Source: Candidatus Tenderia electrophaga
GTDB taxonomy: Bacteria; Pseudomonadota; Gammaproteobacteria; Tenderiales; Tenderiaceae
Reading direction: 5' to 3'
Assembly (NCBI GenBank): GCA_001447805.1
Contig: CP013099.1
Span: 2,427,181-2,491,180, forward strand
DNA: 64,000 bases
The first letter of the stretch is position 1; each line of letters begins with the position of its first letter. Positions 1 through 64,000 of this stretch are shown piece by piece. Below the pieces are notes generated by a model. It saw only the letters and a list, made by a program, of their open reading frames with translations, was not told the origin of the DNA and ran no database searches. The position numbers were made by a program, and so were the translations under genes.

Positions 1-57
1 GCGTGGCGCCAGCCGGATGCGCCCAAACCAGTGTCACTTAAACCTTTTAGCTGAACT

Positions 58-1233
58 CTAAAGTTGACTTGCAGACAGAAGGGTTTGTAGGTGGCGGTTT
101 AGATCGTGAACACGTTCAACAATGCGTCTCATAGATTGGCCGCCATCACTGTAGAGACGATCGGTTTCCAGCAAATGGAGGTCGTGACCAACCGAGCGAA
201 GCTCACCCGTAAATTGCCCGCCCGGCTCATCAAGCCGGTAATGACCTACCAGGAGCAGGGATCGACCGATACTGCTTGCTGCCTCCTGTAGATCTTCGAC
301 ACGGCCATCTTCAGCCATTGCTTCCGCCCTGTTATCGAGGTCCGCAAGCTCGCGCGAAGATCGGCTTATCATATCTGCAATGTCCCTCCTGGACTCATCC
401 GAAAGCGGTACGGTATCAATGTGCTCTTTCTTTATTTCAGCTGCCTCCCTCACTGCATCTGTAACATACCCCAAAAGCGTACTCCATGATTCCTTACCCA
501 AAGTCAGGCGATGGGCCGCAGCGGCATCGAGTTTATCAGCTATGGAGCGAAGCCGATCGTCCAGCCTCTTTTCAATTGCGGTGTCATCGGTTGCAAGACG
601 CCGTAATTCCTCACCTGCACTACCAAGCTGGGTTCGTGAAAGATCAAGCCAGGGATTGACGTTTCTTTTTTCAAACTCACTACCATAAATAAGGACATCA
701 ATAAGCGTCGCTGCGAGAGAGGACAAAAAGCGGCTGCTCGGGTCCTCTTCTGCCGAAGCAAGTGGATTCGATTTCAGCCATTCTCCGACCCGCTCGATGA
801 CTTCGTGCGGTTCGGCGGGCCGTGACTGGGACAGATGACGCACATACGGTGTGTTTTTGCTGTAATAAATTGGCTGACTGCCACGGGGAACCTCTATTGC
901 AAGCACGACAGATTCGGCTTCCATTGCAAACTTCACGACAGGCGTTATCGCGGGCCGGACATTCCCGGAGCAAACGCCTTCAATACGCCTGCAAAGACGG
1001 TCGCGGCCCTCTGGGCTGCCTACGTCCTCAAGACCGGCAAGCGTACCATCGTCACCGACACCAATAAGGATAGTACCGGCATTTGAAGATGCGAAGGCCG
1101 CGATCTCCCGGCTCAACTCATGACCGTTTTCTGGATAGCGCACCATAAACTCCAGATGCTGCCCTTCGCCCCGGTCGCGTAACAGGGGAAGTTCACTGGA
1201 GAGGGCTTCATCAAGCCATTCTGGAGCAGACAT
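58..1233 (-). CDS. AlbA_2 (Schlafen-type) putative DNA-binding protein
   Basis: A 391-residue protein. Residues about 25-155 match the AlbA_2 fold: a glutamate in the segment GQHLEF, then SREIAAFASSNAGTILIGV and a GDDGTLAG turn, the usual core of this family. In bacteria the domain occurs in regulators and defence proteins and is thought to bind nucleic acid. The rest (about 175-391) is charged, helical and unrecognised; no ATPase motifs are seen. It is read leftward toward the window edge and stands apart from the LexA-like locus. Family call is good; function is unknown, with defence or regulation inferred from the neighbourhood. Confidence 0.75.
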   Translation of the reverse strand: MSAPEWLDEALSSELPLLRDRGEGQHLEFMVRYPENGHELSREIAAFASSNAGTILIGVGDDGTLAGLEDVGSPEGRDRLCRRIEGVCSGNVRPAITPVVKFAMEAESVVLAIEVPRGSQPIYYSKNTPYVRHLSQSRPAEPHEVIERVGEWLKSNPLASAEEDPSSRFLSSLAATLIDVLIYGSEFEKRNVNPWLDLSRTQLGSAGEELRRLATDDTAIEKRLDDRLRSIADKLDAAAAHRLTLGKESWSTLLGYVTDAVREAAEIKKEHIDTVPLSDESRRDIADMISRSSRELADLDNRAEAMAEDGRVEDLQEAASSIGRSLLLVGHYRLDEPGGQFTGELRSVGHDLHLLETDRLYSDGGQSMRRIVERVHDLNRHLQTLLSASQL

Positions 1234-1377
1234 ATTTACACCTAGTAACGCCAGGAGCGTCTATCTAGGTCATCATTTGATCCCGGCGAACCAATCGTAC
1301 CGCGTTCGGCTGTACATTTCAGATTGATCATCTATTCGGCATCACTTCGTACAGCAATAACCTGGCCGGTTTATCAA

Positions 1378-1590
1378 TTATTTATTTCGATTCACATTAT
1401 CACTTTTGGAATGATCCGGATTATCTCGCGCATACTCTCGACCGTTGATTTTAACGACATGCGCACCTGGATGTTTACCTTGTTTGATTTCTTTAACGAT
1501 CTCAGTTCGTTTTACTGCTGGTCTACTCCCGATTTTATATGTTTCATTTCGTCCACCGGGGCCGTCATTATTACCAATTATCTTGGTCAT
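1378..1590 (-). CDS. DUF3892 family small protein
   Basis: A 70-residue basic protein. The pattern GRNETYKI, then EIVKEIKQGKHPGAHVVKINGREY and DNPDHSKSDNVN, is the signature of DUF3892, a small family of unknown function. It lies 24 bp downstream of the 1615-1917 gene on the same strand and is probably co-transcribed from the promoter facing the LexA-like repressor, which would place it under that repressor. There is no signal peptide or membrane segment. The family call is firm; the role is unknown. Confidence 0.75.
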   Translation of the reverse strand: MTKIIGNNDGPGGRNETYKIGSRPAVKRTEIVKEIKQGKHPGAHVVKINGREYARDNPDHSKSDNVNRNK

Positions 1591-1614
1591 AGCCTTATCC
1601 TCTGTCGTTTAATG

Positions 1615-1917
1615 TTACGGATTCGTAATCGCGGTTTTCAGGTACGCATATACGAACACTGCATCAGAGTCACCACCGCCCCCGCCACCATCACATCCCC
1701 AATCAAGTAGCGATTTTTCTGCGGCTCTGGCGACATCTGAAGATAGGGCCTTACGGTGTGCCCGCCAATGATTTTCCTTTGGTACGCTATGGTCTCCGAA
1801 TACGCGTTGTTCTATATTCTCTGTTATTCCGACATACCAAGATGAAAGGGCACCACCTTGTTTTTGGATGTGAGCAGCGATTTCGTTTACGATTGTTTGC
1901 GCATCTTGAGACTGCAT
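1615..1917 (-). CDS. Small protein of unknown function, divergent from LexA-like repressor
   Basis: A 100-residue protein. The segment SSWYVGITENIEQRVF resembles the opening of a GIY-YIG nuclease (YVGIT), but the rest is too short to show the catalytic Arg and Glu with confidence, so I do not call it a nuclease. A run of six glycines lies near the C-terminus (GCDGGGGGGDSD). It starts with ATG immediately beside the palindromic operator at 1918-1984, shares its ribosome site sequence with the divergent repressor, and leads into the DUF3892 gene. It is probably a target of the repressor. Confidence 0.6.
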   Translation of the reverse strand: MQSQDAQTIVNEIAAHIQKQGGALSSWYVGITENIEQRVFGDHSVPKENHWRAHRKALSSDVARAAEKSLLDWGCDGGGGGGDSDAVFVYAYLKTAITNP

Positions 1918-1984
1918 TTGACTTTCTCCAAATATTCTCTAAAATGAATAGTACGAAAATAAGAGAAATTTTGGAGAAAGTCAA
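1918..1984. promoter_or_regulatory. Divergent operator: 67-bp near-palindrome containing both ribosome sites
   Basis: The ends are a perfect 15-bp inverted repeat, TTGACTTTCTCCAAA (1918-1932) against 1970-1984. Inside, TTCTCT (1935-1940) mirrors AGAGAA (1962-1967). Each arm therefore carries TTCTC-N6-TTCTC as a direct repeat. The outer arms place GGAGAAAG the same distance before the ATG of the leftward gene and the GTG of the repressor, so both messages would begin with the same ribosome site. Binding by the LexA-like protein is inferred. Confidence 0.7.
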
Positions 1985-2566
1985 GTGCTCACGGCGCTCG
2001 AAAGGAAAATTCTTAATTTTATCGGCGAGTACCTTCGGGAAAACGGGGGGCGCTCCCCTACTTTGTCCGAAATCGGTGAGGGCTGCGGTGTTAAATCAGT
2101 TGGTACAATTCACCGTTACATAGCATCAATCGAAGATAAAGGGTTTCTCGAAAAAGCGCGCTCGGGTTGGCGTACGCTTCTGGCACCAAATGAATTGCCT
2201 TTCAAAGGCATAATTGCGGCTGGGAAACCAATTGAGGCGGTCGAACAAAATGAGTCCATTGATTTATCTGCGTTACTTGTCCAACCCGACTGTTTCTTGC
2301 TGAAAATTGAAGGCGACTCAATGATTGATAGCGGTATCCTTGATGGTGATTTAGTGGTGATAAAACCCGCTCAAACGGCGAGTAATGGACAAATTGTCGT
2401 TGCTCTAGTGGATAGTGAAAATGCGTCCTTAAAAGAATTTGAAAAGATCGATAATGGTCGCCGTATTAAGCTAATCCCCCACAACAAGCGCATGAAAGCG
2501 CAAATCTATGACGCAGGTAGAGTAGAAATTCAGGGTATTTTATCGAGCGTTATCCGAACATATTAG
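1985..2566 (+). CDS. LexA-like self-cleaving transcriptional repressor
   Basis: A 193-residue protein with GTG start, preceded by GGAGAAAG. Residues 1-65 form a LexA-type winged helix (SPTLSEIGEGCGVKSVGTIHRYI). The S24 peptidase half has the Ala79-Gly80 cleavage site (IIAAGKP), catalytic Ser112 (GDSMID) and Lys150 (ASLKEF). It should be cleaved with the help of RecA filaments on DNA damage, derepressing its own gene and the divergent pair. The recognition helix differs from host LexA, and the direct repeat in the operator is not the usual gammaproteobacterial CTG-N10-CAG box, so this is probably an element-borne paralogue. Confidence 0.88.
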   Translation: MLTALERKILNFIGEYLRENGGRSPTLSEIGEGCGVKSVGTIHRYIASIEDKGFLEKARSGWRTLLAPNELPFKGIIAAGKPIEAVEQNESIDLSALLVQPDCFLLKIEGDSMIDSGILDGDLVVIKPAQTASNGQIVVALVDSENASLKEFEKIDNGRRIKLIPHNKRMKAQIYDAGRVEIQGILSSVIRTY

Positions 2567-2944
2567 ATATGGCGTATTGAATAATAACCGCTAGACACGA
2601 AGCAATCTGTGTTTGCGTAACCGTGGAAAAATTGACAATAGTTGGTTAGCGAAGGCGCTGGCAAGCCAGTCTCGATTACTTCTAGCTGTAGGCACCGGAT
2701 CGAAAGCGTGCGTAGAAAGTCCATTGGTGTTTACCGCAAGTCATTATCGGGTTCAATTACCTAAGGGGATTCGACCTTATACCCCGGCTGTGAATAACCT
2801 CAAGAATGACCACGATTCTCCAATTTTCAATGATTCCGCGCAACTCCCCTGAATCGAATCCGGGAACCGACACAACCTTCACAATCCGAAGCGAGGCCAG
2901 CGAAGAGCTTGCCAAGCAAAAGTGAACCAGAGAAAGGACCGTGA
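2567..2944. other. Intergenic stretch, no gene recognised
   Basis: 378 bp between the repressor and the convergent CBASS operon. Short open frames exist on both strands but show no family resemblance or ribosome site. No tRNA fold or strong terminator was seen. Confidence 0.5.
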
Positions 2945-3676
2945 CTACTGTTCCATCCTGCGGAGAAGCCGAAGTACCTGCATTGACAGAGGTTTGGGAA
3001 TTACTAGTTCTCCGGATTTGATCTTGGGCATACACACGTCGAGCACAGAAAGAAAGTCGTTCTTCAGAGTGATGTCAGTGTGCTGCTCATGGAGATGGCG
3101 CAGTGCATTGCCATGGCACTTTCGGAGCTTCTCGCCACTTCCGCACGGACACGGGTGATGACCCCGATAGCCATGCTCATAAAGAAAGGAAACGACAGTC
3201 AGTGCGGCTACTTCATCGGCCAATCCAAGCGTGTCTAGGTAGTGCCGCACGATTCCTTCCGTGCCGTGCTCTGACTCTTCGAATGGGTGCGCACCGTATA
3301 TCTTCCAATGACAATACCCGAAAAGATACGGTATGACGAGTTTGTTTATGAAACCCAAAAGCGAGGGCTGTTCCAGGAATACGCGGCGTTCCTCGATCGG
3401 AACAGCAAGACACAGAGTTCCGTCCTTATAGACGTGATCATAATCGCTATCTATTTTCCCACCGGTTTCACGTACCCGCGGTAGGTGCTTGGGGTAGATA
3501 TCGGGGATGCTGAGTTCGATCTCGAAGCATTCGGTGATCGGGCTATACCCATCAGCTGATGCCTCGAAAGATAATGGACCCGACAGGACCGTCTCATTTC
3601 CTGCCGCCGCGACCTTCGTCAGCTCGTTGTGAACCTGCTGTAGTTCGGCAATCTCAGTGACAAGCTCTTTCCTCAT
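2945..3676 (-). CDS. CBASS E2-like conjugation protein with SEC-C zinc tail
   Basis: A 243-residue protein. The N-terminal 130 residues have an E2 (ubiquitin-conjugating) layout: IPDIYPKHLPRV, then HVYKDGTLCLAV, where Cys89 sits at the E2 active-site position. Residues 173-189 are a SEC-C motif (CPCGSGEKLRKCHG) likely to bind zinc. No E1 or JAB partner gene is present, which matches the 'short' type II CBASS loci in which a lone E2-like protein acts on the CD-NTase. The start codon directly follows the CD-NTase stop, so the two are translated as a unit. Confidence 0.8.
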   Translation of the reverse strand: MRKELVTEIAELQQVHNELTKVAAAGNETVLSGPLSFEASADGYSPITECFEIELSIPDIYPKHLPRVRETGGKIDSDYDHVYKDGTLCLAVPIEERRVFLEQPSLLGFINKLVIPYLFGYCHWKIYGAHPFEESEHGTEGIVRHYLDTLGLADEVAALTVVSFLYEHGYRGHHPCPCGSGEKLRKCHGNALRHLHEQHTDITLKNDFLSVLDVCMPKIKSGELVIPKPLSMQVLRLLRRMEQ

Positions 3677-4876
3677 TCAGGCCCTCCAGGGTTTGGCAGC
3701 TCCTGAGATATGGATTTTGGGAGTACTGACTACGGCCGCCTCGACGGGTGCAATTAGATCGAGATGACTGGCAGTGGCCACCGCGCCGAGTACTGCGGTG
3801 AGGCGTTTGCGCAAGACATCCGGGCGCGTCTCGTCGAGAATGTTAAGAAGATCCTCTTTGAGTGCAGCCACCCATGAGAAGAAGGCCCTCGCCCGCGCAT
3901 GGTTGTCCTCGTGCCAGCGGTCAGCGAAATTCTCCTCCGGGTTCACCGGATTACCGATATACCATCCACCGTCCGGTGTACGCTTGATTGGGCTGTAGGG
4001 GACTTTGCTTCTGTCAACGATCCCGTTTTCAACGAGAACCGAGTGCGCATGCAGCTTGTTGACGATGCCGCTGAGCGCAGTATAGATGTCCGAGTCATCC
4101 TGGTAAAATTGTGCGGCGAGTGTCGTGATAATGATCGAGATCGGCGCGTAACCGTTATAGCGTGCGTTGTTGAACTTTATATCACGGTGACGCTTCATAA
4201 GTTGGATCGACCTCTGAAGTGGCGTACGTACGAGTAGGTCAGGCACGTCGTCAACACGCGCATAGATATCAGGCGCCCGCACCTGTAACGCCCGCTTCTG
4301 CTCGCTCAGAGAGAATTCGAAAGCAGCCTGATTCTGGCTGTCGAACCAGAGGCCATAGCCTTTCGGATTGCTCGCAGACCAATCGTATGTGCCGTTCTTC
4401 TTGTTTGTGATCGCGATTGAAGTATCCAGGAGTCCGCTCGGATTCGAAATGCAAGGCAGAACATCCAGATGAAAGCCTACATCATCCTGCTCTGCGTATT
4501 CGAGCGTCCAGCACCGCTTGCCTTCCTCGTCGAGTAACCTTCGGTAGGTACCGTGCTCACACAGGCGGTCACCGACCATCTTCTTCATGGTGCCAGGGTC
4601 CGTGCGATGTTTCTCAATCGGAAACTCGCTGACAAGGTCGATATCGTAACTGGCTTCGACACCGCCTCTGATCGGTCTGACGACGGTCCCCAGGCGAAAT
4701 GAGCCTTGCGGGTAGATACTCAACTCGCCGGAACACCCCGGATAATTACCATCCTCTAGCCAGCGGCCAACGGCCTGATAGCGTTCCACCGCGTCCTGGT
4801 ACTTGCCTGGCGAAATATCGATATCCTCCGCGACCTTCTGCAGGAATCTGGAATACTTGCTTCTGTCTACTGTCAT
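3677..4876 (-). CDS. CD-NTase, cyclic oligonucleotide synthase of CBASS
   Basis: A 399-residue nucleotidyltransferase. The catalytic signature is clear: Gly58-Ser59 (PQGSFRLGT), Asp78 and Asp80 (SYDIDLV) and a third acid at Asp139 (FHLDVLP). This is the sensor enzyme of CBASS: on infection it makes a cyclic di- or trinucleotide that activates the effector. The clade and product cannot be told from the sequence alone. The start overlaps the stop of the patatin gene by 4 bp (ATGA), and the E2-like gene follows without a gap, giving the order effector, synthase, E2. Confidence 0.88.
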   Translation of the reverse strand: MTVDRSKYSRFLQKVAEDIDISPGKYQDAVERYQAVGRWLEDGNYPGCSGELSIYPQGSFRLGTVVRPIRGGVEASYDIDLVSEFPIEKHRTDPGTMKKMVGDRLCEHGTYRRLLDEEGKRCWTLEYAEQDDVGFHLDVLPCISNPSGLLDTSIAITNKKNGTYDWSASNPKGYGLWFDSQNQAAFEFSLSEQKRALQVRAPDIYARVDDVPDLLVRTPLQRSIQLMKRHRDIKFNNARYNGYAPISIIITTLAAQFYQDDSDIYTALSGIVNKLHAHSVLVENGIVDRSKVPYSPIKRTPDGGWYIGNPVNPEENFADRWHEDNHARARAFFSWVAALKEDLLNILDETRPDVLRKRLTAVLGAVATASHLDLIAPVEAAVVSTPKIHISGAAKPWRA

Positions 4877-5886
4877 GACGATGCCTCGTTGATTTTATAG
4901 ACCGGCGTGAACCCTTCCGCCGACTGCTGAAAGAATACGGGTTCGAGAACAGGTTGCCGATCGCGAGCCTTCGTGTGCCCAAGCCCTTTTAGATCCTGAA
5001 TGACCCGCGTGTCATCCATCTTGTACGCGTTGTACGGGACCGCATGATTGATCCGATAAATGGCAGTGCGGTCGTGCTCATGGCCCGTAATCAACTTGGC
5101 GATGCCCATCGCCCCGTGCGACTGGCCGTCCATGAACAGCTTGACGATCTTCGAACCGAGCGTGCCAAGCCCGGCCCATTTTGGGATAGTGTAGGTTTCC
5201 TCCAGGCAACCGAGGCTGAGGATGTGAAGTGACTCACGGGGCCATCCAAGCACGGTCACGGCTTCAACGGCCGCGATCGCAATCGGATTGTTGGCCCAGA
5301 TTCCGCCGTCAAGAAGCCCGACATCATGCTGGGTGATATGGTGCCGGAAGTAGGTCGGCGCAGCGGATGTTGCGAGGGCGGCGTCCACGGCCAGAGATCG
5401 GTAGTCGGTTTTCAGACGGATGTGGTGCGCAGTCTTGTAGATATAAACGCACTGCGCGACCGGGTTCCACGCCGGTACGATGAGCCGGGTCCTCGCTTCG
5501 CCGATACGCCGTTCACCAAGGACTTCTTCAAGAACAGCTCGCAGGGCATCGGAATCGTGTTTGCGCCGATAGAGCCGGCGAAGCCCACGCAATTTCCTGT
5601 TAGCAAAATTGACAAGCGGCCCATGGTTCTCGCCGAAGATTTCGGGGCCACGCTTTTCGTAGAGATCAAGCAGGTCTGATGCGGAAAGACCCATCGCGAG
5701 GCCAATGGCGAGAATGCCGCCCGTCGATGTGCCCGCAATCAGGTCAAAATACGAACCGATAGGGTGGTCAAGATGCTGCTCCAGCTCTGCGAGAAAGGCC
5801 GCTGGGAACGTGCCGAGGATGCCGCCGCCGTCGATACAGAGAATGCGGCGTGGCGGCTGTTCAGATTCGTATTCGGTCTCGGTCAA
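4873..5886 (-). CDS. capV: CapV-type patatin phospholipase, CBASS effector
   Basis: About 337 residues from a TTG start at 5886. Patatin motifs from that start: oxyanion hole DGGGILG (19-25), nucleophile Ser54 in GTSTGG, and catalytic Asp193 in LLDGGIWANNP. In CBASS this enzyme is switched on by the cyclic nucleotide and degrades the inner membrane, killing the infected cell. The frame is open further upstream to 6060, but that part overlaps the 5892-6074 gene. The TTG lies 5 bp after that gene's stop and is preceded by AAGG, so I prefer it. Confidence 0.85.
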   Translation of the reverse strand: MTETEYESEQPPRRILCIDGGGILGTFPAAFLAELEQHLDHPIGSYFDLIAGTSTGGILAIGLAMGLSASDLLDLYEKRGPEIFGENHGPLVNFANRKLRGLRRLYRRKHDSDALRAVLEEVLGERRIGEARTRLIVPAWNPVAQCVYIYKTAHHIRLKTDYRSLAVDAALATSAAPTYFRHHITQHDVGLLDGGIWANNPIAIAAVEAVTVLGWPRESLHILSLGCLEETYTIPKWAGLGTLGSKIVKLFMDGQSHGAMGIAKLITGHEHDRTAIYRINHAVPYNAYKMDDTRVIQDLKGLGHTKARDRQPVLEPVFFQQSAEGFTPVYKINEASS

Positions 5887-5891
5887 TGCCC

Positions 5892-6074
5892 TTACCTTCT
5901 CTTTGTTCTGGTCGAGTTCGCGAGAACGTACCGCTGATTCCGATCCAAGGTCGGGGGTAACGGTTCGTCCTTTACGACGGTGCGCTCCAGCCCCTTCCCG
6001 CCTTGCGGACAGACAGTCTGGTACTGGCCAGAACGTGGTGCCTTTTCTCCAGGTTTCCAAGGTTTATCGCTCAT
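5892..6074 (-). CDS. YjzC-like small protein heading the CBASS operon
   Basis: A 60-residue protein starting MSDKPWKPGEKAPRSGQY, with LPPT and a YVLANST tail. The pattern KPG..xP.SG.Y...LPPT resembles the YjzC family of small basic proteins of unknown function. GGGAAG lies upstream of the ATG. It is the first gene of the leftward operon; the stop is 5 bp before the patatin start, so translation is probably coupled. I know of no established role for it in CBASS. The frame continues upstream to 6149 but without a ribosome site. Confidence 0.6.
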   Translation of the reverse strand: MSDKPWKPGEKAPRSGQYQTVCPQGGKGLERTVVKDEPLPPTLDRNQRYVLANSTRTKRR

Positions 6075-6206
6075 GATTTCTACTTCCCATACCATAAAGA
6101 GGTTGTCAAAAGCCGGTCTATTCGCTAAAGTGTTGACTGAATTTAACACACCAACTTGTGATTCATAAACTAGTAATATGTGTTATTTCATATATTTATA
6201 ATATTG

Positions 6207-6226
6207 TGTTGTCTGTATAGACAACA
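6207..6226. promoter_or_regulatory. Palindrome between CBASS operon and XRE gene
   Basis: A perfect 8-bp inverted repeat, TGTTGTCT-GTAT-AGACAACA, in an AT-rich divergent intergenic region. This is a typical size and spacing for an XRE-family operator. The 6267 gene product is the likely binder; that is inference. Confidence 0.55.
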
Positions 6227-6266
6227 TATTAATGCAGATTCATAGTACCGTCAAGGGGGGGAGTGA

Positions 6267-6650
6267 ATGTCTTTTGGTTACGCGTTAAGCAAGTTCCGTG
6301 AGGCGCGAGGCTTGAGCCTTCGTGAGTTCGGCAAGCTGTGTGGGATAGACCACGCCTATATTCACCGGCTGGAAAAGGATGAGAAGACCGCGCCATCGGA
6401 TGAAGTCGTCGAGTCCTTTGTGCGCACACTGAAACTCACCCCTCGCCGCGCGCGCCTATTGCGTCAGCTTGTCGGTAAGGCAGTGAACGAACAGCTTATT
6501 GATGTATTTATCGAAGATGAGGACCGACCCTTGGAGCTGCTGGACCCCCTGGCGCAGATGAGCTTCCGGGGCAAGCGTCCTGAGACCCACGATGACTGGC
6601 GAAAAACGGCTGACCGGCTCAACGCGTTCCTGGAGGAAGAAAAGGACTGA
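6267..6650 (+). CDS. XRE-family regulator paired with ImmA-type protease
   Basis: A 127-residue protein with an N-terminal XRE helix-turn-helix (FREARGLSLREFGKLCGIDHAYIHRLE, about 9-35) and a charged C-terminal half. GGGGGGAG lies before the ATG. One base separates its stop from the start of the ImmA-type gene, so they form one unit, divergent from CBASS. Similar HTH-protease pairs (CapH-CapP) control some CBASS operons by repressor cleavage after DNA damage. This protein is longer than CapH, so functional equivalence is only inferred. Confidence 0.78.
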   Translation: MSFGYALSKFREARGLSLREFGKLCGIDHAYIHRLEKDEKTAPSDEVVESFVRTLKLTPRRARLLRQLVGKAVNEQLIDVFIEDEDRPLELLDPLAQMSFRGKRPETHDDWRKTADRLNAFLEEEKD

Positions 6651-6651
6651 A

Positions 6652-7536
6652 ATGGACGAACTGACCATCACCCTGAAGGCACGCAAGTTCATAAGGGATG
6701 CGGGCATTGATGCAGCTCCTGTCGATATCGCCCGTCTGGCCGCTGCCGCGAACGCCACAATCAAGGTCAGCAATGATCTGGATGACGACGAGTCGGGACA
6801 GACATTCCCTCTTGGCGGCAAGAACATCATCACAGTGAACGGGAATCACCGGGAAGAGCGCCGACGCTTCACCGTGCTGCATGAGATAGCGCATATCGTT
6901 CTCGAACTCCCCTCACAACACCACGGCGCGAACATGACAACGTCCGATCTGATCAGCTACCGTGGGCGCCCCAGAGAAGAGATATTGTGTGATGTTTTCG
7001 CGGCTGAATGTCTTCTGCCATACGACCTCTTCAGAAAAGATGTCGAAGCTGTGGACGTGTCTCTGGATGCGGTAAAGAACTTGGCAACCAAATACAAAGC
7101 GTCCATGACATCGACAGGGTCGCGCTTCGCAGTAAACTGCAACGAGCCTTGTGCCTTCGTCCTGATCGAGCATGGTAAAACCCGGTATGTATCCAATTCG
7201 AAATTCCTTCGCGAGCTTAAGGGGTGGATCAATGTCGGAATTCCAGTGCCGCAGGGTAGCGTGGCGTACCGGCTGCTACATGCCTCGTCGAAAACTGAAG
7301 ACTATGATGAGATCGCCACGGACACATGGTTTAACAATGGCATAAAGGGGTTTAATCTGCTGTCCGAGGAAGCAATGCTGCTCAGTGAATGGGATCAGTG
7401 CCTGTCTCTCATTTGGATCGATGACGACCTGCGTCCGGCAGGATTGGGCGGCGTCCAGGATGCCGATGATAACGAGCTTCTCCTTGAGGAACTGGATGGA
7501 ATCCTGCCATGGCCGTCCAAACGCAAAAGAAAATAG
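6652..7536 (+). CDS. ImmA/IrrE-type zinc metallopeptidase
   Basis: A 294-residue COG2856 protein. The zinc site is visible as VLHEIAHIVLELP (HExxH, about residues 80-84), with a downstream acidic ligand likely in EEILCDVFAAECLLP, the usual family arrangement. These proteases cleave partner XRE repressors. The ATG at 6652 is preceded by AAGGA and immediately follows the XRE stop. The C-terminal 100 residues are not recognised and may be a sensor. Together with 6267-6650 it is a good candidate for the switch of the adjacent CBASS operon. Confidence 0.82.
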   Translation: MDELTITLKARKFIRDAGIDAAPVDIARLAAAANATIKVSNDLDDDESGQTFPLGGKNIITVNGNHREERRRFTVLHEIAHIVLELPSQHHGANMTTSDLISYRGRPREEILCDVFAAECLLPYDLFRKDVEAVDVSLDAVKNLATKYKASMTSTGSRFAVNCNEPCAFVLIEHGKTRYVSNSKFLRELKGWINVGIPVPQGSVAYRLLHASSKTEDYDEIATDTWFNNGIKGFNLLSEEAMLLSEWDQCLSLIWIDDDLRPAGLGGVQDADDNELLLEELDGILPWPSKRKRK

Positions 7537-7597
7537 GAAGGCGTGGGACTAGCATCCGACCGCATTACGTCTGATTGTAGAACTGGTTCAACGGGTC

Positions 7598-8845
7598 TTA
7601 TAGTGTCGAAATACCGAGGAAGTTGTTGACACTATGCTTTGCGGTAACATCAAAAGGTAAAATATTCACCGTAGCTCCAGATCCCTTCAGTGTCATCCGA
7701 ATCGGCATCGTCATTTTCTGCTGCATGGGATAGACCAGAAAAAGGTCCTTTACCCGGTATCTCGACGCATAACTTTCCATTTGATACAGGTCTGCTTGTG
7801 AAATTCCTACCTTTTTCTCTCCCTCATCCAGTATTTTCCATTTTGCATCCGCGATTGCGACCACCTGATTATTCCCGTTCAAAAAGGATATGTCAGGCTT
7901 CATCATAAAGACATTTTCATCAGTATCTTGGCGCTTGGCGAAATATTTCTGAGGCCCTTGTTCTCTAACCCGAAGTCCTCTACCCCACGCCTTCTTACGC
8001 AATTCGCTGCCAACATATGCTTCGAATAACTGGTTCATATCAAACAAGAGCGATACACAGGTTTCCTTTCCCGCCAGGACATCCGGATGAAGCCCTCCTA
8101 TAAACCATCTGCACTGGTCAAATATCGCCTCATATCTAGCAGTTGAGCGATCAAAACTCAGTGAGTCCAATAACGCGGCATCTGCAGAAGAGTCGCTTAT
8201 CGGATCAAACCGCATAAGGAGTTCGGCCACTTGGATGCGGGCGCGATTTCCAATCGCTGTTCTTAGCAGAATCTTCAGGACATATTTCAATACCTGGTTG
8301 TGAAGGTTGTCCTCGCTTAACTCATCATATTGACAAAAAAGTCGCTCACGATGCGCCAGGTTCTGCTTGAATTGCTGCTCGATTCGTAATCTGCCACGCA
8401 ATACGTTGAGATTCTCCTTGAGCTCTATATATTTTCGAATCTTCCCCTGCATCAACTGGGCATGTAGTTGGTCGCAAAAATGCAGTATAAACACATCAAG
8501 AAGACTGTGTTTCTGGAGCGCAACCCCCGCTGTACCCGCACGACGGAGTTTCAATCGTCGAGCTTTGGAAAGCATGCGTACCAGCGCATACCGACTGGAT
8601 CCGGCGTCAACCTCAACACCGTAAATCTTGGGAAGAATTTCTATGGACAAATTCCCCAAAGAAATGACGCCACAATAGTGGCCGAATTTGATTTTCTGAT
8701 TTCCCCAGGACCATGCTTTTGCTGGCAGCTCTTTTTCGAGTCTTGCGAGTGCGTCCGCATGCGCATACTCGAGCGCCTTCTGGCCGCGCACCCGAGACCG
8801 CAGAATTGGGATCGACTCATGCTCGATGACCGTCAACACCTCCAC
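7598..8845 (-). CDS. mcrC: McrC, nuclease subunit of McrBC restriction
   Basis: A 415-residue McrC. The N-terminal LEYAHADAL region, NLSIEILPKIYG and the mid-protein LRGRLRIEQQFKQN are family features. Near the C-terminus a PD-(D/E)xK-type site can be read: MKPDISFLN, then VAIADAKWK. McrC joins the McrB GTPase ring and cuts modified DNA. It starts 2 bp after the McrB stop on the same strand. Length is somewhat above E. coli McrC, as in many mobile-element homologues. It ends the leftward defence operon. Confidence 0.85.
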   Translation of the reverse strand: MEVLTVIEHESIPILRSRVRGQKALEYAHADALARLEKELPAKAWSWGNQKIKFGHYCGVISLGNLSIEILPKIYGVEVDAGSSRYALVRMLSKARRLKLRRAGTAGVALQKHSLLDVFILHFCDQLHAQLMQGKIRKYIELKENLNVLRGRLRIEQQFKQNLAHRERLFCQYDELSEDNLHNQVLKYVLKILLRTAIGNRARIQVAELLMRFDPISDSSADAALLDSLSFDRSTARYEAIFDQCRWFIGGLHPDVLAGKETCVSLLFDMNQLFEAYVGSELRKKAWGRGLRVREQGPQKYFAKRQDTDENVFMMKPDISFLNGNNQVVAIADAKWKILDEGEKKVGISQADLYQMESYASRYRVKDLFLVYPMQQKMTMPIRMTLKGSGATVNILPFDVTAKHSVNNFLGISTL

Positions 8846-8847
8846 TA

Positions 8848-11478
8848 TCAGGCACTCTCTTCGTACACTTTTCTAACTGCATCGGGCGTGATCTCATCGG
8901 GATCTACAACCCGGTATTCCGTCAGGTCATCGAAGTCGTCATGATCGAAACCAAGCACCTCTTCTTCGTTTAGCGTGTCATGGCATACAATTTGAGGCTC
9001 CAGTTTTTCTCCTGCCGGCCCTACATCACGGAATACTAACTGGACCCGGTGCCAGTCCTCATAAAAGTATTCCTGAAGTAGAGGGATCACCTGGTTAAAC
9101 AACACCTCCTTGAGCCCAATAAAATCACGCACATTGATGAAATACGCGTGCCCAAGCGTCATATCTCTGTTTAGCAAGAAACGGATACGACGATTCATGG
9201 CCTCCAACAACGCGCGCAAATTGATTACGCCGCCTTCGCCATCTTCGATATAACCATCACCACGTGAGCCGCTGATCACGCCCGCATCCGGCATTAACTC
9301 TTTGAATTGGAAACGGCGGCGTAACGCGGTATCCAGCAGAGCAATTGAGCGATCCGCCGTATTCATTGTCCCGTAGACGTCCAGATTACCCGGTACGCCA
9401 AATCTCACCCCAGAATAAGGCAGAGTCAATTCCATCCCTGCCTTTAGATATCCGCCGTCACTGTATATCGCTCTTTTGTCTGTTTCGATCAGAGTAATCA
9501 GCTCACCAAATATCTTGGCAATATTTCCTCGATTAATCTCATCAATAAAAATCCCATATCGTTGGCCGGGATCTGCTTTTGCCCTTTGGCAGATTCGCTT
9601 GAACACGCCAGGTACAACCTGATACCCAATATCTCCAGTCTCTTCATCCTGGATGGGCCTTATGCCTTCAACAAAATCTTCGTAGCTGTAGGCCTGATGA
9701 AAAGTCACAAACTCGAATCTTTGATGGGATACTTCTTGTTTTGGGCCAGTTTTCCAGTTTTTTGCGAGTTCTATCTGTTCTGCACATTCTTCTTCCCAAT
9801 CATCTACAAGAGACCACACGCTATTTGGTTTCTTATCGAACACAAGGGGCACACTACGGTTCTTGTACTGGACGGTGCTGGAGTTCTCCCACGTATGCGC
9901 CTGAAGATTCGCCCATATTGTTTGCGCGATGTTCCGATCACGCCCCATGGCCTTTGCCTTCAACTGAACATATTCATGATTCAAAATCGCGTTGACTTTG
10001 CCCTCCCCGCCAAGGTCGTATACTGCCGCGAAGATGACGTCGAACCACCTCGCATCCAGCAGTTCCTGAATCAACCATGCTTCGCGGCCCAGGGTCTGCT
10101 TCCTGCTCGAATATTTTTCAACCAACCTGTTGAGCTGGTAGGTCTTTCCAGTTCCAGGAGGACCGTACAGGATTAGATTTATCGCATCTGCTATTTTGCC
10201 GTTCACCTTCTTTTTCTCAGGCGTCATTGCCGCCTCTACTACTTTTTCCCATACTTTCTCAAGTATCCCGGCCGATCGCTGTTTGATCTCAATACCGGAG
10301 GACTGCGGCGACCATTCTTGCTTGTCGACCTTAATTCGCTCCAAATCAGATTCAGTTATGTACGGATCATTCTGTAGCGGATCCTGAATCCGTGAGAACG
10401 CCACATCCACGTAGCGACGTACCTCGCCTTTCTCTGCCTTCTCCTCATCCCAATGGGGCGCCTCGTAGGGTTCAGACACAACATTACCAATGGCTATGAT
10501 ACCCTTGGGCGGCTCCCCTGCTCTCACCAGAAACGCCTTGTCACCCGTGCTAACGTCCTGATTCGCACATGCCCACCGGTGTGTCACGGTTTTCCCTTCA
10601 TGCGTCGCTGCTCTATCATCAGCCAGCGAATCCCACACCCAGTTCTTGGGATTCCAGCTAAACAACCAAGTCCTGATCTTCGAATCACCCCAAAGATCCC
10701 GAAGCGGGGTAACATAAAAGTCCAACTCGTTAGTGCCATACTCATCCTCTTTCTGCTTCCGTATTTCGATAAGATTCCGATCGATCTCCAATGCCGATAG
10801 CCCTCTAATCTGCGCTGCAGTCTTTCCGGAAAATGTCCTGACGATTCTCCTTCGGTCTGTCCCACCGAATATCCGTTCAAAGTCATCAGGAAAAAGTAAA
10901 AACAGGAGCATATGGCGCAATTGCCTGGCGTCGCATTCCGGTACCTGCTCAATCCACTGAGCGAACCCCCATCCATCAGAGAGGAGCTTGTCTCGCTCCG
11001 ATTCAATAAGACGCTTGAAGGCAATTACTGTGCGGATGAAGAACACCAACTCCCGCCAGCGGTTGGTATTATAACTTGTACCGGCGCTGCCTACCCCACC
11101 AAGAACATCGTCAGCCACCCAAGCTGAATCCTGAGGAAATGGTTCACCCGACCATTCCCAGATACTCTTAATACCCTCACGCTTTTTTGATTCGCCGATA
11201 TTGCTCGGGCACAGGAGCATTAACCACAGCATCTCTGCTGCGAGTTGCTTCACCCGGGACTCAGTCGGTTCAAGCTGAGCTTCCAATTTTTCGTAGAAAT
11301 TTCCTTCACCTTCATCCGGCTGGTTTACAAAGTGCTGATCCAGTGCCTCAAGGTTAGGCAATGTCCATACTTCGCCCTGCTCGAACACTGAACTATCCGA
11401 CCGCAATGCCACTTCTTTCCAATGTTGAGCCGCATGGAGTATTGGCTCGACTATTTTCTCTCCGCAGTACCGGCTCAT
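8848..11478 (-). CDS. mcrB: McrB-type AAA GTPase with N-terminal EVE-like domain
   Basis: An 876-residue protein. The AAA module has Walker A GPPGTGKT (about 439-446), a Walker B region FIDEINRGNIAKIFGE and the McrB signature MNTADRSIALLDTALRRRF. Residues about 270-365 (WLFSWNPKNW through VRRYVDVAFSRI) look like an EVE domain, which reads modified bases in other type IV enzymes. The first 260 residues are a helical domain I do not recognise. McrC follows directly. The pair should restrict DNA carrying modified cytosine or similar bases. Confidence 0.87.
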   Translation of the reverse strand: MSRYCGEKIVEPILHAAQHWKEVALRSDSSVFEQGEVWTLPNLEALDQHFVNQPDEGEGNFYEKLEAQLEPTESRVKQLAAEMLWLMLLCPSNIGESKKREGIKSIWEWSGEPFPQDSAWVADDVLGGVGSAGTSYNTNRWRELVFFIRTVIAFKRLIESERDKLLSDGWGFAQWIEQVPECDARQLRHMLLFLLFPDDFERIFGGTDRRRIVRTFSGKTAAQIRGLSALEIDRNLIEIRKQKEDEYGTNELDFYVTPLRDLWGDSKIRTWLFSWNPKNWVWDSLADDRAATHEGKTVTHRWACANQDVSTGDKAFLVRAGEPPKGIIAIGNVVSEPYEAPHWDEEKAEKGEVRRYVDVAFSRIQDPLQNDPYITESDLERIKVDKQEWSPQSSGIEIKQRSAGILEKVWEKVVEAAMTPEKKKVNGKIADAINLILYGPPGTGKTYQLNRLVEKYSSRKQTLGREAWLIQELLDARWFDVIFAAVYDLGGEGKVNAILNHEYVQLKAKAMGRDRNIAQTIWANLQAHTWENSSTVQYKNRSVPLVFDKKPNSVWSLVDDWEEECAEQIELAKNWKTGPKQEVSHQRFEFVTFHQAYSYEDFVEGIRPIQDEETGDIGYQVVPGVFKRICQRAKADPGQRYGIFIDEINRGNIAKIFGELITLIETDKRAIYSDGGYLKAGMELTLPYSGVRFGVPGNLDVYGTMNTADRSIALLDTALRRRFQFKELMPDAGVISGSRGDGYIEDGEGGVINLRALLEAMNRRIRFLLNRDMTLGHAYFINVRDFIGLKEVLFNQVIPLLQEYFYEDWHRVQLVFRDVGPAGEKLEPQIVCHDTLNEEEVLGFDHDDFDDLTEYRVVDPDEITPDAVRKVYEESA

Positions 11479-11565
11479 ACAGACCCTCCTGTTGTGTCAG
11501 ATACCCGACCTGTTCCTGGTTCCATTTCTGTACTCCTTGTGAGCGATGCATTCAACTGTCGCATA

Positions 11566-13308
11566 CTAGGCATCATGCTTGGTTGCATCGCAGACTTTGC
11601 GACTGACATCTGACGACGAGACCACATAGACTACGGATTTCGCACGGGATAGCCCCACGTACAGCAACTCTTGTTCCCGGTCTAAATCCAGAGTATCCAG
11701 CCCCCACAGAAATACTATCGGCGACTCCAGCCCCTTGAACCGCTTCACAGTATCAAGCAGTACTGCTTCCTCTCGCGTAACGCCTTCAACTGCCCATTGG
11801 CTAGGTCGAGGAAGCGGCCGCCCAAGAAGTTCGTCATAGTATTCCTGTTTACGTAACCCATCGGCCACAAGCACGACTATATCGCCAGGGACAACTTTCT
11901 CTTTTGCTATCAATTCCACTATCTTTGAATGTAATCGAGTTGCCTGAGCGTCATGACGCAGGGCTTCAATCAACTGGATCTCTTCTCCAGCTATCCCAGA
12001 CGGCACAACTGGTTCTCCCTTGTAATATTGGTATGCCGCATCATGAATCTGATCAGTGTTTCGACAATTGGTTACCAACAAATAGGATTCGTTCTTGATT
12101 GGAAATGAGCGCGCTCTTGAATAGATATTCTGATTGTCATCAAAGAATATATAGAGCGGACTCGTTTCATAATCTGCCAACAACATTTCAATCGGGAACC
12201 AATATTCTTCCCTGAAATCCTGACCTTCGTCACAAACAATTGCATCATACTGGTTCGGCACAACATCCAGTGAGTAACTGAGAGCAGCTGGGTATTGAAC
12301 ATCAAACAAATCCATTCCAGGGTATGTTTTTTTCGCCTCATCAAGCATCTCACGACCACTCTGCTCTCCCGCCATTTTGACGCGCAAATAACAAAGTTGA
12401 TGAAAACTCATTACGTCCAGATTTTCGACGGCCCCGCAGACATCTGAAAGATGATCGGCCAACTGTCGGTTATAGCAGGTAAGAAGTGTGTTAAACCCCT
12501 CAGATGCAAGCCTTTTCGCCTTCTCGACTGCCAACACCGTTTTTCCTGTTCCTGCACCACCACTGATCGATACCCGGCGCTGGGTTCTGAGAACATCCAG
12601 CACGCGGATCTGATCTTGCGTGAGCCTGAGGCGCTGTTCTTCTTGATCCCTAATCCGCGCTGAGATAAGCGGAGATACTTCAAACGAATGCGCGAAGGTA
12701 TTCTTAATAATCTCCATACCCCGTGGGCCAATTGGGTTTGCGCTGTTATCGTTACTTGACCAGTACTCCAATGCCGCCCCTACCCATTCACGAATATTCC
12801 TCAGATCATCTGTGATACCGATGAGGCACCCTGGAAGATCTGCCCGTACAATCGGCGCAGCTTCGTTAATATCCGGAAAAAATACGGCATGCCCGCAAGC
12901 AATGCGGCCAGGGCCATGTAGACCCCATCGCGGGTTCTCCCTTAGCTTTGTCAGGATCGAATACTTTGCACGCAATGCCTGCTCAACAGGGTTTTTTATT
13001 TCATGTTTAACGTTGTGACGATCAATGGAGTACCAGTGTCCTGTGTTACCTTCAAAGCACACGCCCCCACCCTTCACCTCGACGCAAAGGTAGCCATGCT
13101 CAGGATGGGCAATCAGAAAATCCGCTTCACCATCTCGAGCCTGATCATCTTCCCTGCGAAGGATCCAGTTCACCTGGAACAGCACGAGGTATGCTTCAGG
13201 CAATAGACCTCGTAGAGCCCGATAGAGTTTGGCCTCCGCTGCCGATTCCAGTCGATCGATTTCCCGCTCGCTGAGCTTAGGGATCATCTGGCCCATTGTC
13301 TTCCTCAA
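11566..13308 (-). CDS. NERD nuclease-like domain fused to SF1 helicase
   Basis: A 580-residue protein. Residues about 25-90 fit the NERD domain (Asp63 in GEADFLIAHP, Glu77-x-Lys79 in CVEVKGG), a restriction-nuclease-like fold. The rest is a UvrD/SF1-type helicase: Walker A SGGAGTGKTVLA (about 249-260), Walker B AIVCDEGQDF, and C-terminal VKRFKGLESPIVFLWG and YVGLSRAKSVVYVV. It overlaps the DUF3883 fragment by 32 bp and stops 87 bp before McrB, so it belongs to the same operon. Role in DNA degradation or McrBC assistance is inferred. Confidence 0.8.
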   Translation of the reverse strand: MRKTMGQMIPKLSEREIDRLESAAEAKLYRALRGLLPEAYLVLFQVNWILRREDDQARDGEADFLIAHPEHGYLCVEVKGGGVCFEGNTGHWYSIDRHNVKHEIKNPVEQALRAKYSILTKLRENPRWGLHGPGRIACGHAVFFPDINEAAPIVRADLPGCLIGITDDLRNIREWVGAALEYWSSNDNSANPIGPRGMEIIKNTFAHSFEVSPLISARIRDQEEQRLRLTQDQIRVLDVLRTQRRVSISGGAGTGKTVLAVEKAKRLASEGFNTLLTCYNRQLADHLSDVCGAVENLDVMSFHQLCYLRVKMAGEQSGREMLDEAKKTYPGMDLFDVQYPAALSYSLDVVPNQYDAIVCDEGQDFREEYWFPIEMLLADYETSPLYIFFDDNQNIYSRARSFPIKNESYLLVTNCRNTDQIHDAAYQYYKGEPVVPSGIAGEEIQLIEALRHDAQATRLHSKIVELIAKEKVVPGDIVVLVADGLRKQEYYDELLGRPLPRPSQWAVEGVTREEAVLLDTVKRFKGLESPIVFLWGLDTLDLDREQELLYVGLSRAKSVVYVVSSSDVSRKVCDATKHDA

Positions 13309-13641
13309 TAACCGTCATCGTTTTTAAGTTAAGAGGCATGTATTTTTTGCCCCTGGTTCCCCCAAAATCGACAAGCAGCGATATGGTCTGACCTCTTTTC
13401 TCCACTTTCTCGATGACAGCCTCACCGAGATTCATACAGTTTATCCTTGTTCCAACTATGTAACGCAATGTGGGATCCGCTGCTTCGTCAACAGCGACCT
13501 TCCGCCACTCGCCATCAAACATATATGAGTCAACCTTCATCGCCGGACTCTGAATGGCATGAATTCGGGCACAGGTTTCGTCGAGTGCGTGCTCTACAAC
13601 ATACAACCAGTACTTATCGCCATAATTCTGTGCTTCGCTAA
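13277..13641 (-). pseudogene. C-terminal fragment with DUF3883-like domain, cut by IS
   Basis: The leftward frame is open from the left end of the IS to 13277. It reads SEAQNYGDKYWLYVVEHALD, then IHAIQSPA, the hallmark of DUF3883, a domain usually at the C-terminus of helicases and other defence proteins. An in-frame TTG occurs at 13606 but has no good ribosome site. The N-terminal part is missing: upstream lies IS sequence and a stop. It could be the tail of the helicase at 14835-16910 or of a lost gene between them. Confidence 0.65.
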
Positions 13642-13705
13642 ACGGGTTTTACCCCGATTTCACGGACACATCTAAAAAGGTTAATAATAGCCGAGGAGGT
13701 GTGTC

Positions 13706-13993
13706 ATGCCAAAACGAAGGAAATACTCTACGGAGTTTAAACACGAAGCCGTTGAGATGGCGAGAACCAGTGAAGTATCCATCAGTCAGGTGGCCCGAGA
13801 GCTGGGAATTGAGCCGAATATGCTAAGTCGCTGGTGCCGAGAGTCGGTGAATGCAGGCCCCAAGGCCTTTCAAGGCCAAGGCAAGCCCAGAGATGAAGAA
13901 CTGGCGTCACTGAAGCGCGAACTGGCGAGGGTGAAGAAGGAGCGGGATTTTTTGCAAGAAGCGGCGGCGTTCTTCGCGAAAACGTCGAAATGA
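13706..13993 (+). CDS. IS3-family transposase OrfA
   Basis: A 95-residue protein with an N-terminal helix-turn-helix (YSTEFKHEAVEMA, SISQVARELGIEPNMLSRW) that binds the IS ends, followed by a leucine-zipper-like coil (LASLKRELARVKKERDFLQ). GAGGAGGTGT precedes the ATG. The stop overlaps the OrfB start by 4 bp (ATGA), so OrfB may be made by coupled re-initiation, by frameshifting, or both. Confidence 0.92.
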   Translation: MPKRRKYSTEFKHEAVEMARTSEVSISQVARELGIEPNMLSRWCRESVNAGPKAFQGQGKPRDEELASLKRELARVKKERDFLQEAAAFFAKTSK

Positions 13994-14859
13994 GATATCG
14001 AATGATCGAGCGCTGCCGCGATGCTTTTCCAATTCGTCTGATGTGCCGTTGTCTCAAAGTCTCGTCCAGTGGGTATTATGATTGGCAGGGTCGTGCCCCC
14101 AGCGCCCGCAGCCAGGCGAATGAGCGGTTACTGAAGAAGATACACCGTATTCATGAGGAAAGTGATGGTGTCATGGGGTCACCACGGATCTGGGAAGAAC
14201 TGCGCTATGAAGGCGCCCTGTGCAGTATCAACCGTGTTGCCCGCTTGATGCGGATCAATGGCATACAGGGCATTCCACAGAAGAAACGCTGGCATAGAAA
14301 GGGCGCAACTCACCGACCGATGGGTGTGCAGAATTACCTGCAGCGTGATTTTAATGCGAACGAGCCGAACACCAAGTGGGTCACTGACATTACATTTATT
14401 GAGACAGCCGAAGGCTGGCTCTATCTGAGTGCCGTGAAGGATCTATACTCGGACATGATCGTCGGTTGGTCAATGAGTCATCGTCAGACCCGGGAACTGG
14501 TATTGCAGGCCGTGCTGATGGCGCTGTGGCAACGGGAAGATCGAACACCGGTGATCTTGCATTCGGATCGAGGCTGCCAATTCACCAGTGGGGAGTATCA
14601 GCGCTTTCTGAAGGGTCATAATCTCATCTGTAGCATGAGTGCCGTGGGAACTTGTGCCGATAATGCCTCGATGGAAGGATTCTTCGGAATGCTCAAACGC
14701 GAACGGGTGAATCGGCGCATCTACCAGACACGTGCCGAAGCCAGAGCGGATGTTTTTGACTATATCGAGCGGTTTCATAATCCCAGACGTAGACGACGGC
14801 TTGAAACTTCTAAACAGGACAATTTATGCTTAACTCAACCGTCCGTGGAAACGGGGTAA
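13990..14859 (+). CDS. IS3-family transposase OrfB, DDE integrase
   Basis: A 289-residue protein with an HTH_21 segment (IHRIHEESDGVMGSPRI) and the rve integrase core. The DDE triad is seen: Asp in WVTDITFIE, Asp in LHSDRGCQFTS, and Glu in SMEGFFGMLK, with a downstream K/R. It ends inside the right inverted repeat, as is common. The frame is complete, so the copy may be active or only recently inactive. Confidence 0.92.
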   Translation: MRYRMIERCRDAFPIRLMCRCLKVSSSGYYDWQGRAPSARSQANERLLKKIHRIHEESDGVMGSPRIWEELRYEGALCSINRVARLMRINGIQGIPQKKRWHRKGATHRPMGVQNYLQRDFNANEPNTKWVTDITFIETAEGWLYLSAVKDLYSDMIVGWSMSHRQTRELVLQAVLMALWQREDRTPVILHSDRGCQFTSGEYQRFLKGHNLICSMSAVGTCADNASMEGFFGMLKRERVNRRIYQTRAEARADVFDYIERFHNPRRRRRLETSKQDNLCLTQPSVETG

Positions 14860-16910
14860 AACCCGTCCTCCCCTGATTTATCAAACCCGAGCTTTTCGAA
14901 TACCCGCTGAGCAATGATGCTGTCTGTTAAATACCCTTCCCTTGCATTTTGCACTGCTGCCAGCAACGCACCTCGGAGCAGCAAAATCTGTATAAAATCA
15001 TTAAAATGGCCAGCTTGAAGCGAGGCATCCTGCCTGTTATCGGAGAATCCGAGTAACTTTTTTGCATCCTCTTCCAGATCCGTGTCCCGTTCGAGCATAT
15101 AGCGCAGCGCTGATATCGTAAGCACTGTTGTGGCAGAAGAACGCCCTTCCCCGCTCAGACCGGTGACGCGGTTTGCGTCACGACCTCTGGCCGCATAGGA
15201 GACACCACAGCTTAAACAAAAGCGAAAACTTCCAGGAATAAACCAACCATGCTCTCCATCATGAGAGCAATGCCCGTTAGGCTCGGCGTATGTGCGCTGC
15301 GGGCAATATTTCTTGAAATTGCCTTTTACCCTGTAGTCACCTTTTTTAACCTCCAGCCAGTTTTCCGGATATTTTTCCGGATCAGCATCATCCCACTGCT
15401 GGCCTGAATCGAACATAAAAAAGCCAAAGTTTGTATCCTCATCATCATGGCTGCGCTCGTCGATATCACGAGGACTGATTTCGGTTTCGCCATGCTCACT
15501 AACGTGCCAGACAGGGTAGTACTCCTGACCGCACTGACGACAAAAATGTACGCCGAAGTATTTTTTTTCTCTATTTTCCCCTGGGGCGAATTGTTGCCCA
15601 GTCAAATCGAACTGACGCTTATTCTCCGGTTCTAGTGTTGCGTAGAGTGTATTTGCACCAGAAATAAATTGGTGGAGGCGGAATGCAAACAGGGGTTTGT
15701 TTTTGCTGTCCCGGCATTGATATGCGGTTAAAAGGAACTCCCTCAAATATTCTTCGCACTGTTGCTCATCAAGCCCAGAGTCATTAGCAAGCCGCTTTGC
15801 CGCATCTTTAATTGTCTGCGGCCGGGCTCTGACCCATCGGCCTTCCTCCTTGGCCAGTCCCAAGGACAGTTCTATCCACCCTGATACTGGATGCTCTCTT
15901 AACGCCTTAAAATCTGTATTTGAGGGAAACCCTGATTTGATGGCATCGGCCAGAACGGCTCCGACTGGTTTTCCCGAATGGGGTGTCTGCCGTTGCAGAG
16001 TCTCTGTTACGATGTTTTCCGCTTTAACCTGGGTTCCGAACAGTTTGCTCGCAACCTCGGATACGGCCTCATTTCGCGCCTGCAGAGTCCCTTCACTGGC
16101 CATAGTGGCAGACGTACCAATGCACAGAACATTCGAATTCAGTCTCTCCCGGACGCGCCGCACCAGCATTGCAACATCGGCACCCTGGCGTCCTCGATAG
16201 GTATGCAGCTCATCCAGCACCAAGTACTTGAGCCCCTTGGCTGCTTGCATTACTGTGCGATCGAGATCATCCTGCCGCGTCATTAGAAGTTCCAACATCA
16301 TATAGTTCGTCAATATGATGTCAGGAGGTATCGCAGCCATCATCTGACGTTCTTCCTGGGATTCCTGACCTGTATAGCGGCCATAAGTAACCGGTTTCGA
16401 TTCGCCATAATGCCCGAGGAATTTATCCAGCTCTTCTAACTGGCTGTTAACCAGCGCATTCATCGGATAGATGATGATGGCCTTTATTGCCGGAGATTGG
16501 GTTCCTTTAGACTTCAGGATATGATCGACTATTGGAAGAATGTAACTTAGAGATTTACCAGAACCGGTACCGGTAGTGAGAACATAACTCTCGTCCCGCT
16601 GCGCGATATCTATGGCATCTTGCTGGTGTCTGTGGAGCTGTGCAGAAAACCCTGGATTACTGCCCTCGCGCCCAAATCTGAATATGTCCTGACATGTTGA
16701 ATGCAGCTTTCCTGCATTTACCATTTGCTCGATATTTTGGCCAGACACATATGCAGGATTTAGTTGAACCAACGGTGCTGGCCAGTAATGTCCTGAGTCA
16801 TACCGATTGGTAACAAACTCCCGGATATCGTCAGCTTTTATCTTGGTAAAGCTAGTGGTGAAAGACCTGTAATCGGCAACGATTCTGTCGCGGTATTTGA
16901 AGACGTCCAT
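14835..16910 (-). pseudogene. Large DEAD/DEAH helicase, N-terminal part truncated by IS
   Basis: 691 codons remain; the last eight or nine come from the IS. Walker A is LTTGTGSGKS, the box II region is VLDELHTYRGRQGADVAMLV and motif III is GTSATMA. Two cysteine pairs (CRQCGQEY, CLSCGVSY) suggest a zinc element. This is the N-terminal half of the very large YprA/DruE-like helicases of defence islands, whose full length is well above 1000 residues; helicase motifs IV-VI are largely missing. The start is 2 bp after the HTH gene. Probably inactive. The DruE comparison is from memory. Confidence 0.72.
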
Positions 16911-16912
16911 TC

Positions 16913-17110
16913 CTAGCCTTCCTTGCTTCTGTCGGTATTGTCAGTATTAGTTCGTACCCAATTGTCGACTTCGTCCTTTCTGAATTTCCAGAGACGACCT
17001 ACCTTGTGGGCAGGCATATTCTTACGTTCTATCCATTTATAAATGGTGTCACGCTTGACCCCGAGATGGGTTGCGATTTCGTCCACCGAAAGCCAACGAT
17101 CATCAGTCAT
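16913..17110 (-). CDS. Excisionase-type helix-turn-helix protein
   Basis: A 65-residue protein of the HTH_17 (MerR/Xis-like) family: LSVDEIATHLGVKRDTIYKWIERKNMPAHKVGRLWKF. Such proteins occur both as excisionases and as small first genes of restriction or defence operons. Its stop is 2 bp before the start of the truncated helicase, so it heads that operon and may regulate it. No integrase is nearby, so an excisionase role is less likely. Confidence 0.78.
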   Translation of the reverse strand: MTDDRWLSVDEIATHLGVKRDTIYKWIERKNMPAHKVGRLWKFRKDEVDNWVRTNTDNTDRSKEG

Positions 17111-17423
17111 CGCCTAGCACTCCACTATGCAGCCTCGCCGAAGGCAAGCTCGGAAACCACCGAAAATCAACCACGCTGAGACTGTCACAGAACTTTGTCC
17201 AATAAAATCGGGAATATTTGGTCACAGAGTATTAGAATAGGTGGGTAAAAGCTAGGTTTTTTGCCTCTCGGCGCACAGATTGGCCAGAACAAGGCACTAT
17301 AGATCAATAGGTTGTGTAATTCATGCCTGCAGTTACCTGAAATGAATGACTGTGTAGGCATCATTTCTCACAAATTTATGGCAGCAATGAAGAATATCCT
17401 ATTGATTACACTATTTACCCTGA
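17111..17423. other. Intergenic stretch upstream of leader A
   Basis: 313 bp between the leftward HTH gene and the first structured leader. It is AT-rich and must hold the promoters of both units. No protein gene and no clear operator palindrome were recognised. Confidence 0.4.
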
Positions 17424-17575
17424 GCTAGCCTGAAGCCTGTTTTACCCGCTGAGTATTCAGCAACCCATGCTGGCTCAAGCCAGTACCCTAGCGCCTTCGC
17501 CGAACCGTGAAACGGGCGCAACGACCACTTGGTCGCCGGTTCATTCTTCATTCAGCCTAACGGCTTTCTTTTCTA
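17424..17575 (+). ncRNA. Structured leader RNA, copy A
   Basis: Hairpins: GCTGA/TCAGC (17448-17461), CTGGC/GCCAG (17470-17483), GCGCCT/GGGCGC (17491-17519), and CGACC/GGTCG (17522-17535). The loop of hairpin 3 has GAACCG (17502-17507), which pairs with CGGTTC (17537-17542) as a pseudoknot. The same layout recurs five more times in the window with compensatory changes. It resembles what I recall of the published radC RNA motif, found in leaders of genes for DNA-processing proteins; a covariance-model search would decide. Confidence 0.75.
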
Positions 17576-17649
17576 ACCCTGCCGGGGAGTGTTTCCCCGA
17601 ATCGGGATACCTCTCTGTGCATAATTTTTCAATTAACAGGAGGTAATCC
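17576..17649 (+). promoter_or_regulatory. Ribosome-site-sequestering module before DUF3275 gene
   Basis: The CGGGGA/TCCCCG hairpin (17583-17599) is nested between CCC (17577-17579) and GGG (17604-17606). CCTCTCTG (17610-17617) can pair, with one bulge, to the ribosome site CAGGAGG (17637-17643). One of eleven such modules. Confidence 0.65.
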
Positions 17650-18204
17650 ATGAATATCAATGGCGTTTTATCCATTCGTACTATCCAGGGCCGTAACGGG
17701 CCATTCAATGTCGGCCGGCTGATCACCGATTTGGGCGAGTTTGCCGTCAAAGACACCTTGCTCGATCAATATGATGAAGGCCGGTATGAGGGGAATTTCA
17801 GCATTACGCAGATTTTCCCGGCATCCTACTTCGCTGCTGGCCGTTTTGTTGTCGAGGTCAGGGCCACGTTAAAGAACCTGACGCTCGAGGGTGTCGATGA
17901 ACTCAAACCCGAGGACAAGGCGGCTACATCTGAACCAGACCCGATGGACGATCAACCGTCGCCTGCTGTATCTACTGTGGCACCCTCTTCAACCGACCGG
18001 CTGGAACAGCCGTCTGAGGTTGAAACCAGCGCCGAAGGCGATGAGGCACTGTTTGGAACGCTGTGGCCCCTTGGGACTCAGGTCAGACTGGATCCGACGG
18101 TAGACCGTAAGCGATTCCGTGAACAGCGCAACCGTCTCAAGGCGTTGAGTTATACGTTTGACGCAATTGAGCAGATCTGGAGCAACGCAGGTAACAATAG
18201 CTAG
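17650..18204 (+). CDS. DUF3275 family ICE accessory protein
   Basis: A 184-residue protein. The N-terminal 80 residues (LSIRTIQGRNGPFNVGRLIT, DLGEFAVKDTLLDQYDEGRYEG, IFPASYFAAGRFVVEV) match DUF3275, found almost only in ICEs and genomic islands. The middle is a disordered acidic and proline-rich linker. The C-terminal 45 residues (LFGTLWPLGTQVRLDPTVDR...) form a second small conserved block. Function is unknown. It is first in its unit, behind leader A and a sequestering module, with ribosome site AGGAGG. Confidence 0.8.
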   Translation: MNINGVLSIRTIQGRNGPFNVGRLITDLGEFAVKDTLLDQYDEGRYEGNFSITQIFPASYFAAGRFVVEVRATLKNLTLEGVDELKPEDKAATSEPDPMDDQPSPAVSTVAPSSTDRLEQPSEVETSAEGDEALFGTLWPLGTQVRLDPTVDRKRFREQRNRLKALSYTFDAIEQIWSNAGNNS

Positions 18205-18228
18205 TTCCAGTCACTTCTCACCTTAAAA

Positions 18229-18312
18229 CCCAGCCGGGAAAACATGCCCCGGTGGGCGTGCTTTCTCCGGCGTTTTTCTAAACGTTTTTCTTATATATAA
18301 AAGGAGAAAGCA
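18229..18312 (+). promoter_or_regulatory. Ribosome-site-sequestering module before 18313 gene
   Basis: Inner stem CCGGG/CCCGG (18234-18252) lies between CCC and GGG. TGCTTTCTCC (18259-18268) is a perfect 10-nt complement of GGAGAAAGCA (18303-18312), which is the ribosome site up to the base before the ATG. This is the clearest copy of the module. Confidence 0.8.
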
Positions 18313-18939
18313 ATGTTTGAATCACATCTGATGCAGGTGGACGAGGCGCCGGAGTTGTTTGCCGATGCCGTTCTGGTGGACGCCGCCGACAATCTACTGT
18401 TTCTGTCCCTTTGGGGACGCGATACCGCACTCCAGGAATTCCTGGCCCGGCTATCCCTTCCCAGTCACGAAGGCGGCCTGGACAGTTTTTTTCTACGTCC
18501 GGAAAACACGGAGAACGGACTGCCCAGGCGCAAGCTCGTGCAGATCGGAGATACCGATCGACTCGACCACTACTCGGGCCGCATGCCGACCAATATCTTC
18601 GGCGACATGGCCCACTTGTGGTTGTTCAACCGATTGGTGACCGAGCCTGATCTGGCCAACCGCCGCACCATCGTCCTGTTCAAGCCGGACGAGGTTTCGA
18701 CGGGGGCAGGACGTGAAGTGGTTCATGGCCGTATCTGGCAATTGACGAAAGCCATCTGTCACCTGCCACTGCTCGATCACTGGATCGAACCCGTTACCGA
18801 GGCATTCCGGTCACGGGATTGGATCAAGGACTTCGATGGCATCGGCATTCATGCCGCCATGATCGATCTGAACCTTGGTGAGGAAGTCGAAACGGTGATC
18901 ACCGGTCTCGTACGGGACGGCTCACTGACTCTCGCTTAG
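18313..18939 (+). CDS. ICE-associated protein of unknown function
   Basis: A 208-residue acidic soluble protein. I do not recognise a family. It has no signal peptide, membrane segment or catalytic motif. Tryptophans and a 'GDMAHLWLFNRLV' helix are the only distinctive parts. The ribosome site GGAGAAAG is fully complementary to an upstream segment, so translation is probably regulated. It is second in the leader A unit and is followed by a GC-rich hairpin at 18955. Confidence 0.6.
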   Translation: MFESHLMQVDEAPELFADAVLVDAADNLLFLSLWGRDTALQEFLARLSLPSHEGGLDSFFLRPENTENGLPRRKLVQIGDTDRLDHYSGRMPTNIFGDMAHLWLFNRLVTEPDLANRRTIVLFKPDEVSTGAGREVVHGRIWQLTKAICHLPLLDHWIEPVTEAFRSRDWIKDFDGIGIHAAMIDLNLGEEVETVITGLVRDGSLTLA

Positions 18940-18954
18940 TAACCTCCACCCATT

Positions 18955-18971
18955 AGCCCCCTCCGGGGGCT
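18955..18971 (+). terminator. GC-rich hairpin ending the leader A unit
   Basis: AGCCCCC-TCC-GGGGGCT, a perfect 7-bp stem just after the stop of the 18313 gene. There is no proper T-run after it, so it could be a weak terminator or a 3' stabilising or processing hairpin. Confidence 0.5.
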
Positions 18972-19026
18972 TCTCTGATCTTCCTGCTTTAGGGCGATCA
19001 GGGAAGATTCCGGATAACGATTTTCA

Positions 19027-19140
19027 ACCTGGCTGCTTGGTTAAAGCAGTACCTTTGCCAACAATAGTTGGCACCTGAAACGCCTACGTCGAACCGTGAA
19101 ACAGGCGCAACGGTCATTTGACCGTCGGTTCATTTTCTAT
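19027..19140 (+). ncRNA. Structured leader RNA, copy B
   Basis: Hairpins: CTGCTT/AAGCAG (19033-19049), TGCCAA/TTGGCA (19056-19073), CGCCT/AGGCG (19081-19107), and CGGTC/GACCG (19111-19124). Pseudoknot: GAACCG (19091-19096) with CGGTTC (19126-19131). Same order and spacing as copy A; the stems differ in sequence but keep pairing. Confidence 0.75.
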
Positions 19141-19143
19141 AAA

Positions 19144-19216
19144 CCCGCGGGGTATCCTCATACCCTGCCGGGTCATGGTGCGCCCCGCTTTTTGCTTTCC
19201 GCAAAGGAGGAATACC
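19144..19216 (+). promoter_or_regulatory. Start-site-sequestering module before 19217 gene
   Basis: Hairpin GGGTAT/ATACCC (19150-19165) lies between CCC (19144-19146) and GGG (19170-19172). CATGGT (19174-19179) pairs with ACCATG (19214-19219), which contains the start codon. Here the start codon, not the ribosome site GGAGG, is the paired part. Confidence 0.6.
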
Positions 19217-19708
19217 ATGGGTTGGCTTTTTACTCAGGGCTCTTCGAAGTCCGACATCATTCGTGATTTAACGGCTACCGAAGAAAACGAGACACGACGC
19301 TGGGAGACACTAACACATAGTGTTCGTGGCAATGTGCTCTGGGCAGTGGTTGAAATCACTCACAAACAGGAGCAGACCACCAAGCGTTTTATTGCTTGCT
19401 ACCTGCTGCGCTCGGATAAAGGCTATGGCTGGGGATACAAGGACATGGAGGAATCCATGTTTCCTAATTATTTCTCCTGTCCGTTGAAGTATCTGGCGAT
19501 GGTCCCGGTCGCTAACGCCGATTGGCGCGCCGAGGTCCAGAAGTATCACGAACGACGCAATCGGAAGGTCGAAATCGGCCAGAAGATCGGTCTTGTTCAT
19601 GCGTCAATACCGTGGGTGGTCATCACTTCAAAACGGCCGCTGCTGGGAACATATGATGGCATGTGCTATCGCGTTCCCCGCCGCATGCTCGGTGAAGTGC
19701 TTGTCTGA
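19217..19708 (+). CDS. ICE-associated protein of unknown function
   Basis: A 163-residue protein starting MGWLFTQGSSKSDIIRDLT; the start follows GGAGG. It is rich in tryptophan and tyrosine (YGWGYKDMEESMFPNYFSCP), a pattern I associate with small accessory proteins of ICEs and plasmids, but I cannot name the function. The N-terminal MGWLFT...S..DII is the conserved part. It heads the leader B unit. The reading frame is open upstream to 19118, but that part is leader sequence. Confidence 0.65.
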   Translation: MGWLFTQGSSKSDIIRDLTATEENETRRWETLTHSVRGNVLWAVVEITHKQEQTTKRFIACYLLRSDKGYGWGYKDMEESMFPNYFSCPLKYLAMVPVANADWRAEVQKYHERRNRKVEIGQKIGLVHASIPWVVITSKRPLLGTYDGMCYRVPRRMLGEVLV

Positions 19709-19723
19709 CCATTCATCTTAAAA

Positions 19724-19799
19724 CCCTGCCGGGGAAATACTTTCCCCAACAGGGGTGGTGTCTCTCCGGCTCATCTCAATCAATGATAGGAGAAACATC
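19724..19799 (+). promoter_or_regulatory. Ribosome-site-sequestering module before methyltransferase gene
   Basis: Outer stem CCCTG/CAGGG and inner stem GGGGAAA/TTTCCCC (19731-19747). GGTGTCTCTCC (19757-19767) pairs with GGAGAAACATC (19789-19799), with one mismatch and one G-U pair, hiding the ribosome site up to the ATG. Confidence 0.75.
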
Positions 19800-20924
19800 A
19801 TGGCTTTAATGTTTCAGCGCCTGGCGCGTAATTTTGTAAAGAACGGCTACTACCCAACGGATGGCGATACCATCGCACGGGTGTTGTCGGCTTTGTCGGC
19901 ACCCAGGTCGGGGACCTTACGGATTCTCGATCCCTGTGCCGGCGAAGGCGTCGCCCTGGCGGAATGCAAACACCACCTGGGCAGCGATCGTGTACAGGCC
20001 TTCGCTGTGGAATATGACCGGGAGCGTGCCTGGCATGCCAAGCAACTCCTGGATCATGGCATCCATGGCGATATCCAGGATTGCAATCTCGGACAACGCC
20101 AGTTCGGTTTGTTGTGGCTCAATCCGCCCTATGGTGATCTGGTTGCCGACAAGGGCAGCACCGGGGATCGTCTCGGTGGCCAAATGGATAAAGGGGGTCG
20201 CAAACGGCTGGAGAAGTTGTTTTATAACTTCGCCGTTCCGGCGTTGCAGTTCGGGGGAATCATGGTGCTCATCATTCCCCGCTATACGCTGGATAAAGAA
20301 CTGGCCGTATGGATCACCACCCATTTCCATCGGGTACAGGTGTTCCAGGCGCCGGAACAGCAGTTCAAGCAGATCGTGTTGTTCGGTGTCAGGCGTCGTA
20401 CCAGGGATGCGAGGAATGATGATCCTGAAATGCGGAACCGGCTTCTCTCGATCGTATCGGGCGAGCTGGAACCGGGAGTACTGCCCGAGGCGTGGTCGCA
20501 GGAACCCTATGTGGTACCGGCGGCACCGGGTGGTGAGGTCAAATTCAACTACGTAAAGATCGATGCTGGTCAGTTGAACGAAGAGATACGACGCAATCCC
20601 TGTCTATGGGATCAGTTCAATCTCAAGTTCCGGCGTCTTGCTTTAGAGAGTAGTCGCAGACCTTTGCGCCCATTGTCGAACTGGCATTTGGCGCTTTCTC
20701 TGGCTGCCGGTCAGGTGTCCGGAGTGGTCCAGTCAAAGGATGGCCGCCGGTTTTTAATCAAAGGCGGTACGCACAAAGAGAAGATGAGAGAAGTGCGAAC
20801 GGAGATTCAGCCGGACGATACGGTGACCTCCATAACCATTCTCACCGACAAATTTGTGCCGACAATCCGGGCGATCGATTTCACACCAGGGCCTGACTAT
20901 GCTCGTGTGATTGAAATCAGATAA
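19800..20924 (+). CDS. DUF6094 class I SAM-dependent methyltransferase
   Basis: A 374-residue protein. Motif I is LDPCAGEGVALAE (about residues 43-55), an acidic motif II follows in AVEYDRERA, and motif IV is WLNPPYGD, the N-P-P-Y signature of DNA adenine/cytosine N-methyltransferases. The DUF6094 family is found on plasmids and ICEs; an anti-restriction or DNA-modifying role is plausible but not proven. The C-terminal 150 residues are family-specific. The start is the ATG after GGAGAAAC; the upstream frame to 19755 is leader sequence. Confidence 0.8.
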   Translation: MALMFQRLARNFVKNGYYPTDGDTIARVLSALSAPRSGTLRILDPCAGEGVALAECKHHLGSDRVQAFAVEYDRERAWHAKQLLDHGIHGDIQDCNLGQRQFGLLWLNPPYGDLVADKGSTGDRLGGQMDKGGRKRLEKLFYNFAVPALQFGGIMVLIIPRYTLDKELAVWITTHFHRVQVFQAPEQQFKQIVLFGVRRRTRDARNDDPEMRNRLLSIVSGELEPGVLPEAWSQEPYVVPAAPGGEVKFNYVKIDAGQLNEEIRRNPCLWDQFNLKFRRLALESSRRPLRPLSNWHLALSLAAGQVSGVVQSKDGRRFLIKGGTHKEKMREVRTEIQPDDTVTSITILTDKFVPTIRAIDFTPGPDYARVIEIR

Positions 20925-20946
20925 CCGTTTATCAACTTGCTTTTAA

Positions 20947-21019
20947 CCCACCTGGGGAGACTTCACTCCCCGCTGGGGATGGTGGTCTCTCCGCTTTATT
21001 AACCAATAGGAGAACCATC
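20947..21019 (+). promoter_or_regulatory. Ribosome-site-sequestering module before DUF6573 gene
   Basis: Inner stem GGGGAG/CTCCCC (20954-20971) between CCC and GGG. GGTGGTCTCTCC (20981-20992) pairs with GGAGAACCATC (21009-21019) with one bulge. Confidence 0.75.
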
Positions 21020-21436
21020 ATGAAAGAAAATCAAACTGCCACTGAACTGTTCGGTGATGTCATCTACATCTACACCCGCGCTCAGGCCATCGAGGACGGA
21101 GTGCTGGTGGACATATCGGAAATGGCCAGAGAGTCTGGTTTCCGGTGGCCGGTCGCTATCACCCAGACTGCCTGGCAGGACTGCGTTGCCTGGTCGGATG
21201 ACGACAATCAACGACAAGTCTATCAGGACGAGTCCGGTCGCTTGTGGGATGTGTTGTGGATGGCGTTTATCGCAATCCGCAGCGCCAACGGCGGCACGCA
21301 GATGGAGTATCAGCTCTATCGTGTTCCCCGCGACGGCAAGAGCGTCGAGGCAAGACTGACAAGTCTGAAATTGGTCTGTGGTCCGGGTGATGACGGGGAA
21401 CCGGTGATCACCATCATGCTGCCGCATGAGGATTGA
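21020..21436 (+). CDS. DUF6573 family ICE accessory protein
   Basis: A 138-residue protein. The segments IYIYTRAQAIEDGVLVDISE, SGFRWPVAITQTAWQDCV and DESGRLWDVLWMA, with the end GEPVITIMLPHED, are characteristic of DUF6573, which is widespread on plasmids and ICEs and has no known activity. The ribosome site GGAGAACC is paired in the upstream module. The small gene at 21439 follows within 3 bp, suggesting coupling. Confidence 0.78.
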   Translation: MKENQTATELFGDVIYIYTRAQAIEDGVLVDISEMARESGFRWPVAITQTAWQDCVAWSDDDNQRQVYQDESGRLWDVLWMAFIAIRSANGGTQMEYQLYRVPRDGKSVEARLTSLKLVCGPGDDGEPVITIMLPHED

Positions 21437-21438
21437 CT

Positions 21439-21663
21439 GTGACCATGGGAAACGAAATCCAGCGACAGTATCCTCGACTGATTCGCTGCATGCGCAGTGC
21501 CGGACTCCTTACCGAGTCGGAAGCCATTGGCGCTCTGGTGGAGTACAAAGTCTTCGGTATTCGAGAAGGCTTTGGCTCCGAGGCGGTCGCCCATCTGGGT
21601 GGTCAACTGGAAGCCATACGCCAAGGTATCCGATACCGGCATTTCACTTCATCAATTCTATGA
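21439..21663 (+). CDS. Small ICE-associated protein
   Basis: About 74 residues from GTG (or 72 from the ATG at 21445): MGNEIQRQYPRLIRCMRSAG then LTESEAIGALVEYKVFGIRE. I do not recognise the family. It is helical and soluble. It is the only gene in this unit without its own sequestering module, as it begins 2 bp after the stop of the DUF6573 gene and is probably translated by coupling. Confidence 0.6.
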   Translation: MTMGNEIQRQYPRLIRCMRSAGLLTESEAIGALVEYKVFGIREGFGSEAVAHLGGQLEAIRQGIRYRHFTSSIL

Positions 21664-21680
21664 ATTGAGTTCATAGCAAA

Positions 21681-21746
21681 CCCGCCTGGGGAGACTTCTC
21701 CCCGGCGGGGTGAGGTCTCTCCTTTTTTAATCAAAGGAGAAACACA
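21681..21746 (+). promoter_or_regulatory. Ribosome-site-sequestering module before YubB-like gene
   Basis: Long hairpin: CCCGCC pairs with GGCGGG (21681-21686, 21704-21709), and GGGGAGA pairs with TCTCCCC (21688-21703). GGTCTCTCCTTT (21714-21725) pairs with AAAGGAGAAAC (21733-21743), eight perfect pairs across the ribosome site. Confidence 0.8.
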
Positions 21747-22313
21747 ATGCCAAACTGGTGTGAAAATAAAGTCAGTTTTTCCGGTCCTGCCAAGGATCTT
21801 GAAAAACTCAAGAAACTGATCGGTACTGATGAACAGCCGATCTCGTTTCAAAAGATAAAGCCGATGCCGCTGGATCTTGATCTTGCATCTGGGTCCTCAA
21901 TTCTCGGCTACGAAGTGGTTTACGGCGATGTCGAGAAGGTGCTGGGCTACCCGTGGGTCATTGCGGCTGGTATCACAACCCGAGATGGACTCATCCAGCA
22001 TCTGGAAAATAAACATCCGGATTATCTGAAATTGGCTGAGCAATACAAGGCCAATCTGGAGCGGTATGGTTTCAGTGACTGGTATGGATGGCGGATCGAA
22101 AACTGGGGTACCAAATGGGATGTGGGGGCCAATGACATTCAGGTAGTCGATGATAGCCCTGAATATCTAAGCCTTGAGTTTTATACCGCCTGGTCGCCGC
22201 CAGAGGGTATCTATGCTGCCCTTCTGGAACTGTTCGATGAACATCAACTGGATGTGCAGGCCACCTGGTTCTATGACGAACCCGGTATGCAGTTCGCCGG
22301 TTATCTATCGTAA
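21747..22313 (+). CDS. YubB/DUF1281 ferredoxin-like domain protein
   Basis: A 188-residue protein. The start MPNWCENKVSFSGP and the later WYGWRIENWGTKWD and FYTAWSPPEGIYAALLELF are the hallmarks of the YubB (DUF1281) family, common on plasmids, ICEs and phages. Function is not established. The conserved N-terminal Cys and the ferredoxin-like label refer to fold, not to an iron-sulfur cluster. It is in the leader B unit. Confidence 0.82.
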   Translation: MPNWCENKVSFSGPAKDLEKLKKLIGTDEQPISFQKIKPMPLDLDLASGSSILGYEVVYGDVEKVLGYPWVIAAGITTRDGLIQHLENKHPDYLKLAEQYKANLERYGFSDWYGWRIENWGTKWDVGANDIQVVDDSPEYLSLEFYTAWSPPEGIYAALLELFDEHQLDVQATWFYDEPGMQFAGYLS

Positions 22314-22321
22314 ACATCAAC

Positions 22322-22388
22322 CCCGTCAGGGCGATCATCGCCCTGACGGGAGTGGTCTCCCTGGCATTCAACCAAAGGAGACTTAACG
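22322..22388 (+). promoter_or_regulatory. Ribosome-site-sequestering module before 22389 gene
   Basis: A perfect 13-bp stem (22322-22334 with 22338-22350, loop TCA) replaces the usual two-step hairpin. GTCTCC (22355-22360) pairs with GGAGAC (22377-22382), the ribosome site. Confidence 0.75.
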
Positions 22389-23051
22389 ATGAAATACGTT
22401 ATTCAATACACACTGCCCTACGAACACCGGGTCATGGTCGGCATCGAGGCCGAAAGCCGCGAGGCCGCCATCGCCAGGGCCAATGATTTGTTCGACCAGG
22501 GCGATATCTGGGATGACACGCAAGAGGTCCCGCTGCTCTACGATGATTTCGAGGAGACCGGTGATGCCGGTATTGCCCTCGAGTTTACCATCGAGGATGA
22601 AGTATCCGGCGATTGGCCGGAAGCTGATACCAGCGTCAAAGAGATCCGTCGTCGGGATGCAGCTTTTCAGGCCGCATGTTTGTTAGTTGATGCCTACCGC
22701 CGCGGCGAAGAACGCGGCGGCAGCGTCGACTGGGACGACCTGGATCAGGCCTATCAAGCTGCCTTGATTGCAGCGGGACCGTCTGCAGGCCGTGCTTACA
22801 CCACGCCCCGCGAAACTTGTGAACGACTGGCCGTTGTTATCGAAGGCGGACTCGTGCAAGCAGTTGTGGCCGACCGGCCTGACGCTGCACCCTCTGTCGC
22901 CGTGATTGACTATGACGCTGAGGGTTTCGAGACCGACGAGCTGCGTTACATCACGCAATCGGATGGTAACAAGGCCAAGGCGCTGGTTGTCGAGCATTGC
23001 GTGGAACAAGCAACCATTGACCTCAACGAGGTTTTTCAAGAAACCGAGTAA
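22389..23051 (+). CDS. ICE-associated protein of unknown function
   Basis: A 220-residue acidic protein. The first 75 residues begin like a small alpha-beta domain (MKYVIQYTLPYEHRVMVGIEAESREAAI). The C-terminal 85 residues (ERLAVVIEGGLVQAVVADRP, VAVIDYDAEGFETDEL) resemble short domains repeated in plasmid accessory proteins such as the DUF5983 type; that is a weak match. No catalytic motif is seen. It is last in the leader B unit and followed by a GC-rich hairpin. Confidence 0.6.
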   Translation: MKYVIQYTLPYEHRVMVGIEAESREAAIARANDLFDQGDIWDDTQEVPLLYDDFEETGDAGIALEFTIEDEVSGDWPEADTSVKEIRRRDAAFQAACLLVDAYRRGEERGGSVDWDDLDQAYQAALIAAGPSAGRAYTTPRETCERLAVVIEGGLVQAVVADRPDAAPSVAVIDYDAEGFETDELRYITQSDGNKAKALVVEHCVEQATIDLNEVFQETE

Positions 23052-23062
23052 CCAACCCAAAC

Positions 23063-23081
23063 GCCCCGCCTTGTGCGGGGC
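23063..23081 (+). terminator. GC-rich hairpin after leader B unit
   Basis: GCCCCGC-CTTGT-GCGGGGC, a 7-bp stem 11 bp after the stop of the 22389 gene, without a T-run. Its last two bases also begin a 12-bp hairpin (23080-23119) at the 5' edge of leader C. Confidence 0.5.
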
Positions 23082-23277
23082 CATTCCAAAGTGCAGAAAT
23101 AACTGTGCTTTGGAATGGCAGTTTCAACCGTGGCCACTGCGTATTCAGCGGCACCCTTGTCTGACCACTCTCGAGTCGTCGGATACCTCAGCGCCTTCTT
23201 CGAACCGTGCAACAGGCGCAGCGATTTCTTATCCCTATATATGTGGGATAGAAGGATCGCCGGTTCATTTTTCACAA
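23082..23277 (+). ncRNA. Structured leader RNA, copy C
   Basis: It begins with a perfect 12-bp hairpin (23080-23091 with 23108-23119), absent from the other copies. Hairpin 3 is GCGCCT/AGGCGC (23191-23219). GCGAT/ATCGC (23221-23260) encloses TATCCC/GGGATA. Pseudoknot: GAACCG (23202-23207) with CGGTTC (23261-23266). The first two hairpins are less regular than in other copies. Confidence 0.7.
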
Positions 23278-23349
23278 CCCACAAGGGCAGTCACTCCCCT
23301 TGTGGGGATAACGCTGCCCTTTCTTTTTAACCATGAAAGGAGCAAGCAC
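23278..23349 (+). promoter_or_regulatory. Ribosome-site-sequestering module before helicase gene
   Basis: 10-bp stem CCCACAAGGG/CCCTTGTGGG (23278-23306). GCTGCCCTTTC (23313-23323) pairs with GAAAGGAGCAAGC (23335-23347) if two bases are bulged, covering ribosome site AAGGAG. Confidence 0.6.
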
Positions 23350-25644
23350 ATGAATGCAGTAGTAGAAGCACTATCAATCGAGGAGGAAACACAAGACGCC
23401 ATACCGCTGACCCAGTTTGTCACCGACTTTGGTGATGATCTGTTGAACGCGGTATCGCGGCAGAACCCTCCTGTTTATACAGGCGAGTCCAACCCCCACC
23501 GTGATGCGGTGATGGAGGGATTGATACGGAAACCTTTTCCGGCTCAACGTGATGTCGTACAGGCGGTTACCCGCTTGTTGATGGACGAGGCGGAAAAAGC
23601 CGCGATCATCAATGCGGAAATGGGGACCGGCAAAACCATGATGGCGATTGCCGCCGCTGCGGTGATGTATGCCGAGGGTTTCCAGCGGTCTCTGGTCGTC
23701 TCACCTCCCCACCTGGTCTACAAGTGGCGGCGGGAGATCCTGGAGACGATTCCGAACGCCCGTGTCTGGGTGTTGAATGGTCCCGACACCATCCGCAAGT
23801 TATTACAGCTTCGGGCGGTGCTGGATCACGCCACTCAGCACGAGGGGCCGGAGTTTTTCATCCTGGGCCGTGTGCGGATGCGCATGGGATCACACTGGAA
23901 GCCAGCCTTTGCGGTGCGCAAGCAACACATACGCCAACATACGGAGGAAGGCAACGATGCATCGTCTACTTTCGTGAAAACGTTGGCATACGCGAGTTGC
24001 CCAAGCTGTGGAACCGTGGTGAAAGACGGTGACAGTGAGCCTGTAGAACCAGGGCGTTTCAAGAGTGATCGGCAACAGAGTTGCCGACAGTGTGGTGAAC
24101 GACTCTGGTCGCTCATTCGTCCGGGCCAGAAGCAGAAAAGCCGCAATGAGTTGGTCGTCGAGGCCATGTGTCAGTTGCCGACCATCGGTAAAAAAACGGC
24201 GCAGAGGCTGATCCAAAACTTCGGTGAGGATTTGCTCTCGGGCATGCTGGAAGACAACCTGTACGAGTTCATCAACCTGATGGATGAGAACGGGGATCTG
24301 GTGTTCAGTGACCGGCAGGCCACCCGCATGGAACGCGCCATGGCATCGCTGGAGATATCCTTCGGTCAAGGGGGATTTCAACCAACGGAGTTCATCAAGC
24401 GCTATCTGCCGGACGGCTACTTTGATTTACTGGTCGTGGACGAAGGCCATGAGTATAAAAACGACGGCTCAGCTCAAGGACAGGCCATGGGTGTGTTGGC
24501 CAACAAGGTACGCAAGGTGTTGTTACTCACCGGGACGTTGATGGGTGGTTATGCCGACGATCTCTTTTTTCTGTTATGGCGCATCATGCCACAACGGATG
24601 ATCGAGGATGGCTACCGCTACAACCTCAAGAGTGGCAGCCTGGGCACCGCCGCGATGGCGTTTATGCGTGAGCATGGCATTCTCAAGGATATCTATAAAG
24701 AAACCGAAGAGAAAAACCATCGTACCGCGCGCGGCAAGCGTATCAGCGTCCGCACACAAAAGGCGCCGGGATTCGGCCCGCTGGGTGTGGCGAGGTATGT
24801 ACTGCCATTCACTGCTTTTCTGAAGCTCAAGGAGATCGGCGACAACATTCTGGCGCCCTACCACGAGCATTTCACGGAAGTGGCCATGACGGACGTGCAG
24901 GCCGAACGGTACCAGGACCTGGAGACCAAACTCACCAGCGCACTGAAGGATGCGCTTCGTTCAGGAGACAATAGTCTTCTAGGTGTCGTGCTGAATTGCC
25001 TTCTGGCCTGGCCCGACACCTGTTTCCGTGAGGAAGTGGTGAAGCATCCGAGGACGCGGCAACTGCTGGCATTCGTACCCACGATCATCGGGGGCGAACC
25101 GGCGCCGAAGGAATCGGAGATGGTGCGCCTATGCAAGAAAGAAAAGGACCGTGGCCGCCGTGTGTTGGTCTATACGACCTACACCGGCACCCGTGACACC
25201 GCCGCCAGGCTCAAAGGCCTGCTGGAGGTGGAAGGGCTCAAGGCTGCCGTGTTGCGTGCAAGTGTGGAGACAAGCCGGCGGGAAGACTGGATAAGCGATC
25301 AGGTCGAGCGTGGTGTGGATGTGATTATCACCAACCCCGAACTGGTCAAAACCGGTCTGGATCTGCTGGACTTTCCAACCATCGTCTTCATGCAAAGTGG
25401 CTATAACGTCTATACGTTACAACAGGCTGCACGACGCTCGTGGCGCATTGGTCAAAAGGAACCGGTGGATGTCTACTTCCTCGGCTACAGCGGTTCGGCA
25501 CAAATGGCGTGCCTGTCGCTCATGGCCAAGAAGATCGCAGTGAGCCAGTCCACGTCAGGTGATATGCCGGACACCGGGCTGGACGTCCTCAATCAGGATG
25601 GCGATTCGATCGAAGTGGCCTTGGCTAAACAATTACTCAACTAG
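23350..25644 (+). CDS. SNF2-type helicase of the ICE accessory region
   Basis: A 764-residue superfamily 2 ATPase. Motif I is INAEMGTGKTMMAIAA (about 97-112), Ia is LVVSPPHLVYKW, motif II is VVDEGHEYKN, III is LLTGTLMGG and VI is QAARRSWRIGQKEPV, the last typical of SNF2-like enzymes. Between I and II lies a cysteine cluster (CPSCGTVV, CRQCGERL) likely to bind zinc. It probably remodels or translocates on DNA during element maintenance or anti-defence; this is inference. The start is the ATG after AAGGAGC; the upstream open frame is leader. A clear terminator follows. Confidence 0.85.
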   Translation: MNAVVEALSIEEETQDAIPLTQFVTDFGDDLLNAVSRQNPPVYTGESNPHRDAVMEGLIRKPFPAQRDVVQAVTRLLMDEAEKAAIINAEMGTGKTMMAIAAAAVMYAEGFQRSLVVSPPHLVYKWRREILETIPNARVWVLNGPDTIRKLLQLRAVLDHATQHEGPEFFILGRVRMRMGSHWKPAFAVRKQHIRQHTEEGNDASSTFVKTLAYASCPSCGTVVKDGDSEPVEPGRFKSDRQQSCRQCGERLWSLIRPGQKQKSRNELVVEAMCQLPTIGKKTAQRLIQNFGEDLLSGMLEDNLYEFINLMDENGDLVFSDRQATRMERAMASLEISFGQGGFQPTEFIKRYLPDGYFDLLVVDEGHEYKNDGSAQGQAMGVLANKVRKVLLLTGTLMGGYADDLFFLLWRIMPQRMIEDGYRYNLKSGSLGTAAMAFMREHGILKDIYKETEEKNHRTARGKRISVRTQKAPGFGPLGVARYVLPFTAFLKLKEIGDNILAPYHEHFTEVAMTDVQAERYQDLETKLTSALKDALRSGDNSLLGVVLNCLLAWPDTCFREEVVKHPRTRQLLAFVPTIIGGEPAPKESEMVRLCKKEKDRGRRVLVYTTYTGTRDTAARLKGLLEVEGLKAAVLRASVETSRREDWISDQVERGVDVIITNPELVKTGLDLLDFPTIVFMQSGYNVYTLQQAARRSWRIGQKEPVDVYFLGYSGSAQMACLSLMAKKIAVSQSTSGDMPDTGLDVLNQDGDSIEVALAKQLLN

Positions 25645-25662
25645 ACAGGAGTGTTCGACTAT

Positions 25663-25696
25663 ACCGCCAAACGATAAAACGTTTGGCGGTTTTTTT
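25663..25696 (+). terminator. Intrinsic terminator after helicase gene
   Basis: ACCGCCAAACG-ATAAAA-CGTTTGGCGGT, a perfect 11-bp stem followed by seven T. It ends the rightward accessory unit and lies just before the converging metal operon. Confidence 0.9.
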
Positions 25697-25716
25697 ATCC
25701 ATCATCAAAGTAGCTC

Positions 25717-26190
25717 TCAGTGCCCATGGTGGCGGGAACTCTCATCACGCACGTCCCGCAGCTCAGCCGGAAAAATCTTCCTCTGCCCATTGGAAAAATG
25801 CAGGGTGAGCCGTACAAAGTTACCGGGGCGAAGCGATCGATCCAGTCCCCACAACATCAAGTGCATGCCACCCGGTTCGAGTTTAATTTTTTCACCGGGC
25901 GCAATATCCAGGGATATTAGCTGGCGCATGGTCATTCTTCCATCCACGCCGGCAGACCGGTGAAGTTCGACCTTTTCCGCTTGCGGACTGCTAATACCTG
26001 TCAGCGTAATCGTTGCACTACCGCTATTTCTCAATTCAAAAAACCCGGCTGTCACCTTCACAACCGGGGGCATGCTATTCACGTAAGCATGGGTAACCTG
26101 GACGGCCATTGCCTCTACATCATCGGCATGAACGAAAGTAATGGGCAGTGTACCAAGCAACATTCCCAAGATGATCAATAGATATTTCAT
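25717..26190 (-). CDS. PCu(A)C periplasmic copper chaperone
   Basis: A 157-residue protein with a signal peptide (MKYLLIILGMLLGTLPITFVHA). The copper site follows the family pattern: His in VELHRS, Met in GRMTM, then His and Met in GGMHLM. It carries Cu(I) in the periplasm for cytochrome oxidase assembly or detoxification. A His-rich end (SSRHHGH) may also bind metal. Its start overlaps the SCO1 stop by 4 bp. It is the last gene of the operon. Confidence 0.88.
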   Translation of the reverse strand: MKYLLIILGMLLGTLPITFVHADDVEAMAVQVTHAYVNSMPPVVKVTAGFFELRNSGSATITLTGISSPQAEKVELHRSAGVDGRMTMRQLISLDIAPGEKIKLEPGGMHLMLWGLDRSLRPGNFVRLTLHFSNGQRKIFPAELRDVRDESSRHHGH

Positions 26191-26798
26191 AACCTCACCT
26201 TCAGCGCATTACGAAGACTCTTCACAATCTCTTCCGGCAAACTTTCGTGAGCGAGAAGATCGCGCAGCTTACCTTGAGGATCGATGACGTAAACAAACGA
26301 CATATGAGCCACAGTGTAATTTTCGCTATTGCCTTCATGCTCGATCTCGAAATCCGAACGATAGCGTGAAACGATTTTTCGTAACTCCTCTTCGCTACCC
26401 GTAACACCGATAATATTAGGATGAAAATAGGCGGTGTACTCCTTGAGTGTTTCGGGGGTATCCCTCGCGGGATCGACACTGACCAACATGCCCTGAACTT
26501 TTGAGCGCTCCTCTTCTGTCAATTGTATAAACGCTCGCGCCCAATTGCTCATTGTCATGGGGCAGGCATCGGGGCAGTTGGTGTAGCCGAAATAAACCAG
26601 CACCACCTTGCCGCGAAAATCCTCCAACGCCATCGGACCATCCGCCGACTGCAGGGTAAAGTCACCGCCCATGTCCTGGAGATGCTGGGGGATAGGGGAG
26701 GGTTGTGAGTTTATCCACCACCATGCGCCGCCTACGGTGACGGCGACGAGGCAGATACTAATCATGCCACAGGTCCAGACTTTGCTTCTCGACACCAT
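26187..26798 (-). CDS. SCO1/SenC copper-binding thioredoxin-fold protein
   Basis: A 203-residue protein with an N-terminal membrane anchor (residues 11-29). The copper and redox site CxxxC is seen in GYTNCPDACPM, with the third ligand His in VAHMSFVYVID. SCO proteins deliver copper to cytochrome oxidase or act as thiol oxidoreductases. Together with PCu(A)C it makes copper a likely substrate of the locus. It is translationally coupled to the next gene by a 4-bp overlap. Confidence 0.88.
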   Translation of the reverse strand: MVSRSKVWTCGMISICLVAVTVGGAWWWINSQPSPIPQHLQDMGGDFTLQSADGPMALEDFRGKVVLVYFGYTNCPDACPMTMSNWARAFIQLTEEERSKVQGMLVSVDPARDTPETLKEYTAYFHPNIIGVTGSEEELRKIVSRYRSDFEIEHEGNSENYTVAHMSFVYVIDPQGKLRDLLAHESLPEEIVKSLRNALKVRL

Positions 26799-26846
26799 TA
26801 CAAAAATTCTCTCCTTGTTTCGTTGTTTTTCTTGCCCGTCATCCGA

Positions 26847-27173
26847 TTAACCCTCAGCTCTGGTTTCAATCCGAATTGCTTGACCGATTTCGATGACATA
26901 AATCCATCCGGCATCATTCTGACCGGTTCGCGCATGCTCTCGAATTAATTGGATCGCTTCATCCACCTGTGTTTCCTCGCACACCACTTCCAGTTTTATC
27001 TCGGTAATGACGGCGGTTCCCAGTTCAACGGAGTAGTCCTGCTCCTTACTATCCAGCGCCTTGAGTGTACCCTTAACATCGACGATGGACAGGTTATCAA
27101 AACCGGCCCCCTTGAGAGCGTGGATGACATCAGTAATACGGTTGCGATGGATAAAGGCTTTGATCTCTTTCAT
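26847..27173 (-). CDS. PII-like protein of metal-efflux loci
   Basis: 108 residues from the ATG at 27173 (the frame is open to 27272 but without a ribosome site; AGGAGAAAAGACC precedes 27173). It has the PII ferredoxin-like fold pattern (MKEIKAFIHRNRITDVIHAL, then VDEAIQLIREHARTGQ and GWIYVIEI). It lacks the T-loop tyrosine of GlnB. PII paralogues of this kind are known beside CusA/CzcA pumps and are not nitrogen sensors. It may sense a nucleotide or metal; the role is unproven. Confidence 0.8.
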   Translation of the reverse strand: MKEIKAFIHRNRITDVIHALKGAGFDNLSIVDVKGTLKALDSKEQDYSVELGTAVITEIKLEVVCEETQVDEAIQLIREHARTGQNDAGWIYVIEIGQAIRIETRAEG

Positions 27174-27240
27174 GGTCTTTTCTCCTAAATATAAATAGTG
27201 GAAAACAGCGCTCCCCCTCAGTGAGAGGGGACGTCTGAAA

Positions 27241-30200
27241 TCACTTCTGTTTGCGTGTCTCCATCCACTCATAGATCACCGGCAGCAGCACCAGAGTCAA
27301 TAACGTGGAGGTGATTAGGCCACCGACCACCACAGCCGCCAGGGGCCGTTGGGTTTCGGCACCGACACCACTGGAAAGCAGCATGGGCACCAGACCGAGA
27401 ATGGCGACGCTGGCGGTCATCATCACCGGCCGCAATCGCATCTCCGCACCTTTACGTACCGCGTCGTAGACGGACAGGCCCTTCTCCCGCAGCTCGTTGA
27501 GAAAGCTCACCAACACGATGCCGTTGAGCATGGCTACACCGAACACGGCAATAAAACCGATCGCCGAGGGCACCGACAGGTACTGGCCGCTGATGAACAG
27601 CGAAACGATGCCGCCGATGGTGGCGAAGGGCACATTGGCGATAATCAAGGTGGCGTACTTGATCGAATTGAATGCTGTGTAGAGCAGTACGAAGATGAAG
27701 AAGATGGTCAACGGCACAATGATCGCCAGCCGCTGCAACGCCCGCTGCTGGTTCTCAAACGCACCGCCCCACTCGATCCAGTAGCCTGGTGGCAGTTCGA
27801 CCTGTGTCTCGATGGCTGCTTCCGCATCCTGGACAAAACTGTCCACGTCGCGGCCACGCACATCCATCTGAATCACGGCGTAACGCTGCAACTGCTCGCG
27901 GCGGATGAAGGAGTAACCCTCCGTCACCGAGACATCGGCTACCTTGTGCAGTGGCACGATGGCGCCGTCGCTACTGCGCAGGGGAATGTCGCGAATGGCA
28001 TCCACCGACATCTTGGCCGCATCGTTCAAACGCACCGTGATATCGAAACGCTTGACGCCATCGATCAGAGTGGAGACCGGCTCGTTGCCGATGCCGGTAC
28101 GCACCACGGTCAACACCTCATCGGCGTTCATTCCGTAGCGCGCCAACTGCTCGCGATTGACCTGGATGCGAATCTGCGGCTTACCCAGGTTAGCCTCCAG
28201 CGACAGGTCAGCCACACCGGGTACCTGGCTGATGGCGTTCTTGACCTGCTGGCTGACGCGATCCAGTTCGTCCAGATCCTGCCCATAGAGCTTGGCCGCC
28301 AGGGTGGCGCGAACGCCGGAGATCAGTTCCTCCACACGCATCTGGATCGGCTGGGTGAAACTGATCACCGCTGTCGGCACTGCCTTTTCCAGCGCCTCGC
28401 GCATCTCATCCACCAGATCGGGCATCTCCCGCTTCGCGTTGGGCCATTCATCGTGGGGATTCAGCTCGGTGTAGATTTCCATGTAGTTGACGTCGGCGGT
28501 CTCACCCTTTTCGGCCCGGCCGATCATGGCGATGGTGGTCTTCACCTCGGGGAAAGCCGTCAGCACCTTAGAAACATCCTTGGAGATGTCGATGGATTGC
28601 TCCAGCGACGTGGAGGGAATCGACACCACCCGCCACATGATGGAGCCTTCCTGCAACTGGGGCATGAACTCCTTGCCCAGCAGCGGGAACAGCGCCAGCG
28701 CCCCAATCAACAACACCACCGCGCCACCTATTACTGTACGCTTATGCGCCAGCGACCAGGCCAGGGTGGGCAGATAGGCCCGCTTCAGCCAGCGCACCAG
28801 CAGGGTATCGCGCTCCTCTTTCGGTTTGAGAATCAGCACCGCCAGCACCGGGATGATGGTTAGTGTCAGCAGCAGTGAACCGGCCATGGCGAAGCTGATG
28901 TTAAAGGCCATGGGCTTGAACAGCTTGCCCTCTAATCCCTCAAGGCTGAACAATGGCAGAAACACCACAATAATGATAAGAATGGCGAAGGCGATGGGAT
29001 TGGCCACCTCTTTGGCCGCCGCCAGCACCGCCGCGCTACGGTTGACCTTTTCACCCTTTTCTCGCCACTCGGCCATAATGCGAAAGGCGTTTTCGGTCAT
29101 GACGATAGCACCGTCGATCATCATGCCGATGCCGATGGCCAAACCCGCCAGCGACATGAGGTTGGCCGACAAGCCCATCTCACCCATGAAGATAAAGGCG
29201 ATCAGCATCGCCAATGGCAACGCGGAAATAACAACAATGGCCGAACGGATCTCACCGAGGAACAGAAATAGCACAATGGCGACCAGGATGGAGCCCTCTA
29301 CCAGGGCCTTTACCGCCGTATTCACGGCCTTATCCACCAGGTCCGTGCGTTCGTAGACCGGGCGCAACGCCACGCCTTCAGGCAGGGCGGACTCGACCAC
29401 ACCGAATTTCTCTTTCACCGCCGCTACCACGTTCTTGGCGTTCTCACCGATACGGGCCAGCGCCATGCCCAGTACAACTTCCTCGCCATCGCGGGTCACC
29501 GCGCCAAAACGCAAGGCCGGTTGCTGGGCAATATCCGCCACGTCACGCAGATAGACCGGCGTGCCCTCTTCCACCTTGACGACAATGTTGCCGATGTCGG
29601 TTTCGTTCTCCACCAACCCCAGTCCACGTACCAGGTACTGCTCCGACCCCTGGTTGATGTACTGACCGCCCACCTGGCCGTTATTGCGCTCGATCACTTC
29701 CATCACTTCACGAAAGCTGAGGTCGTATTCGATCAGGCGTAGTGGATCGATCACCACCTGAAACTGCCGTTCCTCACCACCCCAGGACATGACATCGTCC
29801 ACGCCCGGCGCGGTGCGCAGCATCAGCCGTACCTGCCAATCCTGCAGGCTGCGCAGATCCATCTTGCTGACATCTTCTTCTAACGCTTTATCTGCCCGCT
29901 CCACGGTGTACCAGAAGACCTGACCCAGTCCGGAAGTGTTGGGCCCCATTTCGGGTTTACCATAACCCTCGGGCAAACGGTCGCCGACCTCCTGCAGGCG
30001 CTCCATCACCAGCCGTCGGGCGAAGTAGATATCCATATCATCGGCGAAATAGACCGAGACATAGGAGAGCCCGAACAGACTCACCGAACGGATCTCCTGC
30101 ACGCCGGGCAGACCGGCCATGCCGGATTCCACCGGGAAGGTGAGCAGTTCCTCGACATCCTCGGCCGCCAGACCAGCTGCCTCGGTGTAGATGTTCACCT

Positions 30201-30336
30201 GCACCGGGGTGACGTCGGGGAAGGCGTCGATGGGCACGGTGGTTACCGCTCGCCAGCCGAGAAAGCCCACTACCGCAAAACAGACGATCACCAGAAATTT
30301 ATAGCGTAAAGACGCTTCAACTAAGTTATTTAACAT
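27241..30336 (-). CDS. Heavy-metal RND efflux pump, inner membrane subunit
   Basis: A 1031-residue CusA/CzcA-family transporter. The N-terminal membrane segment, two large periplasmic loops and 12 predicted membrane spans fit RND pumps. The proton relay and family signature are visible in GIGMMIDGAIVMTENAF. It exports metal from the periplasm or cytoplasm through the adaptor (30349) and outer membrane channel (31486). The substrate cannot be fixed from motifs alone; nearby SCO1 and PCu(A)C favour copper or silver, while the ATPase favours zinc, cadmium or lead. Confidence 0.9.
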   Translation of the reverse strand: MLNNLVEASLRYKFLVIVCFAVVGFLGWRAVTTVPIDAFPDVTPVQVNIYTEAAGLAAEDVEELLTFPVESGMAGLPGVQEIRSVSLFGLSYVSVYFADDMDIYFARRLVMERLQEVGDRLPEGYGKPEMGPNTSGLGQVFWYTVERADKALEEDVSKMDLRSLQDWQVRLMLRTAPGVDDVMSWGGEERQFQVVIDPLRLIEYDLSFREVMEVIERNNGQVGGQYINQGSEQYLVRGLGLVENETDIGNIVVKVEEGTPVYLRDVADIAQQPALRFGAVTRDGEEVVLGMALARIGENAKNVVAAVKEKFGVVESALPEGVALRPVYERTDLVDKAVNTAVKALVEGSILVAIVLFLFLGEIRSAIVVISALPLAMLIAFIFMGEMGLSANLMSLAGLAIGIGMMIDGAIVMTENAFRIMAEWREKGEKVNRSAAVLAAAKEVANPIAFAILIIIVVFLPLFSLEGLEGKLFKPMAFNISFAMAGSLLLTLTIIPVLAVLILKPKEERDTLLVRWLKRAYLPTLAWSLAHKRTVIGGAVVLLIGALALFPLLGKEFMPQLQEGSIMWRVVSIPSTSLEQSIDISKDVSKVLTAFPEVKTTIAMIGRAEKGETADVNYMEIYTELNPHDEWPNAKREMPDLVDEMREALEKAVPTAVISFTQPIQMRVEELISGVRATLAAKLYGQDLDELDRVSQQVKNAISQVPGVADLSLEANLGKPQIRIQVNREQLARYGMNADEVLTVVRTGIGNEPVSTLIDGVKRFDITVRLNDAAKMSVDAIRDIPLRSSDGAIVPLHKVADVSVTEGYSFIRREQLQRYAVIQMDVRGRDVDSFVQDAEAAIETQVELPPGYWIEWGGAFENQQRALQRLAIIVPLTIFFIFVLLYTAFNSIKYATLIIANVPFATIGGIVSLFISGQYLSVPSAIGFIAVFGVAMLNGIVLVSFLNELREKGLSVYDAVRKGAEMRLRPVMMTASVAILGLVPMLLSSGVGAETQRPLAAVVVGGLITSTLLTLVLLPVIYEWMETRKQK

Positions 30337-30348
30337 GGTCTCTGCTCC

Positions 30349-31449
30349 TTAATCCGCGTCGCCGATCTGTGATTTCAGTAGCAGTGACTTGAGCACATAG
30401 GCACCCTGTGTCACGATCTCATCACCCTCCGCCAGACCTGCCTTGATCTCGGTCCAGTTACCGCGTGTAGCACCGCGCTCCACCGGCGCGGGATGGATCT
30501 CATCACCCTCCGTTTTGAAGACCACATAATCTCCCTGGACTAGCAATACCGACTCTTTGGGTACGGCGAGCACCGGCTTACCGGCGACAATCTGAATGGC
30601 GCTCTTGACGAACTGGCCGGGGCGCAGACGACCGTCACGCGAGTCCAACTCGATACGCACCGCCAACGTGCGGGTCGTCTTGTCCATGAGGCGATGGATC
30701 TGCACGACCTTGCCGGACAACCAGCGGCGTTCATCACTGCTCACACGGGCCGGACTGCCCACCTCAATGCCAGCGGCCATCTCCGCCGCCAGCTGCGCCT
30801 CCACCCAGAGGCGAGACTCGTCGCTAACCTCCATCAGCACCCGGCCCGGCTCCACCACGCGGCCGATCACAAAGTCGTCGCTGAGCACCGTGCCTTCCTG
30901 CGGGCTGAGCAGGTCGAAAGACCCTGTCGCCTTGGAGACGTCGCCCTCTTCCAGCAAGGCCACCACCTGAGCTTCGGTCATGCCAAACGCCAGTACTTTG
31001 GCATAGGCCTGCTGGCGGGCCACTTCGGCCTCTACATAACGCTTTTCCGCCACCACCTGGCGACCCAGTTCCTGAACCCGGCTCCACTCCCGGTCGGCCA
31101 TCAACAATTGGCCCTGGGCTTCGGCCATCTCGACACTGGAGAGGGTGACCAACTTCTGACCCTTTTTCACCTGCTGCCCCATGCGGGCGTGGCGCTGGGT
31201 GATCTGGGCGGTGATGCGCGGCGTTACCTCAGCCGTGTGATAGCGGTTGACCGTCACCTCAGCGGGGGCGATCACCTCGTCGGCCATCAACTGCGTGCCA
31301 ACTATCTGAGTGAGAATCCCCATGGATTGACGTTGCTCTACCGTCATGGGCGGGATGCCGCCCTCTTCTTCCTCATGCTCTTCTTCAGCAAAGGCCGGGG
31401 CACTGCCCAGCAGGCAGAGAATAAGGAACCGGTTAATCAATTTGTTCAT
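30349..31449 (-). CDS. Heavy-metal RND efflux periplasmic adaptor
   Basis: A 366-residue membrane-fusion protein of the CusB/CzcB type. A signal peptide (ends at PAFAEEE) is followed by an acidic His-containing stretch (EEEHEEEEGG) that may bind metal. Lipoyl-like halves flank a helical hairpin (ITQRHARMGQQVKKGQKLVTL, then GTVLSDDFVIGRVVEPGRVL). It links the inner membrane pump to the outer membrane channel. 12 bp separate it from the pump gene. Confidence 0.88.
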   Translation of the reverse strand: MNKLINRFLILCLLGSAPAFAEEEHEEEEGGIPPMTVEQRQSMGILTQIVGTQLMADEVIAPAEVTVNRYHTAEVTPRITAQITQRHARMGQQVKKGQKLVTLSSVEMAEAQGQLLMADREWSRVQELGRQVVAEKRYVEAEVARQQAYAKVLAFGMTEAQVVALLEEGDVSKATGSFDLLSPQEGTVLSDDFVIGRVVEPGRVLMEVSDESRLWVEAQLAAEMAAGIEVGSPARVSSDERRWLSGKVVQIHRLMDKTTRTLAVRIELDSRDGRLRPGQFVKSAIQIVAGKPVLAVPKESVLLVQGDYVVFKTEGDEIHPAPVERGATRGNWTEIKAGLAEGDEIVTQGAYVLKSLLLKSQIGDAD

Positions 31450-31485
31450 AATGCGTTTCTCCGAAAAATGTATGGGGGAATGAAA

Positions 31486-32715
31486 TCAGTCGTTCAGTCC
31501 CAACCAGGATTCTGTTTTGCCACTGGCCGCGAGCCATTCAAACCACGCCTGCCACAGGCTGCCGCGCAATTCGGCGGCAGCGGTGCGGGTATCCAGCGTC
31601 TGCTTGAGTTGCACCAGGTAATCAGAGGTGCTGAGTTCACCCGCTTGCCACAGGCGCTCCAAAAGTTGAGTCTGGCTCTCCAGACTGGTCTGCCCGGTTT
31701 GCAGCCAGTCGTCCCAGGCCTGACGGCTTAGTTCGAAACGTTGCGCGGCCGAGACCAAGCGGGCGCGGCTGTGGCGATAACTGTCCTGGGCGCTCTGCTC
31801 GATCTGAATGGCGTCAGCACTGGCCGCCTCCACCTCGGCGCTGAAGTTGTTGCGCACGAACAGCGGGATAGAGAGGGTCAGACCGATCAGGTTGTCCGAT
31901 GCATCGCGGCCGCCACGAACGCCAATGGTGGGATCGGCCCGGCGCTCACGGCGGGATAACTCCACATCCGCGCGGGCGGTGGCAAATTGGGTTCGGATGA
32001 CGCGCAGCGCGGGCAACTGTTCGAGCAAGTCATCAATATTTTTCGTATCAAGCCGCGAAGCAGATGGAATCTCAGGCAACACGGGCCACCCCTCTGATCC
32101 TGCATCGGCAACCGCCATCAGCGCCTGCTCCGCCTGCGCCTGCAGTCCCACCAAGCGAACCCGTTGCAGGTTGGCCTCGGTCGCGGCCAGCCTGGCCAGA
32201 TCCAGCTCCACCTGCCCCAAGTCGCCTGCCTGGCGGCGCTGCTCGCTCAAGGCGAGAAAGCGCTGCATCAGGGTACGACGTTGCTCGGCCAGCGCCGTCA
32301 ATTCGCTCGCGGTGTGATAATCGGCCAGGGCATCTAGCAGTTCTGTTGCCAGTGCCTGGCGCACACCCGCCAATTCGGCGACAACACGCTCACGCTCAAG
32401 CGCCGCCACGCGAGTGCGGGCTTCCCGCTTGTCGGCCCAGTCGATGGTCTGGCTGAGCCCCAAGGTCTTGGTGACATCGCCGGTGTCCTCATAATCAATG
32501 TCAAGATCCGGGTTGTAGAGCGGCTGGTCGGCCGCTGTTTCGCGGGCCGTTGCCGCGTCCAGTGCGGATCGTGCAGCCAAAACACGCGGGTTGTCATCCA
32601 GTACAGTGCGAACCAAGGCTGTCAACGTCGGTTGATCGGCCGCGTTTACCGCCCCAAAAGGCAATATCAAAATACAGCCGAGCAGCGCGGCTGGCGTGAA
32701 TAATCGTGTTCTCAT
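31486..32715 (-). CDS. TolC-family outer membrane channel of metal efflux
   Basis: 409 residues from the ATG at 32715, chosen because a signal peptide (MRTRLFTPAALLGCILILPFGAVNAA) begins there and AAGGA lies upstream; the frame is open to 32928 but overlaps the next gene. The long helical repeats with LYNPDLDIDYEDTG and LSQTIDWADKREAR fit the CzcC/CusC outer membrane factors. It forms the outer channel of the tripartite pump. Confidence 0.87.
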   Translation of the reverse strand: MRTRLFTPAALLGCILILPFGAVNAADQPTLTALVRTVLDDNPRVLAARSALDAATARETAADQPLYNPDLDIDYEDTGDVTKTLGLSQTIDWADKREARTRVAALERERVVAELAGVRQALATELLDALADYHTASELTALAEQRRTLMQRFLALSEQRRQAGDLGQVELDLARLAATEANLQRVRLVGLQAQAEQALMAVADAGSEGWPVLPEIPSASRLDTKNIDDLLEQLPALRVIRTQFATARADVELSRRERRADPTIGVRGGRDASDNLIGLTLSIPLFVRNNFSAEVEAASADAIQIEQSAQDSYRHSRARLVSAAQRFELSRQAWDDWLQTGQTSLESQTQLLERLWQAGELSTSDYLVQLKQTLDTRTAAAELRGSLWQAWFEWLAASGKTESWLGLND

Positions 32716-32783
32716 CGGTGAATCCTTGCTAGTAAAATCAGTACAACAAGCGAAGCGGAGCCTAAAAGCCCCCATGCAAACAT

Positions 32784-33095
32784 TCAGATTTGGGGAGGTC
32801 GAAAGGGGGGAGTTTGGTCCAGGGAGTGATAAGAAAGGTTTGTCCGCACCACGTCCTGGCGGGTGAATGGAAAATAATCTAACTTGGTTTCGGGGGCAAT
32901 GGCGACAAGATGAAGCCAACCGGCACAAAACTCGTCACAAACGCCATCGTTCAGGCCATCGCCGGACAGATCACCCGACTGGGCCAGCACAGACTCATCG
33001 CTGCCATAAGGCGAAAAACAGTCGTCCATCGCCCACGCCACATTGGTGACAAGCACGGAAAAAATCAGCAGGTGGGTAATGATTCGACGCATCAC
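32784..33095 (-). CDS. Small secreted Cys/His protein of metal operon
   Basis: A 103-residue protein with a signal peptide (MMRRIITHLLIFSVLVTNVAWA). The mature part has DDCFSPY and CDEFCAGWLHLVAI, a cysteine-rich motif also seen in small proteins preceding CzcC genes. It may bind metal in the periplasm. I cannot give a named family with certainty. It lies between the DUF302 gene and the outer membrane channel in the same operon. Confidence 0.65.
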   Translation of the reverse strand: MMRRIITHLLIFSVLVTNVAWAMDDCFSPYGSDESVLAQSGDLSGDGLNDGVCDEFCAGWLHLVAIAPETKLDYFPFTRQDVVRTNLSYHSLDQTPPFRPPQI

Positions 33096-33107
33096 AAAAA
33101 AACAGGC

Positions 33108-33503
33108 TTACAGCGCCGCCATCACCCGCTCAAGCCGGGACTTTACTTCACCGGCCAATTCAGCGACGGCTGGATTATCCACCAGGTTCAATACCGCGGC
33201 AGGGTCCATGAACTCCACATGCACCGTCCCGTTCTCTTCCTGACGAACGAGTACGTTACAGGGCAGTAGCAGACCGATAGAAGGTTCGTTGGTGATGGCC
33301 TGGTGGGCCAGAGGCGGATTGCAGGCACCGAGGATGCGATACGGCGGCATCTCTTCACCAAGCTTTTTCTTCAGGGTCGCCTGCACATCGATGTCGGTGA
33401 GTACGCCGAAGCCTTCCGCCTTGAGCGCTTCGGTCACCTCGTCGATGGCGCGCTCAAAATCCATGGGGACGGTTTTGCCGAAGCCATATTTAATCTCTTC
33501 CAT
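33108..33503 (-). CDS. DUF302 family protein
   Basis: 131 residues from the ATG at 33503 (preceded by AGGAGAAAC; the longer frame to 33542 overlaps the methyltransferase stop). DUF302 is recognisable from VTEALKAEGFGVLTDIDVQATLKKKLGEEMPPYRILGACNP and LLPCNVLVRQ. The family is common in sulfur-oxidising and metal-resistant bacteria; some members may bind a ligand in the conserved pocket. No signal peptide, so it is probably cytoplasmic. Confidence 0.82.
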   Translation of the reverse strand: MEEIKYGFGKTVPMDFERAIDEVTEALKAEGFGVLTDIDVQATLKKKLGEEMPPYRILGACNPPLAHQAITNEPSIGLLLPCNVLVRQEENGTVHVEFMDPAAVLNLVDNPAVAELAGEVKSRLERVMAAL

Positions 33504-33513
33504 AGTGTTTCTC

Positions 33514-34215
33514 CTAATCATGTTGTTGTACGTCAGTGCCATCCCCAGCCTTCTGGACCGGCAAAGGATTGACTGCCAGCGTCGCAGGGACTAAATCATC
33601 GACAATGAATGACTGGCGAAAGTTCTCGAAACCGGCTTCCCCGAGTTCGTTTAACAGACCGTGATCCAGAAAATCCCAGGCCGTGGGATTCTCGAGCAAC
33701 ATCAACAGTCGAAACACAGCATAGCGGAACTTGCCACCAGGCCGGTAAATATCCACCACCAGCAGGCGTCCGCCGGGCTTGAGCACCCGGCGAATCTCGC
33801 GCAAGGTATTGCAGCGGGCGGCGCGAGGCATCTCGTGCAGCACATAAGTCGCCGTCACTGCATCGAAATAACCATCGGGAAAGTTAATGGCTTCGATGCT
33901 CTGTTGATAAAACTTCAGTTGCGGCAACAGCGCCTTGCGCCGTGCTCGTTCGATCATCCGGGGCGATAGATCGATCCCGACAATCTCTCCCGACGTGCCG
34001 ACCTTTTGCGCCATCAGAACGGCGAGCGTCCCCGTCCCGCACCCCACATCCAGCACTCGCTCACCCGGACTCAGACCCGCCTGCTCGACCATGTCTCGGC
34101 GCACCTGATGTTCTCCACCGACGGCCCGGCCCAGAAGGCGCATCAGTGGATCGTAGCAGAGCGCGAGCCGGTTGCACGCCTCGCGGTAGTATCCCGATGT
34201 CGGTCTTGTATTCAC
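33514..34215 (-). CDS. Class I SAM-dependent methyltransferase in metal operon
   Basis: A 233-residue protein with motif I VLDVGCGTGTLAVLMA, acidic motif II in IVGIDLSPRMIERA and post-I FDAVTATYVLHEMP, all typical of UbiE/COQ5-like small-molecule methyltransferases. In metal operons such enzymes sometimes methylate a metalloid, but it lacks the cysteine pattern of ArsM, so the substrate is unknown. Two or three bases separate it from the P-type ATPase gene; the operon is tight. Confidence 0.8.
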   Translation of the reverse strand: MNTRPTSGYYREACNRLALCYDPLMRLLGRAVGGEHQVRRDMVEQAGLSPGERVLDVGCGTGTLAVLMAQKVGTSGEIVGIDLSPRMIERARRKALLPQLKFYQQSIEAINFPDGYFDAVTATYVLHEMPRAARCNTLREIRRVLKPGGRLLVVDIYRPGGKFRYAVFRLLMLLENPTAWDFLDHGLLNELGEAGFENFRQSFIVDDLVPATLAVNPLPVQKAGDGTDVQQHD

Positions 34216-34218
34216 GTG

Positions 34219-36132
34219 CTAGGCCTTCAGCATCCGCAAACCACTGGCGATGACCACGAATTCGCTCACTTCGTGGGCGATGACTGCAACCGGCAACGAA
34301 AACGTCCCGGCCACTGCGCCGACAATCAGAGTGCCGATGACCACCACGGACAGTGCCAAGTTCTGGCGGATCACACTCCAGTTGCGGTGGCTGAAGCGGA
34401 CGAGATACGGCAACCTTGAGAGATCGTCGGCCATCAGCGCCACATCTGCCGTCTCCAGGGCCACGTCGGTACCGGCCGCACCCATGGCGATACCCACATG
34501 GGCCGCCGCCAACGCCGGGGCGTCGTTGACACCGTCGCCAACCATGACCACCCTGCCGTACTGTTTGTCTAGTTCTTCTACCTTACGAGTCTTGTCTTCC
34601 GGTTTGAGCTCGGCAAACACCTCGTCGATACCCGCCTGTTGAGCGATGGCTTGGGCGGCCAGAGGATTGTCACCGGTCAACATGATGACTTTGTGGATAC
34701 CGGCACGCTTGAGTCCGGCGATGGCCTCGCGGGCCTCGGGCCGTAACGGGTCGGCGATGGCGACAAGGCCGTGAACGGCCGTTTTCGTACCTACCAGCAC
34801 CACCGTCTTGCCTTCACACTGCAAGGATTCTATCCGTCCCTTAGCGCTATCGAGGTCGGCATCAAAGTCCGCGAACAACCTGGGACTACCAATATAGACC
34901 GTTTCATCGTCGATCCTGCCCTTCGCCCCGGCACCCGTGAGTGAAGTAAAATCTTCCGCCGCTTGTGGCCTGAGTCCTTCGCTTTCGGCCCGGTCGAGGA
35001 TGGCACGAGCGAGGGGGTGTTGGGAACGCAGCTCCAGTGCCGCCGCTACTGAAAGCACGCCGGTTTCATTGTGTCCGGTCAAAGGCACAATGTCTGTGAC
35101 TTGGGGCCGGCCAACAGTCAGGGTGCCGGTCTTATCCAGAGCCACGACGCGGACCTTGGCCAGATTCTCCAGGTGTACTCCGCCTTTTATGAGGATGCCG
35201 TTACGCCCGGCGGTGCCGATGGCCGCTACCAGCGTGATCGGAATGGAGATGACCAGGGCGCAGGGCGCGGCGGCGACGATGAAGACGGTGGCACGGGTGA
35301 GCCATTCTTCCCATCCCATGCCGAGCAATCCCGGAACGAGTGCGAGCAGGATGCCCACCCCCAGCACCGCCGGGCTGTAGCGTTTACCGAAGCGCTCGAT
35401 AAAGCGCTGGCTCTTACCCTTGCTGGCCTGGGCCTCCTCCACCAGTTGGATGATGCGCGCCAGGGTATTATCGGCTATGGTCTTTGTGACCCGCACGGTG
35501 AGCGCGCCTTCGCCATTGAGTGTCGCGGCGAACACGGTATCGCCCATCACTTTTTCCACCGGTACGGATTCGCCGGTGACCGGGGCCTGGTTGAGACTGG
35601 AGCGGCCGTCGATGATCTCGCCGTCGGTTGCTACCGCCTCACCGGGATGGACAATAAACACATCGCCGACCCGGAGCGCTTCCACTGGAATGCGCATCTC
35701 CTTGCCGTCGCGCACCACCAAAGCGGTTTTGGGGGCCAGATCCATCAGCGCGCGAATGGCGTGACGGGTACGCTCCTCCGTGTAACCCTCGGCCGCCTCG
35801 GAGATGGAATAGAGGAACACTAGCATGGCGGCCTCCGCCCACTGGCCCATGAGCCCGGCAACCACGGCCGCCACGCTCATCAACAGCTCGATGCCAATCG
35901 CCCGTTCCTTAACCAGTTCCTCGATCGCCTCGCGACCGAAAAACCAGCCGCCGATGATTACCGCCAAAATATAGAGGCCGGTCTCGGGCAGCGGCGGCAA
36001 CCCCAGCTTGGCACCGAAAAAACCAATGACCAACAACAGACCGGAGAGCGCCGAAGTCACCACCTGGGGATTGCGCCAGGGTGGTGGCATGGGTTTGCCT
36101 TCGGCGACTGCCGTGCAACTCGGGCAGGCCAT
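34219..36132 (-). CDS. P1B-type heavy-metal ATPase with APC motif
   Basis: A 637-residue ATPase. Phosphorylation site DKTGTLTVG, ATP-binding HP-type loop SQHPLARAIL, hinge MLTGDNPLAAQAIA and GDGVNDAPALAAAHVGIAMG are all present. The metal site in transmembrane helix 6 reads AAAPCALVISIP, i.e. APC rather than CPC. There is no full HMA domain; the N-terminus is MACPSCTAV, which might bind metal. Export of Zn, Cd, Pb or Co is possible. Its ATG shares one base with the stop of the ArsR gene, so the two are coupled. Confidence 0.88.
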   Translation of the reverse strand: MACPSCTAVAEGKPMPPPWRNPQVVTSALSGLLLVIGFFGAKLGLPPLPETGLYILAVIIGGWFFGREAIEELVKERAIGIELLMSVAAVVAGLMGQWAEAAMLVFLYSISEAAEGYTEERTRHAIRALMDLAPKTALVVRDGKEMRIPVEALRVGDVFIVHPGEAVATDGEIIDGRSSLNQAPVTGESVPVEKVMGDTVFAATLNGEGALTVRVTKTIADNTLARIIQLVEEAQASKGKSQRFIERFGKRYSPAVLGVGILLALVPGLLGMGWEEWLTRATVFIVAAAPCALVISIPITLVAAIGTAGRNGILIKGGVHLENLAKVRVVALDKTGTLTVGRPQVTDIVPLTGHNETGVLSVAAALELRSQHPLARAILDRAESEGLRPQAAEDFTSLTGAGAKGRIDDETVYIGSPRLFADFDADLDSAKGRIESLQCEGKTVVLVGTKTAVHGLVAIADPLRPEAREAIAGLKRAGIHKVIMLTGDNPLAAQAIAQQAGIDEVFAELKPEDKTRKVEELDKQYGRVVMVGDGVNDAPALAAAHVGIAMGAAGTDVALETADVALMADDLSRLPYLVRFSHRNWSVIRQNLALSVVVIGTLIVGAVAGTFSLPVAVIAHEVSEFVVIASGLRMLKA

Positions 36133-36536
36133 CAGCGCGCTTCCTCTGTCTTGAATTCGTCAGACTGGATACCGACCCGGCAACGGCCGCCTTCGCGCAG
36201 GCAAAGGCGTTCGCGGAAACGTTTTAAGTCAGCGTTGTAGATGCCTTCCGGGTCAGGCAACGCCCTTACAGTGGCGTATAGCGTCTCCAGGTAGGACGGT
36301 TCCAACACCAACCGGTGATAGACCCAACGCCCCTCTTTTTGAGATGACAGCAGCCCCGCCTGACGCAGAATCTTCAAGTGACGGGAAAGTTTGTATGACG
36401 GCTCCAGCAGGCTATCCACCAGCTCACACAGGCATGACTCTTCAGCGGTCGCCACCATCAAACGGATGATCCGCAGCCGGGTCTCGTCGGCCAGCGACTG
36501 AAAAATCTTTTCGGGTTGAATAGTAATTGAATGCAT
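36132..36536 (-). CDS. ArsR-family metal-sensing repressor of the efflux operon
   Basis: About 134 residues from the ATG at 36536. It has a winged helix (IFQSLADETRLRIIRLMV, then SYKLSRHLKILRQAGLLSSQ) and a Cys pair in ESCLCELVDSL at the alpha-3 metal site, plus C-terminal cysteines (RLCLREGGRCRV). It should release DNA on metal binding. The start at 36536 is favoured over 36554 because the promoter -10 at 36543-36548 would put transcription at or near this ATG; the message would be leaderless. Confidence 0.85.
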   Translation of the reverse strand: MHSITIQPEKIFQSLADETRLRIIRLMVATAEESCLCELVDSLLEPSYKLSRHLKILRQAGLLSSQKEGRWVYHRLVLEPSYLETLYATVRALPDPEGIYNADLKRFRERLCLREGGRCRVGIQSDEFKTEEAR

Positions 36537-36571
36537 AGTTGCACTATAATGCAACTATTGATCTCTATCAA
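36535..36571 (-). promoter_or_regulatory. Promoter and palindromic operator of the metal-efflux operon
   Basis: On the minus strand, -35 TTGATA (36566-36571), a 17-bp spacer and -10 TATAGT (36543-36548). A perfect 9-bp inverted repeat, ATAGTTGCA and TGCAACTAT with 6 bp between (36535-36558), covers the -10 and reaches the ATG. This is where the ArsR protein should bind. Confidence 0.78.
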
Positions 36572-36593
36572 GCCTTGTCGAAGGAGAACCTTA

Positions 36594-36836
36594 ATGATGG
36601 ACATGATGAATTACGACCACGGCGGTTGGTGGATGGGCAGGATGTGGTTTTTTCCCCTTCTGTTTTGGATTCTGGTGATTGCCGGAGTGGTTTTCATCGT
36701 CAGCTGGTTGCGCGATCGCGGTCAAGGACAACAGGAATCGTCGCTGGATATTCTAAAAAAGCGTTATACCAGCGGCGAGATCGACCGGGATACCTTCGAA
36801 CAGATGAAAAAAGACATCCGGGGAGACAAGCCATGA
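36594..36836 (+). CDS. Membrane-anchored SHOCT-domain protein
   Basis: An 80-residue protein with one membrane span (FPLLFWILVIAGVVFIVSWL) and a C-terminal SHOCT motif (LDILKKRYTSGEIDRDTFEQMKKDI). The N-terminus has Met and His (MMDMMNYDHGG), which could bind metal. AAGGAGAACC precedes the ATG. It is divergent from the ArsR repressor and shares the operator region, so it is probably induced by the same metal. A gene like this is common beside copper and zinc resistance operons. Confidence 0.78.
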   Translation: MMDMMNYDHGGWWMGRMWFFPLLFWILVIAGVVFIVSWLRDRGQGQQESSLDILKKRYTSGEIDRDTFEQMKKDIRGDKP

Positions 36837-36857
36837 CACCAAACCGAAATCTGAACA

Positions 36858-37589
36858 TTAGGCTGACCATAAAACATACACACCCACGCCCAGCAGCAAC
36901 AGCCCGGAGATCGTTCGCAAGCCCCGCTGACGGCGGGGTGTGGCTAGCCACGGTTGTAGGCGTTCGTAACCATGCCCGATTAACAGCAGCGGCAGTCCAG
37001 TGCCCAGCCCGTAAATGAACATCAACAGGCCGCCCCAAACCAGATCACCCTGCATGGCGACCAGAGTGAGGATGCCGAGCAAGATGGGGGTGGCACAGGG
37101 CGCAATGGCCAGCGAGAAGAGGAAACCGGCACCGAAGGCGGTGAGTGCATGCGGGAGTTGATTGGCGTCGATGTCATGTAGCCTTTGGCTATGCCAGACG
37201 GGTAGACGCAATGGAAACAGGCCGAGCATAGAGAGCCCCATAAAGATGGGCACCAGCGCCAGCAGCATCTGAAATAGCGGATCAAAGCGACCAAACACCC
37301 AGCCCAGGCCCGCAGTGAGCAGACCCATGACGGCCGTTGCTGCTGCCATGCCGAGGACAAACACTAACGCAATACGCGTCTGGATGACACCGGCCGGTAT
37401 TTGCCCGGTTTTATCCTTAGCCGCCGTTGTTTGACAGCAGCTGCACCCCATGAAGCCGAACACCGCCGGGTACATGGGCAGGCAACAAGGATTGAAAGCT
37501 GTCAGCAATCCACCGGCCACCACTAACGGCAGTGCCAGCAATGAGCCATTGGCCAGATACGGTGACAACCAGGCGGCAAAGGCATCCAC
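36858..37589 (-). CDS. CcdA/DsbD-type thiol transport membrane protein (first copy)
   Basis: A 243-residue protein with six or so membrane spans. The two conserved Cys are in FNPCCLPMYP and IAPCATPILLG, the reactive pair that carries electrons across the membrane. CcdA passes reductant from cytoplasmic thioredoxin to periplasmic thiol proteins. It also has CSCC in a loop. It follows the thioredoxin-like gene by 5 bp and ends the leftward unit. It converges on the SHOCT gene. Confidence 0.85.
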   Translation of the reverse strand: MDAFAAWLSPYLANGSLLALPLVVAGGLLTAFNPCCLPMYPAVFGFMGCSCCQTTAAKDKTGQIPAGVIQTRIALVFVLGMAAATAVMGLLTAGLGWVFGRFDPLFQMLLALVPIFMGLSMLGLFPLRLPVWHSQRLHDIDANQLPHALTAFGAGFLFSLAIAPCATPILLGILTLVAMQGDLVWGGLLMFIYGLGTGLPLLLIGHGYERLQPWLATPRRQRGLRTISGLLLLGVGVYVLWSA

Positions 37590-37594
37590 AATGC

Positions 37595-37990
37595 TTACTT
37601 CAACAACAGTTGTTCGGCCTGTGCCAGGGCCTGTGCAAGCTGCTCCTGCACTGCCTGGCTTTCACCGACAATTTTGCCCCGTTCGTTACCTTGACTGTCG
37701 ATGAATACGACAGCGGGCAGAAAGCGTATCTGATAACGTTCGATCAGCGGGTTATCCGGGCTCCAGTCGGTCTGAATCACCTCGATGCGCCCCTGATAAC
37801 GCTGCTCGGCTTGCTCAACCAAACGATGAATTGCCTGGCAACTGGGGCTATTGTCACCACGAATCAGGACAATGGCCGGACCATCGGGTGACGTGATCTG
37901 TGCGATTTGGGTTTCGCTCGCTGTCGGCCATAGCTTGATGCCTAACACACCGAGCAACACCGCGATGACCACTATGCCTGCTGTTCTCAT
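37595..37990 (-). CDS. Thioredoxin-like membrane-anchored protein with one Cys
   Basis: A 131-residue protein with an N-terminal anchor (IVVIAVLLGVLGIKLW) and a thioredoxin fold (AIVLIRGDNSPSCQAI, then RYQIRFLPAVVFIDSQG). At the active site the usual CxxC reads SPSC: only the second cysteine is present. It probably works with the adjacent CcdA. With one cysteine it could reduce or trap glutathionylated or metal-bound thiols, or be a non-redox protein. Confidence 0.75.
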   Translation of the reverse strand: MRTAGIVVIAVLLGVLGIKLWPTASETQIAQITSPDGPAIVLIRGDNSPSCQAIHRLVEQAEQRYQGRIEVIQTDWSPDNPLIERYQIRFLPAVVFIDSQGNERGKIVGESQAVQEQLAQALAQAEQLLLK

Positions 37991-38012
37991 TAACTCAGCT
38001 TCCTATTGCTTT

Positions 38013-39158
38013 TTAACGACAGCCGCAGCCCGATGAACAGGTTTGAAGGCTTGCCTGCTCAATCTCACCGGGCGCTTGATCCTGCACATACTTTTCTCCG
38101 CTTTTCAGCGCCTGTTCCGCCCGCGCCAGTTCGCGGCCCAGATAGGCTGCGTGATCCAGGCGGCTAATCAGCCCCTCGTTGATCACCGTGACATAAAGCG
38201 CTGCGGGGGACTGTGCGGCGAACATCCGATCCAACACACCCTGATTGGTGTAATGCTCCAGCATCAGTTGATTGGCACGCCGGTCGGGGTAAACCACAAA
38301 ATAGCCCGCGGGATCGAGCGTCAGCTTCGTTGGCGCTGCTGCAGCCTCGATTGGAATGGGCAAGATATCCTCGGGCGCTCCGGCAAAGGGGCCGGGATTG
38401 TTGGCCGCCGCTTCCGAGATTTTTTTCAATACAGTGGGAATGTCGGTTTTGCCGATACACTCCACGAGCTGTACCTGCCGCCGAAAGGCCTCGACATGTT
38501 TGACATCCAGATTTTTAAGCAGTGGCCGCTTCCCGTTGGCCCCGATGATACGCATTTTCTCATTCACACCGTGATGGAACAGGCTGATTAGTGACTGGCC
38601 GGGCAGATGGCCGATGGCCTTTTGCGTATCTTCACCACAAAGCACAAGAAAACGGATGTGTGGATTGGCAAGCGTGTTGCGGATGAGGTGTTCAATGCCG
38701 AGATTTTCCGTGTGCAGCGTGCCGACCAGCGATAGATCCTCGACACCGCTGGCCACCAGCTCGGCAACCAGATGGTCGGAGTTCAAGGTGCAAACAGCGA
38801 CAGGGGCCTGCATCCGCACCACCTGATAATCTCCAGGCAGCGGCGGCCAGCCTTCGCGCAGTTCAGGTGCTTCGGTGGCGCAATGACCACCCTCGGCGAC
38901 GGCCGGATCGAGTTCGGCCGCCAGATTCTGCGCCACGGCAGGCCAACACACCTCACAGCCCAGGCAGTCGTAGCGCTTCGGTTCGAACAGCGTGCGGGCC
39001 TCTTTCAGCAGTGAAGCCAAATCGGCCTGGATAACCGCTGAGTCTTGTAACGTATCGATGGTGTCCTGAAAGCAACCACAGCGCCAACACTTTTTTGCCG
39101 CCATGGCCTGACGAAGTTCCTCTTCGATCCGGTTCAATGTTGAGGGTGATTCCGTCAT
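38013..39158 (-). CDS. MtrA-like protein (methyltransferase subunit A fold) with Cys-rich ends
   Basis: 381 residues from the ATG at 39158, which overlaps the SMR stop by 4 bp. Residues about 110-260 resemble tetrahydromethanopterin S-methyltransferase subunit A, including a PVAVCTL strand, TENLGIEHLIRNTLANPHIRFLVLCGED and a GQ..I.LF.HGVN.. .RIIGANG core. A C-terminal DUF4346-like part follows. The N-terminus has CWRCGC and CLGCEVCW; the C-terminus ends CSSGCGCR. A corrinoid-binding or metal-binding role is possible. Such a gene in a bacterial resistance cluster is unusual; function is unknown. Confidence 0.72.
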   Translation of the reverse strand: MTESPSTLNRIEEELRQAMAAKKCWRCGCFQDTIDTLQDSAVIQADLASLLKEARTLFEPKRYDCLGCEVCWPAVAQNLAAELDPAVAEGGHCATEAPELREGWPPLPGDYQVVRMQAPVAVCTLNSDHLVAELVASGVEDLSLVGTLHTENLGIEHLIRNTLANPHIRFLVLCGEDTQKAIGHLPGQSLISLFHHGVNEKMRIIGANGKRPLLKNLDVKHVEAFRRQVQLVECIGKTDIPTVLKKISEAAANNPGPFAGAPEDILPIPIEAAAAPTKLTLDPAGYFVVYPDRRANQLMLEHYTNQGVLDRMFAAQSPAALYVTVINEGLISRLDHAAYLGRELARAEQALKSGEKYVQDQAPGEIEQASLQTCSSGCGCR

Positions 39159-39508
39159 GCCCCATGCCCTCCCGCTGCGAGATTCAACATAACAATCCCC
39201 AGCACGATCAACATGACGCCAATCCCTTTCCAAAGGCCCGCCCGTTCCTTCAGCATGAGTATGCCCAGCAGTGCTACACCCGCCGTGCCGCCACCGGCCC
39301 AGACCGGATAGACGGTGCTGACCGGTAAATTGACTAGGGCTAGGCTGACAAGATAAAACGCCGATCCAAACGCAGCGAGCGCCAAAACCGCTGGCAACGG
39401 CTTGGTGAAGCCGTTGCTGAAACGCAAGGCGAGTGCGGCGGTGATTTCAGCGATGACCGCCAACCCAACCAGTAGCCACGCGTATGAAGTTTCAATCAGG
39501 CCGCCCAT
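39155..39508 (-). CDS. SMR-family small multidrug exporter, subunit 1
   Basis: A 117-residue four-helix protein. The catalytic Glu is in LAVIAEITAALALRFS, equivalent to Glu14 of EmrE, and the SMR signature YPVWAGGGTAGVALLG is present. SMR proteins exchange protons for toxic cations. It lies 3 bp after a second SMR gene, as in heterodimeric pairs. The downstream MtrA-like gene overlaps its stop, so all three are one unit. Confidence 0.88.
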   Translation of the reverse strand: MGGLIETSYAWLLVGLAVIAEITAALALRFSNGFTKPLPAVLALAAFGSAFYLVSLALVNLPVSTVYPVWAGGGTAGVALLGILMLKERAGLWKGIGVMLIVLGIVMLNLAAGGHGA

Positions 39509-39511
39509 ACA

Positions 39512-39871
39512 TCAACACCCTGATTTCTTATCGGAGGTCATATTCACCAGAATGACGCCACCGATGACCAAAAGAACGCCCACGATTTTTATTGCGCTGA
39601 TTGCTTCGCCCAACACCAGAACCCCTAACAAAGCGACCCCCGCCGTTCCACCGCCTGCCCATACGGGATAAGCCACGCTGACTGGCAATGTTTTCATCAC
39701 ATGACTGACAAGGTAGAGCGCCAGCGTAAAAGCAAGCAGTGCAAGTACGGTGGGCAGCAACAAGGTGAAACCCGCACTGAAGCGCAGACCCAATACACCG
39801 GCAATTTCGAGACAGACCGCCAAGCCCAACAGCAGCCAAGCCGTGGAAGATGTTGATTCGGTGCTATCCAT
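39512..39871 (-). CDS. SMR-family small multidrug exporter, subunit 2
   Basis: A 119-residue four-helix protein, with the Glu in LAVCLEIAGVLGLRFS and the same YPVWAGGGTAGVALLG motif as its neighbour. It is first in the leftward unit. A 22-bp operator-like site (39907-39928) lies just upstream and matches a site by the ArsR gene. The two SMRs differ by many residues, suggesting an obligate hetero-oligomer rather than a recent duplication. Confidence 0.88.
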   Translation of the reverse strand: MDSTESTSSTAWLLLGLAVCLEIAGVLGLRFSAGFTLLLPTVLALLAFTLALYLVSHVMKTLPVSVAYPVWAGGGTAGVALLGVLVLGEAISAIKIVGVLLVIGGVILVNMTSDKKSGC

Positions 39872-39906
39872 ATTCGCCTCTCAAAAGGACTTTCCTTACA
39901 TATCGT

Positions 39907-39928
39907 CATTATCGAAAACATCGAAATG
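39907..39928 (-). promoter_or_regulatory. ArsR operator copy 1, before SMR operon
   Basis: On the minus strand, a 22-bp site with core TTCGATGTTTTCGATAATG. It matches the site at 40345-40366 at 20 of 22 positions. It sits 36 bp upstream of the SMR start, suitable for repression. Binding by the 39946 gene product is inferred. Confidence 0.7.
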
Positions 39929-39945
39929 TTTAGACAAAACAAAGA

Positions 39946-40347
39946 TCAGCCGAGGCGCTTTTCCATCATCGCTAGGTCACCCTGCAGTGCTTTCAACAGG
40001 TCATCCACTTTGAGGTGATAATAGACCATCTTGCCGTCATCCCGTTTGCCCAGCCAACCCTGATCGCGCAGCAACTTCAATTGATGAGAAGTAGCCGCGA
40101 CGCTCAGCCCCAAAACATGGGCGATATCACAAACACATAGTTCTCCCTCCGCCAGGGCCAGCAGAATCTTCAAGCGTCTAGGATTTCCCAGGAGTTTGTA
40201 GAACTCCGCCAGTTGCGGCAGACGCTCCTCATCTTCGGCCAATCGAGCCTTAACCGCAGCCACTTTGTCCTGGTCAAAACACGGGACTTTGCAGACTTCG
40301 TCCTGACTGACTAGAGGAGATACTTTTTTCATAAATTCGCCATTCAT
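39946..40347 (-). CDS. CadC/CmtR-like ArsR-family metal sensor
   Basis: A 133-residue repressor. The N-terminus holds VCKVPC and the recognition region has GELCVCDIAHVLGLSVAATSHQLKLLR, i.e. the paired cysteine sites of CadC-type (alpha-3N) sensors of Cd, Pb and Zn. On metal binding it should leave DNA. An alternative start at 40332 (MKKVS...) avoids overlap with the operator. It lies between the SMR operon and a divergent CcdA gene, each behind a matching operator. Confidence 0.87.
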   Translation of the reverse strand: MNGEFMKKVSPLVSQDEVCKVPCFDQDKVAAVKARLAEDEERLPQLAEFYKLLGNPRRLKILLALAEGELCVCDIAHVLGLSVAATSHQLKLLRDQGWLGKRDDGKMVYYHLKVDDLLKALQGDLAMMEKRLG

Positions 40348-40366
40348 TTCGATATTTTCGAAAATG
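40345..40366 (+). promoter_or_regulatory. ArsR operator copy 2, between ArsR and CcdA genes
   Basis: A 22-bp site with core TTCGATATTTTCGAAAATG, 20 of 22 identical to the copy at 39907-39928. It lies at the ArsR start and 73 bp before the divergent CcdA start, fitting autoregulation and CcdA control. Confidence 0.7.
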
Positions 40367-40439
40367 TTATATCATTCATCCTACGATATCAACAGACATC
40401 GCTATCCAAAGACCAATAAGCCAAAGGAAATGAATTCAG

Positions 40440-41177
40440 ATGAGTCCAGCCGATATCACCATCCCCCTGGCCCTTTTCGCCGGTGCATTATCGTTTTTCT
40501 CACCGTGCGTTCTACCCTTAGTACCGGTCTACCTCAGTTACCTGTCAGGCAGCTCACTGGAAGAGCAGAATGAGGAGGAGCGCGTTGGCCGCTGGCATGT
40601 ATTCAGCCATGCCCTGTTTTTTGTTGGTGGATTCACCTTGATATTCGTACTGCTGTTCGGCCTGCCGGCGACACTGCTCGGTAACGCGCTGTACCACTAT
40701 AACGATCTCATCGCCCAGGCTGGAGGTGTGTTGGTGATCATCTTCGGTGTTCATACCCTGGGATGGATCAACATCCCGTTTTTAAATATGACCAAACAAC
40801 TACAGGCCGGGCATAACATGGCACCAGGCTACACCCGCTCGGGATTGATCGGTATGGCCTTCGGTGCAGGCTGGACACCCTGTATAGGGCCACTGCTGGG
40901 CACAGTGATGACCATGGCCGCTAGTCAACCCTCACAAGGGGTGCTCTATACGCTGATCTACGCCTCGGGCCTGGCACTGCCCTTCCTGATAACAGCGCTG
41001 CTATTTTCACGTGCCACCGGGCAGTTGCGCCGCCTCAATCGGCACGCCCATATCGTGCAAAAAGTGAGCGGTGGCTTTTTGGTGGCGATTGGCCTGCTGT
41101 TGGTAAGCGGTCAGCTTGCTTCGCTCAATACGTTCTTTATTCAGTTCACGCCTGATTGGTTGGTGGAACATTTGTAA
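40440..41177 (+). CDS. ccdA: CcdA-type thiol transport membrane protein (second copy)
   Basis: A 245-residue protein with six membrane spans. Reactive cysteines are in FFSPCVLPLVPVYLSYLSG and AGWTPCIGP, the classical CcdA layout. It moves electrons to the periplasm for cytochrome c maturation or periplasmic thiol repair. It is divergent from the ArsR gene and shares its operator. It is closer to standard CcdA than the copy at 36858-37589, so the two probably have different partners. Confidence 0.88.
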   Translation: MSPADITIPLALFAGALSFFSPCVLPLVPVYLSYLSGSSLEEQNEEERVGRWHVFSHALFFVGGFTLIFVLLFGLPATLLGNALYHYNDLIAQAGGVLVIIFGVHTLGWINIPFLNMTKQLQAGHNMAPGYTRSGLIGMAFGAGWTPCIGPLLGTVMTMAASQPSQGVLYTLIYASGLALPFLITALLFSRATGQLRRLNRHAHIVQKVSGGFLVAIGLLLVSGQLASLNTFFIQFTPDWLVEHL

Positions 41178-41190
41178 TGGGGCACTGCCG

Positions 41191-41388
41191 TTAATCAACA
41201 TGATTAACATTTGATTCGCCTTTCACATGCTTCACGACATTGATCACTGCCTCAATGGAGATATTTTCAGGTGCCCCTTCCATCAGGATATGGATTGTCT
41301 TGGGCAGCAGCCTTCCCATCACAAAATCAAGAATAGTAGCCCGATAAGTGCCCTTCCAGGGCGCGTTACTAACCGTTTTTTCCCGATT
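41191..41388 (-). pseudogene. Remnant of a CDF-type cation diffusion transporter
   Basis: A leftward frame reads LLPKTIHILMEGAPENISIE then AVINVVKHVKG. This is the start of the cytoplasmic domain of CzcD-like transporters, which normally continues VxxVHxxHxW. Here it ends in a stop after 13 more codons, and no membrane domain lies upstream: a stop precedes it at 41389-41391. The rest was lost by deletion or transfer. About 230 bp to its right hold no gene. Confidence 0.6.
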
Positions 41389-41623
41389 TCATGCAGCTAA
41401 CATAGACGACACGATAACAACACTGATGAGCGTCTATTTCACTTTATGTTGCCAACCTTCTTCTCAATACTTGATGGGTATTTTATAGGAAATGCATCAC
41501 ATTTTCTGAACGCGGACATTGTAGTGCCCCCAGCAATCTTCCCACCCCTGAAGCCCATGACAACAAGGGCGACTCATTTAGATGGGACTTTCCCATCAAC
41601 GTACCATTAGGGGGCATGAAACT

Positions 41624-41944
41624 ATGAAACTCGATTTTGACTTCTCTGACATCAATCTGCAGTACCTGTTACGTACGCGTGACCTCGCCAGGCAAGATCC
41701 CGAGGTCGTCGCCACGTTACAGGGTATATCCGTCGAAATGGCTCATATACTGACTCAAACGACACCTGAAGAACTGACCCATATCACTCGAATCAAGCCG
41801 CCGCTGCTTGTGCCACGTCAGGAAGCCTGGTGGTGGGAGCGGATTCTGAATGCGATTCGTAGCGGCCAACCCGGTGAGATTGACGCCATCGTTGAACATG
41901 TTTTTCTGATCACATCATCAAAACCTGGAGGTGACGTGTCATGA
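41624..41944 (+). CDS. FlhD-like transcription activator subunit (SetD-like)
   Basis: A 106-residue protein. DINLQYLLRTRDLARQDPEV, then MAHILTQTTPEELTHITRI, follows the FlhD fold. In SXT/R391 ICEs and IncC plasmids such proteins (SetD/AcaD) form a heteromer with an FlhC-like partner and switch on transfer genes. The stop overlaps the FlhC-like start by 4 bp. A 7-bp hairpin, GATGGGA/TCCCATC (41581-41597), lies just upstream. Confidence 0.8.
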   Translation: MKLDFDFSDINLQYLLRTRDLARQDPEVVATLQGISVEMAHILTQTTPEELTHITRIKPPLLVPRQEAWWWERILNAIRSGQPGEIDAIVEHVFLITSSKPGGDVS

Positions 41945-42618
41945 AATCCATGAATTACGTCACCCCCTTTGTTTTGTGCACACCGCCTTGCGGTTCCGAT
42001 AAAGATTGCGCCCGTTGCGAGATCAAACCCTGTGCCGATGCAACCAGGATTCATGACGCGGTACGCCTGATTCAGGCCGGCGCCCGTGCAACACTGGTCT
42101 GCCAGCTCACGGACCTGCCGAAGAAGCTGGTTAAACGCATATACATCATGCTGCAGGGACATCCGTCGCCACGGGGCCAGATGCCTTTTACCGATGCCTG
42201 GTACCTCGAAAATGATTTACGCATGTTGCATGCAACCCTTGTCTGGCAGTTGCACAACCGAATCGCAAGAAAGAATCGCAGCGAGGCCAGAATCGTTCTG
42301 GATGTATATGCGGTGTACCAGTGTATCGTTGACAAACCACAGCTTGATCTGACCCGGGCGGTATTCGTGCTGAGCCTGATGGCGATGGACTTGTGGCAAC
42401 AACGGCACTGCCAATATTGCGGCAACGCCTTTCTGGCTCCTGCAGATGAAAAGCACGATATCGCCTGTCCGGGATGCAGACTTTATCACCGCTACCGGTG
42501 TTATCGCTGCGGTAACGCATTCGACGCACACGCCATGGGTCGGCCGCGAACGGTGTGCAGCCACTGCATGGATAGCAAGGTGTCCAACGCCAACAGTTCA
42601 AAACGAGGACGCCGATGA
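41941..42618 (+). CDS. FlhC-like transcription activator subunit (SetC-like)
   Basis: A 225-residue protein. The LYHRYRCYRCGNAF and CQYCGNAFLAP segments give zinc ligands (two CxxC pairs plus CSHC), as in FlhC; upstream helices (ARIVLDVYAVYQC, AVFVLSLMAMDLW) also fit FlhC. It starts with a cysteine-rich stretch (CTPPCGSDKDCARCEIKPC) not seen in FlhC, possibly a second metal site. With 41624-41944 it should be the master activator of the element. Confidence 0.77.
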   Translation: MKSMNYVTPFVLCTPPCGSDKDCARCEIKPCADATRIHDAVRLIQAGARATLVCQLTDLPKKLVKRIYIMLQGHPSPRGQMPFTDAWYLENDLRMLHATLVWQLHNRIARKNRSEARIVLDVYAVYQCIVDKPQLDLTRAVFVLSLMAMDLWQQRHCQYCGNAFLAPADEKHDIACPGCRLYHRYRCYRCGNAFDAHAMGRPRTVCSHCMDSKVSNANSSKRGRR

Positions 42619-42637
42619 GTGTCCTGTGGCGTTCTCC

Positions 42638-43447
42638 ATGACCCTGAAAGTCACCATCACCAGCACCAAGGGAGGTGTCGGCAAGACGACATTGACGGCC
42701 AATCTGGGCGGCATACTCGCCGATCTGGGGCAACGCGTTTTGCTCGTCGATGCCGACGTACAACCCACACTATCAAGCTTTTACCCACTGGATACGTTGG
42801 CGACAAGGGGCCTCTCCGGCTTGATCACCGAGGCTACAGCGATTGATGTCGTCAGCCATTCGGCGATTTCCAACCTCGACCTGATTGTCTCCGACGACCC
42901 GGAAGGGGCATTACAGAACTGGATACTGCATACGCCAGACGGCCGGGTGCGATTGAAGCACCTCCTGACATCGTTCGACGGGGCGTATGACATCATCCTG
43001 ATCGATACTCAGGGCGCGGTTGGGCCGTTACAAGATGCCGCAGTGCTGGCGGCCGACCTGTTGCTATCGCCTATCCCGCCGGAAATTCTCTCGGCGCGCG
43101 AATTCACCCGTGGCACCCTGGGTATGTTGGATCGACTGCAACCCATGACCTACCTCGGTGCACCCGTCGGTCCTTTATATGGCTTGATATACCGGATGGA
43201 CCGCACCATCGACGCACAACGTATCGTGCGGGAGCTGCGCCGAGAGTCCGGTCCCAGCCATGGGCAAATACGGATTCTGGAGACGGTCATCCCGGCCACC
43301 GTGGCCTATCGTGAGTCGGCCACTGCCCAGACGCCGGTTCACCGCTGGGAGGCCAAACGCACCGGCCCTACGCCCAGCGCCAGGGAAACCATGCTGAATC
43401 TGGTGCGGGAACTCTTTCCCCACCTAGGTGATGTGGATCTGCCATGA
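42638..43447 (+). CDS. parA: ParA-family partition ATPase
   Basis: 269 residues from the ATG at 42638. The deviant Walker A is TSTKGGVGKTTLT (residues 8-20), Walker A' is LLVDADVQP and Walker B is IILIDTQGA. It is the ICE-type ParA, placed before ParB. It segregates or stabilises the extrachromosomal form of the element. Its stop overlaps the ParB start by 4 bp. Confidence 0.9.
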   Translation: MTLKVTITSTKGGVGKTTLTANLGGILADLGQRVLLVDADVQPTLSSFYPLDTLATRGLSGLITEATAIDVVSHSAISNLDLIVSDDPEGALQNWILHTPDGRVRLKHLLTSFDGAYDIILIDTQGAVGPLQDAAVLAADLLLSPIPPEILSAREFTRGTLGMLDRLQPMTYLGAPVGPLYGLIYRMDRTIDAQRIVRELRRESGPSHGQIRILETVIPATVAYRESATAQTPVHRWEAKRTGPTPSARETMLNLVRELFPHLGDVDLP

Positions 43448-45099
43448 GTTCGAAACACCGTCCTTCAGATGAGAAACTCGGACAGCTATTGAAGGCGCCG
43501 CACTTCGGCAAAGGTGGCGAGTTGCCTCGCGCCGACCCCGTCGCGCCCACACCTATGTTGCTGACACTCGCGCAAATCCGTCCCTACGACCGAAACCCGC
43601 GCCGCGAACGCAATCCGCGCTATGACGAGATCAAGGATTCAATTCGTGCCCAAGGCGGATTGAACAATCCGCTGACGGTGACTCGCCGTCCCGGTGCAGA
43701 ACACTACATGGTGGAATCGGGCGGTAATACGCGCCTTGGCATCCTCAACGAGCTGCACAAGGAAACCGGCGACGAAACGTTTTTCCGTATTCATGTGTTG
43801 TTCCGGCCGTGGCAATCGGAAACCCACGTCCTGGCCGCCCATCTCATCGAGAACGAGAAACGCGGCGACATGCTCTTCATCGACAAGGCACTGGCGGTGC
43901 GGGATCTGAAGACGATGTTCGAGTCGGAAGACGGCACGCAGTATTCCTTCCGTCAACTGACCCAACGCCTTAGAGATACCGGCTATGCCGTCGATTTGAA
44001 CCTGCTGTCACGGATGGATTATGCGGTGGATGTTTTACTGCCGCTCATCCCGGAGGCGTTACGCGCCGGCATGGGAAGACCGCAGATCGCGCGTATCCGG
44101 CAGATCGAAAAGGCCTTCCAGTCTTATTGGACCCAAACCGCGAACCAGGACGAAGCCGCCTTCGGCGATCTGTTTCACGACTGCCTTGCCGAGCACAATC
44201 GCCCCGAATGGGACAACGAAGCCCTACGTATCTCACTGGAAGAGCGGCTGGCCGATGTGTTGGATATCCCGGTCAGGTCCATGCGACTGGACATCGATGC
44301 ACTGCTGCATGGGAGGAAGATGGAGGATTCATCTCCCTCTATCCAGCCACAACAATCTGTCAACGCAAACGAAACCGACGAGCAGACCAACGTACCTACG
44401 GATATTCAGCCTGCTAAGCGGATCGATACATCGGCACCTGCAGAATCACCACCGACACCAGAGGCGACAAACGAAGCAACCAAGGTGGCGAATTCGTCTG
44501 GCCCCGTTCAAGCGAGCCCAGAGAAAACAAAAGTACCGGATCGACAACAAGCCGCAAGCATCGAAAATGCGGAACCTGCCGATACCGCCCCGCTCGACAT
44601 CGAGCAGGCCCGCCGTAACACTTATGAAGTTGCCTATGACCTGGCATCTCACTACCAGATGGAACAGTGTGTGCGGCAATCCCCTGACTGGGGTTTAGGT
44701 TTTCTTGTCGACCTGCCCGATGAACCACTCATCCCCGATGACGCAAGTACACTCGATGCCAAACAACAGTGGGAAATGATGTTGCGTCAGTGGGTCTGGT
44801 GGATGCTCTATGTCTGCTCGGAAGAGACTGCGCAGGCCGAACGAATCCCCAATCTTCCCGAGTCAATGGCGATCCGGGATCTGTGTCTCAAGAGCGATCA
44901 GCAGGAACTCATGCGCATGCTCGGCCAACCCGCCTGGGTGTCGATTGCCTGCCAGCTCTTCGCTGACCCACTGTTTCCTGACGCGCACTTCCACTCACTC
45001 ATGGCGCTGATTCGCCAGTGCCGGCAGTTGCGATCACAGATCGGTTGTGAAAACGAAGATACGCTCTGGCTGCAAAGGAGTGAACATGCCCCCTCATGA
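43444..45099 (+). CDS. parB: ParB-family protein of ICE type
   Basis: A 551-residue protein. The ParB N-terminal domain is evident: IRPYDRNPRRERNPRYDEIKDSI, GLNNPLTVTRR, YMVESGGNTRLGIL, HLIENEKRGDMLF. A helical HTH region follows, then a Gln/Thr/Ser-rich disordered linker (about 290-380) and a C-terminal helical domain. This long architecture is that of the ParB proteins of PFGI-1-type ICEs. It probably binds centromere-like repeats; see 47092-47157. Confidence 0.87.
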   Translation: MSSKHRPSDEKLGQLLKAPHFGKGGELPRADPVAPTPMLLTLAQIRPYDRNPRRERNPRYDEIKDSIRAQGGLNNPLTVTRRPGAEHYMVESGGNTRLGILNELHKETGDETFFRIHVLFRPWQSETHVLAAHLIENEKRGDMLFIDKALAVRDLKTMFESEDGTQYSFRQLTQRLRDTGYAVDLNLLSRMDYAVDVLLPLIPEALRAGMGRPQIARIRQIEKAFQSYWTQTANQDEAAFGDLFHDCLAEHNRPEWDNEALRISLEERLADVLDIPVRSMRLDIDALLHGRKMEDSSPSIQPQQSVNANETDEQTNVPTDIQPAKRIDTSAPAESPPTPEATNEATKVANSSGPVQASPEKTKVPDRQQAASIENAEPADTAPLDIEQARRNTYEVAYDLASHYQMEQCVRQSPDWGLGFLVDLPDEPLIPDDASTLDAKQQWEMMLRQWVWWMLYVCSEETAQAERIPNLPESMAIRDLCLKSDQQELMRMLGQPAWVSIACQLFADPLFPDAHFHSLMALIRQCRQLRSQIGCENEDTLWLQRSEHAPS

Positions 45100-45661
45100 C
45101 TCTCTGCTCGCCTATCACGTCATGCTGTACGCCATCCAGGCGCTGTCGGAAGGCGATCTCAAGGCGATCAAGGATCTTGATTTCACCGTTGATGAAATCC
45201 GCCAGCTCTCCCAGCTCCCGGTCAAGGCCATCAAACACCTGGCGCGTATGAGCAGCCACTTTCTGGAGATCAAAACCGACCATAGCTGCTTCAGCAAAAT
45301 CATGGTCCACCTGCGCCATGAGTTGGCCAATGACGCACTGCAGGACGAGTTGCTGCGCCTGGAGGCACCGATCACCATGATGAACACCCTCTTCGGCATG
45401 TCCACCACCGAATACATCCAGCGGCAGAAACTGTTGGGTATCCCCGGCTGCGGTGCGGGCCGGCCACCGCTCCCGTCCGACGAGGAGCAAGTCGCCATAT
45501 GGGAAAGCTGGGTCAAAACGGAGGGCTTGCCCCTGCCAGAACGCTATCAGCATGTGGGCCAGGAGACAGGACAACCACTGCGTGCGCTCTGGTCTTTGAT
45601 CCAGTCCTGGGAAAGCGCCCGTGACAATAATCGTATCAGACCACGATGCAGTCGCGTTTAA
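45086..45661 (+). CDS. DUF2857 family ICE protein
   Basis: 191 residues from the ATG at 45086, preceded by AAGGAGTG and overlapping the ParB end by 14 bp. ALSEGDLKAIKDLDFTVDEI and IKHLARMSSHFLEIKTDHSCF are typical of DUF2857 (STY4526-like), which always lies between ParB and STY4528 in these ICEs. The middle block GIPGCGAGRPPLPSDEEQVAIW suggests a DNA-associated role, but no activity is known. Confidence 0.8.
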   Translation: MPPHDSLLAYHVMLYAIQALSEGDLKAIKDLDFTVDEIRQLSQLPVKAIKHLARMSSHFLEIKTDHSCFSKIMVHLRHELANDALQDELLRLEAPITMMNTLFGMSTTEYIQRQKLLGIPGCGAGRPPLPSDEEQVAIWESWVKTEGLPLPERYQHVGQETGQPLRALWSLIQSWESARDNNRIRPRCSRV

Positions 45662-45685
45662 GGAAAGCCGTAGACGGAGAAACCC

Positions 45686-47074
45686 GTGACGGATGAACAG
45701 GAAACAGTCGCGCCCGTTTCTCCCCAAACCCAGGCGTTATCCCTCTATATTCAGAATGCCATTCAGCAACTGCGCAATAGCGCGCCGCACTCCACAGACC
45801 GGCGCGACGAGGACCAGCAAAGCAGCCTGATCTTCTTCGGTAACTGGCAGGACCCCTACCCGCGTCTTTTGGTAACCGATCCAATACTCGAACCCGTGGA
45901 CAAGGTGGTCTGGCAGATCATACGCACCCATATCACGACGCCCGGCGCCGTCACCGCCTTCCCGAATTACGGTGCGATCCGCGCCGGCGCCAATGTCAAA
46001 TCCAACCACACCGTGTCGCGTGCCATTACCATCCTGCGGGCTACGCGTTGGCTGTCACTCTGCGAGCGTGTCAGGGACACACAGGGGCGTTTCCTCGGCA
46101 ATATCTACGCCCTGCATGACGAGCCGGTCACGCTGGGCGATGCCATGTATCTCGATAGTGACTATATCGAATTTTTGCGTAACAGCCAGAATCACAAACA
46201 TCTCAGGGTAGGCCGTGTCGCGCGCAGCGTATTGGCCACGATTCAGGACATGATCGACGTGGGTAAAGATGCCATCGGAGAACGTGTCCAGACCTGGACT
46301 TATGAGCGGCGGATCGGACTATTTGCCCGGGAGCGGAAAGACACACCGGTATTACAGCTTGCCAAACACAACCCCTTTTATGCCCTGTCCGATCCGCATA
46401 TCGCGGCTCTCAATGAACAAAATCCGGATACAGGTACCTCTTTACCCGATGCACGCATGGGTGACGAGACCGAATACACCCAAGTGCAAAAAACGCACAT
46501 GGTTGAAAACGATGAACACAACCGTGTGCAGAATCTGCACCTGGACGCAAATATTGCCTCACCCCCCCGGCAAAATACGCACACGGATGTATGTAGTAGT
46601 AGTAGTAATAATATAAATACAACTACTACAAACAAACATCTGTCGCGCGCGTGCGCGAGGCTGCCCGAGTTCCTCCACTTCCCGCCCCGGATTTCTGACA
46701 ACGAGAGAAATCTGGCCATGATGTACCTCACAGCCATCGACGATTCGCTGCAGCAGGACGTGCTCGACGAATGGCATGGCCGCCTGAGCACGGGCACCAA
46801 ACGTGGAACACCCATCGAGAATCCCATCGGCTATCTGGCCGTCCTGTGTCAACGGGCGAAGACCGGGGAGTTTCAGTTGACCATTGGTCTGCGGATACGC
46901 GAAGCGAGAGAACGGGAGCAGGAGCATAAACGGCGGATGAAGGAGTTGGACAAACGCAATGACGAGAAGACCCTCGCGTTGTTGCAAAAGCACTCGGGAA
47001 GCGCCGCGAATCGAATGTCACAACGTCTCGAGGAAATCCGAAGCGGGCAAAAAAAACAGGAATCGGAATCATGA
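45686..47074 (+). CDS. STY4528-type ICE replication or pathogenicity-island protein
   Basis: A 462-residue protein with GTG start. The N-terminal 190 residues (SLIFFGNWQDPYPRLLVTDP, VWQIIRTHITTPGAVTAFPNYG, SRAITILRATRWLSLCERV) contain a winged-helix fold like that of replication initiators. A low-complexity linker (VCSSSSNNINTTTTNK) is encoded by GTA/AGT and ACT repeats. The C-terminus is a charged coil. The family always sits in this position of PFGI-1-like ICEs. Confidence 0.8.
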   Translation: MTDEQETVAPVSPQTQALSLYIQNAIQQLRNSAPHSTDRRDEDQQSSLIFFGNWQDPYPRLLVTDPILEPVDKVVWQIIRTHITTPGAVTAFPNYGAIRAGANVKSNHTVSRAITILRATRWLSLCERVRDTQGRFLGNIYALHDEPVTLGDAMYLDSDYIEFLRNSQNHKHLRVGRVARSVLATIQDMIDVGKDAIGERVQTWTYERRIGLFARERKDTPVLQLAKHNPFYALSDPHIAALNEQNPDTGTSLPDARMGDETEYTQVQKTHMVENDEHNRVQNLHLDANIASPPRQNTHTDVCSSSSNNINTTTTNKHLSRACARLPEFLHFPPRISDNERNLAMMYLTAIDDSLQQDVLDEWHGRLSTGTKRGTPIENPIGYLAVLCQRAKTGEFQLTIGLRIREAREREQEHKRRMKELDKRNDEKTLALLQKHSGSAANRMSQRLEEIRSGQKKQESES

Positions 47075-47199
47075 ATAACACTTCCCACGGGTGTTGGCAG
47101 TGCCAACACCTGAAGGTGGCGCCGGAACCGGCCCGTACTGTTGGCAGTGCCAACACCGAGAAGGCGGGCGATATCCACGTCGGTCCCGGACGGGACTGA
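47071..47199 (+). CDS. Possible 42-residue small protein (weak)
   Basis: The ATG overlaps the STY4528 stop by 4 bp. The frame runs 42 codons to 47199 and begins MNNTSHGCWQCQHLKVAPEP. Its interior is made of two copies of the 19-bp palindromic repeat, so it may instead be a regulatory region that happens to be open. No family resemblance. Confidence 0.25.
   Translation: MNNTSHGCWQCQHLKVAPEPARTVGSANTEKAGDIHVGPGRD
47092..47157. repeat. Two direct copies of a 19-bp palindromic repeat
   Basis: TGTTGGCAGTGCCAACACC occurs at 47092-47110 and 47139-47157, exactly 47 bp apart. Each holds GTTGGC-AGT-GCCAAC, a 6-bp inverted repeat that can extend by another pair or two. This is the usual form of a centromere (parS-like) or operator site, and ParA/ParB are encoded nearby. 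No further copies were spotted. Confidence 0.75.
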
Positions 47200-47231
47200 A
47201 CAACCTATGAAACCAAGCAGGAGGAATAACC

Positions 47232-48044
47232 ATGAACGATGAACTAGCTGATACCCGTAGCAAACCGCGAGCACTGCCGGACAATGCCGATCCGGTGGTC
47301 GACTACACCACGGCTGCGTCACGCCCTGGTTTACTACGTGGCAGCGCCAGCCTTGACATACAGACACGCCAGGCGCAACGCCTGGTCTACGGCCGGCGGC
47401 ATACAGAGAGCAAGGAGCACATCATCGGGCTGGTTCGATTTGGCATGAATATGAAACGCATCTGGTCATCCGCCGGCCGTGATGACCCCTACGCGGACTG
47501 GACCCTGCTGCAGGTCGAGGAATCGTTGAACAGTACGCGGGATTATATCAACACCCTGCGCCAGGAAACGGAATCACTGTTGAAGACGGCGGCCATCGGT
47601 GTACAGATCAATATCGCGCACTCGCTGCAACCGGTGCGTGTGCCCCTTCAGTTCGCCAACGCCTTCGGCTATATGGGCGCCTACTTGATCGCGGATTTCG
47701 ATCAACTGGTCTGCGCTATTCTTACCGGCCGGCATGTGGGACTGATACAACGCGGCAACAGCGACAAGGCGTTACACAACTGCGCACGTCGGGTACGACA
47801 CGCCTTTGCGCTGTCTGGCCTGTGGAAATTCACGCTGGTGACCCGCGCCGATATGCGCAATAGAACGCCCATCGCGCTGAAAGCCAGGGAGGCAATGGCC
47901 ATCATGGGTGAACTGCCGCAGGAGGTTCTGGACGGTAACCAGCGGGCACGGATCGCACCGGAGATCAACAGCGCCGATTCTCCATTGCCTGATGTGGCCG
48001 AAGACCCTGAAATAGATAATCCGGATGATCAGGAAAGTAGCTAA
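47232..48044 (+). CDS. TIGR03761 family ICE protein
   Basis: A 270-residue protein. RPGLLRGSASLDIQTRQAQR, HIIGLVRFGMNMKRIWSSAG and the FANAFGYMGAYLIADFDQLV block match the PFL_4669/TIGR03761 family, which always precedes DUF3158 and SSB in PFGI-1-type ICEs. Function unknown; perhaps replication-related. Ribosome site GGAGGAATAACC. The stop overlaps the start of the next gene by one base. Confidence 0.85.
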   Translation: MNDELADTRSKPRALPDNADPVVDYTTAASRPGLLRGSASLDIQTRQAQRLVYGRRHTESKEHIIGLVRFGMNMKRIWSSAGRDDPYADWTLLQVEESLNSTRDYINTLRQETESLLKTAAIGVQINIAHSLQPVRVPLQFANAFGYMGAYLIADFDQLVCAILTGRHVGLIQRGNSDKALHNCARRVRHAFALSGLWKFTLVTRADMRNRTPIALKAREAMAIMGELPQEVLDGNQRARIAPEINSADSPLPDVAEDPEIDNPDDQESS

Positions 48045-48508
48045 TGCAGTTCGATGCTAAAGGGCCTTTTCCTTTACCTTTTAAGGGTAAGGGAGGTCGG
48101 GTGGATTGGCGGCTACGATCACTTCGACAGCGGTTGGATTATACGCGTGCCATGCGCGACGAGATCGGACAGTGCATGCTCGCTTTGATCGACCAATTCC
48201 AGCAAACGTTTCGCCCGCCCCGGCCTGCCCATTTGACCCTGCACAAAACCGGCAGCAGCCAATATGTCCGCTGGCGTCTGCGAGGCAGCCGCTTGGTCAA
48301 GCAACAATATTTCGAGCTGTCGGCTAACGAGGTGGGAATGAATCTCCTGAGCTCGCTGTCGCCTCCGGCACGCGAAGTGTATCTCGAATTCGAGCAGGAG
48401 CGGCTGAAACTCAATCTGCTGTATGGCATGCAACATTACGAAGTCAGGAGTCTGCAACGCTACCTGGACACCGTGCATAAGCTGGATGAGCTGAAGCGTG
48501 GAGTCTGA
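48044..48508 (+). CDS. DUF3158 family ICE protein
   Basis: A 154-residue basic protein. RSLRQRLDYTRAMRDEIGQC, TLHKTGSSQYVRWRLRGSR and LLYGMQHYEVRSLQRYLD fit DUF3158, which is specific to this ICE family. It has many Arg and a short compact fold; a nucleic-acid contact is likely but unproven. It is coupled to the preceding gene by overlap. Confidence 0.83.
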   Translation: MQFDAKGPFPLPFKGKGGRVDWRLRSLRQRLDYTRAMRDEIGQCMLALIDQFQQTFRPPRPAHLTLHKTGSSQYVRWRLRGSRLVKQQYFELSANEVGMNLLSSLSPPAREVYLEFEQERLKLNLLYGMQHYEVRSLQRYLDTVHKLDELKRGV

Positions 48509-48639
48509 GTTTTTATCGCGCCAGCTTTATCGCCCTGATTTTATCATTGAGCCAAAACCGATTTTTCGTTGGCCAGGCGCGGTCATCCGGGTAATGTGAA
48601 ATCCCGAGATTATCAACCCACTACGACGAGGACAATATT

Positions 48640-49008
48640 ATGGCGAACACATTCATTGGCGCAGGCAATCTGGGTGCCGATCCTGTATTGACATCACCGG
48701 TCGGTGAAGACCAGCGACAAGTCGCCGACCTGCGCGTCTATTTCGACAAGCCCGTTAAAAACCCGGAGACCGGTGAATACGAGGACAAGGGTGGCTTCTG
48801 GTTGGACGTGTCCGCCTGGGATCGGCTTGCGGATGACGCCATGCGCACATTGAAGAAAGGCGCACGCGTCAGGGTGGAAGGTTCATTGAAACACAACGTT
48901 TGGACCGATGAAAAAAGCGGTGAAGAGAAATCCAAATTCGTGTTGTATGCGGATGATATCTCCCTCATCCTGGCCCGCGTCGAGTCCGTGCAAAGGCGGC
49001 AGAAATGA
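48640..49008 (+). CDS. ssb: Single-stranded DNA-binding protein, short form
   Basis: A 122-residue OB-fold protein: ANTFIGAGNLGADPVL, VADLRVYFDKPV, WLDVSAWDRLADDAMRTLKKGARVRVEGSL. The end is ARVESVQRRQK, with none of the acidic IPF tail that cellular SSB uses to bind partner proteins. ICE-type SSBs often show this. It probably coats transfer or replication intermediates. GACGAGGACAAT precedes the ATG. Confidence 0.85.
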   Translation: MANTFIGAGNLGADPVLTSPVGEDQRQVADLRVYFDKPVKNPETGEYEDKGGFWLDVSAWDRLADDAMRTLKKGARVRVEGSLKHNVWTDEKSGEEKSKFVLYADDISLILARVESVQRRQK

Positions 49009-49034
49009 TCGACAAAAGTATCCGAGGACAGCCC

Positions 49035-49316
49035 ATGAATAGAACCGATCTGGCCAGCGCAATCTCGAGCAATCTGGACATTGCGGAGACAGAGGCATTG
49101 AAATTCATCGATTCATTCGAACAGATCATTCGCACTACCCTGTCGGAAGGCGGTGAGGTCTCCTTGATCGGCTTCGGCCGTTTTCATCGGAAAAAACACC
49201 GGGCACGCATCGGGCGCAATCCGCACACCGGCGAAACCATAGCATTACCGGCTCGTTACGTTCCCGCGTTCTCCCCCGGCAAGACACTCAAAGAAACACT
49301 CAAGCAGACAGTGTAA
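49035..49316 (+). CDS. HU/IHF-family DNA-bending protein
   Basis: 93 residues from the ATG at 49035. MNRTDLASAISSNLDIAETEA, GEVSLIGFGRFHRKKHRARI and RNPHTGETIALPARYVPAFSPG are the HU/IHF pattern, with the beta-arm Pro after residue 60. It could act in replication, partition or transfer. It lies 27 bp after the SSB stop and 7 bp before TopB. Confidence 0.88.
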   Translation: MNRTDLASAISSNLDIAETEALKFIDSFEQIIRTTLSEGGEVSLIGFGRFHRKKHRARIGRNPHTGETIALPARYVPAFSPGKTLKETLKQTV

Positions 49317-49323
49317 GTTCGAC

Positions 49324-51495
49324 GTGCAACTCTATCTCTGTGAAAAACCTTCCCAGGCCCGCGACATCGCTCGTGTGTTAGGTGTGAGCAGGAAAGGTGA
49401 CGGCTGTCTGCAAGGCAGCGATACCACCGTCACCTGGTGCTTCGGTCACCTGTTGGAGATGCTTGCCCCCGATGGCTACGACCCCGCCTATAAACGCTGG
49501 CAGTTCGAGACCTTGCCGATCATTCCTGGGCAGTGGAAATTGGAGGTCAGGAAGGAGGCGCGCAAGCAATACAATATCATTCGGCAATTGTTGAAGAAGG
49601 CCTCCAGTGTGGTGATCGCCACCGACGCCGACCGGGAGGGTGAAACCATCGCCCGTGAAATGTTGCAGCTTTGCCAATGGCGCGGCCCGGTAACCCGGCT
49701 ATGGCTCTCGGCGCTGGATGACGCCAGTATCCGTAAGGCGCTCGCCAATGTACTCCCCGGTTCCAGGACCGAAGCGCTCTATCATGCCGGACTGGGCCGT
49801 GCCCGAGCCGATTGGCTGGTGGGCATGAACCTCACCCGCGCCTATACCCTCATCGGCCGCCAGGGTGGTCATGACGGCGTGCTCTCCGTAGGACGGGTAC
49901 AGACCCCGGCACTCAATCTGGTGGTCGAGCGGGACCTGGCCATCGAGGCTTTCACACCGAGCCCCTATTACGAGATCCACGGAACGTTCCAGGCACAGGC
50001 AGGCCAGTTCACGGCCAGGTGGCTACCACCCGCGGAACTGACGGATTCCGAGGGCCGCTGCACCAATCTTACGGCGGCCCGCACGCTGGCGCAAAAGATC
50101 GAGGGTCAGCAGGGCAAGATTACCAAGGCGGAAACCACCCGCGAGAAAGAAGCGGCGCCCTTACCCTTCGATCTATCTACGCTACAGCAAGAAACATCGA
50201 AACGCTGGGGTATGGGTGCGCAGGAGGTGCTGGATACCGCCCAGGCCCTGTACGAAACCCATAAGGCGTTGACCTATCCACGCACCGACTGTCCCTACCT
50301 GCCGGACTCGCAACGGGCCGATGCAACACAGGTGCTGTCCACGTTGAAACAATCCGATCCGGTCTATGCGCCTTTGGTTGACGGCGCTGATGCCGGCCTG
50401 TGTTCCAGGGCATGGAACGACAAGAAGATCACCGCCCACCACGCCATCATCCCGACCACGACCTCCGCCGATGTGACCAAGATGTCACAGCGGGAACGGC
50501 GGCTCTACGATCTGGTCAGCCGCCGCTATATCGCCCAGTTCTACCCGGCATACGAGTACGACAAGACCGTGATTGAGGTCATCGCCTGCAACAACACCTT
50601 TCGCGTTTCCGGCAACGTGCCCCGAGTCGACGGTTGGCGAAGCGTTTTGGGCCAGGCAAGGACTGACAGCCCGGATGACAATGCCGACCTGCCGGCGGTG
50701 TCCACGGGTGAGGTGACACAGGTGCTTAGCGACCGTCTCGATACCAGGCAGACCAAACCACCTCCTCGCTACACCGAAGGCTCGTTAATCGCCGCGATGA
50801 AATCCATCGGCAAGCAGATCAGTGATCCTAAACTCAAGAAGGTGCTGCGCGATACTTCCGGAATCGGGACGGAAGCCACACGTGCCGGCATTATCGAAAC
50901 ACTGCTGCAGAGGTGCTTTTTAACAAAGGCCAAGAAAGACCTGATCAGCACGCCAACAGGCCGTGCCTTGATCGCCATGATGCCGGCACAGATCAAGGAC
51001 CCAGCCACTACGGCTCTGTGGGAGCAAGGACTGGATGATATCGCTCAAGGGCGTGGCAACCTCCCGGCGTTTATCGCCGGTCAGGCCAAGTGGATCGAGG
51101 AGATCCTGCGCCAGGTTAAACAACAGTCCGCATCGGGTGCCACTCGTTCAGCCGGGTTCGGCGACGACGATCCAGCACAACATCCGTGTCCGCAATGCGC
51201 CAAACCGTTGCGGCGGCGCAAAGGCAAGAACGGCTGGTTTTGGGGTTGTACAGCTTATCCGGATTGCAAGAGCACGTTGCCGGACAATCGAGGAAAACCA
51301 GGACAAGCCAACAAGCACTCCGCAACACGTGAAACACACGGTGGTCCGCCCTCGAAGATCGGCGACGCCTGCCCGCAATGCCGATCCGGCAAGCTGGTGC
51401 AACGTTCCGTAAAAACCGGCAAGAATGCCGGTAGACCCTTTATTGGCTGTACTGCCTACCCAAAGTGCGACTATTTTGCGCGGACGTATGAATAA
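49324..51495 (+). CDS. topB: DNA topoisomerase III
   Basis: A 723-residue type IA topoisomerase with GTG start. The Toprim acids are in LCEKPSQARDIA and TDADREGET; the catalytic Tyr is in ALTYPRTDCPYL. Two C-terminal zinc ribbons follow (CPQCAKPL...GCTAYPDCKST and CPQCRSG...GCTAYPKCDYF). TopB decatenates DNA and is a standard member of the backbone of PFGI-1-type ICEs. Confidence 0.92.
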   Translation: MQLYLCEKPSQARDIARVLGVSRKGDGCLQGSDTTVTWCFGHLLEMLAPDGYDPAYKRWQFETLPIIPGQWKLEVRKEARKQYNIIRQLLKKASSVVIATDADREGETIAREMLQLCQWRGPVTRLWLSALDDASIRKALANVLPGSRTEALYHAGLGRARADWLVGMNLTRAYTLIGRQGGHDGVLSVGRVQTPALNLVVERDLAIEAFTPSPYYEIHGTFQAQAGQFTARWLPPAELTDSEGRCTNLTAARTLAQKIEGQQGKITKAETTREKEAAPLPFDLSTLQQETSKRWGMGAQEVLDTAQALYETHKALTYPRTDCPYLPDSQRADATQVLSTLKQSDPVYAPLVDGADAGLCSRAWNDKKITAHHAIIPTTTSADVTKMSQRERRLYDLVSRRYIAQFYPAYEYDKTVIEVIACNNTFRVSGNVPRVDGWRSVLGQARTDSPDDNADLPAVSTGEVTQVLSDRLDTRQTKPPPRYTEGSLIAAMKSIGKQISDPKLKKVLRDTSGIGTEATRAGIIETLLQRCFLTKAKKDLISTPTGRALIAMMPAQIKDPATTALWEQGLDDIAQGRGNLPAFIAGQAKWIEEILRQVKQQSASGATRSAGFGDDDPAQHPCPQCAKPLRRRKGKNGWFWGCTAYPDCKSTLPDNRGKPGQANKHSATRETHGGPPSKIGDACPQCRSGKLVQRSVKTGKNAGRPFIGCTAYPKCDYFARTYE

Positions 51496-51581
51496 TAATA
51501 TCAATAAGTTACACTATTCTGACCACAACAGGGCCGGTCATGTGAAACAGCAGGTGGACATCGCCTCGCGAAAAGTCTAAT

Positions 51582-51609
51582 ATTGATTAAATTAATCAAT
51601 TTAATCAAT
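51582..51609. promoter_or_regulatory. Toxin-antitoxin operator
   Basis: A 28-bp inverted repeat: ATTGATTAAATT-AATC-AATTTAATCAAT, perfect 12-bp arms. Overlapping TTGATTA/TAATCAA (51584-51600) makes a second palindrome. It lies 12 bp before the antitoxin ATG, the usual place for Phd-type autoregulation. Confidence 0.8.
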
Positions 51610-51621
51610 ACGAGGTGCGCT

Positions 51622-51882
51622 ATGGAAATACTCAACGCCAGTGATGCCAAACGCGAATTCGGTGAAGTCCTCATTAAAGCACAGCATGGTCCCGTCGGGA
51701 TCAACAGGAATGGCAAACCCGTTGCCGTGGTGATCTCGGCAGCGGAATTTGCTCAGCTCGAAGCGCTGAAAGAGGAACACCTGAGAGAGGCAATCCAGGA
51801 AGGTATCGCCGACCTGCAAGCCGGAAAGGTCACGGATGGCAAAGCTGTCATGGACAAATTGCGGAAACGGATAAGTGGCTGA
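51622..51882 (+). CDS. Phd/YefM-type antitoxin
   Basis: 86 residues from the ATG at 51622. ILNASDAKREFGEVLIKAQH and NGKPVAVVISAAEFAQLEAL are the Phd/YefM DNA-binding fold; the C-terminal helix would wrap the toxin. It should repress its own operon at 51582-51609. The stop overlaps the toxin GTG start by 8 bp. Confidence 0.9.
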   Translation: MEILNASDAKREFGEVLIKAQHGPVGINRNGKPVAVVISAAEFAQLEALKEEHLREAIQEGIADLQAGKVTDGKAVMDKLRKRISG

Positions 51883-52165
51883 CTATAAATTCACAGAAAA
51901 AGCCGAACGCGATCTTGAAGACATCATCGACTATACCTTCCAACAGTGGGGAGCAACGCAGACCCATACCTATCTCGATGGCCTGGAAGCGCGTGGACAA
52001 CTACTTGCCGACAATCCCGACCTGGGAACCAAACGGGAAAACCTATCTGAAGAGCTTCTCAGCTTTCCCTATGAAAGCCATATACTGTACTACATGAGAC
52101 AGCCCCACGGTATCACGATTGTGCGGGTGCTTCATCAAAGCATGGATCCAGTAAAACACCTCTAA
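51875..52165 (+). CDS. ParE/RelE-family toxin
   Basis: A 96-residue protein with GTG start. YKFTEKAERDLEDIIDYTFQ, LADNPDLGTKRENL and the C-terminal HILYYMRQPHGITIVRVLHQSMD fit the ParE/RelE family, closest to ParE (the Asp after the last His). Target gyrase or mRNA cannot be told. With the Phd-type partner it should stabilise the element. Confidence 0.88.
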   Translation: MADYKFTEKAERDLEDIIDYTFQQWGATQTHTYLDGLEARGQLLADNPDLGTKRENLSEELLSFPYESHILYYMRQPHGITIVRVLHQSMDPVKHL

Positions 52166-52319
52166 TCCTTCCAGCCCACAATCCCATCCACGGTATAACG
52201 ATTTATCAGCAGCATGGTCTGATAATTTTTTCATTGAATAATCTATTTATCGTTGTCACCTGACAATGATTGGCCGATAGTCCAAGACACTGACGACTGT
52301 TATCGGTCAATTATTTTTT

Positions 52320-52448
52320 CACCCCTCGCTACTTGGGCTAAGTAGCACCTTTGCTGATTGATATCAGCGCCTTTAGCACTTTTCCGGATCGTGTGACAAG
52401 TGCATCGGTCAGGCCATCGCGCCAGCGCCGTCGATCCATCTTCATCAA
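52320..52448 (+). ncRNA. Structured leader RNA, copy D
   Basis: Hairpins: GCTACTT/AAGTAGC (52328-52346), GCTGAT/ATCAGC (52353-52368), GCACTT/AAGTGC (52376-52403). Pseudoknot: GGATCG (52386-52391) with CGATCC (52432-52437). Relative to copies A-C, hairpin 3 and the pseudoknot have paired base changes on both strands. Confidence 0.75.
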
Positions 52449-52518
52449 CCCATCGGGGAAATCTGTTCCCCCTGTGGGGTTCGGTGTTTCCCTTTCATAA
52501 ACTCATAGGAGAAACATC
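52449..52518 (+). promoter_or_regulatory. Ribosome-site-sequestering module before DUF3577 gene
   Basis: GGGGAA/TTCCCC stem (52455-52471) between CCC and GGG. GTGTTTCCC (52484-52492) pairs with GGAGAAACAT (52508-52517) with one bulge, hiding the ribosome site. Confidence 0.7.
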
Positions 52519-52971
52519 ATGTCAGATAACATAGACATCAATAACCCAGGTCTCGATAATTCAGACCACAATAACCAGGAGACTAAATACTTCGATCTCC
52601 ATGCGACAGGTATCGGCTATCTCAACCGAGTCCGGGAAGTACCGGTCAAACGCTCTCAACCGTTTCTTGCTGTCGATATTTCCGCCCTCCATGGCGACAG
52701 TGAGGATATCCAGTACACGCGCTTCGACTGTCGTGTATCCGGTTCAGACGCAAAGACCATCATTGAACAGTTGATGTCCGTCATCAATGACGATGAAAAC
52801 AAGGTACTTGTCGGCTTCAAACTGGGCGATCTCTACGCGGACACCTTTACCTACAAGTCCGGTGACAAAGCGGGCCAAACCGGTGTCTCGTTGAAAGCGC
52901 GTTTGCTGCGCATCGACTGGGTCAAGGTAAACGGCAAGCCGTTCGACATCGAGCTGCGCACAGCCGTCTGA
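52519..52971 (+). CDS. DUF3577 family ICE protein
   Basis: A 150-residue protein. YFDLHATGIGYLNRVREVPV, FLAVDISALHGDSEDIQYTR and FDCRVSGSDAKTIIEQL match DUF3577 (STY4534 family), which appears as an OB-fold-like single-strand-binding candidate in ICEs; activity is not shown. It is first behind leader D. A terminator lies 40 bp downstream, so it is probably a one-gene unit. Confidence 0.82.
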   Translation: MSDNIDINNPGLDNSDHNNQETKYFDLHATGIGYLNRVREVPVKRSQPFLAVDISALHGDSEDIQYTRFDCRVSGSDAKTIIEQLMSVINDDENKVLVGFKLGDLYADTFTYKSGDKAGQTGVSLKARLLRIDWVKVNGKPFDIELRTAV

Positions 52972-53011
52972 TCGACCTTCACTCCCTTACAGGACCATTT
53001 CCTGTGGAACT

Positions 53012-53032
53012 ACGCTGCACTGCGGCGTTTTT
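53012..53032 (+). terminator. Intrinsic terminator after DUF3577 gene
   Basis: ACGCTGC-ACT-GCGGCGT with a 7-bp stem including one G-U pair, followed by TTTT. A hairpin ACAGGA/TCCTGT (52989-53005) precedes it. Confidence 0.7.
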
Positions 53033-53039
53033 CCAGAAC

Positions 53040-53176
53040 GGCCGCGCCGGCTGTTGCGGAAAGACGTTGCACCTCTCGCCGTGTGCTTGACGCGGCATCC
53101 TTGCTGATATCCATCAGCGCCTACGGCACCTTCGCCGGATCGTTAAACAGGTGCAATGGCTAACGCCAACGATCCA
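53040..53176 (+). ncRNA. Structured leader RNA, copy E
   Basis: Hairpins: GCCGTG/CGCGGC (53078-53096), GCTGAT/ATCAGC (53103-53118), GCACCT/AGGTGC (53126-53154). Pseudoknot: GGATCG (53137-53142) with CGATCC (53170-53175). Hairpin 2 keeps the stem of copy D with a different loop. Confidence 0.72.
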
Positions 53177-53216
53177 TTCATCAACCTATGGGGCAATGCG
53201 CTTTCTGTTTCAGGAA

Positions 53217-53251
53217 GGTTTTCCCCAAAACCAATGGCAGGAGACAACCAC
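53217..53251 (+). promoter_or_regulatory. Ribosome-site-sequestering segment before 53252 gene (weak)
   Basis: GGTTTTCCCC (53217-53226) pairs with GGAGACAACC (53240-53249) at 8 of 10 positions. The usual GC-rich hairpin is not well formed in this copy, so it is the least certain of the eleven. Confidence 0.45.
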
Positions 53252-53674
53252 ATGAACCAAATAGCAATGGGCAACGATGCCGATGAAACCATGTTGAGCA
53301 GGTTTCAGCAGCAACAGGCCAAAGTCCGTGATCACTATGCCGATGCACCGGCGCGATTTCTGGCGGCGTGGAAAATGGAGATCAAAATGATCGGTCCGCA
53401 ATATTTTTACTGCAGGGGCATCGACAGTTATCAGGATGCGACTGACCGCAATCAGATTCGCCCGGATCATGAAGCGATCGAACGCTTCATGTCCGTGTGC
53501 AGTATTGGCGAAGGCGTGTTCATCGGCGCTGTTTGTAGTTTCTATAACGGTGACTGGGGACTAAGCCTTGGCAAATGCCATGGTTATACCGCACTGGGTG
53601 ACATCGCCAACCGTCTCGACCTGGAACAGGTCGAAGTGTTAACGGAATTGATGCTGAATCACACCGGCTGGTAG
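53252..53674 (+). CDS. ICE-associated protein of unknown function
   Basis: 140 residues from the ATG at 53252, chosen because the upstream frame (to 53156) is leader E and GCAGGAGAC precedes this ATG. FQQQQAKVRDHYADAPARFLAAWKMEI, FYCRGIDSYQDATDRN and FIGAVCSFYNGDWG are distinctive but I cannot name a family. No signal peptide. It is alone in its unit. Confidence 0.6.
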   Translation: MNQIAMGNDADETMLSRFQQQQAKVRDHYADAPARFLAAWKMEIKMIGPQYFYCRGIDSYQDATDRNQIRPDHEAIERFMSVCSIGEGVFIGAVCSFYNGDWGLSLGKCHGYTALGDIANRLDLEQVEVLTELMLNHTGW

Positions 53675-53735
53675 CCGTCTTTTTCGGTGGCACATAGTGG
53701 CCCCTGGCACTACCTCGCTTCTGCGGCGTAGCGCC

Positions 53736-53901
53736 AGTTAGCGCCACAGTTCACGCTAACTCACACCAGAGTTCAGACAAAAGCGCCGGCGACCGTCAGT
53801 GCCGTAGCGGTCTTTCCCATGGCTCATGCCAGATGTCTGCCGGATAGCATCGCAGGGCTTTGGGAAAGACCGCCATGGTCTTTGTTTCGATCGTCGCCGG
53901 C
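53736..53901. repeat. Cluster of three inverted repeats in a long non-coding gap
   Basis: AGTTAGCG/CGCTAACT (53736-53743 and 53754-53761); then a nested pair: outer GCCGGCGA/TCGCCGGC (53785-53792, 53894-53901) and inner, a perfect 13-bp GCGGTCTTTCCCA/TGGGAAAGACCGC (53807-53819, 53861-53873). The whole 770-bp gap (53675-54441) has no gene. It could be a small RNA, an origin of transfer or a replication site; there is no relaxase nearby to support oriT. Confidence 0.65.
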
Positions 53902-54204
53902 CGCCCGTCGTCGGATTGTGACGGGTCCCTTTGTGCGAAGTAACGCGCCCTGATTGTGTAGACCTCTTTCCCCGTTATCAGGTCAGGTTAACGAACGATC
54001 GACAGGTGACAAGGCACGCCGTGCCGATCCATCATGCAGTGGGGATCAAGGCCAATGAACGGCCTATGAATTTGCTTTCTCCGGTTAATAACACCGGCGC
54101 CAGCGTCACTCAACACGCTCTCAATATCAATCTGCAGGATCTTCCTGTGGGAATGTCGCCGCTTCCATGCGGCGTCTTTCCAAAGTATCGATCACCATAT
54201 CAAC

Positions 54205-54372
54205 AGGCGTTATTTCGGAAAGGCAGTTTCTACCGTGGCATGTTGCGGACTCAACATGCACCCTTGCCGGCTTTATCCGGCATCCCGCGCACCTACGCCG
54301 GATCGTGAAACAGGTGCAACGACCCAGGCCTCCAAGCCAGTGCCGTCGATCCTTCTTCGTCAACTTTCTTCA
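54205..54372 (+). ncRNA. Structured leader RNA, copy F (before radC)
   Basis: Hairpins: CATGTTG/CAACATG (54239-54258), TGCCGG/CCGGCA (54265-54282), GCACCT/AGGTGC (54289-54317). Pseudoknot: GGATCG (54300-54305) with CGATCC (54347-54352). The downstream gene is radC, which is why this family may be the published radC motif. Confidence 0.77.
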
Positions 54373-54373
54373 A

Positions 54374-54441
54374 CCCAGGCCGTGGGAGATTACTCTCCCA
54401 CTGGGATGTGATCTCTGCTGCCGTTATTTCAGGAGATCACC
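54374..54441 (+). promoter_or_regulatory. Ribosome-site-sequestering module before radC
   Basis: Inner stem GTGGGAGA/TCTCCCAC (54382-54401), outer CCCA/TGGG. GTGATCTCTG (54408-54417) pairs with CAGGAGATCAC (54430-54440) with a single bulge. The paired sequence differs from most other modules, yet pairing is kept. Confidence 0.78.
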
Positions 54442-54963
54442 ATGGAAAACGCCCTTCAATACGATGAAACCCGGTTGAAACAACAACTGCGACAACCGGC
54501 TACTCGGCCAGCCGAGTTTGATGACAACGAACAGAGAGCCATTATCCGTTTGGCCCTCGATATCCTCGCTGCGCGACATGTTCGAGGCAGCAATCTGACC
54601 AGCCCCGCGGATACCACGGCGTACTTGCGTCTCAAATTAGCGGACTACAAGAACGAAGTGTTCTGTGCCATCTATCTCGACAATCGGCATCGAGTGTTGA
54701 CCTTCGAGGAAATGTTCCGTGGCACCATAGACGGTGCTTCCGTCCATCCCAGGGTGGTGGTGCAGCGGGCACTGGAGATCAACGCGGCGGCCGTAATTTT
54801 CGCGCACAATCATCCCAGCGGCGTCGCGGAACCTTCACGATCGGATGAACAACTCACCAAGCGGTTGAAGGATGCGCTGGCACTGGTGGATGTTCGGGTG
54901 CTGGATCACATCGTGGTCGGCGATATAGAAACCACCTCTTTTTCTGAAAGAGGTTTGTTGTAA
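54442..54963 (+). CDS. radC: RadC/JAB-domain protein of mobile elements
   Basis: A 173-residue JAB/MPN protein. The metalloprotease-like motif is E in EMFRGT, then [19 protein letters not shown] (H-x-H-P-S-G, then D). RadC-like proteins are frequent on plasmids, ICEs and phages; despite the name there is no good evidence for DNA repair. It follows leader F and a sequestering module. It is shorter than chromosomal RadC, lacking the N-terminal helix-hairpin-helix. Confidence 0.87.
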
Positions 54964-55071
54964 CGTGTCATCCAGTCGCGGGGAATCTCTCCCCCCGACT
55001 GGAACTCCCTTAGTTCTCACTCACAACACTCACGCCCTGTTAATTTTCGCAACACTGTATCCAATTCTTCA

Positions 55072-55623
55072 TTGTTCCTACCCCCCCTACTTCCCGACAC
55101 TACACCCACACACCGCAGTCGCGCGGGATGGTCGACATGCGAAGCGCTGTACCTTTTTTTAATTTTGTCTTTTGCGGTCATGAACAGTGCCTTCGCCGAA
55201 AGCTGTTGGCAGTACGCCGCGGAACGCTACGGTATAGATACGACCATCCTGCACGCCATCGCCATGACCGAGAGCGCGATGAATGTGCGTGCGGTTAACC
55301 GCAACGCCAATGGATCGGTGGATGTGGGTGTGATGCAGATTAATTCTCGGTGGTTTCCCCGCTTGGCTGAGATGGGAATCGCGCCGGGGGATTTATGGGA
55401 CGGGTGCACCAACGTACACGTCGGCGCCTGGGTCCTGGCGGGCTATATCCGTCACTTCGGCTACAACTGGCGAGCTATCGGCGCTTACAACGCGGGACCG
55501 TCTTCGTCACCTGAGACTGAACTTAAACGAATAACTTATGCAAAACGTGTTTTCCACAATCTGTCTATTAACAACCCTCCTGATGGGCTGCGCATCCGTG
55601 CCGGACACACAGGCGATTCATGA
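55072..55623 (+). CDS. Lytic transglycosylase of the transfer apparatus, possible frameshift at start
   Basis: An SLT-type enzyme. ESCWQYAAERYGIDTTILHAIAMTESAMN holds the catalytic Glu; GVMQINSRWFP and AIGAYNAGP are family motifs. It cuts peptidoglycan for the conjugation channel. The visible frame begins at a poor TTG (55072). An ATG at 55137 would encode MRSAVPFF, which joins a good signal peptide (LILSFAVMNSAFA) only if one T of the seven-T run at 55154-55160 is skipped, so a frameshift or error is suspected. Confidence 0.75.
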   Translation: MFLPPLLPDTTPTHRSRAGWSTCEALYLFLILSFAVMNSAFAESCWQYAAERYGIDTTILHAIAMTESAMNVRAVNRNANGSVDVGVMQINSRWFPRLAEMGIAPGDLWDGCTNVHVGAWVLAGYIRHFGYNWRAIGAYNAGPSSSPETELKRITYAKRVFHNLSINNPPDGLRIRAGHTGDS

Positions 55624-56155
55624 TGAGACCGAGCAATCGCTCACACTCGGCATCACGCAAGTACGCGGAACACCCGATCACTTTCTGATATGCGCGGATT
55701 GCCCGGCATCCACACAAAAGACCACAGTTAGCAGATCTGTTCATCGGGCCGAATCGCAATCGGGTAAATATTCACAGCACGCGCCACGCAAACTCACTAC
55801 CCATTTCGATCATGCTTCCTCTGTCCTTAGAGATTCAGATCGGGTTGCACTTGCACAGTTGGTTAACACATTACCAGAAACCTATCGGATCACGATCACC
55901 GGCTACACCGATAACACGGCTACGGGTGGCACGATCACCAATGACACTCTGGCTCAGAAACGTGCGCAATCAGTAATGAAATTTTTAAACGATAAGGGTG
56001 TAGACAAAAACGATATCACGCTCAAGGTCTCATCGCTTTGTTGCTATGTCGCTTCCAACGCCACCGAATCAGGCCGTGCGAAAAACCGTCGTGCGGAAAT
56101 CATTGTCACTTCACTTTCCACTTCACATCACGAAAAAGAGGAAATCAATCCATGA
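55538..56155 (+). CDS. OmpA-domain lipoprotein of the transfer region
   Basis: A 205-residue protein. The lipobox is LLTTLLMGCAS, so it is a lipoprotein. The C-terminal 100 residues have an OmpA-like peptidoglycan-binding domain (ITITGYTDNTATGGTITNDT, AQKRAQSVMKFLNDKGV, GRAKNRRAEIIV). It probably anchors the transfer machine to the cell wall. It overlaps the end of the transglycosylase gene by 86 bp. Confidence 0.8.
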   Translation: MQNVFSTICLLTTLLMGCASVPDTQAIHDETEQSLTLGITQVRGTPDHFLICADCPASTQKTTVSRSVHRAESQSGKYSQHAPRKLTTHFDHASSVLRDSDRVALAQLVNTLPETYRITITGYTDNTATGGTITNDTLAQKRAQSVMKFLNDKGVDKNDITLKVSSLCCYVASNATESGRAKNRRAEIIVTSLSTSHHEKEEINP

Positions 56156-56454
56156 TGTTATGCAATACCAGAAGCTATGCTCAGTTGAGCATCGCCTTTT
56201 CCGCGCTGTTCCTTCCAGGGCTGGCGCTGGCCGCCACCACTGGCGGTGAGTTCCAGGCCTTCTACGATTTCATCTATGGCGCCGCGTCCGGTTATCTCGG
56301 CCGTGGACTGGCCATCACCGGCGGTGTCTTCGGCCTGGCCTATGGCATCGGACGGGGTTCAGCATTGCCCGCGGTGCTCGGAATCATATTGGCCATCTTC
56401 GGCGTGCTCGGTCCCACCATCATCAACGCCCTGTTCAGCTCCGCGACGATCTGA
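56152..56454 (+). CDS. traA: TraA-like pilin precursor
   Basis: A 100-residue protein with a signal peptide ending at LALA|ATTGG. The mature part (about 72 residues) is strongly hydrophobic with two membrane helices (ITGGVFGLAYGIGRG, AVLGIILAIFGVLGPTIINALF), as in F-type TraA. It is polymerised into the conjugative pilus. GAGGAAAT precedes the ATG. It lies 3 bp before TraL. Confidence 0.8.
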   Translation: MMLCNTRSYAQLSIAFSALFLPGLALAATTGGEFQAFYDFIYGAASGYLGRGLAITGGVFGLAYGIGRGSALPAVLGIILAIFGVLGPTIINALFSSATI

Positions 56455-56457
56455 ATT

Positions 56458-56745
56458 ATGGAGATGGCGCGCTACATGATCCCCCGCCACCTGGATGACC
56501 CGCCGATGGTTTTTATGTGGGATGCGGATGAAGCGGGCACCTTTATGTTTCTGATGCTGTTCGGCGCCCTGTTTCAACAGTTTATCGCAGGAATCGTGCT
56601 GGGATTTATCACGGCACGGGCTCTGGCGCGCATTAAACAAGCAGGAGGTCGTGGATTGATCCTGCGTTTTCTCTATTGGTATACGCGCTCCGATCTCTGG
56701 ATCAAGTGCCGCGCTCCCAGCTTCGTGCGGGAGTACGCCGGATGA
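56458..56745 (+). CDS. traL: TraL, F-type conjugation protein
   Basis: A 95-residue protein. YMIPRHLDDPPMVFMWDADEAG and the two hydrophobic segments that follow (MFLMLFGALFQQFIAGIVLGF) are the TraL pattern. It is a small inner membrane part of the type IV secretion core. It overlaps the TraE start by 4 bp. Confidence 0.88.
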   Translation: MEMARYMIPRHLDDPPMVFMWDADEAGTFMFLMLFGALFQQFIAGIVLGFITARALARIKQAGGRGLILRFLYWYTRSDLWIKCRAPSFVREYAG

Positions 56746-57335
56746 AACTGCAACGGTTCCGTTCCAGCCTCGCGGCCGCCCAATGGAGTGGCAGGTTGTG
56801 GTTCGTAGTGGCGGCGGTCATGGCGCTTTCCAATCTGATCCTTAGCTGGCACACCATGATGAATGATGTCCGCGAGAAAACGGTATTCGTGCCGCCCGAG
56901 TTCAGCCAACCGTTTTGGGTACAAGGTAATGAAGCCAGTCCAGAGTATCTGACCCAGGTAGGTGAGTGGTTCGCTTCCCTGATGCTGTCCTACACACCGA
57001 AGAATCTGGACCACCGTATCCAGACCTTTCTCCGTTACGCATCACCCGATGCCTATGCTGTCTTGCATACACAGCTAGCCGAAGAGGCCGAGCGCATCAA
57101 GCAGCATGAGATGTCGGCCATGTTCTTTCCAATAGACGCCATGGTGCGGGGCAACTTCGTGGCCATCATCGGCCAGCAAATTGTGCGGGTGGGCAAAGAA
57201 ATCGTCAGTGAAAACCGCATTGCCTACCGCATGAAATTTCAACTGCAAGGTGGATTCATCCACATCACAGAATTCCAAGAGGTCAATCGTGATAAACCGT
57301 TTGTTGTTAATAACGATACTCACACTACCCGTTAG
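56742..57335 (+). CDS. traE: TraE, F-type conjugation protein
   Basis: 197 residues from the ATG at 56742. One N-terminal membrane span (LWFVVAAVMALSNLILSW) and a periplasmic domain (TVFVPPEFSQPFWV, EWFASLMLSYTPKNLDHRI) match TraE/VirB5-like-to-VirB8-like core proteins of F-type systems. Overlaps the TraK start. Confidence 0.88.
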   Translation: MKLQRFRSSLAAAQWSGRLWFVVAAVMALSNLILSWHTMMNDVREKTVFVPPEFSQPFWVQGNEASPEYLTQVGEWFASLMLSYTPKNLDHRIQTFLRYASPDAYAVLHTQLAEEAERIKQHEMSAMFFPIDAMVRGNFVAIIGQQIVRVGKEIVSENRIAYRMKFQLQGGFIHITEFQEVNRDKPFVVNNDTHTTR

Positions 57336-57978
57336 TGCATTCGCACTTCAGGTCGTGGATGTCGTGGATGGGCGAACCGTGCCGGTCAAGGTATCGCTGA
57401 AGGAACTCAATCGCATATCCATGGCCGATGGGGCGCGCATCGATCACATCTGGGGTGCTGAAGACCGGATGCGCGTGGAGCCTGACAAAACCTCCGGTCA
57501 GCTCTTCGTGCGGGTCATCGGCGTGAAACCGTTCTCTCTTTTTGTACGCGCTGACAACGGTGAGACATATACCTTACTGGCCGCGCCCACGGACATCCCC
57601 GCCGAGACCGTGTTTCTTCGACCGCCCTACCACGGCAACCAGAGTGGCAACTCGGCGGACCGGGCATTGCCCTTCATCAAACGTATTCAGCGCCTGATGT
57701 CTTCTCTGGGACGCAACGCATTGCCCGAAGACTACACGCCCCGCGCCGCTCCCGAGACCATTCCCCTTTGGGAGGAAGTGCAACTGGAGCGGAAAACGAT
57801 CTACACCGGCGACACCCTCACCAATCTTACCCAGGAAGAAATGCAGCTGGATGAGCGTGAATTACGGATTCTGCCGGGGCATCCCATTGCGGCGATTGCC
57901 ATCGACACACATCGGCTGCGCGCCCATGAATCGACTGACGTCTTCGTCGCGCGGATCATACGAGGGGTGCAACCATGA
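57289..57978 (+). CDS. traK: TraK, outer membrane core component
   Basis: 229 residues from the GTG at 57289, because a signal peptide (MINRLLLITILTLPVSAFA) begins there. LQVVDVVDGRTVPVKVSLKE and VRVIGVKPFSLFVRADNGE follow TraK. Related to VirB9. It overlaps TraE by 47 bp and TraB by 4 bp. Confidence 0.87.
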   Translation: MINRLLLITILTLPVSAFALQVVDVVDGRTVPVKVSLKELNRISMADGARIDHIWGAEDRMRVEPDKTSGQLFVRVIGVKPFSLFVRADNGETYTLLAAPTDIPAETVFLRPPYHGNQSGNSADRALPFIKRIQRLMSSLGRNALPEDYTPRAAPETIPLWEEVQLERKTIYTGDTLTNLTQEEMQLDERELRILPGHPIAAIAIDTHRLRAHESTDVFVARIIRGVQP

Positions 57979-59237
57979 CAGACACCCATGAGGCCACTTC
58001 CACAACCAGTACGGCCGCACGCAAGCGCCAAACCATCATCACGCTCGGTGCTGCGGGCCTGTTGTTCGGCGGCATCCTACTGGGACTTTATTTGACCGAC
58101 CCACAACAACAAATCGCGACGAACAATGACCAGGTGTCGAGTGATGAAGAAATTACCGAACATTTCAACCTGCCCGGTAAGAAGGTCGATCCACGTGAAG
58201 TGTGGATCTCCCGCGGCGAGAGCGACATCAATACTCTGAAGAAATCCAACGCCGAGTTCACACGCACCATCGAACAGCTACGCGGTGAGATAGCACAACT
58301 ACAAACGAATCAGGCACGCGCCAATCAAGCCACCCCTTCGGTGCCGCTGAACACCGGGGTGGCGACCTTTCCCACGCTGCCGCCGCCACCGCCGCCCCGC
58401 AAACAGTCACCGGCTTCAGGCACGATGGTGGATACGGTGCTTTCGGATGCGGCGGGACAAACCGCCAACAACCTGGGCGTCAACCGCAACGGCAGCACAA
58501 TATCTTCTTCCGCGATTCTATCCGTCAGTCTGGCGGACACTCCCGTACCCGATGACAAAGACAAACAGGGGGCCAAAAAGAAACCCCCGTGCAACGTCAC
58601 CAACTGCATCCCACCCGGAGCATTTGCCAAAGCGGCGTTGCTCTCGGGCCTGGATGCGCCCACCGGCGGCAGGGCCGACACCAACCCTCATCCGGTATTG
58701 CTGGAACTACTCGATACCGCATCGTTGCCTAACCGGTACCGTTCGCGGGTTAAAGAATGCCGCGTCGTGGCGGCCGGTTTCGGACGCATTTCCGATGAAC
58801 GTGCTTATCTGCGCCTGGAAAGACTGTCCTGCGTGCTACGCGGCGGGGAGATACTCGATGTGCCGCTCAAGGGTTACGTCTCCGGCGAGGACGGCAAGGT
58901 CGGCATGCGTGGCCACCTGATCAGCAAACAGGGAGCGCTCATCGCCCGCGCCCTCCTGGCAGGGACGGCCGGTGGTATCGGCAGCGCCATCTCACAATCC
59001 TACAGCTCAGTCCTGACCTCGCCAACCGGCGCTGTCTCCACCATCGATCCGAGCAAGACACTGGAATTCGGTGTTGCCTCCGGCTTCGGCACCGCACTGG
59101 GGGAAATCTCTGACTGGTACCTCAAACGGGCCGACGAGACCTATCCCATTATCGAAATCGATGCCGGCCGTGTGGTGGAAATCGTACTAACTGAAGGTAT
59201 CGAACTGGGCGTCAACATCGAGGAGAACCATTCATGA
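57975..59237 (+). CDS. traB: TraB, VirB10-like secretion protein
   Basis: A 420-residue protein with a cytoplasmic tail, one membrane span (TIITLGAAGLLFGGILLGLYL), a coiled coil (about 80-115), a proline-rich stretch (TLPPPPPPRKQ) and a C-terminal VirB10-like beta domain (KECRVVAAGFGRISDERAYLRLERLSCVL...). It spans the envelope. It overlaps the next gene by 4 bp. Confidence 0.88.
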   Translation: MTDTHEATSTTSTAARKRQTIITLGAAGLLFGGILLGLYLTDPQQQIATNNDQVSSDEEITEHFNLPGKKVDPREVWISRGESDINTLKKSNAEFTRTIEQLRGEIAQLQTNQARANQATPSVPLNTGVATFPTLPPPPPPRKQSPASGTMVDTVLSDAAGQTANNLGVNRNGSTISSSAILSVSLADTPVPDDKDKQGAKKKPPCNVTNCIPPGAFAKAALLSGLDAPTGGRADTNPHPVLLELLDTASLPNRYRSRVKECRVVAAGFGRISDERAYLRLERLSCVLRGGEILDVPLKGYVSGEDGKVGMRGHLISKQGALIARALLAGTAGGIGSAISQSYSSVLTSPTGAVSTIDPSKTLEFGVASGFGTALGEISDWYLKRADETYPIIEIDAGRVVEIVLTEGIELGVNIEENHS

Positions 59238-59983
59238 AACAAATCTACGGCATAGCGTTCATCTTGCTATTTTCGGCCCAATCCGCATCGGCTGAGGATA
59301 CGCCAAGCTCGCTGAATTTTGCCAATGTGGAACGTACCGTCCACAAGGCATTACCGGGCACGCATATCACCTCAATCCAACCTTCGGTGCTACCGGGACT
59401 GGTCGAAATTATAGCCGGCCCCAATGTCCTGTACGCCGACCCCACAGGACACTATCTGGTGGTCGGCAGCATCTACGACATGCAAACCGCGACGGACCTC
59501 ACTGCACAACGTAAACGCGAGGTCGCGCAAACAGCCAGGATCAAGTGGGATGATCTACCGCTGGAAACGGCGGTGAAATACGGCGGCCAGGGTCCAACCA
59601 AACTGGCTGTCTTCTTCGACCCTGACTGCCCCTGGTGCAAGCGACTGCACGAACAGCTGTCAGCGCTGGATGATGTCGAGGTCTACGCCATCATGTATCC
59701 AGTGGAATCCCTTCACGCTGGCGCCAAAAACAAGGCCGCGGCCATTCTCTGCTCTAGCGATCCATTGCAGGCACTGAACAGGGTGATGGCGGGCAAGGAT
59801 CTTCCGGCCGTCTCTGACCCCACCTGTCTGGCGCGCAACAACGCCGCGATCGATCGCATCGAGGCCTTCGCGCGCAGCCATGACATCCACGGCACACCCA
59901 CCCTGATCGCTCCGGATGGCCGGGTTCGCCCGGGGTTTCTCCAGGCAAAGCCACTCAAGGCCTGGCTCGACGCGTCAAGTTAA
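59234..59983 (+). CDS. dsbC: DsbC-like disulfide isomerase of the transfer region
   Basis: A 249-residue protein with a signal peptide (ends SASAE). The N-terminal dimerisation domain (VERTVHKALPGTHITSIQPSVLPGLVEI) precedes a thioredoxin fold with CPWC in FFDPDCPWCKR and a cis-Pro in IHGTPTLI. It assists disulfide formation in other Tra proteins. F-type ICEs and IncC plasmids have the same gene in this place. Confidence 0.9.
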   Translation: MKQIYGIAFILLFSAQSASAEDTPSSLNFANVERTVHKALPGTHITSIQPSVLPGLVEIIAGPNVLYADPTGHYLVVGSIYDMQTATDLTAQRKREVAQTARIKWDDLPLETAVKYGGQGPTKLAVFFDPDCPWCKRLHEQLSALDDVEVYAIMYPVESLHAGAKNKAAAILCSSDPLQALNRVMAGKDLPAVSDPTCLARNNAAIDRIEAFARSHDIHGTPTLIAPDGRVRPGFLQAKPLKAWLDASS

Positions 59984-59999
59984 GGAACGGGATAAACAC

Positions 60000-60419
60000 A
60001 TGATTAAATTGATTGCGCTAACGTTCTTTACATTACCTATCGTCCTCAGCGGCTGTGCCACCGCTAAATACGCCTGTGGCGTACCCGAGGGCATCGGTTG
60101 CAAGCCACTGAGTGAGGTACACCGAATGGCACAGGACGGTTTACTCAAAAGCCAGGCGGTGCCCGACAACCGTGATCCGGTAGCGCACGATCAAGACGAG
60201 GATGACTTTAACGGTGCTGATGCCCCGCAACCGCCCTCGGCTCACTCGCGCAGATCAGCGGGACTGGCAACGGTGTCGCCCGGCGCCCCCCTATTGATTC
60301 CACCCCGGACGATGCGGGTCTGGGTCGCTCCCTGGCCCGATGAGGACGGCACCTTGCACGACGAGACTTATCTGTATCTGCGGCTCGATAACGGCCATTG
60401 GGTCATGGAGAAGCCCTGA
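60000..60419 (+). CDS. traV: TraV, lipoprotein of the secretion core
   Basis: 139 residues from the ATG at 60000. The lipobox is VLSGCAT, followed by a family-typical CGVPEGIGCKPLSEVHRMA. The end (MRVWVAPWPDEDGTLHDETYLYLRLDNGHWVME) fits TraV. It is the VirB7-like lipoprotein. Its stop overlaps the TraC start by one base. Confidence 0.87.
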   Translation: MIKLIALTFFTLPIVLSGCATAKYACGVPEGIGCKPLSEVHRMAQDGLLKSQAVPDNRDPVAHDQDEDDFNGADAPQPPSAHSRRSAGLATVSPGAPLLIPPRTMRVWVAPWPDEDGTLHDETYLYLRLDNGHWVMEKP

Positions 60420-62953
60420 TGTTATCCGCACTCACCAAACCCCTTCGCGCCTTCTTTGCCGAGTCACCACCCGGTGAAGGTTTGCAACGCAAAGCGTTGC
60501 CGCCCACCCAGGCGGAGTGGAATGCATTACTGCAACGTCACGGACTGTCACAACTGCTGCCCTATGAATCGTGGGATGAGGAAACCGGTCTCTACTACAA
60601 CGAAGACAGTGTTTCCTGTCTGCTGGAAGTCACACCCTCGGTCGGCATGGACGACGAGACCCTGCGCGTGCTGTCCGGGATCTATAGCGGCCTGCCCTCC
60701 AACACCACGGTGCAATACACCCTCTACGCCTCGCCGGATATTTTACCGCTGATGAAGCGTTGGGCGAACCTGCGTCAGAAAGACGATGCGATCGGCGATG
60801 ACGAGGCTCATATCCGTTCCCATCACCGCAACGAAAACATCTATCGGGCCACCTTGCGGCGGCGGGTGGACTATCTGCTCGGTGGCACCTGGGACAGTCT
60901 GTTTTCGGATCAGGCCATGCTGGTGCGCGACTTTCGTATCGTGTTGAGTCTCAGCCGACCATTGGATGAAAACGGCATCGCCGAGCAGATGGTGCAATTA
61001 CGCGAATCGGTCACCGGCACGCTGCGTTCGGCGGGCCTGGGTTCACGTTCCATGGAGGCAGCGGCATTCATCAATTTCATGGATACCTTGCTCAATCCCC
61101 GTCCCGTTCGCCGCGACACACTCAGCTACCAGGAAGACAAACTGCTACGTGAACAGATGGTGGACAGCGATACGGTGATGCTGGCCGGCCGCGAAGGCCT
61201 GGCTCTGCAACACGGCGAGACACTGCTGGATCTGCGGCTCTATTCCGCGCGGGAGTATCCGGACACCTGGGCGGGCTGGGGCATGGACAAGCTCATCGGC
61301 GACGTGATGTCCAACACCCTGCGCATTCCCTGTCCTTTTCTGATGACCTTCATCGTGCACGTGCCCGATCAGGTGGCGGCGTCGGGCGAAGCCAAATACA
61401 AATCGGCCCGCGCCACCCAGATGGCGGATTCCCCAATCGGCAAATTCGTACCGGTCTGGAAAGATCGCAAGGCGGATTGGGATTTCGTTTCCAGCCAGAT
61501 CCAGGCCGGTCACTCGCTGGTGCGCGGTGGCTTCCAGGTGGTGCTGTTTGCGCCGCACGGCAGCGGCAATCGCGCCGAACACCAGCTCAAGGCCCTGTAT
61601 AAAAGCGCCGGATGGACGTTGAGCCGTGACTCTTTCGTTTCGGTGCATGCGTTTCTATCGGCTCTACCCATGACGGCCGGGCCGGGCTTCGTCAAGGAAC
61701 TGGAAAGCTTTTCGAGGCTACGCACCTTTCTTACCTGGTCCTGCGCCAACCTCGCGCCCGCGACGGCGGAATGGTGGGGAACCGGCACACCATTGCTGAT
61801 GCTGCAGGGACGACGCGGCCAGATCATGCACCTTGATCCCTGGGACAACAAACAGGGTAACTACAACATGGCCATGGCCGCGGCCAGTGGCTCGGGAAAA
61901 TCGTTCCTTACCCAGGAAATCATCATGAGCATCCTGGGTACCGGTGGCCGGGTCTGGACCATCGATCGGGGCGAGTCCTACAAGAACATCTGCCAATTGT
62001 TGGAAGGCCGGTATCTGCGTTTCGATCATGACACCCGGATCAATCTCAATCCCTTCACGCGCATCACCGATGAGGGTTTCACTGACGACCTGCCCATGTT
62101 GAAGGCGCTGGTGGCGCACATGGCTTCACCTGCGTCAGCCTTGGGCGCCATGGAGTCGGCCTGGATCGAACAGGCGCTCAAGGAAGTCTGGACGGCGCAC
62201 AAACAGCACACCACGGTCACCCATATATTCGACGCGCTCAAATCGGACAGTGACAAGCGCAAAGCGGACCTGGCCGATTGCCTGTTTCCCTACACGAAAC
62301 ACGGGGTCTACGCCCGTTTCTTCGAGGGCGAGAACAACCTCGATCTCGACAAACCCTTCGTGGCGCTGGAACTGAAAGACCTGGACGCCATGCCCGACCT
62401 GCAATCCCTGGTGCTGTTACTGCTGATGATGCGCATTACCGAGGACATGTATCTCGGTGAGCGCACCCAGCGCAAACTCTGTGTCATCGACGAGGCCTGG
62501 AAACTGATGGGCTCCGGCAACGCCGGCTCGTTTATCGAGGAAGGCTACCGCACGGCGCGTAAATACGAAGGCGCTTTTCTCACCGTCACTCAGGGCGTCA
62601 ACGATTACTACAAATCAGGTACCGCCCAGGCCGCCTTCGAGAACTCCGACTGGGTATTCCTGCTGCGGCAGAAAAAAGAGAGCCTGATACAGCTACAGAA
62701 ATCAGGCCGCTTCGCCATGGAAGAGTCCGAGATGAAATTGCTGCGTTCGGTGCACACCATCCACGGCAAGTATTCCGAAGTGGCCACCTACAGTCCCGAC
62801 GGCATGGCCATCGGGCGGCTGATCGTCGATCCCTTCACGGAAAAGCTCTACTCCACCAAAGGCACCGAGTTCGATGCCATTCAGAAAATGGTGCGTCAGG
62901 GCATGACACTGGCCCAGGCGGTGGAACAACTCGCCAAGGGGGTGGAACGATGA
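60419..62953 (+). CDS. traC: TraC, VirB4-like ATPase
   Basis: 844 residues from the ATG at 60419. Walker A is MAAASGSGKSFLTQEI; Walker B is CVIDEAWKLMG. The TraC N-terminal domain and the C-terminal ATPase core, VTQGVNDYYKSGTAQAAFENSDWV, are typical. It powers pilus assembly and DNA transfer. It ends with a 4-bp overlap onto the next gene. Confidence 0.92.
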   Translation: MLSALTKPLRAFFAESPPGEGLQRKALPPTQAEWNALLQRHGLSQLLPYESWDEETGLYYNEDSVSCLLEVTPSVGMDDETLRVLSGIYSGLPSNTTVQYTLYASPDILPLMKRWANLRQKDDAIGDDEAHIRSHHRNENIYRATLRRRVDYLLGGTWDSLFSDQAMLVRDFRIVLSLSRPLDENGIAEQMVQLRESVTGTLRSAGLGSRSMEAAAFINFMDTLLNPRPVRRDTLSYQEDKLLREQMVDSDTVMLAGREGLALQHGETLLDLRLYSAREYPDTWAGWGMDKLIGDVMSNTLRIPCPFLMTFIVHVPDQVAASGEAKYKSARATQMADSPIGKFVPVWKDRKADWDFVSSQIQAGHSLVRGGFQVVLFAPHGSGNRAEHQLKALYKSAGWTLSRDSFVSVHAFLSALPMTAGPGFVKELESFSRLRTFLTWSCANLAPATAEWWGTGTPLLMLQGRRGQIMHLDPWDNKQGNYNMAMAAASGSGKSFLTQEIIMSILGTGGRVWTIDRGESYKNICQLLEGRYLRFDHDTRINLNPFTRITDEGFTDDLPMLKALVAHMASPASALGAMESAWIEQALKEVWTAHKQHTTVTHIFDALKSDSDKRKADLADCLFPYTKHGVYARFFEGENNLDLDKPFVALELKDLDAMPDLQSLVLLLLMMRITEDMYLGERTQRKLCVIDEAWKLMGSGNAGSFIEEGYRTARKYEGAFLTVTQGVNDYYKSGTAQAAFENSDWVFLLRQKKESLIQLQKSGRFAMEESEMKLLRSVHTIHGKYSEVATYSPDGMAIGRLIVDPFTEKLYSTKGTEFDAIQKMVRQGMTLAQAVEQLAKGVER

Positions 62954-63297
62954 ACGGTGCCGTGATTAACAGTACTGGATTGGTCACGGTGATCATCGCG
63001 GCACTGGTCGGCAGTGCCGCGACGCTGTTGACGGAGCGCTGGATGGGACAGCCACAGAAACTGGCGACCGTCGATCCCGGCATCCTGGTCGCCGAACATC
63101 TGCAAACCATCGATCCGGGGATGGATGAGGACGCCATCAAGGCGCGCAGTCAGGCCTATGCAAAACGCCTCGATGCGGCGGTTACCCGTGTCGCCAACAA
63201 ATACCACGTCGTGCTGCTGGTCAAACCTTCCGTGATCACGGGCGTGCCGGATCTCACCGACGAAGTCCGCAGGCAAGTCGATGAACAGGCGCGCTAA
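62950..63297 (+). CDS. trbI: TrbI, F-type conjugation protein
   Basis: A 115-residue protein. The N-terminal membrane span (LVTVIIAALVGSAATLL) and the C-terminal LDAAVTRVANKYHVVLLVKPSVITGVPDLT match F-type TrbI, which affects pilus retraction. It overlaps the following peptidase gene by 17 bp. Confidence 0.82.
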   Translation: MNGAVINSTGLVTVIIAALVGSAATLLTERWMGQPQKLATVDPGILVAEHLQTIDPGMDEDAIKARSQAYAKRLDAAVTRVANKYHVVLLVKPSVITGVPDLTDEVRRQVDEQAR

Positions 63298-63775
63298 ACA
63301 GTTCGCCAAGCGGACCGTCATCGGCTTGGCGACCACGATGATCGGCGTGATTATTGTTCAGGCCGCCCTTTCGCCCTGGTATCTGTTCGGCCTCAACATC
63401 GACAACAGTCTGCCAGGCTATGTCTATCTGGTGATTAGAGACGAACTGCCATTACGCCTCGATATCGCGGCCTTCCGGACACCACCCAATCCGTACTACC
63501 CGGAGGGCGCCCCTTTCATCAAGGTGGTGCTGGGTGTACCGGGAGATAGCGTGACCCGTAACGGACGGGAATTTTCCATCAACGGCGTAGCGATCGGATG
63601 GGCGAAGGAACAGACCCGCCGTGACCAGCCCCTGACACCTGGCCCAACGGGCATGCTTCCACCCGGCCACTACTTCTTCTGGACCCCGCACATCGACAGC
63701 TACGACTCGCGCTATGGTGAGATCGGCTGGATCACTACCGACCGCATACTGGGTCGTGCCGTGAGGCTGTTGTAA
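63281..63775 (+). CDS. traF: TraF-type S26 signal peptidase
   Basis: A 164-residue protein. An N-terminal membrane span (TMIGVIIVQAALSPWYLF), then LNIDNSLPGYVYLV with the catalytic Ser, FIKVVLGVPGDSV with the Lys, and GEIGWITTDRILGRAVRLL at the end. This is the conjugative TraF/TrhF peptidase that matures pilin or other secreted parts. Confidence 0.85.
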   Translation: MNRRAKQFAKRTVIGLATTMIGVIIVQAALSPWYLFGLNIDNSLPGYVYLVIRDELPLRLDIAAFRTPPNPYYPEGAPFIKVVLGVPGDSVTRNGREFSINGVAIGWAKEQTRRDQPLTPGPTGMLPPGHYFFWTPHIDSYDSRYGEIGWITTDRILGRAVRLL

Positions 63776-64000
63776 TGAGTGTCGTGATGAGAAGCGTGTT
63801 AAGCGTAACGCTCCTGTTTGCCGTTTTGTCACTTATGCGGATTCCCATCGCAGGTGCCGGCACCGACCTGGGCGTCATCGGCCAGACCTACGAGATCGCC
63901 GAACCGAGCATGCTGGAAAGTATTTATGGCAAGCTCAAAACAGCCGACGAAAATGGCGAGCTGGCGAAGATCGAAGAGGACATGAAGGCGCGGTTCATCG
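63775..64000 (+). CDS. traW: TraW, start only (window edge)
   Basis: 75 codons are visible. A signal peptide (ends IAGAG) is followed by TDLGVIGQTYEIAEPSMLESI, which is the TraW signature. The ATG overlaps the TraF stop by one base. The rest is beyond the window; TraU and TraN would be expected next. Confidence 0.82.
   Translation, partial: MSVVMRSVLSVTLLFAVLSLMRIPIAGAGTDLGVIGQTYEIAEPSMLESIYGKLKTADENGELAKIEEDMKARFI

Follow-up and report, generated by a model that had tools for sequence, protein, structure and literature searches.

The described systems closest to the locus considered here are methanogen MtrA, HgcAB, and the cad, pbr and mer operons. A C-terminal membrane anchor is the mark of complex-bound MtrA, cytosolic MtrA homologues being without it, and we know of no corrinoid protein in the described cad, pbr or mer systems. 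In M. fervidus MtrA the cobalamin is contacted by Tyr18, Thr53, Glu54, Asn55, Gly57, Val61, Asn64 and the Co ligand His84, and the motif GAIPF-Y/F-xEN of methanogen MtrA is thought to be part of conformational coupling (PMC4915002). HgcAB acts on mercury by means of a corrinoid domain, Fe-S clusters and a Cys tail (PMC7305189), the methyl group coming from SAM (PMC11588087).

Here we describe a bacterial relative of MtrA with Cys-rich ends (the MtrA/Cys protein), encoded in a window of 64,000 nucleotides from Candidatus Tenderia electrophaga, by which we mean the whole stretch of DNA that was analysed. This relative has become a constant part of mobile gene sets that are apparently switched on by toxic metals such as Cd, Pb or Hg, and it hints at a little-known role of B12 in metal detoxification.

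The operon, its regulator and its surroundings

The MtrA gene is an ORF of 381 aa with an ATG start. It and its neighbours in the window are as follows.

34219-36554 (-): neighbouring unit of a Cd-family P1B-ATPase (34219-36132) and its own ArsR regulator (36132-36554)
36858-37589 (-): CcdA/DsbD-TM protein, at the end of the operon
37595-37990 (-): membrane-anchored Trx-like protein with a single conserved Cys (SPSC replacing CxxC)
38013-39158 (-): MtrA-DUF4346 protein with Cys-rich ends, the core gene
39155-39508 (-): SMRb, a small multidrug resistance-type exporter subunit (Pfam)
39512-39871 (-): SMRa, an SMR subunit that has a C-terminal Cys and another two positions ahead of the membrane Glu
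39907-39925 (-): predicted CadC-type operator copy before SMRa, with 2 mismatches to TTCGATATTTTCGAAAATG
39946-40347 (-): CadC-type ArsR/SmtB repressor (C-x3-C plus ELCVCD)
40348-40366 (no strand): predicted CadC-type operator copy TTCGATATTTTCGAAAATG immediately upstream of the regulator, within the promoter region from which CadC and CcdA1 diverge
40440-41177 (+): second CcdA-type protein, divergent from CadC and sharing its operator region

The ATG of the MtrA gene overlaps the SMRb stop, which fits translational coupling of the two genes. SMRa and SMRb match Multi_Drug_Res (PF00893; 8e-22 and 4.5e-21) and are paired subunits; the membrane Glu is present in all 11 aligned SMR proteins, the Cys two residues ahead of it in five of five SMRa relatives, and a C-terminal SGC in four. 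In the Trx-like protein the first Cys of CxxC is lost in all nine relatives (SPSC, SPNC, SADC or SGNC), eight of which have a CcdA gene following them. The odd cysteines of the Trx-like protein and SMRa would be compatible with thiol-metal chemistry, as a fit rather than a proof.

The regulator of the window and 13 close homologues all carry, in the alignment, the N-terminal C-x3-C and the ELCVCD Cys pair, which we take to be the alpha3N soft-metal site, as in S. aureus CadC. All 21 matches to TTCGATATTTTCGAAAATG (at most 4 mismatches) in 14 homologous loci lie within 120 bp of the regulator gene; these zones cover 9.2 kb of the 187 kb across the 14 loci, and 0.08 matches are expected in them by chance, as estimated from resampled sequence. 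Judged by its letters, the putative operator is a real, conserved motif.

The preliminary description had seen an MtrA core with Cys-rich ends, coupled to a paired SMR exporter and followed by a Trx-like protein and CcdA, all behind an ArsR operator, and had pointed to the mix of corrinoid-type fold, thiol redox and export. These observations hold: the core and the three Cys motifs are present, together with a DUF4346 domain that had gone unmentioned; there are two SMR genes, with the overlap given above; the Trx-like and CcdA genes follow; the ArsR/SmtB gene is flanked by two operator copies; and all parts of the mix are supported.

Directly behind the gene of the Cd-family P1B-ATPase lies that of a UbiE-like SAM methyltransferase (33514-34215, -), a possible methyl donor. 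An RND efflux system (pump, CusB/HlyD-type membrane fusion and outer membrane factor; 27241-32928, -) lies close to the locus as well, and the whole region is therefore likely to be a larger island of metal resistance. As its flanks carry homologues of TrbI, TraC and AcaB, the window looks like a conjugative element. The same window contains a defence island with a CBASS-type nucleotide cyclase and phospholipase effector, a NERD/helicase gene and a DruE-like SNF2 gene (3677-6060, 11566-13308 and 14835-16910, all on the minus strand).

Domains and predicted cobalamin site of the MtrA/Cys protein

In the MtrA/Cys protein an N-terminal Cys region of about 100 residues is followed by the MtrA domain, a PterinBD-DUF4346 domain and a Cys tail; PF04208 and PF14251 are the only Pfam domains detected. 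The parts of the protein map to the window as follows.

38865-39158 (-): N-terminal Cys domain, residues 1-98, with CxxCxC (24/27/29), CxxCxxCxP (65/68/71) and C93
38376-38858 (-): MtrA corrinoid-binding domain, residues 101-261, with E151 and H184 (Pfam, 1.8e-40)
38607-38609 (-): codon of His184, the equivalent of the Co-ligating His84 of MtrA
38079-38318 (-): PterinBD-DUF4346 domain, residues 281-360 (Pfam, 2.2e-24)
38016-38039 (-): Cys-rich C-terminal tail CSSGCGCR (from the sequence)

The Cys motifs are CWRCGC (residues 24-29), CLGCEVCW (65-72) and CSSGCGCR (374-381). Among 14 aligned N-domains C24, C27, C29, C65, C68 and C71 are invariant, and with C93 all seven N-terminal cysteines are nearly invariant among relatives; the C-terminal tail varies, mostly with Cys. 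The homologue from Planococcus plasmids (L025 / L027) has several ACGC-type Cys repeats between the Cys domain and the MtrA domain. A search of PDB for sequence relatives of the N-terminal Cys domain at E<=10 found none. The DUF4346 domain, which is as conserved as the remainder of the protein, was modelled alone with a pLDDT of 91; its best fold match was to ribosomal proteins (Z 6.3, weak) and no Foldseek match below 0.001 was found. Since the fold matches are weak only, no function can be read from this domain.

Among solved structures, the nearest by sequence are those of MtrA proteins (E about 1e-32). Seven of the eight side-chain contacts of M. fervidus MtrA are kept in the alignment, Val61 being replaced by Leu: Tyr18, Thr53, Glu54, Asn55, Gly57, Asn64 and His84 correspond, in a mapping based on sequence alignments, to Y111, T150, E151, N152, G154, N161 and H184, all of them unchanged across 23 homologues that span Pseudomonadota, Chloroflexota and Bacillota. 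The AlphaFold2 model of the protein has a mean pLDDT of 72 (66-94 in the MtrA part, in blocks of ten over most of its length), and its residues 106-260 superpose on cobalamin-bound 5LAA with Z 22.1 and 2.0 A over 148 residues. Residues 361-381 are polar, with a pLDDT under 50, and form no membrane anchor. The consensus GAIPF-Y/F-xEN is replaced by GKRPxLKN in the MtrA/Cys family. The corrinoid domain as such is well supported; the alignment and the model give good support to a predicted corrinoid pocket, and the protein presumably binds cobalamin. Structure prediction had been suggested in the preliminary description as a check on this pocket, and the superposition leaves it standing.

Against the NCBIfam model NF002128, whose cut-off is 568 bits, the window protein scores 548 bits (positions 11-386 of 390) and the homologue from Dechloromonas, a close relative, 572.6, so that the latter alone passes.

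Distribution of the gene and exchange of its partners

The MtrA/Cys gene is rare and accessory. Counting the source genome, it occurs in six genomes out of 369 in the class (in two of the six as the form without the Cys domain) and in two out of 398 in the phylum; phages, IMG/VR viral contigs and E. coli genomes gave no match. MetH is present in 15 of 16 carriers and CobS in five, including the source genome, so B12 is in use in the carriers. A search for MtrH (PF02007) in the same 16 genomes found none, the weak match in the source genome lying within MetH, and the only clear DUF4346 protein in each of them is the MtrA/Cys protein itself.

Neighbourhoods were counted in 24 distinct loci with the Cys-domain form, the window among them; in one (L002) the upstream end is a contig edge. 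A CadC-type gene lies upstream in the same direction in 15 of the 24 loci, and in two Chloroflexota loci it is nearby on the opposite strand. Two loci (L016, L026) have a divergent MerR-family gene matching CadR-PbrR (TIGR02047; 2e-41 and 1e-43, just below the cut-off). On the Planococcus plasmids an ArsR gene, a gene for a small protein annotated as cation transporter and a P1B-ATPase gene precede the MtrA gene; merA is upstream in L014, and merR, merT, merC and merA adjoin CadC-MtrA in L012. P1B-ATPases occur near L014, L019 and L027, and no metal gene was found nearby in L013 and L017. The association of the gene with metal resistance is well supported, and the CadC alpha3N-type and CadR/PbrR-type regulators, as classified from their sequences, point to soft metals (Cd/Pb/Hg) and away from drugs. 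Drug resistance as the main role was rejected on the grounds of regulator types and exchangeable metal exporters; of the metal or drug resistance named in the preliminary description, the metal half stands, the operon being metal-regulated, and the drug half falls.

Two distant relatives (L029, 6006-6869; L028, in G311) are MtrA-DUF4346 proteins without the Cys domain. That of L029 adjoins a pyridine-nucleotide-disulphide (SQR-like) oxidoreductase and a DsrE protein, a sulfur-redox context, so the ancestral role may not concern metals.

The exporter genes differ between loci. SMR genes accompany the MtrA gene in six of the 24 loci: a pair lies between CadC and the MtrA gene in the window, L005, L007, L009 and L011, and a single subunit is left in L002. 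In eight loci (L003, L004, L006, L008, L010, L020, L032 and L035) the same place is taken by a MerC-family gene (Pfam 6e-11), L032 having in addition an outer-membrane factor and a CusA/CzcA-family RND pump (subfamily model below its cut-off); a MacB-like ABC set is found in L007, L012, L015 and L002. On a maximum-likelihood tree the well-supported branches force at least three SMR changes with the MtrA gene retained. Since the MtrA gene persists where SMR pairs appear and disappear, the MtrA/Cys protein, and not any one pump, is the constant element. The tie to SMR genes that the preliminary description had emphasised is thus real but not defining: co-occurrence is confirmed, and the SMR pair is one of several interchangeable exporters. 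Conversely, a Vibrio plasmid has a CadC-SMR-SMR set without the MtrA gene, beside a P1B-ATPase (P-type), and pWW0 has an SMR pair near cadR and merB.

A trio of a SAM methyltransferase, a Met-rich 90-aa protein and an uncharacterised 150-aa protein recurs in L009 (7422-8776) and L032 (1-1190). Other possible methyl donors are the SAM methyltransferases near the MtrA gene in L009, L032 and L035; a fixed partner of this kind was rejected, as a common one lies near these three loci only.

Proposed role, alternatives and known systems

We propose that the MtrA/Cys protein is a soluble accessory corrinoid protein of soft-metal (Cd/Pb/Hg) resistance whose most likely activity would be methyl transfer to or from thiol-bound metal, and give this reading a probability of about 0.4. 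CadC would sense Cd(II)/Pb(II)-like ions, possibly also Hg or Bi, at its four-Cys site and let go of the two operators, so that the exporter, the MtrA-like protein and the Trx-like/CcdA pair would be produced together. The MtrA domain would bind cobalamin base-off, His184 being the lower ligand, backed by Glu151; the N-terminal domain, which has two conserved Cys triplets, could either hold an Fe-S cluster that reduces cobalt or present thiol-bound metal, and the Cys tail would pass the metal onward. The most likely reaction would be methyl exchange between cobalt and metal, the ion being methylated (as by HgcAB with Hg) or an organometal being dealkylated, and the product would be removed by whichever exporter is present. 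Methyl exchange is the simplest reading that uses all conserved parts; within it we infer the identity of the metal, the methyl chemistry, its direction and donor, and the Fe-S or metal role of the Cys domain. The more specific proposal of a B12-dependent detoxification enzyme, unrelated in fold to HgcAB, inducible, methylating or dealkylating Cd, Pb or Hg in bacteria that are not strict anaerobes, and spread as a module with exchangeable exporters, is put forward tentatively.

Several observations weigh against the proposed role. No constant methyl-donor partner was found in the operons, and no cobalamin riboswitch or other Rfam match was found near MtrA/Cys loci. P1B-ATPases and RND pumps normally handle free ions, so export needs no chemical conversion. 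Methylmercury is more toxic than Hg(II) and, to our knowledge, methylation has not been established as a way of resisting Cd or Pb. Conversion before export, as the preliminary description had proposed, is possible, and the idea is weakened by the Vibrio set without the MtrA gene.

The main rival is a metal chaperone or buffer, whose Cys-rich ends would bind cytosolic Cd/Pb/Hg and pass them to the exporter, with the corrinoid domain as a scaffold or a redox or sensing aid and no methyl transfer; we regard this as possible though doubtful. It would account for the near-invariant CxxCxC/CxxCxxC motifs and the Cys tails, for the additional Cys repeats of the Planococcus homologue, whose gene adjoins P1B-ATPase and ArsR genes, for the exchange of ion exporters between loci and for exporter sets without the MtrA gene. 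If the domain were a mere scaffold, however, there would be little reason for the cobalamin contacts, among them the Co-ligating His and its Glu, to stay unchanged all the way from Bacillota to Chloroflexota, and the DUF4346 domain is no less conserved than the remainder, which also speaks against a chaperone. Dealkylation only, in which cob(I)alamin would remove the alkyl group from organolead, organotin or organomercury and the exporter would clear the freed ion, is unlikely: SMR pumps do export lipophilic cations, mer genes lie beside L012 and L014, and some of the MerC-family genes of the eight loci match models named organomercurial transporter, but merB was not found in the MtrA-gene loci examined, the regulators are of the inorganic Cd/Pb type, and organolead and organotin are mostly man-made whereas the family is widespread.

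Somewhat more improbable is a metal-tolerant corrinoid stand-in of one-carbon metabolism, which would keep up methyl flow (methionine/SAM) under Cd/Pb/Hg poisoning of the thiol and zinc enzymes that surround MetH. The carriers possess MetH, DUF4346 also ends the dihydropteroate-synthase-like family TIGR00284, and methanogen MtrA has been predicted to be the methyl donor to core methionine synthases (PMC7857596); on the other hand, MtrH is absent, there is essentially no second DUF4346 protein, the operons contain no methionine synthase gene, and the constant partners are metal sensors, exporters and thiol-redox proteins. That the protein is a true subunit of the Mtr complex, correctly annotated as tetrahydromethanopterin S-methyltransferase subunit A, is highly improbable, and this candidate was rejected. 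NF002128, which bears this name, does span the full length of the protein, and the Dechloromonas member passes its cut-off, but the 16 carriers are without MtrH, and the absence of this partner already refutes membership for the source genome; moreover, the membrane anchor is missing, the meander motif is changed and 100 additional N-terminal residues carry the Cys triplets. The name was evidently carried over from methanogen MtrA and is at odds with the genomic context.

Literature searches on DUF4346, or combining the MtrA name with metal resistance, gave nothing of use, and among the papers searched none dealt with a role of the family in metal resistance. The sequence family is already modelled at NCBI (NF002128), and there is a real chance that its members are metal-detoxification enzymes of a new type. 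If confirmed, a corrinoid component that is constant and induced by metals would give genetics direct access to the long-standing question of whether, and for what reason, these bacteria form or cleave methyl-metal bonds; it would also bear on the environmental cycling of mercury, lead and cadmium. The locus also suggests that a bacterial gene annotated as tetrahydromethanopterin S-methyltransferase subunit A can in fact be one for metal resistance, and surveys of methane metabolism could be led astray by such a wrong name.

With MtrA (PF04208; PDB 5LAA, 5L8X) the window protein has in common the Rossmann-type corrinoid fold and contacts including His84/Glu54, but it is without the Mtr partners and the anchor, has a different meander motif, and adds the Cys domain, DUF4346, the Cys tail and a metal-regulated operon. 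NF002128 (PRK00964.1-6) is a full-length model that matches its architecture, the window protein falling below the cut-off. The likeness to HgcAB, a corrinoid protein with a Cys/Fe-S module and a Cys tail acting on a soft metal, is a functional analogy only: the CFeSP-type corrinoid domain of HgcA is absent and an MtrA-type domain is present instead, the two CxxCxxCxxxCP ferredoxin motifs of HgcB are absent and one CxxCxxCxP and one CxxCxC are found, and the window protein differs further in its single chain instead of two, its unrelated corrinoid binding mode, the lack of a membrane domain and its metal-responsive repressors. The cad (CadC/CadA), pbr/CadR and mer operons share with the MtrA/Cys loci the kinds of sensor, exporter and MerC-family transporter.
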